Shown here: one piece after another, positions 1 through 64,000 of the stretch | How the letters are laid out: each line of letters starts with the position of its first letter | How positions within the stretch are numbered: the stretch's first letter is position 1 | Assembly: GCA_029582155.1 (NCBI GenBank) | Contig: CM055903.1 | Coordinates: 35,816,353 to 35,880,352 of the forward strand | DNA length: 64,000 nucleotides | DNA from: Panopea generosa | Lineage: Eukaryota > Mollusca > Bivalvia > Adapedonta > Hiatellidae | Direction: 5' to 3' | The notes under the pieces: generated by a model | Seen by the model: the letters and a program-made list of their open reading frames with translations, nothing else | The model's database searches: none | Told to the model about the DNA's origin: nothing | Program-made: the position numbers and the translations under genes

Positions 1-1425
1 AGTAACAATAGCCTGGCAGTGATAAGTTCTCTGGAGACATCAGTTTGCAAGGACGGCTGCCCAGTTTGCCTACACATTCCAGAAATACCTTTTGCCTACA
101 TGGATGGGGAATCCCTTCTCCTCGGAATTTTTTCGGTCCACGAAACAGACCCAAACAATCCTTTCAAATGTGCCAACTTGCGAACATCACAAATGGATGT
201 TATCATTGTAGAAAGTTTTCTTTACACTGTAGAGAGCATGCGTAATGAGACAGGGATAAACTTTGGTGCAGTTGTTATAGATGATTGTTATAGTGCTGCC
301 AGGACAGAATTGGTACTTTCTCAAATTCTTGCAAACAAAGTGAAACTTAAAAAACCTAACTCTGATGAGTTTATTGACATAAGCAAGGTACTGGTAGTTA
401 TTTCATCTCTGGGAAGCACGGTGACCATCCCTGTGACATTGTTACTTGCACAAGTAAATATTCCATCTATATCATCATCGGCTTCGTCGCCAGATTTGGA
501 TGATAGAATAAATTTCCCATATTTTCTTCGCACGGTGCCGAGTGATGTGGAGCAGGTCAAAGCTATGGTGAGCATCATTAAGAAAATGAGATGGGAATAC
601 GTTAGTTTGCTGTATGTGAAGAATAATTATGGTAGTAAAGGTAAAGAAGCATTTCTGCGTATGGCGAATGCCAGTGGTATATGTGTTGCAGATGCTCCAG
701 AAGGAATAACAGCCACGGTTGATAATAAAACTACCAGTGAGCTTAACAGTGTCTTTACAAGATTGATTAACCATCAGTCTGATGTAGTTGTTTACTTTGG
801 AACAGAAGCGCGTATAACAAATTTTCTACAAGTCATGAAGGGAAATATCCCATTCATATTTCTTGGGAGTGAAGACTGGGGAGACAGACAGTATATCCTA
901 GAAATGGGTGGGCAAAATGCAAAAGGAAGTATAACTCTTAAGAATGAAGCAGCAGGACTTTTCGATGATCCATTTAAAGAGTATATAAAATCTGTAAACC
1001 CTAGTACCAATGTCAGAAACCCATGGTTTATAGAATATTGGGAACAAACATTTCAATGTGACTTACCACAAAGCTTTAACAATAAGTATAATAAATTATG
1101 TGATCCTAATCGCCGATTTACAGATGAAACTGTGCAAGAGTTCTTGAAGGATCAGAGAATTGTACATACAGTTGACTCTGTCAAAGCAGTGGCAAAGGGG
1201 TTAAAAGTTTCGAAAACAAAAATTTGTAATTTTGATAGTTTTCCTTGCTCAAAATATTTTCAATATATAGATATTGTGGTAAAAAATATCCGAGAAGTTA
1301 CAATTAACCGTGATGGGCAGGAAGTCAGAGTCTTCAAAGAGGATGGAAATGGAAATGTTGGTTTTGGAATAAATAATGTCCAGGATATATATGTCGATGG
1401 GAAAGTAAATTTGGACTATGTAACG
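1..1425 (+). CDS. mGluR-like Venus-flytrap receptor, exon 1 (partial at 5' end)
   Basis: The reading frame is open from base 1, so the signal peptide and first residues lie upstream of the window. The 475 codons encode an extracellular class C GPCR ligand-binding domain (ANF_receptor/Venus flytrap type). Landmarks matching metabotropic glutamate receptors are LLGIFSVHE near residues 40-48, VPSD near 179-182, NNYG near 208-211, GSEDW near 289-293 and RNPWF near 339-343. Paired cysteines near residues 20 and 57 fit the family. The exon ends in phase 0 at a strong donor (ACG|GTAAGT, 1426). Retained intron would add 13 codons and a stop at 1465-1467, giving a soluble domain. The substrate is inferred to be a small amino-acid-like ligand. 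Class assignment is firm; ligand is not known. Confidence 0.9.
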
Positions 1426-1756
1426 GTAAGTGCAACAAACATTATGATGGAAATTATATCTATGTAAAGGGAGAAAACTGAAAATGAAAAATGTTCTGTG
1501 TACATTACTGATGATGTCAATATGTTTACATTTTTGGCATTGTTGTGGTAGTGCTTCTTGTAGAGACATTGGCATAATTGTACTACACGTATGTGCTGAC
1601 ACTAAAAGGACTGGATTTGTAAAAAAAGTTAAATATCACCTGTTCAATGAATCAGTTGTAGTAATTATATTAATTTTAAAGTAGCAAAACTACTTGGAAG
1701 CACATCTCAGAAGTGAAAAATTGTCTAGAGTCAGCTGGTGATTAAGACGTGTATAA

Positions 1757-4700
1757 AAAATAACTTTCTATGTTCATACATGTATGTTAATGATGACCTC
1801 AATAACCTTTTATGTCCATGTACATTAGGGGCACCACAATAACCTCCTATGTCAATGTACATTAATGATGACCTCCATAACCTTCTATGTTCATGTACAT
1901 TAAGGGCCATCACAATAACCTCCTATGTCCATATACATTAAGGGCCATCACAATAACCATCTATGTCCATGTACATTAGGGGCACCACAATAACCTCATA
2001 TGTCCATGTACATTAATGATGACCTCCATAACCTTCTATGTCCATGTATATTAAGGGCCACTTCAATAATCATCTGTGTCTATGTGCATTAAGGGCCATC
2101 ACAATAACCTCCTATGTCCATGTACATTAGGGGCCATCACAATAAATGTCTAAGCCTATGTACATTAAGGGCCACTTCAATAACCATCTATGTCTATGTA
2201 CATTAAGGGCCATCACAATAAATGTCTAAGCCTATGTACATTAAGGGCCACTTCAATAACCATCTATGTCTATGTACATTAAGGGCCATCACAATAACCT
2301 CCTATGTCCATGTACATTAGGGGCCATCACAATAACTATCTATGTCCATGTACATTAAGGGCCATCACAATAACTGTCTAAGCCCATGTACATTAAGGGC
2401 CACTTCAATAACCATCTATGTCCATGTACATTAGGGGCCATCACAATAAATGTCTAAGCCTATGTACATTAAGGGCCACTTCAATAACCATCTATGTCTA
2501 TGTACATTAAGGGCCATCACAATAACCTCCTATGTCCATGTACATTAGGGGCCATCACAATAACTATCTATGTCCATGTACATTAAGGGCCATCACAATA
2601 ACTGTCTAAGCCCATGTACATTAGGGGCCATCACAATAACCATCTATGTCCATGTACATTAAGGGCCATCACAATAACCATCTTTGTCCATGTACATTAA
2701 GGGCCATCACAATAACTGTCTAAGCCCGTGTACATTAAGGGCCATCACAATAACCATCTATGTCCATGTACATTAAGGGCCACCACAACAACCTCCTATG
2801 TCCATGTACATTAAGGGCCATCACAATAACCTCCTATGTCCATGTACATTAAGGGTCATCACAATAACCATTTATGTCCATGTACATTTAGGGCCACCAC
2901 AATAACCTCCTATGTCCATGTACATTTATGGCCACCTCAACAGTCCTCTATGTCCATGTACATTAAAGGGCCACCACAATAACATCCTAGATCCATGTAC
3001 ATTAAGGGCTACCACAATAACCTCCTATGTCCATGTACATTCAGGGCCACCACAATAACCTTCTATGTCCATGAACATTAATGATGACCTTCATAATCTT
3101 CTATGTCCATGTACATTAAGGGCCATCACAATAACCTTCTATGTCCATGTACATTAAGGGCCATCACAATAACCTTCTATGTCCATGTACATTAAGGGCC
3201 TTCACAATGACCTCCTATGTCAATGTACATTAAGGGCCATCTCTACAACTCCCTATGTCCATGTACAGTAAGGACCACCACAATAACTTCCTTTGTCCGT
3301 GTACATTTAGGATCACCACAATAATCTCCAATATCCATGTATGATAAGGGTCATGACAATAACCTCCTGTGTCCATGTACATTAAGGGCCACCACATTAA
3401 CCCTCTTGGTCTATGTACATTATGGCCACAACAATAACCTCCTGTGTTCATGTACATTAAGGGCAACCACAATAACCTCCTATGTCCATGTACATTTAGG
3501 GCCACCTCAACAATCCTCTATGTCCATGTACATTAAAGGGCCACCACAATAACATCCTAGATCCATGTACATTAATGACAACTTCAACAACATTCTATGT
3601 CCTTGTTCATTAATGACAACCTCAATAACCTCCTATATCTTTGTTCATTTATGACAACCTCAATAACAATGTATGTTAATGATGACCTCAATAATCTTCT
3701 TTGTCCATGTACATTAAGGATCACTTCAGTAACCCCCTATGTCCATGTACATTTACAATAACTTCAATAACTCTTATGTCTATGTACATTAAGGGCCACC
3801 ACAATAATCCCCTATGCCCATGTTCATTGAGGGCCACCACAATAACCCCTTAGGTTCATGTACATTAAGGACCACCACAATAACCTCTTAGGTTCATGTA
3901 CATTAAGGACCACCACAATAACCCCCTAGGCCCATATACATTAAGGGCCACCACAACAACATCCTATGTCCATGTACATTAAGGGCCACCTCAACAGTTC
4001 CCTATGTCAATGTACAGTAAGGGCCACCACAATAACCTTCAATATCCATGTACGTTAAGGGCCATGACAATAACCTCCTATGTCCATGTACATTAAGGGC
4101 CACCCCTTCTATGTTCATGTATATAAAGGCCTCCTCAATAACACCTAACATCCATATACAATGATGACAACCTCAATAACCCCCTATATTGATGTACATT
4201 CATAACAACTTCTTGTACATTATAATGAACCCAATAGCCTCCTATGTTCTCATACATTAAGACTCCAGTAACCTCCTATGTACATAAAAACATCAACCTG
4301 AATAACCCCTTTGTCCTTGTACATTACTGACACCTACATAACCTCCTATGTCCTTGTTCATTCATGACAACCTCATTAACCTCCTATGTCCTTGTTCATT
4401 AATGTCAACCTCAATAATATTCTATGTACATTAATAACAACCATAATAACCCCTATGTCCTTGTACATTAATGACAATCTCAATAACTTCCTATGTCATT
4501 GCTCATTAATGACAATCTCAATAATCTCCTATATACATTAATAACAACCACAATAACCCCTATGTCCTTGTACATTGATGACAACAGCTATAACGTCCTA
4601 TGTCCTTGTACATTAATGACAACCTCAATAACTCCCTATATCCTTGTACATTAATGACAACCTCAATAGCTCCCTATATCCTTGTACATTAATGATGACC

Positions 4701-5035
4701 TCAATAACCCCTATGTCCTTGTATGTTGATGACACCAATGTCCTTGTACATTAATGACAACCTCAATAACATTCTATGTCCTTGTTCATTAATGACAACC
4801 TCAATAACTCCCTATGTCCTTCTATGTTAATGACACATATGTCCTTGTACATTAATGACAACCTCAATAACCCTTTGTCCTTGTACATTAATGACAACCT
4901 CAATAACTCCTAAGTCCTTGTACATTAATGATGACCTCAATAACCTCCAATGTCTTTGTGCATTAATGACTACCTAAATATTCCCTTATGTCTATGTACG
5001 TTAATGACAACCTCTATGATGTCCTGGTATGTTAA
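1757..5035. repeat. 38-bp minisatellite in intron 1
   Basis: About 85 imperfect copies of a 38-bp unit of the type TATGTCCATGTACATTAAGG followed by GCCATCACAATAACCTCC. Neighbouring copies at 3101 and 3139 confirm the period. The left and middle parts use the AAGGGCCA(T/C)CACAATAA variant. From about 4290 the unit drifts to TCCTTGTACATTAATGACAACC. There are no unique spacers and no gene; the whole array is within intron 1 of the receptor. Confidence 0.95.
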
Positions 5036-6504
5036 AGATGTCATTATTAATGTGCTGGGTGATAATGCTGCAGAGGCAATAAAATATTTATGAAATTGTC
5101 AATGATCAGGTAAATAAGGCCTGTGTCTTATGTGTCACTCCTCTCCATTGAAGCTCGAAGGTAAAAAAATAATGAAATACAAATGAAATAAAGTAGTTCC
5201 TTGTGTACATACACATTAATGATGACATCAATATATTCGCTATTTGTGCAATATTTGGTGTTAATTCCTTAGCGCAAAGATTTGAGACATAATCGTAAAT
5301 GTGGTAGGAGCATGGGCCAAGCTAGGGTACAAATCCTTGAAGTGACAAAAAATATTTCTGAAATTGCTCGTGGTCAGGTGTCGCTCCTATACAATACAGA
5401 TGAACTGTTTGTCTAGATTGAGGCACCTTTATGTCTGATTGGTATATGTGCCAGGTGTGTTAGAAAAATATGTGAACTTCTGTAATATTTTAAACATTTA
5501 CTATACTGGTATCACATGATTAAGAAATATATTCCGATAAAAAGCAATCTTTCTTCTATGCAACTGCCAAATTTCATATAAATATTGAATACAGTTACAT
5601 GTCGCTAGAAAATATACATGTAATGGCTACCCAGAACAGCCCAACTGGAGGCTGATAATGACTTGTTCAAGTGGCTTCTGATAATTGTATAGCAATATAT
5701 ACTGGGTGTAATAAACAGTAACAATAATAAATAATAAAAAGAAATTGTAAAGAATATCAAATGAGATATTATTTAGTTTATCAGAATTTGGTAAATTTTT
5801 TATGTATTCTGTCTCAATTGTTACTATAACTTATATAATGTGTAGTGTGTGGTCTAGTGGTAGAGCTTCGTACCCAGGAACTGAGGGTTGTGCGTTTGAT
5901 CATCGGTGCCTTGACCTTGCATAGTGTCCTGCCGTAAATGCCCAGTACTGATTCTACCCAGGAAGACTGATTAGAAATTGTTTCACATTCAATGTAAAAT
6001 AAATATCATTATAACTATTATAATTACGTCAAAGTCAAACATAGATGAGGTAACCCTTGTTTAAACCGTTATATCAATATTTGTTTTTATATTTGTTCTT
6101 TAAATAAATTCTAGCTTAAGTTCAATGCTACAACCCACTAAAGTGTTATAAAAGCCAGTTATGAATATGATATTTTAACAAATGTAAGATAATGTGCCTT
6201 TTTAATCTATTTGCATTTAAACTTTAAAGCATTAATGGATATTTGACTTTAAGTACAATTGCCTTCCACATCAATGTAGGTCCCTTCTAAATACCAATTC
6301 AGATGGCAGGATTTGTTGCATTGTATGCATAAGAAAGCTTTTATACAAACAGTGTTAAATAGTGTTACAAAGGCCCTACTACCAGATCCCACATAAAGGA
6401 ATATTTTAGGACCATCTCATCTGTGTGACAATTTGGCAATGATGTGTTAATACTATTTTATAAAAAGACTTACTAACAATAAATTATTTGATATTCTGGT
6501 AACA
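5036..6504. other. Unique intron sequence between two arrays
   Basis: AT-rich intron 1 sequence of the receptor gene. It contains no convincing exon. One SINE-like insertion is described separately. Confidence 0.7.
5846..6003 (+). mobile_element. tRNA-derived SINE-like element, copy 1
   Basis: The head has an A-box-like TGGTCTAGTGGTAGAGC and a degenerate B-box-like GTGCGTTTGATCATC. The body shares CCCAGTACTGATTCTACCCA and the TTGTTTCACATTCAA tail with the copy at 12525. It lies in receptor intron 1 in the same orientation as the gene. Confidence 0.6.
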
Positions 6505-9500
6505 TCATGTTGGATATTTACACAGTAGGTTGAATGTATAAACAGTTGGTTGGATATGAGCTGTAGGTTGGGTGTATAAACAGTGTTTTGGATATAAAAA
6601 GGAGGTTAGATGTATAAACGGTAGGTTGGATATATAAATAACATGTTGGATATATAAACAGTAGGTTGGATGTATAAATAACATGTTGCATATATAAACA
6701 GTAGATTGGATGTATAAATAACATGTTGGATATATAAATAGTAGGTTGGATATATAAATAACATGTTGGGTGTATAACCAGTAGGTTGGATATATAAATA
6801 ACATGTTGGATGTATAAACCGTAGGTTGGGTGTAAAAACAGTAGGTTGGGTGTATAAACAGTAGGTAGGATATACAAATAACATGTTTGATGTATAAACA
6901 GTCAGCTGGGTGTATAAACAGTAGGTTGGCTATATAAACAGTTGGTTAGATATATAAATACCATGTTGGATGTATAAACAGTAGGTTGGATATATAAATA
7001 ACATGTTGGGTGTATAACCAGTAGGTTGGATATATAAATAACATGTTGGATGTATAAACAGTAGGTTGGATATATAAATAACATGTTGGGTGTATAACAA
7101 GTAGGTTGGATATATAAATAACATGTTGGGTGTATAAAAAGTAGGTTGGGTGTAAAAACAGTAGATTTGTTGCACAACAGTAGGTTGGATATATAAATAA
7201 CATGTGGGATGTATAAACAGTAGGTTGGATGTATAAACAGTAGGTTTGATATATAAACAACATGTTGGATGTATAAACAGTAGGTTGGATGTATAAACAA
7301 TAGGTTTGATATATAAATAACATGTTGGATGTGTAAACAGTAGGTTGGATGTATAAGCAGTAGGTTGGATATATAAACAGTAGATTGGTTGTACAAACAG
7401 TAGGTTGGATATATAAATAACATGTGGGATGTATAAACAGTAGGTTGGATGTATAAACAGTAGGTTTGATATATAAACAACATATTGGATGTATAAACAG
7501 TAGGTGAGATGTATAAACAATAGGTTTGATATATAAATAACATGTTGGATGTGTAAACAGTAGGTTGGATGTTTAAACAGTAGGTTGGATATATAAACAG
7601 AAGATTGACTGTATAAAGAGTATGTTTGATACATAAAAAGTAGGTTAAATATAAAAACAGTAGGTTGGATGTATAACAGTATGTTGGATATATATAAACA
7701 GTAGGTTGGATATATAAAACAGTAGGTTGGATGTATAACCACTAGGTTGGATATTTAAACAGTAAGTTGTATGTATAACCACTAGGTTGGATATATAAAC
7801 AGTAGTTTGGATGTATAAACAGTATGTTGGATATATAAACAGTAGGTTGGATGTATAACCACTAGGTTGGATATATAAACAGTACGTTGGATGTATAAAC
7901 AGTATGTTGTATATATAAACAGTAGGTTGGATGTATAATCACTATGTTGGATATATAAACAGTAGGTTGGATGTATAACCAGTAGGTTGGATATATAAAC
8001 AGTAGGTTGGATGTATAAACAGTATGTTGGATATTTAAGCAGCATGTTGGATATAATCTGGATATATAAACATCATGTTGGATATATACTGGATATATAA
8101 ACAGCATGTTGGATGCAAGCTGGATATATAAACAGCATGTTTGATATATGCTGGATATATAAACAGCATGTTGGATGCATGTTGGATATATAAACAGCAT
8201 GTTTAATATATGCTGGATATACAAACAGAATGTTGGATATATAAACATAATGTTGGATATATGCTGGATATATAAACAGCATGTTAGATATATGCAGGAT
8301 ATATGAACAGCATGTTGGATATATAAACAGCATATTGGGTATATGCAGGTATTTAAAAGCAGCATGTTGGATATATGCAGGATATATAAACAGCATGTTG
8401 AATATATGTTGGATATATAAACAGTATGTTGGATAAATGTTGGATATATAAACAGCATGTTGGATATATAAACAGCATATTGGATATATGCATGATATAT
8501 AAATAGTATGTTGGATATATGTTTGATATATAAACATTATGTTGGATATATGTTTGATAAATAAACAGTATGTTGGATATATAAACAGCATATTTGATAT
8601 ATAAACAGTATGTTTGATATATGCAGGATATATTAACAGTATGTTGGATATATAAACAGTATGTTGGATATCTAAACAACATGTTGGGTATATGCATGAT
8701 ATATAAATAGTATGTTGGATATATGTTTGATATATAAACAGTATGTTGGATATATAAACAGCATGTTAGGTATATGCATGATATATAAATAGTATGTTGG
8801 TTATATGTTTGATATATAAACAGCATGTTGGATATATAAACAGTAAGTTTGATATATGCAGGATATATAAACAGTATGTTGGATATATGCTGAATATATA
8901 AACAGTATGTTGGATATATAAACAGTATGTTAGATATATGCTGGATATATAAACAGTTTGTTGAATATATGTTGGATTTATAAACAGTTTGTTGGATATA
9001 TAAATAGAATGTTGGATATATAAACAGTATGTTGGATATTTAAACAGCATGTTGGATATATATCGCATATATAAACAGCATGTCGGATATATAAACAGCA
9101 TGCTGGATATACAAACAGCATGTTGGATATATAAACAGCATGTTTGATATATAAACAGTATGTTAGATATATGCTGGATATATACACAGCATGTTGAATA
9201 TATTTTAAATATATTAACAGTATGTTGGATATATGCTGAATATATAAACAGTATGTTGGATATATAAACAGTATGTTAGATATATGCTGGATATATAAAC
9301 AGCATGTTGAATATATGTTGGATATATAAACAGTATGTTGGATATATGCTGAATATATAAACAGTTTGTTGGATATATAAATAGAATGTTGGATATATAA
9401 ACAGTATGTTGGATATTTGAACAGCATGTTGGATATATGTTGCATATATAAACAGCATGTTGGTTATATAAACAGCATGCTGGATATATAAACAGCATGT

Positions 9501-11065
9501 TGGATATATAAACAGTATGTTTGATTTATAAATAGAATGTTGGATATATAAACAGTATGTTGGATATTTAAACAGCATGTTGGATATATATTGCATATAT
9601 AAACAGCATATTGGATATATAAACAGCATGCTGGATATATAAACAGCATGTTTGATATATAAACAGTATGTTAGATATATGCTGGATATATAAACAGCAT
9701 GTTGAATATATTTTAAATATATTAACAGTATGTTGGATATATGCTGAATATATAAACAGTATGTTGGATATATAAACAGTATGTAAGATATATGCTGGAT
9801 ATATAATCAGCATGTTGAATATATGTTGGATATATAAACAGTATGTTGGATATATGCTAAATATATAAACAGTTTGTTGGATATATAAATATAATGTTGG
9901 ATATATAAACAGTATGTTGGATATTTGAACAGCATGTTGGATATATGTTGCATATATAAACAGCATGTTGGTGATATAAACAGCATGCTGGATATATAAA
10001 CAGCATGTTGGATATATAAACAGCATGTTTGATATATAAACAGTATGTTAAATATATGCTGGATATATAAACAGCATGTTGAATATATTTTAAATATATT
10101 AACAGTATGTTGGATATATGCTGAATATATAAACAGTATGTTGGATATATAAACAGCATGTTGGATATATAAACAGCATATTGGATATATAAACAGTATG
10201 TTTGATATATGCAGGATATATAAACAGTATGTTGGATATATAAACAGTATGTTGGATATATAAACAGCATGTTGGGTATATGTATGATATATAAATAGTA
10301 TGTTGGATATATGTTTGATATATAAACAGTATGTTGGATATATAAACAGCATGATGGATATATAAACAGTAAGTTTGATATATGCAGGATATATAAACAG
10401 TATGTTGGATATATGCTGAATATATAAACAGTTTGTTGGATATATAAATAGAATGTTGGATATATAAACAGTATGTTGGATATTTAAACAGCATGTTGGA
10501 TACATATAAACAGCATGTTGGATATATAAACAGCATGTTGGATATATAAACAGCATGCAGGCTATATAAACAGCATGTTGAATATATGTTTAATATATGA
10601 ATAGTATGTTGGATATATGCTGAATATATAAACAGTATGTTGGATATATAAACAGTATGTTAGATATATGCTGGATATATAAACAGCATGTTGAATATAT
10701 GTTGGATATATAAACAGTATGTTGGATATATAAACAGTTTATTGGATATATAAATAGTATGTTTGATACATAAACAGTATGTTGGATATATAAACAGCAT
10801 GTTTGAATTATGCTGGATATATAAACAGCATGTTGGATATATAAACAGCATGTTGTATATATAAACAGCATGTTAGATATATAAACAGCATGTTGGATAT
10901 ATGCTGGATATATAAACATAATGTTGGATATATACTGGATATATAACAGCATATTTGATATATGTTGGATATATAAACAGAATGTTGGATATATAAACAG
11001 CCTGTTGGATATATGCAGGATATATAAACAGCATGTTGGATATATAAACAGTTTGTTGGATAAAT
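6505..11065. repeat. 20-bp minisatellite rich in TATATAAA, intron 1
   Basis: The unit is GTAGGTTGGATATATAAACA, 20 bp. The left half (to about 8040) alternates GTAGGTTGGATATATAAA with ACATGTTGGATGTATAAA types. The right half uses GCATGTTGGATATATAAACA plus a 31-bp compound unit made by inserting TATATGCTGGA. Over 200 copies are present. The - strand is largely stop-free in all three frames, which creates spurious long frames. The array ends about 410 bp before exon 2. Confidence 0.95.
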
Positions 11066-11478
11066 ACATATATATCGATGGCATTATATGCTTATTTTAT
11101 GAATTGTTATTTGTGTGGATACAGTAAATAAAGCTACATTATACACTGCTTTGCATCATGCATTTTTACATGGTGTTCCTATCCAATTTTTTGACATCTG
11201 GCAAAAAAAATTAAAATAAAAAAAAAATAGTACAGTATTTTATCGTTAACAATGCCTCTTAGAAGTACATATTTTACGGATGAGTTTTGTCAGTTTTTCC
11301 AAAGATTTTAATGCAAAATGACAAAGTTAAAAGCCATTCCCATATTCATCAAACATCTCACTTCATTTTGTACTCCAGCTGAAATTTTTGAACGTATAGA
11401 TACTAGTATGTGATGTTTCACTTGTATACATCTGCAGAATATTTCCCACAGATAACTATCAGTTCTTTTTTTATTAAG
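11066..11478. other. End of intron 1
   Basis: Ordinary AT-rich intron ending in the T-rich tract and AG acceptor of exon 2 (AG at 11477-11478). I see no other feature. Confidence 0.6.
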
Positions 11479-11758
11479 GTCGGCTCATACAAAGAGAGTC
11501 GTTTGAACCTAGATACAACAAAGCTGCATTTTTTTCGTCCAGCCTTTGATGGACAGTGTTCCGGAAGACATTGTAGTCGCTGTGATAACAGTTCTTTACC
11601 GAACACAACTTCTATGGCAACCACAACACACGCACATCCACAGGACGAGGGGTTCGCCACTCCAGACTTCACCATCATTGGAATTCTGGGATTCCTGTTT
11701 GTTGTCATAATAATACTGTGTATTGTCATCATTTGTTACTTCAAAAGAAGGATCACAG
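11479..11758 (+). CDS. mGluR-like receptor, exon 2: domain end, linker and single membrane helix
   Basis: The acceptor TTTTTTATTAAG ends at 11478 and the frame continues exon 1 in phase 0. The junction reads DYVT then VGSYKESRLNLD, which matches the last strand of the flytrap fold in mGluRs. It is followed by a short linker with three cysteines (CSGRHCSRC), an N/S/T-rich glycosylatable stretch, and one strong hydrophobic helix (FTIIGILGFLFVVIIILCIV and on, genomic about 11668-11742). The helix ends in the basic stop-transfer KRR. The usual nine-cysteine domain of mGluRs is absent. The donor is CAG|GCAAGT at 11759, a GC-type site leaving phase 1. Read-through of the donor would stop at 11794-11796 with a tail of about a dozen residues. 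Linkage to exon 1 rests on phase and homology of the junction. Confidence 0.8.
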
Positions 11759-12149
11759 GCAAGTTTCTTTTCTTATATTTAGGTTTTATTTCTTGAATTG
11801 CTTAAAGCCTCGTTAAATTTCTGAAATGCTCAATTTTTGATAATAACAAAACTGATTGTAAGTAAATGTATTTATAATACGTAGTTTTTCTGACTGTCCT
11901 ATGTTTGGAAGTACACAAATTGATATGCACATAAATTAACGTCCATCGCCATTCCAAACAGACTCATGGTTACCCATTTTATGCCAAATGTGTTTAACTG
12001 AAAGAAAAAACCATTGATTTGTAAACAAACACCCAATTGCAATTATTGAAAATAATCCAAATAGGAAAAAATGACTTAAATGTGTTCTTTTTCTTAAATT
12101 GTGTTAAAAATTTCTGTTTGTTTAAGAACCAGTAATTATGTGCTGATTC

Positions 12150-12430
12150 ATACTTGTACCGGTATGTGGTAGTGCTGAGAACCAGTTATGATAATCAACT
12201 GTGTCTGCATTATTGCTGGGAACCAGATTTGGTGCTTAGTTGTACCAGCTATATTATGAACAGTTAGCAGCAGTGCTGCTAAGAACCAGAAATCATGATG
12301 GCCATCTGTATTACAGTAGTACATGTGCTGAGATTGTTAATGCTCTGTTTTTTCTGCAGTATCTCAGGAAGCAAAATTGATTCTGTTTTACCTTCAGTGT
12401 TGCTGAGAACCAGGGATGATGCAGTGTTCC
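12150..12430. repeat. Degenerate tandem repeat around GCTGAGAACCAG
   Basis: The motif GTGCTGAGAACCAG and close variants (GCTGGGAACCAG, GCTAAGAACCAG) recur about four times at irregular spacing of roughly 55-130 bp within intron 2. This looks like an old decayed minisatellite. Confidence 0.5.
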
Positions 12431-12524
12431 ATGTATAAAAATAACTTTTTACAAGTTTAAGCTTTCTCTTTTTGTAGCTTACATCAGCTACAATTTACAA
12501 AATAATCTTAAGTAAAATGTCTTA

Positions 12525-12715
12525 GGAGTGCATGGTCCAGTGGAAGAGCATCGAACCCAGGATCGCAGGGTCAATCCTGCTCCATAGCTATGTGTGATGT
12601 CTTTGAGCAAGACACTTCATCTGCATATGCTTAATACTGGTTCTACACAGGAATGCTTTGATCGTGATTGGTATAAGTTGTTATAATTTGTTTCACAATC
12701 AAAGTAAAGTTAATA
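12525..12715 (+). mobile_element. tRNA-derived SINE-like element, copy 2
   Basis: The head GTGCATGGTCCAGTGGAAGAGC with a B-box-like GGGTCAATCCTG is followed by a body containing GAGCAAGACACTT and TTAATACTGGTTCTACACAG. The end, TTGTTTCACAATCAAAGTAA, matches copy 1. It lies in intron 2, sense orientation. Confidence 0.6.
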
Positions 12716-12808
12716 AGTTTAAACTAAAATGTCTATATTCTATACAAAAACATTCTTCATGCTATTATTGACTTTTGACGTCTTACATATTTCTTTTAAC
12801 TCTTCCAG

Positions 12809-13650
12809 AACTAGAGAAGCTGACAAAGACATCATTTGAGATGTGGACTGGTTATATGGCATCCATGAATGGTTCAGCATCTAATATGCATAGTGCATCA
12901 GTGACCTACCCTGAATTACAGTTCGCAAACACCAGTCCAAGCGGAGATACATTGTATGAGTGGAGAAAAGCTCAGCACCATTTGACTGGTAACGGACACA
13001 TTGCCAATGGGGGTGTAATAAACAAGGCATTTGTGGGCAGTGAAATGTACTCACACACACAGCATACTGAGGATGAAAACCAAAACTATCCAAATACATC
13101 GTCAGCAAATGTTTGTTCAAATACTGGACATTCCTCATCACAAATGGATCAGAGTACGTCACATCTTTTGCCTGAGAAATCTGTATATAAACCATCATCT
13201 AATACTAGTTATGGCTTAAGTTCACACAGCAGCTTCAAGAGACCGTCTGATGCAAATGTTCATGTTAAAAAACAGCCGAGAACTCAACTCGCAGTGCCAC
13301 CATGTAGACCCGAACTTCCGCCACGTGACCAACATCGTCACATGCATACTAACAGACCAAACACATTTCCTGATAATTTTAATCACATATCTTCTGCTGT
13401 ACCAAAGGAAAAAGTTAGAAAAGTAAGAAGTAGTCCTAGGAGAACGGCGCCACCTTCTTTGAAATATAGCCCATCTACGGGAGAAAACTCTAGTTATACA
13501 AATCGAAGGGATATGGAGAGCCCAATGTATAAAGGGTCACCAACAAATATGACGTTCTCAGCAGGTTCAGTGCAACCGAAAGAACAACAAGTGTCGCCAT
13601 CAGGAATGATAAATTTGGCTGGTTCTATGGAAAAAATATCAAGGGTTTAA
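12809..13650 (+). CDS. mGluR-like receptor, exon 3: cytoplasmic tail to stop
   Basis: The acceptor TTCTTTTAACTCTTCCAG ends at 12808. Phase 1 from exon 2 completes a GAA codon and continues ELEKLTKTSFEMW. Exons 1-3 total 2547 nt, exactly 849 codons including the stop, which supports the model. The ~280-residue tail is hydrophilic and rich in Ser, Asn, His and Pro, with no membrane segment, kinase or cyclase signature. It has a class II SH3-type site PELPPR, several Ser-Pro sites and basic patches. It ends in ISRV, which fits the class I PDZ ligand pattern (S/T-x-V). I infer a scaffold-binding tail in place of a catalytic or seven-helix module. An undetected tiny exon between the helix and the tail cannot be excluded. 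Confidence 0.75.
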
Positions 13651-14254
13651 ACAGAACTGTGGCGACATTCTTGACATAGAATAATTAAGAGTGTAGGAAA
13701 TTATTCTTTCTTTTTATTTTTTCTTGACTAAATTTGAATGTTTAAAGTGCACTCATTGATCAGAAAACACAAATTTCTAGTATACAGGATAAAGATTTCT
13801 TGCATATCTGACAAGGATTTCCGTGTATTTTTACTGGGTACGGATATTTCGCAATGACGTATTTATTCATAAATACGATAGTATCCTTGCGCTACTATGA
13901 AAAAAAAATAGACTGTAATGAAACAAATGTAAAAATCACACAGTGTTGTATGCAAGAAAATGTATCTTTCATGGGGTTTTCATTGTGGGTGGAAAATTCA
14001 ATCCCTTGGGTTAACATTTACTGTTATAACAGTTATCTTTCGGGACTGAAATTTCTATCCATGCCTTAAACCAATGAAAAATACTTATATATCGTCCAAA
14101 GGATCAATATCAAAATCTGGCACTGTGATGTTGAAAATATTTATAATGTGACATACAAAAAAATATGTAAATTATATAACTCATAAAAGAGACTGGCTGT
14201 GCTGATAAAAGATTATGATACATTTTATTTCAATAATTTGTTATGTAAAATAAA
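13651..14254 (+). other. Probable 3' UTR of the receptor gene with AATAAA
   Basis: The stop TAA is followed by AT-rich non-coding sequence. The first canonical AATAAA downstream is at 14249-14254, so the transcript may end shortly after. A 71-codon frame at 13854-14069 lies in this stretch and shows no family signature. Confidence 0.4.
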
Positions 14255-15137
14255 CGGTCATTCAGTATCGTTACTTTGTCAGGATTCATTATCAATTCCT
14301 CAAAACCATGAGAGGGTCTTGTTATACAGACTTTGTAGTTTGTAATACTAACCTAAGACCTTTGTAAATTAATTGCTAGATAACATTCAATGTTTTCTTA
14401 AAAATGGGGAGTGCGGAACGATTTTATTTTTTATTTTTATTTCTAAAAGTTTTGATGCTTAAATTTTTTTTTTTAAGGAAAATAAAAAGGGTCGGGGCAG
14501 CATAAAATTAGGGGGCAGGCATTGAAGATAATCTAGCAATTAAGTTATTATGGCTGGAAGAATTTGAAGTATTTTGTTGTTGAAGAGTATTCCAAATGTA
14601 CGTTTTTTCTCATATCATGCACTTTGCAGATTTTAAATTAGTCTTGAAACAATGAAATGACAAGGATTTCTTAAGCGAACATTCATCAATGAAGTCTTGG
14701 GATTCCAAGCTATGTAGAATGCATAATAATGATATTTCTTGCACATAAATGATATTTCTTACATTAACGTGAAATTTTATTGTTATACTGGTACTATAAA
14801 TTATATAGACAAGATTATTGTTAGATATTTCTGTTTTATGTTTTATACCTAGTTGTTTGTAACAATCTAAAGTGAATGCAATTTGTTCAGTATTTTTATA
14901 CAAAATGTTTATTTTCCCATATATTGTCATATTTTGCTTATTCATGGTTCACATACGACAAAACAAATATAAAAATAATTTCAGTCCGTCATTTTGTATT
15001 GATATGATTGAAAAAATTTAAATTATTTTTATATTCTAAATATTTACTGATACTTCAACTTTATCATGACATTACTATATACATAAAAGGTTTGTAGAAA
15101 TGTAAATAATTACTTGAGTATAAGTTTCCGATAGTCA

Positions 15138-15270
15138 AGAACTTTTATAGAAAGATAGGAAACTTGCATCCCCAGATTAAAAGTTGATAAAATAGCACAC
15201 AAAGGATTAGTTATTTGGCAAATTAATCATTCAGAATTCACAGGACACTGCTTTCTTGTACATAAAATGT
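15138..15270 (+). repeat. Dispersed repeat, copy A
   Basis: Shares GATAGGAAACTTG and TTATTTGGCAAATTAATCAT, in the same order and spacing, with 16848-16980. About 75-80% similar by eye. Confidence 0.6.
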
Positions 15271-16847
15271 AAGTTGTATGTAATTTTAAATGTTTAAATA
15301 TGTTGTGATCATGCATAATGATCTTGAATTAAAGATATTGAGGCTTGAAGTAAACTTTCTCACAATTTTGTTGCTAATTTAAGCTACAGTATACAAATTT
15401 AGTAATCAGAAGTATTTCAACAGTTTTAAACACAAATTGCTGGGAATCATATTTTTTGACGTGAATTTCGTTCTGCAATGTAAGAATTTTGATTTGTGTC
15501 TCTAAGATGAATGGAAGTTAAGATAATTGAAAATGAGATATTTCAAGATTTTGTGTGAATACGTGAGCATTCACAAAATCTCAGTTGCCTTCCTTCTCTT
15601 TATAATTCCTTGAGATAGTATTAATACTTGGAGGTTGATATCTTCATACAATTGTACATTAATTCGGGTAATGATTAATTGGATGCAATTTTTAACATTG
15701 CCATGTGTCCTTTAAATATCACTTTCAATAGACTTTTTAATGAATCTCAGTTAAATGTATCATGCCGTACACCTGTTTTGTGAAACCTGATGTTATATTG
15801 CGGCAGTGTTTATATAATATCATGTATTTTTAACATGGTTTGTATGTAAAAAAACACGCCACTTGTCATTTCATTGATGTCAATTCTGATATCTTCCAAA
15901 CTTTTTGACAACTCAGTGAATTTAAGGGAATATTTTCCTGTATTTCGTGATATATCTCGATGGTTCTGTGCAACATGGCTCTGCTGCCTTATTTGTTTAT
16001 ATGTGGATAAAACCATGTTGCAATGACGTGCCATTTTGGTGATTTTTGAACTCCCATATCCAATTATTGACGCTGCTATATTGACGAGAGGTGCACAGTG
16101 AGCACTTTATAATTACTATATATATAATAAGCGTCTCTAAGATGTTGATCAATTGATCAAGGAATAGAATGACATAGAAACAAAGCAATCTGTCCAAAAA
16201 GATTAGGGTCTGGGCTCTAAAATGGGGTCAATCAGGAAACTGGAAACAAACACTTTCTTTGTTACACCTAATGATATACTGTATCATAATCTGAATTATA
16301 TAAGCATATTGAAATATATATATTATATTATAAATGAATCGCTTGTTTTGTGTTATTGTTTTAAATGACCAGTAGGACTATTTTTAATGGTGGTTAACTC
16401 TATTTTTAACACATTCCAGGTTTAAATATATATTTGCATATCCAGTTTTATTGAATGAATCTTCAGTAGTACTATCGTCCTTCTGAGGAGAAACAGGTAA
16501 GTTTTCTCACACACAGTTTATGGACCGAACAGGTGTGAACCTATGATTGAGAGTAAAGACTTAGTGATCTTGAGACAGCATCTTAAACTACTCGACAACG
16601 GAATACCTTTGTTATGGTATTATGGATTCATTGCACAGTATAGGTAAAGCGGGCAATTACTGTGTCTCATAATGGTATACCTGTATGCCTGTCGTACTTG
16701 CCTGTACCGAATAAATAAAGTTGATAAAATGTTTACAATCATTCTCAAGTAAACAGAAGAGAGACTTTGTACAAGCTAGAAAATACAGTTCTTCTCAATT
16801 CTGTTGTTATGTATTGCTGTGTAATGATTCTACTAATGAATATATCA

Positions 16848-16980
16848 AAGACTTATATAGAAGGATAGGAAACTTGTTTCTCTCTACTAAAAGTTTATAA
16901 AATGGCATTCGAAGAATTAATTATTTGGCAAATTAATCATTCAAATTTCATAGGCAAATGATTTCTTTTACATAGAAAAT
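16848..16980 (+). repeat. Dispersed repeat, copy B
   Basis: Second copy of the repeat at 15138-15270, same orientation, 1.7 kb away. Confidence 0.6.
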
Positions 16981-18249
16981 AATGAGACTGTGACTTGAAT
17001 TTTTTATGCATTTTTTTCTTTTTTCCGAAGCTACCCCAAAAGCGAAAATTCACAGGAGCCAATAATGAGTGTACATTGTATGTATGTATCCAGGGTAATG
17101 GTTCGCACACTCATTTCAGTCTTGAAATTTTGAGAGTAGAAGACTGAAATAGCACTCTTTATATATATAAACTTTCTTTGAAATTGGATGACTTTTTCTG
17201 CACTAAAATTACCTGTATGTAAAACGTGCATTTTCAAAGTCCATGAGTGCATATGTATTATGTTGATAGCAAATAAATAGCGTTTCAACCAAGTAAACAA
17301 AAACTGGACTGTAATTGTCCATAATGTTTGTTGTCGGTAAATAATAGGACTGCGCAAGTCATGTTTGTCTACATGTATAATATATCAGTGATCATTAAAG
17401 CCAGCTTGTCACATACAACACTGCTGCTGATGTAGGAATTTATACCTCGGAAAGTCAAGCTTATATATATATGGTATATAAAATGCATTTTTGTTAATGT
17501 ATATGCTCATCTTGTTGACCTTTTGTAAACGGTGGGAAGAATCTGCTGGGGAACTCAAGTAAAAACCATAAATAAAATATTAACACAAGCACTGTCACGC
17601 TTGCAATAAAGTTTTGAATATGATTACAATAGCTCTTCATAAATAACATTTACAACGAGTCTGCTGTAAAATTGCAGTGATAAGAATACAAGCTGAACAC
17701 GATTTAATATGCAGAAATAAATATACAAGTTGGTGAGTTGAGAACAAGTTCTGTTTTTCAATACATCAGCTGCTACTTGATTTAGCTTGTATTGTGAGGT
17801 TGGTGCATATTCAAACTTTAAAAATTAGAAGTATGGATGTTAACATCGATGTTAACAAAATCTAGCAAGTATTGTGGGAGAGAAAAAGAATCATAAATTA
17901 TGTTTCAGTTTCTAAATGTTCAATGTGCTGTCAGATACTTGTTAAGCTATTACCAACAGTCGTGTGGCTTAAAGTTTATATAATCTAAGACATTAATTCA
18001 GTTGCTGAATATCTTTATTAAAATGACTTCCTGGAATGTAAACATTAACTGTATAATAATGGAGCTAAACTACTTCATTTATGTAACTAAGTTAATTTAT
18101 TTATTTTACATTGAGAAACAAGTTCTTACAATTCTTACAAATAACCTCATCTTGCTTAATGTATTCCTGGGTCAAACCAGTTCTAAGCATATGTAGATAT
18201 TGTTTCTTGCTAAATGTTTTTTTTTTCTGTTTTTTTATTGGGTTAATTG

Positions 18250-20035
18250 CTATTTTCAACACATTTCATGTAATATATGGCATGTCCAATTTTATAGGTG
18301 CAGGAAGGCCGCAGAATGAACATTTCATGTTATATATGGCATGTCCAGTTTTATAGGTGCAGGAAGACCTCAGAATGAACATTTCATGTTAGATATGGCA
18401 TGTCCAGTTTTATAGGTGCAGGAAGACCTCAGAATGAACATTTCATGTTATATATGGCATGTCTAGTTTTATAGCTGCAGGAAGATCGCAGAATGAACAT
18501 TTCATGTCATATATGGCATGTCCATTTTTATAGGTGCAGGAAGACCTCAGAATCAACATTTCATGTTATATATGGCATCTCCAGTTTTATAGGTGCAGGA
18601 AGACCTCAGAATGAACATTTCAGGTTATATATGGCATGTCCAGTTTTATAGGTGCAGGAAGACCTCAGAATAAACATTTCATGTTATATATGGCATGCCC
18701 AGTTTTATAGGTGCATGAAGACCTCAGAATGAACATTTCATGTTATTTATGGCATGTCCAGTTTTATAGGTGCAGGAAGACCTCAGAATGAACATTTCCG
18801 GTTATATATGGCATGTCCAGTTTTATAGGTGCAGGAAGACCTCAGAATGAACATTTCATGTTAGATATGGCATGTCCAGTTTTATAGGTGCAGGAAGACC
18901 TCAGAATGAACATTTCATATTATATATGGCATGTCTAGTTTTATAGCTGCAGGAAGATCGCAGAATGAACATTTCATGTCATATATGGCATGTCCATTTT
19001 TATAGCTGCAGGAAGACCTCAGAATCAACATTTCATGTTATATATGGCATGTCCAGTTTTATAGGTGCAGGAAGACCTCAGAATGAACATTTCCGGTTAT
19101 ATATGGCATCTCCAGTTTTATAGGTGCAGGAAGACCTCAGAATGAACATTTCATGTTAGATATGGCATGTCCAGTTTTATAGGTGCAGGAAGACCTCAGA
19201 ATCAACATTTCATGTTAGATATGGCATGTCCAGTTTTATAGGTGCAGGAAGACCTCAGAATGAACATTTCATATTATATATGGCATGTCTAGTTTTATAG
19301 CTGCAGGAAGATCGCAGAATGAACATTTCATGTCATATATGGCATGTCCATTTTTATAGCTGCAGGAAGACCTCAGAATCAACATTTCATGTTATATATG
19401 GCATGTCCAGTTTTATAGGTGCAGGAAGACCTCAGAATGAACATTTCAGGTTATATATGGCATGTCCAGTTTTATAGGTGCAGGAAGACCTCAGAATAAA
19501 CATTTCATGATTTATATGGCATGTCCAGTTTTATAGGTGCATGAAGACCTCAGAATGAACATTTCATGTTATTTATGGCATGTCCAGTTTTATAGGTGCA
19601 GGAAGACCTCAGAATGAACATTTCCGGTTATATATGGCATGTCCAGTTTTATAGGTGCAGGAAGACCTCAGAATGAACATTTCATGTTATATAAGGCATG
19701 TCCAGTTTTATAGGTGCAGTAAGACCTCAGAATGAACATTTCATGTTATATATGGCATGTCCAGTTTTATAGGTGCAGGAAGACCTCAGAATGAACATTT
19801 CATGTTATACATGGTATGTCCAGTTTTATAGGTGCAGGAAGACCTCAGAATGAACATTTCAGGTTATATATGACATATCCAGTTTTATAGGTACAGGAAG
19901 ACCTTAGAATGAACATTTCATGTTATACATGGCATATCCAGTTTTATAGGTGCAGGAAGACCTCAGAATGAACATTTCAGGTTATATATGACATATCCAG
20001 TTTTATAGGTGCAGGAAGACCTCAGAATGAAGCAT
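18250..20035. repeat. 59-bp minisatellite
   Basis: About 30 copies of a 59-bp unit containing AGGTGCAGGAAGACCTCAGA, ATGAACATTTCATGTTATAT and ATGGCATGTCCAGTTTTAT. Copies starting at 18301 and 18360 set the period. Sub-blocks with shared variants (GAAGATCGCAGAATG, TTTCCGGTTAT) recur about every 470 bp, so blocks of several units were copied together. Confidence 0.95.
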
Positions 20036-20089
20036 GAATAAAACCACTGTCCTTGTAACTGGCAAACTTTTAACATAAAGATTTTGAAG

Positions 20090-20180
20090 TGAGTGTGTCT
20101 CAAACCCATTACCTTAGCAGTGAGAGGAAAGTGATCTGAAGATGGCGCCTTAGCCCAATCGGCCACAGAGGACCCCTTCT
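20090..20180 (-). mobile_element. tRNA-Ser/Leu-like SINE head
   Basis: Read on the - strand there is TGGCCGATTGGGCTAAGGCG, close to the D-arm of class II tRNAs, then a degenerate B box GGGTTTGAGAC. The acceptor and T stems do not pair, so it is not an intact tRNA gene. Confidence 0.5.
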
Positions 20181-20191
20181 TGCTAAAAACA

Positions 20192-20275
20192 CAACACATG
20201 GCTGTGCTAGAGGATCAAACCCATGGCCCACCAATCCTGGGTCATGTCTTCTACCACTGGACCCTGCACTCCATA
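20192..20275 (-). mobile_element. tRNA-derived SINE-like element, copy 3 (head)
   Basis: On the - strand it reads GTGCAGGGTCCAGTGGTAGA, then ACCCAGGAT and GGGTTTGATCC, matching the heads of copies 1 and 2. It sits directly beside the tRNA-Ser/Leu-like head. Confidence 0.55.
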
Positions 20276-21384
20276 ACTATATTGTTATTGATTAAATGTT
20301 ACTACTGAAATTATAAGATTTTATTAAAAATGGACCAGATAACATATTTTAATGTACTGCTGCTGATATTGAAGTGCATCATGGTAACTATGGCAACTAA
20401 GAAATCTAAAGACACAGGTAATTTGCACATGGTGTTTATTTAAGAATAACACTGAATATGTATATTAAAATGAGCACCGGGTATATGCATGTAACAGGGT
20501 GACGTTCATTGTGCATTCACAATAATGAACACTTCTGAACAACAACAGCATGGTACATATTAAAACAATACATGAACAGTTGCATAAAAGTAGAGTGAAT
20601 ATGTTAAAAAACATGCTGGTGTCCTTCCATACCAACGGTGACCTTTTTACATTCAAAAACAGCATATGTATTTTTAATTGAAAGGGAAAACATATCTTAA
20701 TTATGTCCAATTATCAGTCATTGTACAAGAACACTTGCTTTCTTATATTAATCAAAAGCTGTCATATTCGGTGTAGTTTAATATTGATAAATATCATGTG
20801 TTTTTTTTCATATAAATGTTATTATACTTACATGCATGTAGTCTAATTACAAATTGCCTTTAAGTACACAATTTCTGGTTCCATTTCAGTAAACATCTCA
20901 ACTGTGAGTAGAGGTTGGTCCTGACGTCAATCATGTGTGCTTATTTAATATTGTAATATGTTATGAGTTCAAGTTATCATTTAGATATATTGAGATTGTT
21001 TAGTTGAGGAATATCTCAAATTTACATGTTTAGTTGAACTGACTCCAGATTGATTAGAGTAATCTCAATTTTAATGGTAATATCATATCGTACTTTTTTT
21101 TATACAGGAATACATTATATAACATTTAGTTTAAAAGCAAAGAAAAATGCATTAATATTCATATATAAATTTTCTATAAACATAGCATACAGGTCTCACT
21201 ATACAGTTGAATTTTGTTCTTTGTTCTATATATAATAAGGTCTAGGATTTCAACAATAAAAAAAGAAATTCCACAAAGTATTTATTCCATAACAGGAATT
21301 ATCTGCATATGAAAATGTACACTAACTGGGAGGTTGACCTGCTTGTTTTGTTGTTTTTTTAAGAAGGTGCAGTGACACATCTAA
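20276..21384. other. AT-rich intergenic sequence
   Basis: I see no gene, RNA or structured repeat here. Confidence 0.5.
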
Positions 21385-21612
21385 TTTAAAAAAAAAAAAA
21401 ATCCTTTTTTAGCTCGTAGGGACGTATGTCCAGGAGAGCTATTGCCATGACCCTGGCGTCGTCATTGTCGGCAGTGGCGTCTGTAGACACCCAAGTTAAA
21501 CTTTTACGTTTAGATGCATTTAGTTTTGGTGTTTGCCTCCAATCTCAATCTTTGCATGGGCGGTGAGTTTTATCCCATAGGCGAGCTTTGTTGTCTTTTG
21601 ACAGTAATGTCT
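21385..21612. repeat. Probable interspersed repeat fragment
   Basis: After an A-run there is a GC-richer block with GAGCTATTGCCATGACCCTG followed by GCGTCGTCATTGTCGGC. Blocks of this style are, from memory, a common interspersed repeat in bivalve genomes. The composition contrasts sharply with the flanks. A library search is needed to name it. Confidence 0.45.
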
Positions 21613-21737
21613 TATTGCAATAAATACTATGCAAGCTTTTCCGCTACTCATCTGCAACAAGAAATCACTACCCCATATGAACCTTTTTGAAAATATTTCA
21701 AATTAAATTATGAGCAGGTAAGCACAATAGTCATCTT

Positions 21738-23403
21738 ACCCCGGCAAATAAGGGATGCAACTGGGTAGTGAGAGGGACAGGGTAAATAAGGGATGCAACT
21801 GTGTAGTGACAGGGACAGGGCAAATAAGGGACGCAACTGGGTAGTGAGAGGGACAGGGCAAATAAGGGACGCAACTGGGTAGTGAGAGGGACAGGGCACA
21901 TAAGGGACGCAACTGGGTAGTGAGAGGGACAGGGTAAATAAGGGACGCAACTGTGTAGTGAGAGGGACAGGGCAAATAAGGGACGCAACTGGGTAGTGAG
22001 AGGGACAGGGCAAATAAGGGACGCAACTGTGCAGTGAGAGGGACAGGGCAAATAAGGGATGCAACTGTGCAGTGAGAGGGACAGGGCAAATAAGGGACGC
22101 AACTGTGTAGTGAGAGGGAAAGGGTAAATAAGGGACGCAACTGTGCAGTGAGAGGGACAGGGCAAATAAGGGATGCAACTGTGCAGTGAGAGGGACAGGG
22201 CAAATAAGGGACGCAACTGGGTAGTGAGAGGGACAGGGCAAATAAGGGATGCAACTGGGTAGTGAGAGGGACTGGGCAAATAAGGGACACAACCGGGTAG
22301 TGAGAGGGACAGGGCAAATAAGGGTAGCAACTGTGTAGTGAGAGGGACAGGGCAAATAAGGGATGCAACTGTGTAGTGAGAGGGACAGGGCAAATAAGGG
22401 ATGCAACTGTGCAGTGAGAGGGACAGGGCAAATAAGGGATGCAACTTGGTAGTGAGAGGGACTGGGCAAATAAGGGACGCAGCTGTGTAGTGAGAGGGAT
22501 AGGGCAAATAAGGGACGCAACTGTGTAGTGAGAGGGACAGGGCAAATAAGGGATGCAACTGTGTAGTGAGAGGGACAGGGCAAATAAGGGACGCAACTGT
22601 GTAGTGAGAGGGACAGGGTAAATAAGGGACGCAACTGTGTAGTGAGAGGGACAGGGCAAATAAGGGACACAACTGTGTAGTGAGAGGGACATGGCAAATA
22701 AGGGATGCAACTGTGTAGTGAGAGGGACAGGGCAAATAAGGGATGCAACTGGGCAGTGAGAAGGACAGGGAAAATAAGGGATGCAACTGTGTAGTGAGAG
22801 GGACTGGGCAATTAAGGGATGCAACTGGGTAGTGAGAGGTGCAACTGTGTAGTGAGAGGGACATGGCAAATAAGGGATACAACTGTGTAGTGAGAGGGAC
22901 AGGGAAAATAAGGGATGCAACTGGGTAGTGAGAGGGACAGGGCAAATAAGGGATGCAACTGTGTAGTGAGAGGGACAGGGCAAATAAGGGATGCAACTGG
23001 GTAGTGAGAGGTGCAACTGTGTAGTGAGAGGGACAGGGCAAATAAGGGATGCAAATGTGCAGTGAGAGGGACAGGGCAAATAAGGGATGCAATTGTGTAG
23101 TGAGAGGGACAGGGCAAATAAGGGATGCAACTGTGTAGTGAGAGGGACAGGGCAAATAAGGGATGCAAATGTGTAGTGAGAGGGACAGGGCAAAAAAGGG
23201 ATGCAACTGTGTAGTGAGGGCAAATAGGGGATGCAACTGTGTAGTGAGAGGGACAGGGCAAAAAAGGGATGCAACTGTGTAGTGAGGGCAAATAGGGGAT
23301 GCAACTGTGTAGTGAGAGGGACAGGGCAAATAGGGGATGCAACTGTGTAGTGAGAGGGACGGGGCAAATAAGGGATGCAACTGTGTAGTGAGAGGGACAG
23401 GGA
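21738..23403. repeat. 38-bp minisatellite, purine-rich + strand
   Basis: About 43 copies of a 38-bp unit containing GGGATGCAACTGTGTAGTGA and GAGGGACAGGGCAAATAA. Copies at 21751 and 21789 set the period. Shortened units occur at 22840, 23008 and 23215-23290. The - strand has no stop codon in any of the three frames for most of the array, giving artefactual frames of up to 549 codons. Confidence 0.95.
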
Positions 23404-23694
23404 AAAATGCAGGTAAAAATCCTACAGCAAAACTCTATAAAAAAACATGAAATATAATACAGAATTAAATAAGAATTAAATGCAGTCCTAAGAACAAAAT
23501 GATTTCAAATTTAAATTAACTTTAAAATTAAATTCAATAACAAATAATATAATACACATATAAAAGTTATAAACTCATGTAAAATAATATTGCTGCGTCT
23601 GTGATTCAGACAAGGTTGTTTTGCTGTTATACAAATAAATACAATTTAAATGCCATATTATAATATAGGTATCAAAGAATCAATCTATATCTAC

Positions 23695-24230
23695 ATTAAA
23701 GGGAATGTATCAGTATTAAACATTTTAAATGTCTTAAAAAATAAAATAATTATCAAAATGGATAAAAAAACATCTCATTGTCTTTTATAGATATAAACCA
23801 AATAGTTTAGTATGTCGAATTGACCAAAGTGTAACAAATTCGATATGCACATTTGAGTGGCAAACTTGAAACCAAATCCCCATTCTGAAAATAGGCAGCT
23901 CTTAAATACTGTTTGATGACCTTGTATCGCCATTCTGACTTTTTCTAAGATGAAACAATTTTTACTATATGTAAAACTGTTTAACAGATCATACTGAAAT
24001 CAAAATGAAATCAGGTGACTCATCTAATACATCACAAAATATGTCGCCATTTTAAGTGGGAAATCTTACCCAAGTTAGGAAATCCCTTTTCAATACACTA
24101 TTTTGGCATGTTTAAATATACGGGGTCAGTGAGTATGTATAAGCATCGTATATTGGGGAAAAAATGTTTTGAGCAAATTTTCAAACTTTGAAAAATCCCA
24201 ATATATTCCCTATAAGGTAAATAAAATATT
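23695..24230 (+). repeat. Dispersed repeat, copy A (long)
   Basis: Shares with 25228-25520 the ordered landmarks TTAAAGGGA, ATGTCTTAAAAA, TTAGTATGTC, GGTGACTCAT/CGTGACTCAT, ACCCAAGTTAGGAAAT and TTTTGGCATGTTTAAA. Copy A contains extra sequence. Confidence 0.6.
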
Positions 24231-24753
24231 TTATTTCTCAAAATCTGTCGAATAAAACAGTAAATGTTTTACAGCAAAAACTTATTTTAAATTGATTGTC
24301 ACTGATATGGTTACCAAAACAGTAAACAGTTTAAATTTTTTAATCAATATTGACCCACTTTTTGTTTTGTTTTTTTTATTTTGTTTTTGCTTTGAAATTG
24401 CCTATGGAAATTCTCTTTATCATATTTTCAAAAGTATTAGGAAATTAATAATATTTTTATTTTTCTATTCTTATTTACTACTAAAAAAGACTGTTCAATT
24501 GATATATAATTTATGATTTAAATTTTACTCCATAAATTGTGATCAGAAAATAAAACACAAACTTTTGTTAAACATGAAAAGAAATACATTAAAACGAAAT
24601 GTGTTTTGTCTATAAAGTGTGCTGTATAAACTGAGTATTATATTTTCAAAAGGGGTTAATTTGTACAAGTTGAATAATCTACTTTAATTGCAATACATAT
24701 CTTCATACTCGGACTTATTATACATGATTGTCTCCGCAATATAAAATCAGTGG

Positions 24754-24936
24754 TACACTAAAATCTGTCTTAAGCAATCAGTCAATGGAAGGAGCAAAAG
24801 TGGCCTTTTAAAACAGGTTGTTGCTTAATTCAAGTGACTTTGCTCTGAAAGCATAGAAATGGGAAATAGTAAATGTGGTTGCTTAAGACAAGTGGCTACT
24901 TAATAGAGGTGACCGCTTGCACAGGTTTGACTGCAC
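24754..24936. mobile_element. MITE-like element, copy 1
   Basis: About 180 bp, closely similar to 50244-50406 (shared GGAGCAAAAGT, ATAGTAAATGTGG, CTTAATAGAGGTGACC). The right end CAGGTTTGACTG is inverted to the left end of copy 2, CAGTCAAACCTG. The left end here is eroded. Confidence 0.6.
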
Positions 24937-25227
24937 ATATGCTGCTATGCATTTTGCACAACAATGTTGTACTAATCAAATGAGATATATTGAGCATACA
25001 ACTGCAGTATGTAAATTATTCTATGAGTGCAAATAGTTGCATGCTTGTGCATATCACACAAGCATGTTCGAGAAATGTGAACTACATGTAGACGGTGAAT
25101 AACGTGTATTTACATTATACGCTTTGTTGTAAATAGTAAACAAGAACGTGTTATCGTAATTGTTCTGTTCTCTAGCCTTCTTGCTACAGTACGGAGTCCA
25201 ATAAAATGGATATTTACCGTACGAAAC

Positions 25228-25520
25228 ATTAAAGGGAGTATATCAGGTAAAAAAACGCTATAAATGTCTTAAAAATGAAATTCTTTTTTATAATGTTTAA
25301 AATACATCTCATTATCATTAATAAAGTCTGAATGGCTTAGTATGTCAAATCTACAAAAATGTGACAAAATAGCTATTTAAATCTGAGTGGTAGACTTGAA
25401 ATCACGTGACTCATTTAATATGTCACAAAACAGCGGGAAATCTACTTTAGTCTAACCTAAGCGGATAACCCAAGTTAGGAAATTCTTTTTAAAGTTTTTA
25501 TTTTGGCATGTTTAAAAAGG
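25228..25520 (+). repeat. Dispersed repeat, copy B (short)
   Basis: Same ordered landmarks as the copy at 23695, in the same orientation, but lacking internal segments. Confidence 0.6.
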
Positions 25521-26025
25521 TATCCTTTTGGCAATGCAGGGTCAGTCAGTATAATATATATATATATACATACAATCTCCAAATATAAATCTTTACAATA
25601 CTATGGAAATGTTAATCTCCAAATATAAATCTTTACAATACTAATGGTGTCGCACCAAAAAATTCTTTAAAAAGGAGAAAAAAAATTGTAAAACCTTATT
25701 CAAACATCTATTAAAGTTTCAGTATATAAACCATGTAAATGTGTAACTTTCAGAAACACATCAAAATAAAAAAAATAAAAACTACGCCTTGTCCCTTTTA
25801 TTATATGCAGGGAAAAGATGACCATTTGAAGACAAAATAAAATTTTGATTGACTGTTTTAGACAGTAAACAATGGTGGCACATATCAGTCTGTTTTGTAA
25901 GGGGATGCGCGCATGAGTGCGAGTCAAAACTAATTTGTTCTATGTCGAACTGCAAGCCGCCAATCATCTGTAATGCAAAACAGTAAATTGAAACTTGATA
26001 GTAAATAATACATTGTACTATTACA

Positions 26026-26361
26026 TCACCTAACCAGCATGTTATGCATTTTTGGAAATAGATAAGAAAGGACAGATTCTACCACTAAGCATTCTTTGAG
26101 ATCAAATAGCTCGCCTTTATCGATTAACCACTTAGTGAGACTACGAAGAAATAAACCTTTCAATTTTAGAACTTTTCCAAATTTGACTCCAAGAGCAGAG
26201 GTAAATGAAAAAAAAATTACATAAGCCCCAACCCCACCACACTGAATTGTCGTTACCTTTCCCATTAAGTCACAAATATCTTTTTTCATCGAATTAAGGC
26301 AAGACAAAAAAATGAATGTAAACACACTGATTACGAGTAACAGACCAGAGAAACTTTTCAT
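26026..26361 (-). CDS. Possible small secreted or membrane protein
   Basis: A 111-codon frame 110 bp downstream of the 979-codon gene on the same strand. It starts with a signal-peptide-like stretch (MKSFSGLLLVISVFTFIFLS) and has a second hydrophobic patch near residues 44-60. I do not recognise the family. It may be no more than an open frame in the 3' UTR of the upstream gene; the hydrophobic codon content is also what AT-rich DNA gives by chance. Confidence 0.2.
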   Translation of the reverse strand: MKSFSGLLLVISVFTFIFLSCLNSMKKDICDLMGKVTTIQCGGVGAYVIFFSFTSALGVKFGKVLKLKGLFLRSLTKWLIDKGELFDLKECLVVESVLSYLFPKMHNMLVR

Positions 26362-26471
26362 GCATTCACGTTAGATAAAAAGTTCAAGTTTACAAATTAA
26401 AATATGCATGCTTACAGACTTGATGCAACATCAAAATACTTTCACAGAAACTAATGTATCTGTTTCATTTC

Positions 26472-29411
26472 TTATCCTTCCTGGATCTCGTCGTCCAACA
26501 TCGATATTGATCCAATATCCCTTTCTGATAACACTCCAGGAGTTTTCATATCGGGAAAATCTTCAATGTCTACTGTGGTTATATCAATCAAGAGGTCAAT
26601 TTTCGTGGCATCATCTCCAGTATTCGAAATGAACGGTTCATTTTCTTCAAAAACGGGCGTTTCTGGATTAACATCATCGGTGTTACCACTATCTTGGGAT
26701 TTGGACTGATCTGATTTGATTTCGCTCTTTTCGCGTATTTCGGGTGGATTAACAATGATATCGAAAATGGGCCAACATTGCTCGTATGTGTCCAGTATCT
26801 CATTGAGCAATACCTGAAACTGAATGTTAGACGTATCAACAGCTGTCACCGAGTGTGGTTTAAACATGACTTTCCTCAGCATGAATGGCACGAATCCTCC
26901 TGCAATAGTTGCTAATAATTTATTTGTTCCCGAAATTTCATATGTGTCACCAAACGCCATTACTACAACAAGAACAAACATAAGAAAAAGCAAAATAACT
27001 CCAAACTCCATAGTCGCTTTAAGATAATTAATAAGTAATTCACCCGGTGCAGCATAGAACGGCATCTTGCAAGTTCTGAAGTAAAATGTTTTTGGAATAA
27101 GCGGCTCGTCATTTTTACTTAAAAACAACAGCAGGCGAGAAATATTCCACCTTGGATATCCTTCACTATTTTTCGCTAAAATAACACTCGAATCTCTAAC
27201 TTCAGTTCTATCAGTTTTTACTCTAAATGCCAAGTTCTTTTGGTGTTCGGACATTTGATACATTGCATTTTCAACCCTCTCTTTTGTTAAGCCAAGGACA
27301 ACGCCATTCATGGTTTTATTGAAAACTTCAAACTTGTTGCTTACATTTCCGAAACAATCGATTCCGTACATACCCAACAGCAAAACCAACGAAACATAGG
27401 TCAGTGTCGAAGATGCGTTCACTATCAGCCCCATCAGTGTGTATACGAATATCTCCACTGCGAACGATACGAACTCCGTCATGAGGAAAATAACCGAATA
27501 CAAGGATATCAGACAAAATGTTATAATCACCAACTGCTGCAGTCTGTACCATTTTGATTTCAAGATAGCTTCATTCTTTTCTAAGGTTTCGGCAGTAGCA
27601 ACGTTTGCCATTTCGAGCTGTTTTTCTAATCTAGTCAGGAAGTCTCCGAGCCGCTTACAGCATCCATACTTGCCACATGCATCACGTGGTACCAAATATA
27701 CTGCAAAATGAGCCAGTAACCGAAGAGTCACGTTTAATGTAGGAAACATATAAAACGATAACACCAGAATTACTAATGGTAACAGCGGTACCCAAATGAA
27801 AAGTCCAATACAAATTCCTAGTCCTCCAAATAGTGTACATGGTTTGAAGATAACTCGCACAAGCCATCCAATCACATCAATTTTGCTTAGTTCGCGCATG
27901 TCTCTGAAGCACTTCCGGAGAACGAATTTAAATTTTTCTTTGGTCTTTCTTCGAATAACACCAAACACAAATGATTCTATTGACAATAGCAAATATATGG
28001 CAATAAATAAAATATGTAATGGTGTGAGATACAAAGTCACATTTCCGGGGAAGTAGAATTTTAGATTTTTTTCTGATGCCGCCAATTTGCGCATTTGCAT
28101 CTCTGTGTGCTCAAACCGGAAATAAACGTAGACGCGAATTAGCCATGGCAAAGCCAACACTATTAACACCACCACCTTCATCGATTCTTTTAAAAGTCGG
28201 TACCAAGTCAATGTCTTGTTGCAAGAGGACTTCATGAATACATCAGCACTGCAGCAATTCTTGACAGACGAACGTTCTCGGATTTTACATTTAACAAACG
28301 AATCATACAGAGTTTGGAAAAGTCCGACGGGGGCCATTCCTTCTTGCAGCAACCGTTCTTGTTTGATGCGCAGGCAAACATCTTTCAGCGTTATTGAATA
28401 AGGCACTTCCGGGAGCATAGTTGACAGCGTTTTCTTAAACTCTGGCATAAACTTGAACTTAGATAACTTGAATGAATTAACCACGTTGGAAAAACCTTCG
28501 GGGTGTCTTGTTATCACAGTATTCAGTTTCATCGATTTTCCGGGTACAAATGTATATGTAAATGGCGCCGCCGTATGCTTTGTACGGTATAATGAGTCGG
28601 GAACGAATCTAGGACTAAATAATACGACCAAAACCTGCAATACAAGTATAACAGCGAAAAGAACATTCAGCCATATATCTGCTTCCAAATATTGGCATGT
28701 AATATGTAACGAACTTGTTCTCTGACAGCACTGGTATCGGAAATTGGCCGTCCCACGGTCATTCATCACGTGCATGTTACACACGTTGTCGTTGGGTTGC
28801 AGCTGTACGATCTGACCCGAACTTGTGTTCTGAAAATCATTCATAACAAGTTCGCGGACGAGTTGTTCTATATCTGAGTAACTCAATTGATCAAGACAGT
28901 TATGCGGGTATTCTTTCAAAGAAACGTCTTCCGTTACCACACCGAGTTCGAGAGTTGTTAACGACAGTACATCGTAGTCAGGACGCAAAAGAAGCAAACC
29001 GGTACCATGGCGACCAGTGGACCGTACCCAGTAGAACGGCATATATGTTAGGCTCTCATTGTTACCGTAGAACTGTCTAGTTTCCGATTTAGAAATATGA
29101 AGATTAAATTTGATTAACTTCACGCCAGCACTGAGGTGACCCTTGATTTTGTAGGTGATCTCCTCATCCTTGGCAACAAGAGTGCAGTTTTTCATGACGG
29201 ACGCAGCAACGTAGGGGACATCAAGTGATTGTTCAGAAGACCCGGGAAGTGGTTTGAGTATTGTAGTATTGGTAAAGCCTTGTTTTGCTGTCGTCGCTTT
29301 AGCGGTGGTGACATTGCTAGTCCGTGTTTTGGCGGTGGTAACGTTACCCGTCGGAGCAGCTGTTACGAATCCGGTTAACACGATTAAATACAGCACAAGT
29401 GATTTTGTCAT
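26472..29411 (-). CDS. Intronless 979-aa multipass membrane protein, family not recognised
   Basis: One uninterrupted frame from ATG at 29411 to TAG at 26472. Residues 1-19 form a signal peptide (LVLYLIVLTGFVTAA), then a Thr-rich mucin-like stretch (20-50). A Cys-containing ectodomain with several N-glycosylation sites runs to about 243. Hydrophobic helices lie near 247-266, 412-430, 459-484, 528-556, 625-645, 648-665, 668-684, 802-821 and 832-848. The first large loop (270-410) is basic. A cluster PRDACGKYGCC lies near 575-585. The acidic Ser/Asp-rich tail (890-979) is probably cytoplasmic. A splice-acceptor-like TTTCTTTTCAG ends 28 bp before the ATG (AG at 29440-29441), which suggests a non-coding first exon upstream. 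Function is unknown; a surface receptor or transporter-like role would be a guess. Confidence 0.85.
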   Translation of the reverse strand: MTKSLVLYLIVLTGFVTAAPTGNVTTAKTRTSNVTTAKATTAKQGFTNTTILKPLPGSSEQSLDVPYVAASVMKNCTLVAKDEEITYKIKGHLSAGVKLIKFNLHISKSETRQFYGNNESLTYMPFYWVRSTGRHGTGLLLLRPDYDVLSLTTLELGVVTEDVSLKEYPHNCLDQLSYSDIEQLVRELVMNDFQNTSSGQIVQLQPNDNVCNMHVMNDRGTANFRYQCCQRTSSLHITCQYLEADIWLNVLFAVILVLQVLVVLFSPRFVPDSLYRTKHTAAPFTYTFVPGKSMKLNTVITRHPEGFSNVVNSFKLSKFKFMPEFKKTLSTMLPEVPYSITLKDVCLRIKQERLLQEGMAPVGLFQTLYDSFVKCKIRERSSVKNCCSADVFMKSSCNKTLTWYRLLKESMKVVVLIVLALPWLIRVYVYFRFEHTEMQMRKLAASEKNLKFYFPGNVTLYLTPLHILFIAIYLLLSIESFVFGVIRRKTKEKFKFVLRKCFRDMRELSKIDVIGWLVRVIFKPCTLFGGLGICIGLFIWVPLLPLVILVLSFYMFPTLNVTLRLLAHFAVYLVPRDACGKYGCCKRLGDFLTRLEKQLEMANVATAETLEKNEAILKSKWYRLQQLVIITFCLISLYSVIFLMTEFVSFAVEIFVYTLMGLIVNASSTLTYVSLVLLLGMYGIDCFGNVSNKFEVFNKTMNGVVLGLTKERVENAMYQMSEHQKNLAFRVKTDRTEVRDSSVILAKNSEGYPRWNISRLLLFLSKNDEPLIPKTFYFRTCKMPFYAAPGELLINYLKATMEFGVILLFLMFVLVVVMAFGDTYEISGTNKLLATIAGGFVPFMLRKVMFKPHSVTAVDTSNIQFQVLLNEILDTYEQCWPIFDIIVNPPEIREKSEIKSDQSKSQDSGNTDDVNPETPVFEENEPFISNTGDDATKIDLLIDITTVDIEDFPDMKTPGVLSERDIGSISMLDDEIQEG

Positions 29412-29441
29412 AGTGGCAACTTATAATACCGGATAGTGTCT

Positions 29442-30774
29442 GAAAAGAAAAACAATGAAACAACCCATCAGTCTAAAACGTCAACTGTAATAAATTCTTT
29501 TATCTTATATTCTTTACATATAGAACAAGAATTTGTTTTATTCAGCATTAGGTAAATGATATGCTTTTTGCCTACTTATTTATTATATACAATGCAATGT
29601 GACATAAAACTTGGAATACAATGCAACAATTCTATCATAGAAATGATAGAAAGAGAAAGGTTTAATTAAATACTCAAAAGATAATTGATTTAAAATACGT
29701 GATTGTGATGTAAGGTTTAAATTTACTGCTGGGAATACGTGATGGTGATGTAAGGTTTACATTTACTGCTGGGAATAATACTGTTCTAAATCATTTCTTT
29801 GTTTATTTGCAAAATACATATCTCATGCTGACATGAATTATAATGTATGCCTGTAATATTTTACTACATGTATACATTTTCATTTATATGTTACTAAGTC
29901 GTCGAGATATAATCCAATTCATCATTTCATGGAAGTGACCGTAACTAGTGTGGTGAGCCCTCGTGGCCAAACCCTTTTGTCTTTATTTATTTCAATGTTC
30001 CTCGAATGCTAGTAATATGTATATGTGTATGTATTTGGCAATAAAACTATAAGCGTCCTAACTAGTATCTGAATAAAGTTCTTACAGAAACTTAATTACA
30101 TACATGTTTATATGTCTCTGGTTTATGTCTCTTTATATATAAAGAAAGAAACATGTTGTTTATGAATGACAAACATAATCGCGAATTCTTATGGCCTTCG
30201 ATGCATTTATAACAGTCGATGCATCTCTTAAACTTGACAAAATGGTGTCTTAAAAATATATTTACTAATCAGTAATTTAAGTATGCAAATTAGCTGCTTC
30301 ACTGACGGATATAATTGTAAAATTTCAATCGTATATACACGACCAATTCCACCATTTCTACAAAATATTCATATTTAGGAGGGTATGGTAATTTTCAAAA
30401 TCAAAAATAAATACGAGGATAAAAATCGGAAAATTGTCACGTGACTTGTCTTAATATTACTCGCGGTTGCTGAAATGTTCAGAGTGAAATCTGCAATGAT
30501 CTATTACTTATTGCTTTCAACAGAAATTACGTTATAGTACAATTTGAATTTCTTTTTTTTAATACATTACTTGGGAGGAGCATTTTTCATGCTTTATATG
30601 TGAATATTGTTTGTTTGCATTGACAAAAGACAAAGTTACAAAATATGAGAGCAAATGGAATAAACTGCAAATTGTCTCAGTAAAATATCATTATACTTTG
30701 AAATGACTATTACATTCTTTTTCTTCTCTCCGACCTATTCTGACATTAAGGCGTTCCTTAACATTTGAATAATT
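29442..30774. other. AT-rich region upstream of the membrane-protein gene
   Basis: Expected to hold the 5' UTR intron and promoter of the - strand gene, but I cannot place either. A two-copy 40-bp tandem (TACGTGATTGTGATGTAAGG type) is at 29696-29776. No other structure seen. Confidence 0.4.
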
Positions 30775-33700
30775 TGTTTGTTTGTATGGTGTTTAGCGTC
30801 GCATTTACGATGGCACTTTTTTTCAGTTATACTCGTGACGATGTCTACTTGAAACAGCTGCTACACTGAAGTATCATGCCTCAGATACATGTCATGATAC
30901 CCCATCCAGTTACATTATACTGACACAGGGCCGATCAGGCCTAGAACACTGACACACTGAAGTATTATGCCGCAGACACATGGTATGATACCCCATCAAG
31001 TCACATTATACTGACACCGGGCCGATCAGGCCTAGAACACTGACACATTTGGAGTACCATGTCGCAGATACATGGTATGATACCCCATCCAGTCACATTA
31101 TACTGACACCGGGCCTATCACACCTAGAACACTGACACACTGAAGTATCAAGCCGCTGATACATGGTATGATACCCCATCAAGTCACATTATACTGACAC
31201 AGGGCCGATCAGGCCTAGAACACTGACATATTGGAGTACCATGCCGCAGACACATGGTATGATACCCCATCCAGTCACAGTATACTGACACCGGACCGAT
31301 CAGACCTAGAACACTGACACACTGGAGTACCATGCCGCAGATACACGGTATGATACCCCATCCAGTCACATTATACTGACACCGAACCGATCAGACCTAG
31401 AACACTGACACACTGGAGTACCATGCCGCAGATACATGGTATGATACCCCATCCAGTCACATTATACTGACACCAGGCCGATCAGACCTAGAACAATGAC
31501 ACACTGGAGTAGCATGCCGCAGATAAATGGTATGATACCCCATCCAGTCACATTATACTGACACCATGGCCGATCAGACCTAGAACAATGACACATTGGA
31601 GTACCATGCCGCAGATAAATGGTATGATACCCCATCCAGTCACATTATACTGACAGCGCGCCGATCAGACCTAGAACACTGACACACTGGAGTACCATGC
31701 CGCAGACACATGGTATGATACCCCATCCAATCACATTATACTGACAACGGGCCGATCAGACCTAGAACACGGACACAATGAAGTACCATGTCGCAGGTAC
31801 ATGGTATGATACCCCATCAAGTCACATTATACTGACACCGGGCTGATCAGACCTAGAACACTGACACACTGGAGTACCATGTCGCAGATACATGGTATGA
31901 TACCCCATCAAGTCACATTATACTGACACCGGGCCGATCAGACCTAGAACACTGACACACTGGAGTACCATGTCGCAGATACATGGTATGATACCCCAAC
32001 AAGTCACATTATACTGACACCGGGCCTATCAGACCTAGAACAATGACACACTGGAGTACCATGTTGCAGATACATGGTATGATACCCCATCCAGTCCCAT
32101 TATACTGACACCAGGCCGATCAGACCTAGAACAATGACACACTGGAGTACCATGCCGCAGATAAATGGTATGATACCCCATCCAGTCACATTATACTGAC
32201 ACCGGGCCGATCAGACCTAGAACACTGACACACTGGAGTACCATGCCGCAGACACATGGTATGATACATGTACCCCATCCAATCACATTATACTGACACC
32301 GGGCCGATCAGACCTAGAACACGGACACACTGAAGTACCATGTCGCAGATACATGGTATGATACCCCATCAAGTCACATTATACTGACACCAGGCCGATC
32401 AGACCTAGAACACTGACACACTGGAGTACCATGTCGCAGATACATGGTATGATACCCCAACAAGTCACATTATACTGACACCGGGCCGATCAGATCTAGA
32501 ACACGGACACACTGAAGTACCATGTCGCAGATACATGGTATGATACCCCATCAAGTCACATTATACTGACACCGGGCCGATCAGACCTAGAACACTGACA
32601 CACTGGAGTACCATGTTGCATATACATGGTATGATACCCCCATCCAGTCACATTATACTGACACCGGGCCGATCAGACCTAGAACACTGACACATTGAAG
32701 TACCATGCCGCAGATACATGGTATGATACCCCATCAAGTCACATTATACTGACACCGGGCCGATCAGACCTAGAACACTGACACACTGGCGTACCATGTC
32801 GCAGATACATGGTATGATATACCATCAAGTCGCATTATACTGACACCGGGCCGATCAGACCTAGAACACTGACACACTGGAGTACCATGTCGCAGGTAAA
32901 TGGTATGATACCCCATCCAGTCACATTATACTGACACCGGGGCGATCAGACCTAGAACACTGACACACTGGAGTACCATGTCGCAGATACATGGTATGAT
33001 ATCCCACCCAGTCACATTATACTGACACCGGGCCGATCAGACCTAGAACACTGACACACTGGAGTACCATGCCGCAGATACATGGTATGATACCCCATCA
33101 AGTTACATTATACTGACACCGGGCCGATCAGACCTAGAACACTGACACACTGGAGTACCATGTCGCAGATACATGGTATGATATCACATCCAGTCACATT
33201 ATACTGACACCGGGCCAATCAGACCTAGAACACTGACACACTGGAGTAGCATGCCGCAGATACATGGTATGATACCCCATCAAGTCACATTATACTGACA
33301 CCGGGCCGATCAGACCTAGAACACTGAAACACTGCCCCATCCAGTCACATTATACTGACACCGGGCCGATCAGCCCTAGAACACTGACACACTGGAGTAC
33401 CATGCCGTAGATACATGGTATGATACCCCATCCAGCCACATTATACTGACACCAGGCCGATCAGACCTAGAACACTGACACACTGGAGTACCATGCCGCA
33501 GATACATGGTATGATACCCCATCCAGTCACATTATACTGACACCAGGCCTATCAGACATAGAACACTGACACATTGAAGTACCATGCCGCAGATTTATGG
33601 CATGATACCCCATCCAGTCACATTATACTGACACCGGGCCTATCCGACCTAGAACACTGACACAATGAAGTACCATGCCGCAGATATATGGTATGATACC

Positions 33701-34829
33701 CCATCAAGTCACATTATACTGACACCGGGCCGATCAGGTCTAGAACACTGACACACTGGAGTACCATGCCGCAGATATATGGTATGATACCCCATCCAGT
33801 CACATGCTACTGACACCGGGCCGATCAGACCTAGAACACTAACACACTGGAGTACCATGCCGCAGATATATGGTATGATACACCATCAAGTCACATTATA
33901 CTGACACCGGGCCGATCAGGTCTAGAACACTGATACACTTGAGTACCATGCCGCAGATACATGGTATGATACCCCATCCAGTCATATTATACTGACACCG
34001 GGCCTGTCAGACCTAGAACACTGACACTTGAAGTACCATGCCGCAGATACATGGTATGATACCCCATCCAGTCATATTATACTGACACCGGGCCGATCAG
34101 GTCTAGAACACTGACACACTGGAGTACTATGCCGCAGATACATGGTATGATACTCCATCCAGTCACATTATACTGACACCGGGCCTATCAGACCTAGAAC
34201 ACTGACACATTGAAGTACCATGCCGCAGATAAATGGTATGATACCCCATCCAGTCACATTATACTGACACCGGGCCGATCAGACCTAAAACACTGACACA
34301 TTGAAGTACCATGCCGCAGATAAATGGTATGATACCCCATCCAGTCCCATTATACTGACACCGGGCCTATCAGACCTAGAACACTGACACATTAAAGTAC
34401 CATGCCGCAGATACATGGTATGATACCCCATCCAGTCACATTATACTGACACCGGGCCTATCAGACCTGGAACACTGACACATTGAAGTACCATGCTGCA
34501 GATTAATGGTATGATACCCCATCCAGTCACATTATACTGACACCGGGCCGATCAGACCTAGAACACTGACACATTGAAGTACCATGCCGCAGATAAATGG
34601 TATGATACCCCATCCAGTCACATTATACTGACACCGGGCCTATCAGACCTAGAACACTGACACATTGAAGTACCATGCCGCAGATAAATGGTATGATAAC
34701 CCATCCTGTCACATTATACTGATACCGGGCCTATCAGACCTAGAACACTGACACACTGAAGTACCATGCCGCAGATAAATGGTATGATACCCAATCCAGT
34801 AACATTATACTGACACAGGGCCGATCAGA

Positions 34830-36564
34830 CCTAGAACACTGACACACTGAAGTACCATGCCGCAGATAAATGGTATGATACCCCATCCAGTCACATTATA
34901 CTGACACCGGGCCTATCATACCTAGAACACTGACACACTGAAGTACCATGCCGCACATAAATGGTATGATACCCCATCCAGTCACATTATACTGACACCG
35001 GGCCGATCAGACCTAGAACACTGACACACTGAAGTACCATGCCGCAGATAAATGGTATGATACCCCATCCAGTCACATTATACTGACACCGGGCCTATCA
35101 GACCTAGAACACTGACACACTGAAGTACCATGCCGCAGATAAATGGTATGATACCCCATCCAGTCACATTATACTGACACCGGGCCGATCAGACTTAGAA
35201 TACTGACACACTGAAGTACCATGCCGCACATAAATGGTATGATACCCCATCCAGTCACATTATACTGACACCGGGCCGATCAGACCTAGAACACTGACAC
35301 AATGAAGTACCATGCCGTAGATACATGATATGATACCCCATCCAGTCATATTATACTGACAATGGGCCTGTCAGACCTAGAACACTGACACATTGAAGTA
35401 CCATGCCGCAGATACATGGTATGATACCCCATCCAGCCATATTATACTGACACCGGGCCTGTCAGACCTAGAACACTGACACATTAAAGTACCATGCCGC
35501 AGATACATGGTATGATACCCCATCCAGTCACATTATACTGACACCGGTCCTATCAGACCTAGAACACTGACACATTGAAGTACCATGCCGCAGATAAATG
35601 GTATGATACCCAATCCAGTCACATTATACTGACACCGGGCCTATCAGAACTAGAACACTGACACACTGAAGTACCATGCCGCAGATAAATGGTATGATAC
35701 CCCATCCAGTCGCATTATACTGACACCGGGCCGATCAGACCTAGAACACTGACACACTGAAGTACCATGCCGCAGATAAATGGTATGATACCCCATCCAG
35801 TCACATTATACTGACACCGGGCCGATCAGACCTAGAACACTGACACACTGAAGTACCATGCCGCAGATAAATGGTATGATACCCCATCCAGTCACATTAT
35901 ACTGACACCGGGCCTATCATACCTAGAACACTGACACACTGAAGTACCATGCCGCACATAAATGGTATGATACCCCATCAAGTCACATTATACTGACACT
36001 GGGCCTATCAGACCTAGAACACTGACACACTGAAGTACCATGCCGTAGATAAATGGTATGATACCCCATCCAGTCACATTATACTGACACCGGGTCTATC
36101 AGACCTAGAACACTGACACACTGAAGTACAATGCCGCAGATAAATGGTATGATACCCCATCCAGTCCCATTATACTGACACCGGGCCTATCAGACCTAGA
36201 ACACTGATACACTGAAGTACCATGCCGCAGATAAATGGTATGATACCCCATCCAGTCACATTGTACTGACACCGGGCCTATCAGACCTAGAACACTGACA
36301 CACTGAAGTACCATGCCGCAGATAAATGGTATGATACCCCATCCAGTCACATTATACTGACACCGGGCCTATCAGACCTAGAACACTGACACACTGAAGT
36401 ACCATGCCCATGCCGCAGATAAATGGTATGATACCCCATCCAGTCACATTATACTGACACCGGGCCTATCAGACCTAGAACACTGACACACTGAAGTACC
36501 ATGTCGCAGATAAATGGTATGATACCCCATCCAGTCACATTATACTGACACCGGGCCGATCAGA
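34830..36564. repeat. Higher-order repeat unit 1 (1735 bp)
   Basis: Nineteen monomers (18 of 91 bp plus one of 97 bp). Diagnostic variants at 34951, 35224, 35315 and 36406 recur exactly 1735 bp later. The left border is approximate. Confidence 0.85.
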
Positions 36565-38396
36565 CCTAGAACACTGACACACTGAAGTACCATGCCGCAG
36601 ATAAATGGTATGATACCCCATCCAGTCACATTATACTGACACCGGGCCTATCATACCTAGAACACTGACACACTGAAGTACCATGCCGCACATAAATGGT
36701 ATGATACCCCATCCAGTCACATTATACTGACACCGGGCCGATCAGACCTAGAACACTAACACACTGAAGTACCATGCCGCAGATAAATGGTATGATACCC
36801 CATCCAGTCACATTATACTGACACCGGGCCTATCAGACCTAGAACACTGACACACTGAAGTACCATGCCGCAGATAAATGGTATGATACCCCATCCAGTC
36901 ACATTATACTGACACCGGGCCGATCAGACTTAGAATACTGACACACTGAAGTACCATGCCGCACATAAATGGTATGATACCCCATCCAGTCACATTATAC
37001 TGACACCGGGCCGATCAGACATAGAACACTGACACAATGAAGTACCATGCCGTAGATACATGATATGATACCCCATCCAGTCATATTATACTGACAACGG
37101 GCCTGTCAGACCTAGAACACTGACACATTGAAGTACCATGCCGCAGATACATGGTATGATACCCCATCCAGCCATATTATACTGACACCGGGCCTGTCAG
37201 ACCTAGAACACTGACACATTAAAGTACCATGCCGCAGATACATGGTATGATACCCCATCCAGTCACATTATACTGACACCGGTCCTATCAGACCTAGAAC
37301 ACTGACACATTGAAGTACCATGCCGCAGATAAATGGTATGATACCCAATCCAGTCACATTATACTGACACCGGGCCTATCAGAACTAGAACACTGACACA
37401 CTGAAGTACCATGCCGCAGATAAATGGTATGATACCCCATCCAGTCGCATTATACTGACACCGGGCCGATCAGACCTAGAACACTGACACACTGAAGTAC
37501 CATGCCGCAGATAAATGGTATGATACCCCATCCAGTCACATTATACTGACACCGGGCCGATCAGACCTAGAACACTGACACACTGAAGTACCATGCCGCA
37601 GATAAATGGTATGATACCCCATCCAGTCACATTATACTGACACCGGGCCTATCAGACCTAGAACAGTGACACACTGAAGTACCATGCCGCACATAAATGG
37701 TATGATACCCCATCAAGTCACATTATACTGACACTGGGCCTATCAGACCTAGAACACTGACACACTGAAGTACCATGCCGTAGATAAATGGTATGATACC
37801 CCATCCAGTCACATTATACTGACACCGGGTCTATCAGACCTAGAACACTGACACACTGAAGTACCATGCCGCAGATAAATGGTATGATACCCCATCCAGT
37901 CCCATTATACTGACACCGGGCCTATCAGACCTAGAACACTGATACACTGAAGTACCATGCCGCAGATAAATGGTATGATACCCCATCCAGTCACATTATA
38001 CTGACACCGGGCCTATCAGACCTAGAACACTGACACACTGAAGTACCATGCCGCAGATAAATGGTATGATACCCCATCCAGTCACATTATACTGACACCG
38101 GGCCTATCAGACCTAGAACACTGACACACTGAAGTACCATGCCCATGCCGCAGATAAATGGTATGATACCCCATCCAGTCACATTATACTGACACCGGGC
38201 CTATCAGACCTAGAACACTGACACACTGAAGTACCATGCCCATGCCGCAGATAAATGGTATGATACCCCATCCAGTCACATTATACTGACACCGGGCCTA
38301 TCAGACCTAGAACACTGACACACTGAAGTACCATGTCGCAGATAAATGGTATGATACCCCATCCAGTCACATTATACTGACACCGGGCCGATCAGA
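36565..38396. repeat. Higher-order repeat unit 2 (1832 bp)
   Basis: Same series as unit 1 with one extra 97-bp monomer. The insertion variant occurs at both 38141 and 38238, so the length is 1735 + 97. Confidence 0.85.
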
Positions 38397-40131
38397 CCTA
38401 GAACACTGACACACTGAAGTACCATGCCGCAGATAAATGGTATGATACCCCATCCAGTCACATTATACTGACACCGGGCCTATCATACCTAGAACACTGA
38501 CACACTGAAGTACCATGCCGCACATAAATGGTATGATACCCCATCCAGTCACATTATACTGACACCGGGCCGATCAGACCTAGAACACTAACACACTGAA
38601 GTACCATGCCGCAGATAAATGGTATGATACCCCATCCAGTCACATTATACTGACACCGGGCCTATCAGACCTAGAACACTGACACACTGAAGTACCATGC
38701 CGCAGATAAATGGTATGATACCCCATCCAGTCACATTATACTGACACCGGGCCGATCAGACTTAGAATACTGACACACTGAAGTACCATGCCGCACATAA
38801 ATGGTATGATACCCCATCCAGTCACATTATACTGACACCGGGCCGATCAGACATAGAACACTGACACAATGAAGTACCATGCCGTAGATACATGATATGA
38901 TACCCCATCCAGTCATATTATACTGACAACGGGCCGATCAGACCTAGAACACTGACACATTGAAGTACCATGCCGCAGATACATGGTATGATACCCCATC
39001 CAGCCATATTATACTGACACCGGGCCTGTCAGACCTAGAACACTGACACATTAAAGTACCATGCCGCAGATACATGGTATGATACCCCATCCAGTCACAT
39101 TATACTGACACCGGTCCTATCAGACCTAGAACACTGACACATTGAAGTACCATGCCGCAGATAAATGGTATGATACCCAATCCAGTCACATTATACTGAC
39201 ACCGGGCCTATCAGAACTAGAACACTGACACACTGAAGTACCATGCCGCAGATAAATGGTATGATACCCCATCCAGTCGCATTATACTGACACCGGGCCG
39301 ATCAGACCTAGAACACTGACACACTGAAGTACCATGCCGCAGATAAATGGTATGATACCCCATCCAGTCACATTATACTGACACCGGGCCGATCAGACCT
39401 AGAACACTGACACACTGAAGTACCATGCCGCAGATAAATGGTATGATACCCCATCCAGTCACATTATACTGACACCGGGCCTATCAGACCTAGAACAGTG
39501 ACACACTGAAGTACCATGCCGCACATAAATGGTATGATACCCCATCAAGTCACATTATACTGACACTGGGCCTATCAGACCTAGAACACTGACACACTGA
39601 AGTACCATGCCGTAGATAAATGGTATGATACCCCATCCAGTCACATTATACTGACACCGGGTCTATCAGACCTAGAACACTGACACACTGAAGTACCATG
39701 CCGCAGATAAATGGTATGATACCCCATCCAGTCCCATTATACTGACACCGGGCCTATCAGACCTAGAACACTGATACACTGAAGTACCATGCCGCAGATA
39801 AATGGTATGATACCCCATCCAGTCACATTATACTGACACCGGGCCTATCAGACCTAGAACACTGACACACTGAAGTACCATGCCGCAGATAAATGGTATG
39901 ATACCCCATCCAGTCACATTATACTGACACCGGGCCTATCAGACCTAGAACACTGACACACTGAAGTACCATGCCCATGCCGCAGATAAATGGTATGATA
40001 CCCCATCCAGTCACATTATACTGACACCGGGCCTATCAGACCTAGAACACTGACACACTGAAGTACCATGTCGCAGATAAATGGTATGATACCCCATCCA
40101 GTCACATTATACTGACACCGGGCCGATCAGA
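38397..40131. repeat. Higher-order repeat unit 3 (1735 bp)
   Basis: Variants at 38882 (CCGTAGATACATGATATG), 39493 (GAACAGTGAC) and 39973 (CCCATGCC) repeat those of unit 2 at the expected distances. Similarity ends near 40131, where monomers become unlike the start of units 2 and 3. Confidence 0.8.
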
Positions 40132-40960
40132 CCTAGAACACTGACACACTGAAGTACCATGCCGCACATAAATGGTATGATACCCCATCAAGTCACATTA
40201 AACTGACACAGGGCCGATCAGACCTAGAACACTGACACACTGAAGTACCATGCCGCAGATAAATGGTATGATACCCCATCCAGTCACATTATACTGACAC
40301 CGGGCCGATCAGACCTAGAACACTGACACACTAAAGTACCATGCTGCAGATAAATGGTATGATACCCCATCCAGTCACATTATACTGACACCGGGCCGAT
40401 CAGACCTAGAACACTGACACACTGAAGTACCATGCCGCAGATAAATGGTATGATACCCCATCCAGTCACATTATACTGACACCGGACCGATCAGACCTAG
40501 AACACTGACACACTAGAGTACCATGCCGCAGATACATGGTATGATACCCCATCCAGTCGTATTATACTGACACCGGGCCGATCAGACCTAGAACACTGAC
40601 ACACTGGAGTACCATGCCGCAGATATATGGTATGATACCCCATCCAGTCACATTAAACTGACATCGGGCCGATCAGACCTAGAACACTGACACACTGGAG
40701 TACCATGCCGCAGATACATGGTATGATACCCCATCCAGTCACATTATACTGACACCGGGCCTATCAGACCTAGAACACTGACACACTGGAGTACCATGCC
40801 GCAGATACATGGTATGATACCCCATCCAGTCACATTATACTGACACCGGGCCTATCAGACCTAGAACACTGACACACTGGAGTACCATGCCGCAGATACA
40901 TGGTATGATACCCCATCCAGTCACATTATACTGACAGCGGGTCGATCAGACCTCGAACTA

Positions 40961-41095
40961 TTTTCTTGACTGAACGCTAAGCGAAGACCCTTCTTGTACG
41001 ATGTTTCAAGTCTTTGGTATGACCCGACTGGGTAATAAATCCACGACCTTCACCGTGCGAGGCGGACACTCTACCACTAGACCACCACTGCGGTT
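40961..41095 (-). mobile_element. SINE-like element with tRNA-derived head, flanking the 91-bp array
   Basis: On the - strand the sequence starts with GTGGTGGTCTAGTGGTAGAG, an A-box-like head, followed by CGCCTCGCACGG and a decayed B box. The body runs directly into the last 91-bp monomer. The opposite side of the array (30775-30850) has a different boundary sequence, TGGTGTTTAGCGTCGCATTT. The two look like the two ends of one element. Confidence 0.55.
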
Positions 41096-43371
41096 ATATT
41101 TACATAAAATATATAGCTTGTAGTATGTGTGTAATCGTTTGTGAATGTACTATGGAAATAAGACAAAGCTTCCCTCTCACCCCTAACAAAAAATGCATGC
41201 TGCATCTCATGTGAATATTGAAACTTTATTATAGAGATTAAATACAAACTACAGATCATGCATGACTTACCAAAGTTTTAAATGATTTATTGTATTTCCT
41301 TATTTTTAATAAGCAATACAGTAATATGTCACTTTTTAAATGAATCACTTGTAAACTAGTCACATATCACAGCCACAAAACTGATACAAGTTTTTTTTGA
41401 TTTAAGTTATGATCAATAACCCGTTTATTATGAGTCTTGACGTATAACTACACAAGTGAAACGGTGATTAAAACATTATCAACAACAGTTTGAACATTTT
41501 TTAAATAGTATAACTCAATACATTGTTTCTACCAGGAAATATATATGGTTCTGAACACATAAAGCCACTTGAAAGTGACCTCGACCACATCAACAACAAA
41601 TTATGATTTTTGTCTGCTTCATTTCTCTCTTACTGCTCAATCACAAATAAGTAATTCAATTTTTTTTCGTTTCTAGTGAAGTTTTTCTCTCTCCTTCGAA
41701 ATATTACGCTGTATGACACAGACCGATTCTTTTTCTGTTAGTTTCGTTTTTGAAGAGCTGCCTTGACATTGATCCTAACAACCACGTTTATACATTTATA
41801 CTTTATACAATTAAATATCCGTTACAGTCACCAGTAAACTAAGTAGCACAATCTCTTTTGCATAACTTTCTACTTGTCATCCGAACGATGACTTAAGAAA
41901 TACCATAAGCGAGGCGGTAGTGTATTGCATATAAAGTAATATAAATTAAAATAAACTAAGAAATACCCTAGGTAACGTTTAATCACATCAGCACTAGTTC
42001 CAAGTATATTATTGATTATTTTTGCTTTTTTTTCCTTCTCTATAAAACCCAAGTATGAACACCAAAAGAAAGCCTGATTACAAGCTCTGATTTTGTCAAG
42101 CTATATTTAGCACACTTGTCGTTTCAATATGCATACATCTATTTACTTAGAATTCCAAAATTGAGTCATAATGGATCAATCCAACTTGAATAGAGGGATG
42201 TTGTGCAGGTCAGGCAGACTGATTACTCTGTGGGATAACTCTGATGTTGGTATATTTAAGCTTTCTTTTACCCACGCTCTTTTTAAGTAGCATTTTTGCA
42301 AGCAATACATAATGCTGGTGTAGTGCTGTCCCAGGGGTCAACGTTCCGGCATCAATTGCAATGTAAACCAATTAACCAAGCTGTGCGTGAACTTCTGCTT
42401 AAACGTATGTACGGTACAGACGTGTGTAACTTCCGGTATATAATATATATGCCCTAAACAACACGTAAAATATACGAAACACTTGATTTTTCATTATGAA
42501 CCTTTCTTTTTTTTGTATCCAAATTCATAGTTGGATCCGGGTTTTTGTAGCTTGTAGAGAATGTCCATTATCATCAGCGGTACGTTTTTTCTGTTCAGGT
42601 GCGAGGGGTGACAAACTTAACTCTACTAAGCCTTCCATATCTGTCTTTATAATTGCTTAATCCTGCATCATTCATAATTAAGTTGCCGTGCATGTATAGT
42701 GTACGTTTCACATGTATATGATGGTGAGCTATGTTAGCTGAAATCTAATAAATAAACTTTTTTTCTGCATTATATTTAAATCCAGAACTGAACCAATGGA
42801 CTTATGGTAAAACAAAAAACGTCAGAATGGGATCGGTACACAGATCGTGGAATTAGTACAGAAATCGTGACTTGAAAATAAGAATTAAATACTAGTATAT
42901 CGATTCATAAGTGACAAAACTGTCGAAAGATATTGTGCATGGTTTACCTCCTTCTGAAATGTGTATTGTTACCAAAATATCGACACGTAAAAAATAAATT
43001 AATAAACTAACAGAAAATGAAATGTTATTTTGAAAAATAATTCTTCATTTCGCAAAGACCCTATTTGTCAAAGGTAAGCAAATGAGAGCACAATATAACT
43101 GATATCCTTCTAAGGTTATGTTCCAGTTGGTACTTAACCCGTTTTGGGGAACTGTAACATATGGAAAAAATCGTGAGCTTGCTCCTAGCGGCGGAATCGG
43201 GATTTCATGTTAGTGATTTATAGCATAAAGTAACCGATATGTCCACGTTAAGAACATAATGATATGGATAACTTTTGTTGTTAAATATTGTTTAAGCCTG
43301 ATGAGATTCAATGCGGAGTGAACACAATACCAATTAATACATTTTTATTTCGACGATTTAAGAGTTGACAT
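41096..43371. other. AT-rich intergenic sequence
   Basis: No gene recognised. A ~60-bp block at 42820-42880 (GATCGGTACACAGATCGTGG then AATTAGTACAGAAATCGTGA) is present inverted at 51935-51995. Confidence 0.5.
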
Positions 43372-43756
43372 TTATATTTCTCGCCGCGACGAAGGAGCGA
43401 AAGCGAGATTGAGGTGTTGCTTTTCCGTCGACGGCGTCAAACATTTATATTTAGCTTCAACGTTAAGTTTTTCGTTTTTACACTTTTTCTCAACATGTAC
43501 AAGTACTAGGACACTCATACTTGGATCATAGTTACAACTAACACCCTGCATCACATTATACGCTGCAGATGCTGAGTATGACCTACATTGCATGGTCCAT
43601 TGACTTTGTTTGATGCTGAATTTTGCATTTACCTCAAACGTTAAGTTTTCATTTTTACGATATTCTTCAATTAGAACTAGTGCTAGGACACTCATACTTG
43701 GATCATAGTTACAACTAACATCCTGCATAACATAATATAATGCAGATGCTGAGTAC
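43372..43756. repeat. Interspersed repeat with a two-copy 177-bp tandem
   Basis: GGACACTCATACTTGGATCA with its flanks occurs at 43509 and 43686, 177 bp apart, each followed by ACAACTAACA(C/T)CCTGCAT and GCAGATGCTGAGTA. The left end has a GC-rich block (TCGCCGCGACGAAGGAGCGA). The 118-codon - strand frame across it shows the same internal duplication and is a by-product. Confidence 0.6.
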
Positions 43757-44707
43757 CTTTTTTTTTTAATTTATTTATTTTTTTAATCTTTTTTTTTATT
43801 AATTTTTTTTACTAAGAAATATTGGTTAAAGTTTTTTTTAAATATGTTTTACTTAGAAATACTGGTTAAAGTTTTGTGTGCAACTACCATCAAGTTGATA
43901 TCTCAAAAATCACTTAATGTGTTTGATAGAATCTTCACACAATGCTTCCTAAAATATTTCTTAGTCATTAAACCTACTACATGTACATTAACCAAGTTAG
44001 ATTTGATTTTTAAAAATCAACAACGAAAAGATCCTTACACTACACACCTGTTTCTCTTGAATTCACATATAAGTTTGATACTTATTCTTTCTGTATATTT
44101 ATATATATAATTGACATGATATTTTAGTTTGTATGTGAATCTGCTTATATATGCAAATGAGAAAATTCAACCAATCCAAAAAATGAAAACACGTGTTTTA
44201 TAAAATTTAAGAAATACAGGTGTAGGTGATTCTTTTGTGTTTTCTGATTCTCAAATATAGTTAAATTTTACTAGAAAAATATAAAATGAACCAAGGTATC
44301 TTAGATATTTTAATGTCTTTTCCTGGCTTTCAATAACACCATCAATTAACACAAAAAAAATGTTTTTTATAAACCATTCCAATTATAAATACCTCTAATA
44401 AATATAAACACACAAAAACAACCCCAATATAATAAAATTCATGAAATTATTGCCACTATATCTTTTCTGTAAAAAGGGATACACCAAAATACATATTTAA
44501 TATTTAGTAAGGTTCTACGCCAAACCAACCACTATAGACTTAAGAGAGAAAAATTCTCCTGAAGTCATTAGACAACATAATTTTCTTATACTATCATCTG
44601 CTGTGTCAAATTATATTTTATTTCTGTTTGATTTTTGTTTTAGCTCAAGCTACAGTCTAAAATTTGTTGAGACTGGTGTGTCCCTTTAAGATTAATGTAT
44701 ATATGTG
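43757..44707. other. T-rich and AT-rich intergenic sequence
   Basis: Begins with a T-rich low-complexity tract (43757-43810) and a local duplication around AGAAATA(T/C)TGGTTAAAGTTT (43815 and 43855). I see no gene. Confidence 0.5.
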
Positions 44708-44955
44708 TATACAGTGAAAGGAAAAAGAAAGTATACATACCTATATACGTCGACAGGCCAAAGAACAATAAATGTATTGCATATAAATTTTATATATTTA
44801 TATTTCATCATATTGTTGAATAAAAAAACAAACATCTAATTCATTTCAAAGCAAAACAATAGGAAAAAAATTGTTCATTTTCCATCACATGAATAAACAT
44901 GGCCAATAATGAAATAATTTTAAAAACCAAGATGTATGCTTTCTTTTTCCTTTCA

Positions 44956-44964
<9 letters not shown>
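44708..44964. mobile_element. MITE-like element with 28-bp terminal inverted repeats
   Basis: The left end TATACAGTGAAAGGAAAAAG is inverted at the right end as CTTTTTCCTTTCAGTGTATA; both arms extend about 28 bp. About 257 bp in total, no coding capacity. Confidence 0.6.
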
Positions 44965-45017
<53 letters not shown>

Positions 45018-45032
45018 TGAAAGGAAAAAGAT
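44941..45032. repeat. Palindrome with a (TA)n core
   Basis: Left arm TTCTTTTTCCTTTCAGTGTA and right arm TACACACTGAAAGGAAAAAG flank about 50 bp of uninterrupted TA. The left arm is also the right end of the element at 44708-44964. Confidence 0.8.
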
Positions 45033-45785
45033 ATAGATATGAATGTATGTTACAACTTGACTGATACATATATGTGTACGGTTTGTTGAGGGATGGCCCA
45101 CCCCGACCCTCACAGACCTATTACGGGGTGATTAAATTAAAAAATTTAAAATTAAAAAAAAAAAAAAGAAAAAAAAAAAGTTAGATAACTTTTGCATGAA
45201 TATATTGCAAATTCTTGTGTCATATTTTTGCAAATCATGGCTGTTACTAAATTCATCAAATCATATAACTATTGTAAACAACCACTCTTAAATTTATTAT
45301 GGAAGTTGTTATGTCATTTCTCTGTTACCACTGGATTAAAACAATAATTTTTGAGCTTTACAGATACATGCGGCCATTTTTGTCATTGAATTTTATTTTT
45401 TTTCCTTCTCCCATGTGTGTATTAACGTCAAAGCGGACACAGCGAGACATATCATTCCGCGGAATGCTTGTTAATCATCCAATAGATTGTAAACACGTGT
45501 AGGTAAATATTTTTTAAAAAACATGTAAATGAACACAATGTGAGGAAATACTGTAGGTACGTTACCTTAGTCCGACACGGTGGCCTGTTAATGTCACCAT
45601 GAACATTATATAAAAAAGTCCAACTGTTACACATAAATTACACGCTCTCTTAAAATTTCATCATTTTTCTACAGTTCTTATGTTACGCCATCACCATGTA
45701 CATAATGTGGCATCATGTGTCTGTTTATTATAAAGCCATTCACGCTTGTATAAAGTGGCTAAAACACTATATAAACACAAACTAG
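45033..45785. other. AT-rich sequence with an A-run
   Basis: An A-rich tract at 45140-45180; otherwise nothing recognised. Confidence 0.4.
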
Positions 45786-46275
45786 TTTGCACCGTGTCCA
45801 AACGTTTCCGGAGGAGGCGGTAGAGGTAACGTTGGATGACGATCGGGTAACGTTGAATGGCGGTGGGATTCGCGATCAGCGGTAAGAAAACTATCTTTTT
45901 AACTATTGTTGATAATTTTTGGAAAATCTGAGTCGAACAAGATGATGTCGTATCATTTCTGATCACTTGGCTGCAACCGCATCTGTGCAGACTGTAGACG
46001 TTTTCTTGATTATTCGGGAAATACAAGGAATTTTCTGTGTAATCATTGACACGAGTGTTTTAAAAGTGCGAAAACTGCCTTGTTACCGAACATAATTTGA
46101 TATATCATATTCTTTTATAAGCAACACCCTCTTCAACATTATATTTTTACCTCATTCGGTATTTTACTGGTGTAAAATTGATTGAGTGACGGCTTTATGG
46201 TGAAAAATCAGCGTAACGATAGAGGAGCTGGTGGAGCTATTTGAAAGTTGCGTAACACTGGAGGATGGTGGACTT
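45786..46275 (+). repeat. Outer inverted arm, left, with two exon-like segments
   Basis: Inverted copy of 50885-51370, roughly 90% identical by eye. In one frame it reads FPEEAVEVTL up to a donor CAGCG|GTAAGA (exon end 45881). It resumes after TGAAAAATCAG (exon from 46212) as VTIEELVELFESCVTLEDGG. The split Arg codon (CG|C) keeps frame, and both splice sites are kept in the other arm. It may be two exons of an unrecognised gene or a repeat that happens to stay open. Confidence 0.75.
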
Positions 46276-46837
46276 ACTAAAAGCACTTTTTCTAAGGTTT
46301 CCCATGCAAGCGGTCAATGTTTCGTTTGTTACAATGTTGTAAATGTATTTCAAAGTGTTACTATGGTGTATGTATGTGTATGTATGTACTGTAAAGAAAA
46401 TCAAACTGATAATTGCCATTATGAGCTGTATAAAGGACATACAGATTTTAATAAGTATAAAATAATGCACAACTAACACTCTAAGCATAGTTAAGTAATC
46501 AGTTACCCGGGAGGATTTTGACGTGAGTAAGTGCCAGTCATTACCCTTTATAAGTTTGTCTTCTTTATATTGGACTCGTCATGAACTGTCCTACAGAAAA
46601 GTATTTATATAAAACATTCGCCGTGTGATCATTTGCGGTATCGCACTTTTAACCTGATTTATAAGCGTATTCCAATTTTAATGAAACTGATTGACAATGT
46701 CAATGTATAGTATATACAGATAGCACCATTAGCACTCGAGTTTCGTTCCTCAATCAAAAGTGTCGAAACTGGCGACGTACACTCAGTAATAGAGACATTT
46801 TTGATCCAGTCGTGGTTACATATCGCTGCATTTCAGT

Positions 46838-47107
46838 AACTGGCAACGCTTTTGAGTATTTAACTGCCAAATGTATAAATAACTGTCAGTGTATTAGTGC
46901 ATTTAACTGCCAAATTTATAAATAACTGGCAATGTTTTTGTGTGTTTAACTGTCAAATGTATAAATAACTGGCAATGTTTTTGTGTGTTTAACTGCCAAA
47001 TGTATAAATAACGGCAATGTTTTTGTGTGTTTAACTGCCAAATGTACAAATAACTGGCAATGTTTTTGTGTATTGAACTTCCAAATATATAAGTAACTGT
47101 CAATGTA
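46838..47107. repeat. 43-bp minisatellite
   Basis: About six copies of AACTGCCAAATGTATAAATA plus ACTGGCAATGTTTTTGTGTG TTT; TGGCAATG at 46927 and 46970 gives the period. Confidence 0.85.
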
Positions 47108-47477
47108 TTGATTTTAAATACATATATAATTCAACCATTATAGCATATTGTGGAACGATGTATATCAACACAGAACATTTTTTTAATATATTATAATTTG
47201 AAATATACCGCGACAGTTGAACATGTGATGTACATTATTATCAGTGTAGTCAATTGGTTAATACGGATAGGCTAAATTGTATCCGAAGAAAAGATACAGG
47301 ATTGTACCATGGTACAAATTAGTGCGAAACGGAACGCTTGGACCTTTATCACACTTCGCCTTAAAGTATACATGTACATGTATATTATATTTTCAGATAA
47401 GGCCAAAATTTCCATGTCTACACATAAATCAATTTGTACTCCTATGAAAATAGTAACCTCCTATCATTGCGATACTG

Positions 47478-47700
47478 CGGTGGCATAGTTCTGCCACCAG
47501 TTATCCACTTAACTAATGCGATAAGTTTCTAGTTAACCACTTAATTTTCGCGAAAATTATCTAGTTATCTTGTTAACTAACACGATACGTTTCCAATTAC
47601 GATAAATAACACAATTAAAATAAATCACTGTTAGTGCCACTTACTGCCACCACTTTTGCGAAAACTATCTAGTTAATGCTGAGACCATATAGCTGATGTG
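47478..47700 (+). repeat. Inner inverted arm, left
   Basis: Shares GGTGGCATAGTT, CACCAGTTATCCACTTA, GCGATAAGTT, CTAGTTAACCAC and TACTGCCACCACTTT, in order, with the reverse complement of 49545-49852. Shorter than the right arm. Confidence 0.7.
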
Positions 47701-49544
47701 TTGTCTAGAATATTTTTTAATGTTTTTAGTAAAATTAGCTTGTTTTACATTTCCATTAGCCGGCATCTGTTTTTTGGGATGTAGCTTTTTATTGTTTTGC
47801 TTCATTTCTTGTGGATTTTATAACATCTATGAAATGTTTTGTCCTACCGGTAACGGTTGAAGGCCGTAGTGATTGAAGATAAACACTTGGTGTAAACTTC
47901 ACCCACTGTATTTCAATTTGTATGTTCAATAAACGTTATGATACAACATAAACATCCGTTTAGTAAATAACAGTATATACACTTTCATAGAATTATATAA
48001 GTGTAACTGGAAAAGCACTTGTACATCGTATGTCCGCAGATATACACTATAGTAATATAGTACAGAGTTGCATAATCACTGCTATTTAACATATTTGTCT
48101 GAAGTTGTTATTGTTCCTGTTTAAAGTTAAAATCATAAAAATGTTAGTTAGAAGTCCTGATTAAACATTAAGCACGTTCGCAGAATCCACGCGTCGCGCC
48201 TATCGGCCAAAACCGCTGCATTACCTCAGAACTACATTGTGAATGTTGAAATCCGAAAACTAAAGTATGCAACTAAGTTAATAAAGTGGTCATCACAGGT
48301 ACGATAAGCGGATAGATTTTGCTAAACGAATTAACGTGTATAAATGTACCTGGCTGATAAAACAAGTACATTAAAACATGAATCTACATAAATAATAATT
48401 ATTTTAAAATTTGAATAAAACGCTTTCCATATAAGTTCATTGTAAGATACACTTACAGATGTAACAATATTTGGGGATTTATACAGAACGTTTTCGGTGC
48501 CGATTTTTCTATTTCTTTTGGTAATGTTACACTTTTATTTTCGATGAATCAGGACTTTCTTGGTAGTCTTCTGGTTATCCAATTAAAAAGTTAGTGTCTA
48601 GACCTGTTGTGGATCTTTGAAAACTATAAGCCTTGTTTTATACTGTTATTTTTGTTTCTTTCTCTTTTTTTACATTAATGTAGATTTTTTAAAAAAAGAA
48701 ACGCCTTTCAATGTAATATTCGTGAGAACGCAAGTTCGTATGTCAGACTTTTCTTGTCCGGACTACTCCAACTTAGGTACTGTTCAGATTTTCATGAAAC
48801 TTGGTAAGAAATATCTGTATGAAGTCGAATTGCGCGTGTTGTCGGAGTGTTTATGTTCATCAGCTTTTAACGGAGGTATTGCCCTTTAAATTCGTTTAAT
48901 GAACGAATATAATTATTGTCAAGACTACTCCATAACATAATTTGAGGATACTTAGTTGAACATATCAGTTTAACGTCTAGTTGCACATACACAGCGAAGG
49001 CATCCTTGTCAATAAACACATTTCTACCATAGTTTATAGTATATTTATTGTTAAACAATATATAGTTTATTGTTTAGTCTTTTTTATCAACCAGACATTC
49101 TAATAGTGCTTTTGATTAAAAAAGCCTTGTCAGGCAGATAGTTTTAAATTGGCGTTGGCCATTTACAGGACATGTGTCTGGTAGTTTGGTAAATGACAAA
49201 TTACTAAATGGAGATTTTTTTCTTCAAAACAAATCAAACTTTCACCTGACATGTTTAACAATAAACATTTATATAAACTATATCCCCAAAACAACAGGTA
49301 CCGACTAATGGCAATGTAAACCAAGCTACTTTGGCTAAGAAAATTAAAAGATATACTAGACAACACATGTATATACATGTACTATAGTTGAACTTCCCTC
49401 ATCCATGCCTGTTACTTTACAAACCGATCGTAACCACTCGAATAGAGACTGTTTAGCGATTTAATGAGTAAAAACCAAGTTTTCCGAATATTAAATAACC
49501 GGTAACACGAACATTATTTAGTTATTCAGTTAGCTAAGTAGATT
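47701..49544. other. Core between inner inverted arms
   Basis: AT-rich; no transposase or other gene recognised. The longest frame (48617-48889, 90 codons) has no family signature. Confidence 0.5.
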
Positions 49545-49852
49545 TGTGGTGGCAGTTGCAGAGCAGTAAATAGGCAACTTTTCGCGTTAAGATATTTATC
49601 TTAACTGGAAACTTATCGCGTTAGTTATCTAGATAACAATTTTTTTTCGCGATAGTTAACAAGATAAGACTAAAGTGGTGGCAGTAATTGGCACTTACAT
49701 ACATCTATTCTAGTAAAGATATTTATCTCAACGAGAAACTTATCGTGTTAATTTACTAGATAACTAGATATTTTTCGCAAAAATTATGTGGTTAACTAGG
49801 AACTTATCGCCTTAGGTAAGTGGATAACTGGTGACAAAACTATGCCACCATA
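49545..49852 (-). repeat. Inner inverted arm, right
   Basis: Reverse-complement partner of 47478-47700. It holds an internal repeat of the GTTAACTA..GCGATAAGTTTC type that the left arm partly lacks. Confidence 0.7.
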
Positions 49853-50243
49853 CGATACACACCTTAATCATTTGTAAAAATTAGTTATTATCTTTTTATA
49901 AAGCTAGTGCTGGCTTGCAAGTTTTGAAACCATGAGTAAAACATCTTTAAAAATACAAAATGGTCGTTACTATTATTTTATCACACAGATCCAAACGTTT
50001 TGTCATTGATGATTTTAAGTCTTTCAACCATTTACTAGAATATTACCCTTTTCCAAAACCACGAGTGATATTAAGTACTGTGGTATTTTAATGTCATGTA
50101 CATACATTTCAGAAAAAAAGTTTAAGTGAAAATTAATGAAAATGTCAAGAGTGATATAAAGTAATTTCAACGGCCAGTCGTGATTGTTATAAAATAGCTT
50201 TTATAGTTATATACCCAATATTGGATAGAAGAAAAAACATGAT

Positions 50244-50406
50244 ACAGTCAAACCTGTCTTAAGCTGCAAGTCATGGGAAGGAGCAAAAGTCACCTTTTTA
50301 GACAGGTTAATTTGCTTTGAAATCATAGAAATAGGAAATAGTAAATGTGGCTGCTTAAGAAAAGTGGCTGCTTAATAGAGGTGACCCGTTACACATGTTT
50401 GACTGT
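50244..50406. mobile_element. MITE-like element, copy 2
   Basis: The ends CAGTCAAACCTGTC and ACATGTTTGACTG are inverted to each other. The interior matches 24754-24936. No clear target-site duplication seen. Confidence 0.65.
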
Positions 50407-50884
50407 TCTAGTTTGCTATTTTGAACATAAACGACACATTTTCTTAAATTATACCTTAATTTAAAAAATATTATATATATGGCATTAAGTCTTTCATTAC
50501 GGCACCAGAAGGATAGTCAGTAACGATCATGGCACCTATTCGTGACCTGCGCATGGGAAAATGCATGTTGCTTTTAATTCGACGTTTAAATAAAACATTT
50601 ACTTCATTTCCTCTCTATTTTTCACTAAAGTATTAAAGACAAAGCACTGTGATATTCCTAAAACAATCGCAATATATACATAACATATTGAGAATTTTCC
50701 GTGTGGATGTTTTGATAAAATCGATGTCTCGTGTGATATAAGCATTTAAGGCATTTTTTACCTTGATTTGTCTTATATGAGCCTATTTCATCGTCGTAAC
50801 ATATTGTAATAGTTTTATATTGTATTGGCATTCGAGCAGACACGTGTTTGTATCGAAAACAACAAAAAATTGCTTTTAGTAAAC

Positions 50885-51370
50885 CCACCATCCTCCAGCG
50901 TTACGCAACTTTCAAACAGCACCACCAACTCCTCCATCGTTACGCTGATTTTTCACCATAAAGCCGTCATTAAATTAATTTTACACCAGTAGAAGACCGA
51001 ATGGGGTAAAAATATCATGTTGAGGAGGGTGTTGCTTATAAAAGAATATGATATATCAAATTATGTTCGGTAACAAGACAGTTTTCGCACTTTTAAAACA
51101 CTCGTGCCAATGTTTACACAGAAAATTCCTTGTATTTTCCGAATGATCAAGAAAACGACTATAGTCTGCACAGATTTGGTGGCTGTCGAGTGATTAGAAA
51201 TGATACGACATCATCTTGCTCGAATCAGATTTTTAAAAAAAATATCAACAATAGTTAAAAAAAGGTAGTTTTCTTACCGCTGACCGCGAATCCCACTGCC
51301 ATTCAACGTTACCCCACCGCCATTCAACGTTACCTCCACCGCCTCCTCCGGAAACGTTTGGACATGGTGG
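50885..51370 (-). repeat. Outer inverted arm, right, with two exon-like segments
   Basis: Reverse-complement partner of 45786-46275. On the - strand the donor follows 51278 (GCG|GTAAGAA) and the acceptor is at 50947-50945 (AATCAG|CGTAACG). The encoded segments differ from the left arm by substitutions only (VTLNGGGVTLNGSG against VTLDDDRVTLNGGG), with no stop or frameshift before the frames diverge inside. Confidence 0.75.
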
Positions 51371-53648
51371 TTTGTCTGATTTGGGTCTAAAATGTTCACT
51401 AGTTAGTCACTGGAGGGTTCTTATAACGTCTACTGAAAACTGTTTACACGAAATAGATGTGCGAATATTTATGAGGCTCTGGGGTTTTATTCTACCATTG
51501 CTATATATAATCAAAGATGTGTGTATGTTGGGGTGAGGTGGGGTGAGTGTAGAACAATTGGTCCGAATCCCCTGAGTGTTCCCTCCTATCTAATTGGTTG
51601 AAAAAATGCCGTGTCTGCCTTCATCTTTTGACGCGGCTCTGATAAACAGCAGCGGACTTCAGCAAATATACATGTGTGTCAAATAACATAGATATTTCAA
51701 TTGACTTCCGCATCCGGCGGACAGTAATTATTATCGGGTATTTCCCAGTACGAATTACTTTTAATTATAAATTCAAAATAAAAATCCCATTTACAGGATT
51801 TTCAGAACGACATTTCATTTTCAATTATTTTATTAATTTATTTCTGACGATTACAGATTAAAACATTGTTTAGAAGGCTGGGAACCAAGCACGTTTCGAC
51901 AGTATTATAACATAGAAACTGACAGACGATTACATGTCATGATCTCTGTACTAACTCCACGATATCTGTACCGATCACATTTTGACATATTTTGTTTGAT
52001 CACACATTTTTGTCGGCGAATTAAGCCTGCCTGTCTGCCTTGAAATCTCCTCTCATCTTTGCAGCACAATAGTTATATAAAGTAAATAAAATAATTCAAA
52101 ATTAACATGTCATTTTATACAGAACTACAAGAAACTATAATACAACATGCCTCACATCTTCTTTAGAATATTTCTTGTACAATCTATGTACAAAGCCATC
52201 CAAATATAAGAATTTCAAGCGACTACCACACGATGCAAACTACAATTAATTATTTACATTTAGCATGTGAAATCAAAGACATATCAGCATTTAATTAAGT
52301 CACTGGTGTAATGCTGCAAATCGATTTATTAAAGTGTGTTAAGGGTGTCTCGAGTCTGGTTAAAATCAGTCCCGAGTGTTTTTTTTGGTTTAGATACATG
52401 GGATTTAAGCTGGGCTCGAACCCGCAACCTCTGACTTGAGCGGTTAAACACTATACCCACCACACTGCCGCCCCGCTAAAACAGCTTATTTACAGACAAT
52501 GAAATGATAGACACACATAAAATTATTGTTTATGATATCTGCATCAACACGACCAACGAAACGTCATTTTTACAAAAATATCAATGTACATCACTTGAGG
52601 CTAATCGCAGTAACATGGAAATTGCGTTTCTATTTCGTTTTATACGGTACTTCAGTCTTCCTTCTCAAATATGCCAGTGACTTGATTGTCTCTGCATGTA
52701 CATACATGTATATATATATAGAGTCCACACGGTGTTAATATGGATATAATGAATTATATTCGAGAGAGAAAGAGAGAGACGCGCAAAAAGTAGATACAAA
52801 GTACAACAAGAAGGCGACCTACATAGCTACAGTGTTTGGTGTTGCCGCTCCCGTGCCCACGCACATGTTGTATCATTATAACCGGTCGGGTATTACCTTT
52901 AATTGTGTAACACCATTTTGCTAATTAAAGTACAAGCGTTTAATTCCTGCGTCATATATTCCATTGTGAGAATTTAAAATGCGAAACAATTAACGTAACG
53001 AGTAATGTGATAAGTTAGTTAAATGGAAACAAAACATACCTGTATGTCACTTTTGTAGTAAGTAATACTTCCAATTTTTTGAATAACGTACGTCGGTTTA
53101 AACTTGACTAACGTGTTTACATTCGAAACAACCTTGAGTGTTTAAAGTAACTATTGAGTTTTACAACTCAACTGTAACGCATACTTTTTAACATATATAA
53201 TGGCCCAAGGGAAACTAAGCTGTCTGTAAAAGGTGAAACTGACTCTAACGGAGTGGTGTCACAAAATGGCCGGTGACGCCTAGTAGGATTAAAATAAATC
53301 TATGTCCTTCCAAGTCAACAGTTTTAATTAGATCATTTATCGTCATTGACCATGTTTAATTAGATATGCTTTAAAAACAGAATTAATATTTTAAACAAAA
53401 GCATAACATATATATATGTCAGTCTTATATGATCTGTAGATTTTTAATTAACACGACTTTATAGTTAGATATATTCAGCTAACAAAATGGGTTAAAAAAA
53501 ATAGAAGTATGTAAAAGCGACGGTTAATCAGGGATTGATCGGATAAATGTGAGATTAAGTGTTAAGCTGGCAAATTATCTTAACAATTTGACAATATATT
53601 ATATATATTAATTTTTATGAAAGTATTGGCTTGCAGATGCTTTGAAAC

Positions 53649-53650
<2 letters not shown>
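51371..53650. other. AT-rich intergenic sequence
   Basis: No gene recognised. Includes the inverted partner (51935-51995) of the block at 42820 and a tRNA-like SINE head at 52395-52476. Confidence 0.5.
52395..52476 (-). mobile_element. tRNA-derived SINE head with intact B box
   Basis: On the - strand it reads GTGGTGGGTATAGTGTTTAA (A-box-like) and GCGGGTTCGAGCCCAG, a good B box. The acceptor stem does not close, so a SINE head or tRNA relic is favoured over a tRNA gene. Confidence 0.5.

Positions 53651-53708
<58 letters not shown>
53651..53708. repeat. (CT)n microsatellite
   Basis: About 27 uninterrupted CT units followed by CTCGCTG. Confidence 0.97.
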
Positions 53709-53712
<4 letters not shown>

Positions 53713-53884
53713 TTCATACCTCCCTTATGGGGACATTGGTCAAAATCCCCCAAAATGAGGACATTTTTTTTCTAGAGTACATAGAAAGGGAACATACATA
53801 CCATTTAATAGCTAAACGTTATTGGCAGTATTTTCTAAAGTTTCAAGTGTCTACTATGGTCTCTCTTTTTCATGTGACAGATTT

Positions 53885-54185
53885 ATATGGGAACATGTCC
53901 TTATTGCAATAGACGTATTATTCTCCTTCTTTCTGAGGACGAGAGAAACTTAAAAAGAGAGATTATTTTCTTTCGTCTGAGGACAAGAGAAACATGTCCT
54001 TGTTACAACATACATACTTATTAACGTTCTTTCTAAGGAAGGGAGAATAATATAGGGACATGTCATTGTTACCACAGAGAAATGATTCTCCTTCTTTCTA
54101 AGGATGAGAAAAACTTCATAAAGAGACATGCCTATGTTACCACAGATAATTAATTCTCATTCTTTCTAAAGATTTGTCATTACAA
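53885..54185. repeat. Degenerate tandem repeat, unit about 60-90 bp
   Basis: Four irregular copies of TTCTCCTTCTTTCTGAGGAC, GAGAGAAACTTAAAAAGAGA and ACATGTCCTTGTTACCACAG type sequence. Too diverged for a single period. Confidence 0.6.
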
Positions 54186-57100
54186 GGAGGCTAATGTACT
54201 GGCCTCGTAAGTACCTCGACCTTGTGTTTAAGTGTTTGTATAATTAAATTTTGTAAAAAACTGTTCTCTGGTAACCAACACCATTAAATCGCTCTGAATT
54301 AAAAAGGAAAACCCTAAGCAACCAGGTCTTAAAACTCCTGCACTCTTGTGGAGTTGCGTGGGACATAAACAGGAGTTCTAGGAGAGTTAAGAATTAAGGC
54401 GCTGTTACTAATATTTTGTAGTGTTCAGGTGCACGATTTTCATTCAGTCACTTATCTGCATTTAAAAGGTACTTTATAGTTTGGACATCCAGTCCTAAGC
54501 CTAGGTCACGAGTTCAACGTATGCAACCCTAAGGTGAAATAAGGAACATTTGAAAAAGTAATGTTATAGGGTGATCCCGGCTAGCTGTTACCCACACCCC
54601 TTAACAAGGTTTGTCAGTAAAATAAAAAAACTGCTCTCTATGTACACTGTTTATTCCACTGATTAGATGGTCAAAAACAGAAACAAACATCTCTGAAATA
54701 TACAAATACAGCTCTTAAAATCATATAAAACACATATACTAAAATCATATTTATAATATCACAGATTACTTAATTTCATGCTTTATATTAATTAAACTTT
54801 ATTTTCCATATCCATGATATTATTCAACTTATTCAATCATAATGCATTATGTAATATTATAGTCATATTTTTACTAATCAATGTTAACTGATGCATTAAC
54901 ATATGCAAAATATACAATATTCTAGTATTGCTAACATCATTTGCATAGTAAACACATTATATAAAAATGGATACTTATTCATACGGATACATACATGTAT
55001 ATGGTACAAAGAGTCTAATTTCTTCAACCATCGTCACATCACATCACATTTCTATTCCACCATCATCTCATCTCTATCTCTCCAGCACTACATAATTCCT
55101 GTTTATATAATGTATGTACATGTATTAGAAAAAGTACCTTTAACAATTAAAATAACAACAATACACTTTTCACACAGACAGTTGTTTCAAACATCTAGTA
55201 TATTTACCTTATAACAATAATGATAATAGTATTTATATTCGCTGTTCCATTTGCCATTGCTTAAATGGATTAAAACATAAAATGTTTCCAGCCGACATAC
55301 GGACGAATCTATATCAACATAGACAAGCGTATTTGGGCATTTACAATATACACAATAACACATAGCCAAATTCTCCATATCAGTTCTAGATTATAATTTA
55401 TCATTTGTCAATTATCAATCCATTTGATTAATACTAATACAGTAAATAAATACTTATACACGCTTAAAATATAAATGAAACAAATTACAGTTCCTACCTT
55501 CAATCCTCCAGATTCCAAATATCAAGAACCACTACCTCCAAGCGGTAAAACAATAACTTTACCACAAATGGCACAATAAACTGTACATTGTCCAAATATC
55601 TAATAACTACATACAAGATAGTTACTTTATAACTACTATGAAACTTGCAGCTTGCACATTAAATAAATTATTGAAGGAAAGATATAAACTGACAGCTCAT
55701 AACACAACTTTACACACCAAATTTTTTTCCAAGACTGATTTAGAATAGATGTTGACCAATGGAAATGCATAAGATTGTCAGGTGACAATATTTTCCCACC
55801 AAAACTACTCAGCCTTGACCAGTATAACTTTAAAGTTAGTAATTCTGTGTATGTTAACATTGGAGACATGCTTATGTGTTAGTAGGTTAAAATATTTAAA
55901 AACAATCAAATTACACTCTACCACAGTAATACTATTGGTAAAGAAATAGTGCTTTTGTCTACTAGTAAATTTTTGATATTTGCAATATAACATTGATAAA
56001 TCGCTCTGATTAAATATGAAAAGAAATAAAATCGCTATATCTTAAAACTATTAAGTTCCATGGCGGTGCTAGGTTGGACTATATTGTGAAATGATTAATT
56101 TTAATTCACTAACAATTTAAATCTAGTTAACATTTTGGATACCAGGTCATTAGATCAGAGCAGAGGTTCAAAGAGTTTAACCTTAAGGGTGTGTAAGAAA
56201 AGTAATACAATTCGTCAAAGAAAGATTTTGACATCAGTTCTGATAATATGTGCGAAATAACAAGCAATAAATCACTCTAAAAACGGAGTTATATCGAAAC
56301 ACAAGATTCTGTAACTTCTTTACCTGTTGTGATTTGGATAAGGCTTGGACATGAAATCGAAAATAGTCAAAAATTTAGGTAATGTAAAACAGCCTTTAAC
56401 TCTTAGGCAATATATAGTATAATGGGCATAAGAAATAGTCCAGGAGAATAATAGAGAAAATAGGGTAGATACAATGTTTTATTGCTGTTTCCTGTTATTT
56501 AGGGTGTAATAAAGAATAAGAATCCGCTGTATGCCACCTTGGCATCATTGGTGATTTTTTTTATCAGCCTTTATATTACCCTACCGTAAAATCATTATTT
56601 GTAATTTTTTAATACACTTTTTAACTTTGTTATTTTGTTGAATAAATTAAAATATATTGATAACATTGATATTAAAAGGGATATTAAAAGGGATCTGATT
56701 GGAAAGTAATCGTTTAAAAAGAATACATATTTGAGATTCACACGTCAAAATAAAATAATTATTAGAAAGGAGAGGTAATATATTTTTATAATCACACATT
56801 TTATTTGTTGTCTCAAACATAAATTATTTGAACCCACACAAATAGTCTAGCTAACACAACCAATTTGACATTAAGGCGGCTTTTGAGATTACTAAATAAA
56901 TGCTATTCATCACAAAGAAACACCATGGCCTGGCAGTGTACTCCCAGCAAACAAGTTGTGACACTTTCAGCCTCCCATAGTTGATACTCTTAGAAAGGAG
57001 ATGTTTCTTTACAACAACTACAACAAATAAACTCCCAAAACACACTACAAAGTTGGGGAAGATGATTTAAAGAAGTTATATATATTATTATGAAGATAAA

Positions 57101-57487
57101 CAGTCTCATACAATCTATACACCATGAACAGTCCTTTCATAATAGGTCAAATTTGTATTTTTGGACATTCGTTTATTGAGTGCAGACGATGTCAGATTTT
57201 GACGGTGAAATATATAAGGGGATATGTTATTTGGCAACAGGTGAGCTAATATAGAATATTCTTCGTGTCAATGTCTTTAATGTAGATGTCTACAGCCATA
57301 TATTTATTTTATGTACCAACTAATTAAAAAACATCGAATAACGTGTAACGGAAGGAGCTCCGCTCAAAATTCCTATGTATGGAAGCCCATATCAGTCATG
57401 ATTTTGAAGAATTCATATCATTGACAGTTATCGATACTTTTTTGTTTTCAGTTATTAACTTTCACTGTCATATAGTCGTAGCATTAT
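54186..57487. other. AT-rich intergenic sequence
   Basis: Open frames are short and AT-driven; I see no exon with family features on either strand. Confidence 0.5.
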
Positions 57488-57529
57488 TTGTTTCTTTCCT
57501 CGTTGCGTAATATATTCATTTTAATCCGA

Positions 57530-58815
57530 ATGACACACACATGCCTATTCAAGTGTGATGTCTTCAATAAACCTTTATATGAAGCAGGTACGGAAACAAT
57601 AAGCAGCATTATCTTAGCAAGTAAACAAAGACATGATGACCTATACAGAAAACTGGAGCAGAGTTTAGCAAAATACTCAAATTTAGAGATTTAATACCAT
57701 AAGTCATGTGCTTCTACATACACATCGACTCTGCATATATCCAGATATAAGAAGAACATGGACAGAGGTCAGGAGTCACAAAGAATGAGAAGATATGTGG
57801 GTGATCTTAGGTGGCATATGCTCATGTCGTTCATTGGTTGCATTGATACTCTTTTGAAAGGGAATTGTAATTAGGATATGCTGAAAGCAGCCTTTCGGGG
57901 AACAGCCAATATACTTAATGGGAAAGCATGACCAAAAGCAATGAGAGGACTATTTATGGTTATCACTGAAATACCAAGAGATTGTAAGAGAAATTTTGAT
58001 AGAAGGCACGGACATTGATATGTTGCAGTCAAAACTGGAGGACCTAAGACAAAAAGATTGCCTTGTGACGACAGTTTGAATTGCCCTACGGTTCTTACGT
58101 GCCGAATGAGAAGCAAACTAGTTATTACATTCATATTCCGTGTTTTTTAGCGGTAACGCACGTTAATTATGCCATTACTCAGTATGTTATGTGTTAGAAA
58201 TGAAGAAATGTCTCCAAGAAGAAGCACAGAACATGTTTCAAAAATCACGTTTGTCGACATGTTGAAGGCCCATGGAATGCAGTTTTTTTTTCAGACCAGT
58301 TTCGAGAACAAACCTATATCAGTTATGAAAAAACAAAAGGTGACCTTGTAGGTATCACCCTTTCTCATGATCAAGTATCACGATGGATGTTATCGTAAAA
58401 TTTGTGTAACAGTGTTTCACTGTCAATGGATTAAATGTTCTGTTGCAAAGAAAATTCAAAGCATGAGCTATACTCACGGCAGCACAAAGAGAAAGGAACT
58501 TAGAGAGAAGCTCTTGATACAGAAAATAGAAAGAAAATACAACAGGAACTTGAGAAAAACAGACACCCAATGAAAACATCAGGAGACAAACTAATGAACA
58601 TCGTTAATGGCCTAACCACAAACTTCTTTAAGTCAGTTACGAGAGACCACAGTGTTAATGTTGTTTGGCCGGTACTTTGAAGGATCCATCAAGTCCCATG
58701 AACGCGACGTATATGTGGAACTGCCACTTATGATATGGAATGCCATTGCCTTCAAGAAATATCTTCATGAAAAATGTCGGAAACAAGAAGCAGTTGATAC
58801 GATTACTCTGTACAG
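57530..58815 (+). pseudogene. Decayed protein gene with zinc-type YHxxC motifs
   Basis: Coding-like segments in one orientation, broken by stops and frameshifts. The first (57542-57691) has CLFKCDVFNKPL and ASKQRHDDLYRKL. An in-frame TAA at 57692 is followed at once by YHKSCASTYTS and a basic stretch. A later segment (58367-58573) has a second such motif, KYHDGCYRKIC, then a Lys/Glu-rich helix. The last (to about 58815) has MIWNAIAFKKYLHEKCRKQE. Paired C/H motifs in this order recall uncharacterised, repeat-associated proteins of marine invertebrates (from memory). No intact version is in the window. It could be a transposon passenger or a dead cellular gene. Confidence 0.45.
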
Positions 58816-58825
58816 CACACTATGG

Positions 58826-58861
58826 CCCCCCCCCCCCTCCCCCTACCCCCTCCTCCCCCAG
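58826..58861. repeat. C-rich low-complexity tract
   Basis: A run of C interrupted by single T or A, ending in CCCCCAG. Confidence 0.9.
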
Positions 58862-61237
58862 CTCAAACAAACCTTCTGAAAGTGATAGCTTGTAGTCTTG
58901 CTTCAGACCCGCCTCGTGACAGAAATCAATGTAGTTAAATAAGTGAAAAGCTTTCATGTACATGATTTTGCGCCGAATTCCGCGCCGACATGTGCAAGTA
59001 TGAGTATACAGTAAGGTTAAATGAAGTAAATGATATTATGAGTGATGCAAACACTGAACGTGATAGTGACAATTATTTCAGTGGTATATAAATGGAAAAT
59101 GTTATATCAGTTGAGCTGAAAATGGGTTGGACACTTTCAAAAAATATTTTAACGGGTAAACCTACTAATGTTAAAATTATCAAGTGCTCTAAAATGAGAA
59201 AAAAGCTAAGAATCAGAGACGACATAAAAACAATTAAATCCTTAAATACAATGTTGTTGTTTTATTTTTTATTATTGTGTGTGGAGGAGTCATTATTTAA
59301 TGACATTGCGTTTTGGTTTTTATTTAAACCACTGTTTTTATCTAATCAGTCATTGCTGAAATTTGTGTTATATTTCCTATCCAGTTTATACGTTCTCTGC
59401 AACTTAAACATGAATTTTAATATCCTCGTTACAAATATAAGTAGTAACAACATAATAAAAACTAGATGTTTTATTTATTCTTTAGAAAAAAGAAGATTAT
59501 ACATTGCATTATGCTCTGCATACTAGTCGTATTTCCATTTTGCTTTGTTAATTGATTTCTGATAACCCTTTAATTAAGCATATGTTTGTTGGGATATAAT
59601 TAATAATTGAATTAAAATAATAATAATGATAATAACTACGACTGAACTTTGCTTTCATATCCATGTGCTTGCACATGCTCATGCTAGTAGACAATAAAGT
59701 ATAAGGATTTTCCTTAGTTTATTCATTTAATTTGGTTATTTTCAAAGAAAATAACATTGGAATTTGACGATGGCGGCCATTTCGAATTTCCTTAAATAAA
59801 ATAAATTCCTCAAAGATGACAAAGTGTCATACAGTGGATTCTCATTAAGTACACCATAAAGAACTGGAAAATGCAAAAAAACAAAAACAAACTTGTATCT
59901 ACCCTTCTGCAAGGTTCAGCTTCAGTTCTGTTAGACTAAAAAGTGTTTTCTTCGGAAATCCAGCGATGTTTATCGAAATAAAATCCTGAGTATTAGTAAG
60001 AAATGACGGGGTTTAATTTGAATTCGAGATTTGTTTACGTGTGCGATTTTGTAAGTTTGGTCTTACCAAAGAGCTAGCGTTTATGACGATTGTATTTGCC
60101 TGGATGGTCTCTTATACAATTTTTCAAATAATTTCCACAGTTTGCTAACAGTTCTAAAGTATGTATTATATAGCTGCATAAAAAGTTGACAATGGTATGC
60201 AAAATGCAAATGTTCAGGTTTTCGTTTTTTGGTCAAATTCTGGTAGTTGTTCGAATTTGATCGTGAATGAAACTTTTATTATTCTTAAAACCATTAGTTA
60301 AATTGACTAAAGCACACGTTACCGCTGTGGCAACCCTAAGTTTAACAAAATACCTAAAGATTGCATATTGGTGCAACAAACATTTTTTACGGTGATACGG
60401 TTCCTACCCTTAGTGTAACACTCTAAGCGTATTTTTGTTCATATGTTGACATTTGATTATAAAATTGGTTCACTTAGTGTAACAGTTATTTTCCAACTAG
60501 AAGTGTCTCTGCAATGAAATGGGACAATAGTGTTACCTATGTTCGTTCGTCCGTCTGTTATGTTGCGTTGTGATTCCATTTATAACACCGGTGGCATATC
60601 GAATTTACACAAAACATTTTATTTAAATAATATCAAAATATAGAAGATAATGTAGGTGGACTTTTAACATTACATTTTATATTATGTCAAGATCATTGTT
60701 ACTACAAATAAAAAGTGATATCCTAGTAACAGCGGTATCTTGAATTCTAATTGTCAGAAAAGGAATACTCCTATTGATTGGGTTTTAGGAAGCGGTCACG
60801 ATCACTTTCACCAAAATTAGAACAATGCATACTCACTGTTATTTGTCACTCAACGACACCAATTCTCAGATGTTCAACTCTTTCAAGTGACATAGCCCCT
60901 GAGACAGAATTTATTCCTGTGACAAAAGCCAAGGGTATATACGGTCAGGCTATAACTGTCCTGTCAGTACTCTAGTGTGGTTCTAAAACGATGCTTCATT
61001 TTATCACAAAAGCATTATCTCAAGGCATACTGACGTCCTAATATATTATTAAATTTACTGTGTATCTTGATTATTTAATTGACAATGTTGGAAAGTAAAT
61101 GGACACTTATCATCTCAAACTCTTGTTCACTAAACAGCTTATATAATATTCTTTAAATTTTCTCATTTTTTTCACTTCATATTTAAATAAAAAACATTTA
61201 CCAGAGGTTAAGAAAAACGCCCAACATCTTTGATTTT
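58862..61237. other. AT-rich intergenic sequence
   Basis: A 144-codon frame at 59092-59526 is AT-driven, with no recognisable domain. Isolated copies of CTTAGTGTAACA occur near 60410 and 60475 and relate to the palindromic repeat that follows. Confidence 0.5.
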
Positions 61238-61506
61238 GTTACACTAGGGATATAGACGCAACTCTTAGTGTAACATAATATCGTTTTGTTACACTTATAG
61301 TTATTTATAACCGTAACCCTAAGAGTAACAAAAATATGTTGTGTTACACTAATGGTTACCACCATAACCCTTAGCGTAACACAACAACTTTTTGTTACAC
61401 TAAGGTTTACTTATAACTACAACCATTAGTGTAACAAAGTAAGATTGTCAGGGTTACGCTAAAGGTTATTTATAACCGCAACTTTTAGATGTAACAAAAG
61501 AATTTT
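61238..61506. repeat. Tandem repeat of a palindromic TTACACTAAGGGTTA motif
   Basis: GTTACACT-type starts lie at 61238, 61288, 61343, 61394 and 61453 (spacing 50-59 bp). Each is followed by the inverse AACCCTTAGTGTAACA form, so every unit can fold on itself. Confidence 0.8.
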
Positions 61507-61890
61507 ATGTGGATGTCATTTTATTCCTAAGATAAGTACATTTTTTTGTGTATATTACCAAAAGTATCAATGTTCGCAAATTTAATCGATTACCTACGGT
61601 ACGACGGACAGACGAACATATGTTGTACTATAACCCCAACACACACACAAATTTCAAGGCGGTGGCATAAACAACATGTGACAATTTTAAACAAACAATT
61701 GTGTTATAGCGATATTATTTCTTTGGTTAGTATTTCAGCAATTTCTTACCAGAACTTTAACTTATATATCAGTTTTATGATTCTAGGTGATTCACCTGAA
61801 TGACCTTAATCTATAATAAAGAAGTTCAAAGGCCAAACCCTATGGCGGGACTCAAGCTATATACAGGGACTCCAGCTACACCGCTCGGGG
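61507..61890. other. Spacer before the 35-bp array
   Basis: No gene recognised. GACGGACAGACGAACATATG at about 61602 resembles the inverse of TATGTTCGTTCGTCCGTCTG at about 60538. Confidence 0.4.
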
Positions 61891-62497
61891 ACTCAGTAGG
61901 GACTGAAGTACCTGTACACCGAGGGTGAAAAACCCTCTCTGAAGTACCTGTACACTGAGGGTGAAAACCCTCTCTGAAGTACATGTACACTGAGGGTGAA
62001 AAACCCTCTCTGAAGTACCTGCACACTGAGGGTGAAAAATCCTCTCTGAAGTACCTGCACACTGAGGGTGAAAGCCCTCTCTGAAGTGCTTGCACACCGA
62101 TGATGAAAACCTCTCTGAAGTACGTGCACACCGATGGTGAAAACCTTTCTGAAGTACCTGCACACTGAGGGTGATAACCCTTTCTGAAGTACCTGCATAT
62201 TGAGGGTGAAAACCCTCTCTGAAGTACCTGCACACCGATGATGAAAACCTCTCTGAAGTACGTGCACACCGATGGTGAAAACCTTTCTGAAGTACCTGCA
62301 CACTGAGGGTGAAAACACTCTCTGAAGTACCTGCACACTGAGGGTAAAAACCCTCTCTGAAGTACCTGTACACTAAGGATGAAAACCTCTCTGAAGTACC
62401 TGCACACTGAGGGTGAAAACACTCTCTGAAGTACCTGTACACTGAGGGTGAAAACTCTCTCTGAAATACCTGTACACTGAGGGTGAAAACACTCTCT
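61891..62497. repeat. 35-bp minisatellite
   Basis: About 17 copies of CTCTCTGAAGTACCTGCACA plus CTGAGGGTGAAAACC; starts at 61935 and 61970 give the period, with 34- and 36-bp variants. The - strand is open in all frames, so frames of 147-226 codons here are by-products. Confidence 0.95.
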
Positions 62498-63054
62498 GTT
62501 TATCATATCGTTTATGAAGCAACAAACTGATAAGGAAACTGCTTTAATATTTTATATTAATAGTGTTTATAGTTACACAATATATAGCAATCATAATTGA
62601 CGGCTTATTCCATTTAAATACAGTTTTGATCTAATATTCAGTTTATAATAAATGTCGGCGCACGCAACTGTCTGCGATTCTATTTTTTACTGCTCAGCGA
62701 CTCATTCCTGTAAACGCTACCTCTGTGATATGTAGGTCACAATAATTTTAACTTGTTCCTAATATATGCTTCTACCTTTACTAAAACAAACAAATGTGGG
62801 ATACTATCGTCATATTGGTTATGGGTGCGTGGTCGCGCGCATTTGTGTATATATAGTTAAACGTTTTAGTTAGTAATATTTTACAGTAGGTTTCTCAATC
62901 TGTCTGCAGTATTTTATATATAGAAAATTGTTTTTTCTTGTGTTGTCTTTTTTTTTTTCATTTATTATTGTCCTCTGATGAAGGCGTAGATCCGAAAGCT
63001 AGCTAATGATATCTCGTTATATGTTTTAGCAATGTAAAATGGTTATTGTCCCTA

Positions 63055-63094
<40 letters not shown>

Positions 63095-63133
63095 ACTGTT
63101 TGATGAAGCTATAATAAGTTCAACAGGTTAAAG
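62498..63133. other. AT-rich sequence with a (TA)n tract
   Basis: A TA microsatellite lies at about 63057-63086. CTGATGAAGGCG..CCGAAAGC at 62976-62999 resembles a motif often seen at retroelement 3' ends. No gene seen. Confidence 0.4.
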
Positions 63134-64000
63134 ATGCGTAGTGATACACTGCAACAAATGGGCAAACCATCGAAATTGTGTAAAAGCAGTTTGGTCAACC
63201 CCATGTTTTTACTTCATATTTTGGCCAACGGAGGTGACTATGTTTGGAAACAAGACATTTTTAGAACCATTGACAATGTGTTCAATATTCCAGAAGTGTA
63301 TTTCGCATGTGTAGAACAGTACAAAATTAATTGGTGTGAGAGACATATACATATACGGTGCTTTGATTATATAGATAGAGACATGTTACTGTACAAGCTA
63401 TTGATAAATAATGTTGACGGTAAACTGTATAACTCCATTAAGAACATCTACGCAAGCTCGGTATCCTGTATACGTATTAATAACAAACGTATGTCATACG
63501 GGCGCAAAACAAGGCTGCAATTGTTCTCCAACATTGTTTTCCATATTTCCCAACGACCTTGTTCATTAAATCAACGACCTTGACCTTGATATCCCTGTTG
63601 GAGACACCAAGCTTTCTCTTTTAATGTACGCAGATGATATAGTTTTAATGGCGGACAGCGAAGCAAAATTACAGTCAATGTTGGATAAAGTTAATAACTA
63701 GTGTAAGCGCTTGAGGGTTTTAATCAATACAAATAAATCGAAATGCATGCATTTCCGGAGAGGGCGAGCACCACGAAGTGACTTTGAATTTAAAATTGGC
63801 AATAATACGCTAGAAACCGTTAACATATACAAATATCTAGGGGTTATTTTCCATGAAAAGAATGACTTTATTTACACTAGTGAATCGCTCGGGAAAGTAG
63901 CAGACCGTGCACTTGGTGGAATTATAAATAAAATACATACGCTTAAAGAGCTTGGCTTCAAATCCTACGAAAAACTGTACACATCATGTGTTGTGCCCAT
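63134..64000 (+). pseudogene. Non-LTR retrotransposon reverse transcriptase, broken and cut by window edge
   Basis: The first segment has a degraded palm-domain region with FDYIDRDMLLYKLL and IKNIYASSVSCIRIN. After a frameshift near 63495 it continues KQGCNCSPTLFSIF, then an in-frame stop, then LLMYADDIVLM with the catalytic YADD at 63627-63638. A TAG at 63699-63701 interrupts it again. YKYLGVIFHEKNDF and GFKSYEKLYTSCVVP follow, typical of invertebrate LINE reverse transcriptases. At least one frameshift and two stops make it non-functional. The 3' part lies beyond the window. Confidence 0.85.

Follow-up and report, generated by a model that had tools for sequence, protein, structure and literature searches.

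A putative tandem-flytrap, single-pass receptor gene of metabotropic glutamate receptor type in Panopea generosa

The window analysed here, a 64,000-nucleotide stretch of the Panopea generosa genome, carries the downstream part of a gene whose sequence gives good support to a single-pass receptor with two flytraps, a likely signal peptide, remnant cysteines below the second flytrap, one helix and a tail of ~285 residues. Sequence comparison places the gene in a family of two or more genes in the same genome. Our combined reading, to which we assign a probability of about 0.5, is that this family of tandem-flytrap single-pass receptors would sense an amino-acid-type ligand other than glutamate and signal via the tail. 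The textbook class C receptor subunit has a single flytrap above a seven-helix core, and the first-pass annotation of the window likewise described a single flytrap; this fails, as upstream exons supply another, giving two in tandem (VFT1-VFT2). Flytrap receptors without seven helices have published precedents in the flatworm SmGBP and human mGlu3delta4.

The three exons in the window join in frame as first proposed (2547 nt, or 849 codons including the stop, for 848 residues; Table 1). The open runs of exon 1 (475 codons) and exon 3 (292 codons) were each equalled in length by 0/2000 Markov shuffles of their region; exon 2 alone is weak, its 129-codon open run being matched by 25/2000. The exon 1/2 junction is accepted on homology: of the 343 AG acceptors that are open between 1446 and 26000 (both strands of the complete window have 2058), the one at 11479 gives the best mGluR1/5 continuation (score 33, runner-up 13). 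The exon 1 donor is ACG/GTAAGT in phase 0, and that of exon 2 is of the GC type (CAG/GCAAGT). If intron 1 were retained, exon 1 would stay open to a stop at 1467, yielding a form without the helix. Codon-usage scoring of exons 2 and 3 was dropped, as it did not separate the proposed frame from the others, some of which scored higher.

The first description of exon 1 is incomplete: the window boundary cuts both the exon and the gene. Exon 1 probably starts 33 bases upstream of the window's first base (relative -32, phase 0), at an acceptor that comes second among 676 if only mGluR sequences serve as reference and first once the gene's own exon 2 is added. The gene start lies ~30 kb upstream of the window, and at least four further exons precede exon 1. 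Exons A, B and C together match Pfam ANF_receptor (82.5 bits, E 3.9e-23) and, in the PDB, mGluR7 (E 5e-12); exons A and B reach 59.6 bits, and exon C alone has no ANF_receptor match up to E 0.1. Exon C joins the extended exon 1 in phase 0, with two alternative donors that are both weak. An HMM search whose model contained VFT1 exons was left out of the evidence for those exons.

Exon N likely carries the signal peptide. Its likeness to mGluR1 was equalled by 0/2000 shuffles, while 1940/2000 did as well against the gene's own VFT2; with three other flytraps as targets, the counts were 184, 74 and 8 per 2000. In the ORF scan it reached only E 2.6, and it has no Pfam match. As for a signal-peptide exon ending in phase 0, one scan returned none and another 15 unconvincing candidates. 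One VFT1 exon (~55 residues, about 102-158 of mGluR1) was not found, and a search by phase and splice site gave four candidates, none convincing.

Table 1. Features of the gene. Window positions are numbered from its first base; in relative numbering, base 0 is the base just before window base 1. C10 is the contig that holds the window.
Feature	Window or relative position	C10 position	Strand	Description
Exon N	-30183 to -29883	35786169-35786469		Start, leader and first part of VFT1; ends in phase 1
Exon A	-17078 to -16921	35799274-35799431		Phase 1 to 0
Exon B	-15812 to -15666	35800540-35800686		Phase 0 to 0
Exon C	-14066 to -13383 (or -13401, other weak donor)	35802286-35802969		Phase 0
Exon 1, in-window part	1..1425		+	CKDGCPVC, the end of the cysteine link, then complete VFT2
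Intron between exons 1 and 2	1426..11478		+	Mostly minisatellites, about 1796-5014 and 6507-11066
Exon 2	11479..11758		+	VGSYKESRLNLD, QCSGRHCSRC, S/T-rich stalk, single helix
Three linker cysteines (502, 507, 510)	11557..11583		+	Interpreted as what is left of the beginning of the nine-cysteine domain
Single transmembrane helix, about residues 539-562	11668..11739		+	Kyte-Doolittle scan; positions counted from the cysteine list
Exon 3	12809..13650		+	Cytoplasmic tail and stop; without Pfam domain
PELPPR	13309..13326		+	Putative; taken by us to fit the class II SH3-ligand pattern
C-terminal SRV	13639..13647		+	Putative; taken by us to fit the class I PDZ-ligand pattern

VFT2 is indeed of the mGluR type, as the annotation had recognised: exon 1 matches mGluR5 in the PDB at E 2.3e-49, exons 1 and 2 together at E 1.2e-52, and the joined 848-residue protein matches ANF_receptor with 115 bits (E 5.2e-33). 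Its nearest solved structures are mGluR5 and mGluR1, and aligned over its length with mGluR1 it is identical in 157/499 columns. The likeness to these group I class C GPCRs covers VFT2, conserved cysteines (those at mGluR1 67, 109, 254, 378, 394, 432 and 439 are retained) and the start of the cysteine-rich domain (CRD). The gene differs from them in its tandem flytraps, in having neither a full nine-cysteine domain nor seven helices, and in having lost Arg78 and Cys140, the dimer-linking cysteine of mGluR1, which has no counterpart in VFT2. Relatives of exon 1 were absent from viral contigs (3 pattern matches) and prokaryote genomes (22 pattern matches). An AlphaFold model of exon 1 alone was discarded (mean pLDDT 34).

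Judged by alignment to mGluR1, most of the residues that bind the amino acid are retained in both flytraps, but the arginine specific for glutamate is lost. At S165, T188, D208, Y236 and D318, VFT1 has S, T, D, Y and D, and VFT2 has S, S, D, Y and E; at the glutamate contacts Arg78 and Lys409, VFT2 has Ile and, conservatively, Arg. Glutamate is unlikely as the ligand because the Arg78 site is Ile.

Downstream of VFT2, VGSYKESRLNLD is the end of the class C ligand domain, and the first part of the class C cysteine-rich region survives in the linker (VGSYKESRLNLD...QCSGRHCSRC). This linker is about 50 residues long rather than the ~35 first estimated. Hydropathy scanning of the 848-residue protein agrees with the single helix proposed earlier: 19-residue windows exceed 1.6 at starts 533-552 (peak 3.54), and since the weaker windows (starts 127 and 129-132, peak 2.04) lie inside the flytrap, only one helix is likely. 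It might be a relic of class C helix 1: among the seven helices of class C receptors, it scores best against helix 1 (38), but with P 0.067, and 2/8 control helices reach 36 and 40 against one helix or another. The tail, put at ~280 residues beforehand, has about 285, with no Pfam domain, and contains one YPEL site, presumably a YxxPhi-like sorting pattern.

The absences on which the annotation had insisted also stand. The linker has only three cysteines and NCD3G is absent up to E 1, so there is no nine-cysteine domain; a tblastn search of the window with the mGluR1 CRD and seven-helix region (7TM) gave a best E of 0.2; and Pfam found neither a kinase family (up to E 1) nor a cyclase in the 848-residue protein. 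Pfam likewise found no kinase, cyclase, 7TM or CRD domain in the VFT1 region.

A paralog lies at 11.86 Mb on the same contig (26% identity over 919 columns, E 3e-90). It has the VFT1-VFT2 order, its phase-0 borders match at three places, and a single helix and a long tail follow (its N-terminal end was not seen); its VFT1 exon begins where exon B does and in the same phase. The layout of VFT1, VFT2, cysteine stalk, one helix and long tail with phase-0 module borders thus occurs in at least two genes, one VFT1 exon of the window gene being missing. Exon cuts differ: the paralog has a single exon for VFT1 from B onwards and spreads linker and helix over two. The layout shared with the paralog argues that the window gene encodes a genuine product rather than part of a seven-helix gene, and two genes of this build in one genome suggest a real receptor type. 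In a tree without starred branches, the two VFT1s pair (85/89, not starred, with a long-branch warning on the pair) and the two VFT2s do not; the VFT1 pairing would fit a tandem layout older than the paralog split. The tails are not convincingly alike (best local match within them E 0.002, without low-complexity filtering), and their last residues differ (FII in the paralog, SRV here), so they give no sign of a conserved effector site.

Our best guess at function is an amino-acid sensor or co-receptor acting through tail partners. An amino-acid-type ligand other than glutamate would close either flytrap or both; in a dimer, the flytrap stacks would then re-orient, and the motion would travel along the short cysteine-bearing stalk and on through the one helix. 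The tail could recruit cytoplasmic partners, with PDZ or SH3 proteins as candidates. Such a receptor might act alone or join a seven-helix class C receptor as a subunit, with no direct G-protein coupling expected.

A less probable alternative is a regulatory subunit, whose flytraps would pair with a seven-helix class C receptor (an mGluR or a multi-flytrap GPCR) and tune that partner's trafficking or ligand response, the tail merely anchoring or localising it. Seven-helix class C genes are present (30 7tm_3 matches genome-wide, 20 over the cut-off, 8 of these with stops), and the closeness of VFT2 to mGluR5 and mGluR1 among solved structures points the same way. According to PMC5714154, mGlu3delta4 is an mGluR flytrap without seven helices that occurs in membranes, co-precipitates with canonical mGlu3 and lowers its ligand binding. 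However, it is a splice isoform of a seven-helix gene with one truncated flytrap and a novel C terminus (PMC5714154), whereas here there is a separate gene type with two diverged paralogs, and the sequence indicates no partner.

The other precedent is SmGBP, a Schistosoma mansoni mGluR whose truncated form is the one that the genome encodes; S. japonicum and Schmidtea have homologues (PMC3206071). It is a membrane-associated mGluR-type flytrap for which glutamate binding was demonstrated (PMC3206071). Arg68 of mGluR3 corresponds to the mGluR1 Arg78 site. It differs from the window gene in having 488 residues and one flytrap, with CRD, 7TM and C-terminal domains absent, in having its only hydrophobic stretch N-terminal instead of a helix and tail, and in keeping Arg68 (PMC3206071), which is lost here.

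Rather unlikely is a ligand sink or uptake receptor (decoy), in which the flytraps would capture amino acids or small molecules and the tail would drive endocytosis. The lack of a catalytic domain, the YPEL site and the helix-less form expected from intron 1 retention would suit it, but the sorting-like motif is one short match, and the paralog's sole YxxPhi-like match, YAHI, lies elsewhere in its tail.

Very unlikely is an ordinary seven-helix receptor whose exons 1 and 2 splice to distant CRD and seven-helix exons, exon 3 being a minor ending. One flytrap match on the same contig (C10:26067235) does have a 7tm_3 match 49 kb downstream, but around the window gene no CRD/7TM match at E 1 or better occurs in 284 kb, the nearest same-strand downstream 7tm_3 match is 25 Mb away, and in the paralog, helix and tail are encoded by exons of that gene itself, while its strand carries no 7tm_3 match over the next 10 Mb downstream.

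We give equally little credence to a decaying gene, or to a Venus kinase receptor (VKR) without its kinase or a natriuretic peptide receptor without its cyclase. Natriuretic peptide receptors are single-pass flytrap receptors too, with kinase-homology and cyclase domains; in the window gene, no domain of either kind was found. The GC donor of exon 2 and the weak exon C donors would fit decay, but all seven exons used (N, A, B, C, 1, 2 and 3) are open. VKRs share the flytrap and one helix and have an amino acid as ligand (PMC3703292, PMC2680970), but they carry a tyrosine kinase domain and their flytraps are reported to group near GABA-B (PMC2680970), whereas VFT2 is mGluR-like and the gene has no kinase. 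According to PMC3703292, most VKRs have the motif GY(V/I)WFLPxWL, absent by motif search from the 848-residue protein, which holds VFT2, and 'K509' of mGluR1 (read here as Lys409) is Tyr except in lepidopteran VKRs; the window gene has Arg there.

The tandem-flytrap single-pass reading has wider implications. Two flytraps in series on one helix, found in a pair of diverged genes, would mean that duplication of the ligand module was combined with a different output, making the window gene a test bed for flytrap-closure signalling without a G-protein core. Among the matches listed from the open-access literature, we noticed no eukaryotic tandem-flytrap receptor. The bacterial sensor kinase BvgS has tandem flytraps, and EvgS is listed beside it for such terms; both are bacterial with histidine kinase output, and we claim no kinship.

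Of 23 flytrap matches of at least 300 residues in the genome, 13 have no seven-helix match on the same strand in the following 100 kb, and therefore a non-GPCR branch may outnumber the GPCR branch, with the output end read in only two of those thirteen. Tentatively, and less likely than not, there may be a separate flytrap receptor class in this animal lineage, built from serial exon-shuffled flytrap modules with the output end exchanged: two flytraps with a single helix and scaffold tail, beside at least four flytraps with a seven-helix core. The latter arrangement is found at a locus on contig C6 of the same genome, which resembles the window gene in its serial flytrap modules and in their phase-0 borders starting [VI]G, and differs in that at least four flytraps precede a 7tm_3 domain (103.9 bits).

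The window gene encodes, with a probability of roughly 90%, a receptor with two tandem flytraps of the metabotropic glutamate receptor (mGluR) type (VFT1 and VFT2), a linker, one helix and a long tail. Its three exons within the window join in phase, as the first-pass annotation had claimed: translation of the joined blocks (2547 nt) gives 848 residues with a stop only at the end. In 2000 shuffles each, neither the open run of exon 1 nor that of exon 3 was reached, and exon 2 is unremarkable alone (25/2000). The predicted exon 1/exon 2 join rests on homology: the acceptor at 11479 opens VGSYKESRLNLD, with which the ligand domain of mGluRs goes on (mGluR1 has VGTWHEGVLNID there). Among 343 open acceptors in 1446-26000 ranked by fit to that continuation, it scores 33 and the next 13; adding exon 2 also moved the PDB match to mGluR5 from E 2.3e-49 to 1.2e-52, with the alignment extending into exon 2. 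Exon 2 may instead end 24 nt later, at a GT donor that also keeps the frame and gives a slightly longer open join. If intron 1 were retained, exon 1 would read through to a stop at 1467, giving a flytrap protein with no helix (window 1-1467).

Exons of the window gene and very long minisatellites in the window; negative coordinates lie upstream of the window, with base 0 immediately before window base 1
Feature	Position	Strand	Details
Exon N (candidate)	starts -30183		two in-frame starts, hydrophobic leader, CGTSVSQAAIQNIAVMKWAVDRIN; ends phase 1
Exon A (VFT1)	-17078 to -16921	same as window gene	begins phase 1
Exon B (VFT1)	-15812 to -15666	same as window gene	
Exon C (VFT1)	-14066 to -13383 or -13401	same as window gene	
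Exon 1 (VFT2)	1-1425 within window	+	donor ACG/GTAAGT, read from sequence
Exon 2	11479-11758	+	from TATTAAG/GTCGGC to GC donor CAG/GCAAGT, read from sequence
Exon 3	12809-13650	+	starts after TCTTCCAG, read from sequence
Minisatellite	1796-5014		~38 bp unit
Minisatellite	6507-11066		~20 bp unit
Minisatellite	18261-20031		~59 bp unit
Minisatellite	21743-23406		~38 bp unit
Minisatellite	30863-40958		~91 bp unit
Minisatellite	61903-62498		~35 bp unit

Six Pfam families matched the joined protein up to E 1. These include the flytrap family ANF_receptor (115 bits) and, overlapping it, Peripla_BP_6 (38.4 bits, above cut-off); the remaining four fall below their cut-offs. The nine-cysteine domain (NCD3G), the seven-helix core (7tm_3), kinases and cyclases were all absent from these matches, and tblastn with the nine-cysteine and seven-helix part of mGluR1 gave no significant match in the window (best E 0.2) and, across 284 kb, none that reached E 1. 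The earlier proposal of no seven-helix core holds over this range, and that of no catalytic domain for the joined protein.

The same annotation had described a single flytrap, and here it needs amending: flytrap, helix and tail are present, but a second flytrap lies upstream. In the 1.47-Gb, 39-contig genome (window at C10:35816353-35880352), the mGluR1 ligand domain matched two same-strand places in the 120 kb upstream (E 0.010 and 0.085), both of which turned out to fall within exons of this second flytrap. Against ANF_receptor, exons A, B and C joined score 82.5 bits (E 3.9e-23; cut-off 25.4 bits) and A and B alone 59.6 bits, while C alone gives no match up to E 0.1; against PDB, VFT1 matched mGluR7 (E 5e-12). 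Exon 1 probably starts in phase 0 at -32, preceded by TATATTTCAG; it would open with IGEYRNDTF, which corresponds to VGSYKES and VGTWHEG. This acceptor ranks 1st of 676 (10 codons) and 1st of 515 (19 codons) with the gene's own exon 2 among the references, and 2nd of 676 with mGluR references only.

Exon N is a weakly supported candidate for the start of the gene. It first surfaced at E 2.6 in an ORF scan and has no Pfam match, and its end phase equals the start phase of exon A. CGTSVSQAAIQNIAVMKWAVDRIN resembles a 24-residue mGluR1 stretch (score 42, 0/2000 shuffles); against four flytraps of the genome, the shuffle test gave 1940 (own VFT2), 184, 74 and 8 of 2000. One exon, of about 55 residues between N and A, was not found. 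Nearby, at -21840 to -17060 (L005 and L006), lies an 80-bp minisatellite. On visual inspection its unit is similar to the intron/exon A border TTATACAGGTATAATTGGGACATC, giving the impression of an amplified exon edge.

Two further 20-kb loci were read, at C10:11.848-11.868 Mb and C6:45.165-45.185 Mb. The first holds a paralog with VFT1 (read from the exon B position onward), VFT2 encoded by a single exon, a cysteine-containing VGSYTKDGKL exon, and one exon each for helix and tail. Its 1301 residues align collinearly with those of the window gene over the stretch that begins with VFT1 and includes the helix, at 26% over 919 columns (E 3e-90, with filtering off). In both genes the borders preceding the exon B position, VFT2 and the linker are phase 0, and that between helix and tail is phase 1. 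The exon cut differs, with B and C forming one exon and linker and helix two in the paralog. The tails (286 residues in the window gene, 449 in the paralog) are not convincingly alike, and that of the paralog has no Pfam domain. A nine-row tree had no starred branches.

Pocket residues were assigned by alignment, in mGluR1 numbering. VFT2 has S165 S, T188 S, D208 D, Y236 Y, D318 E, R323 R, K409 R, R78 I and E292 T, with M or Q at Y74 depending on the alignment. The paralog's VFT2 shares the S, S, D, Y and E, and has R at position 409 and T at position 78. VFT1 has S165 S, T188 T, D208 D, Y236 Y, D318 D, R323 D and K409 N or a gap, and the R78 site falls on N in one alignment. Most alpha-amino-acid contacts are therefore kept, but the Arg78 contact is not and Lys409 becomes Arg. 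From these residues, we infer a ligand of amino-acid type.

The mechanism we propose has about even odds: the flytraps would bind an amino-acid ligand, the receptor would act as a dimer, and the tail would recruit partners. The tail's C-terminal SRV fits a class I PDZ pattern and its PELPPR an SH3 pattern; the paralog ends in FII. C228 (the position of mGluR1 C254) is kept, as are three linker cysteines; pairing among these may fix the stalk to lobe 2.

The second locus (C6:45165001-45185000, minus strand; L029+L030) carries four or more flytrap blocks, all on the same strand, then 7tm_3 (103.9 bits), and a pattern search found phase-0 starts VGKY, IGKY and VGSQ. Read as one gene, it would be a probable multi-flytrap class C GPCR. 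In this cluster, flytrap matches also precede two more 7tm_3 matches, at C6:45.07 and 45.10 Mb.

Genome-wide, where search counts are lower bounds, exon 1 had at least 35 matches including itself (70/70 candidates scored), at least 23 of them spanning 300 residues or more; 7tm_3 had 30, of which 20 passed the cut-off, 8 of these with internal stops. No 7tm_3 lay within 100 kb downstream on the same strand for 18/35 flytrap matches and 13/23 large ones. Among the 13, the output end was read for two, namely the window gene and C10:11.86 Mb, and the others may be different kinds of receptor. They include matches at C1:76.85-79.5 Mb, C15:11.7 and 13.6 Mb, C18:33.32 Mb and C1:12.66 Mb, and four of the large C1 matches have a second, shorter match ~1.3 kb off.

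There is precedent for mGluR flytrap genes lacking the seven helices in SmGBP, a glutamate-binding protein, and in its flatworm homologues (PMC3206071); mGlu3delta4 is a case in which a protein of this kind can lower a canonical receptor (PMC5714154). Unlike the window gene, neither is described there with two flytraps or a long tail. Venus kinase receptors differ in flytrap kinship and output. No eukaryotic receptor with tandem flytraps was noticed in searches of the open-access literature.

Elsewhere in the window, minisatellites contain long open frames on the minus strand, at roughly 6500-11100 and 21700-23500. By eye, open frames at 63107-63998 of the window and at L004 1-2929 resemble parts of a reverse transcriptase; the two such pieces in the window have no Pfam match at E 0.01. 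A 982-codon minus-strand open frame (26472-29420), with no Pfam family over cut-off, shows, on visual inspection, a leader and several hydrophobic stretches, and is perhaps an intronless multi-pass membrane protein.
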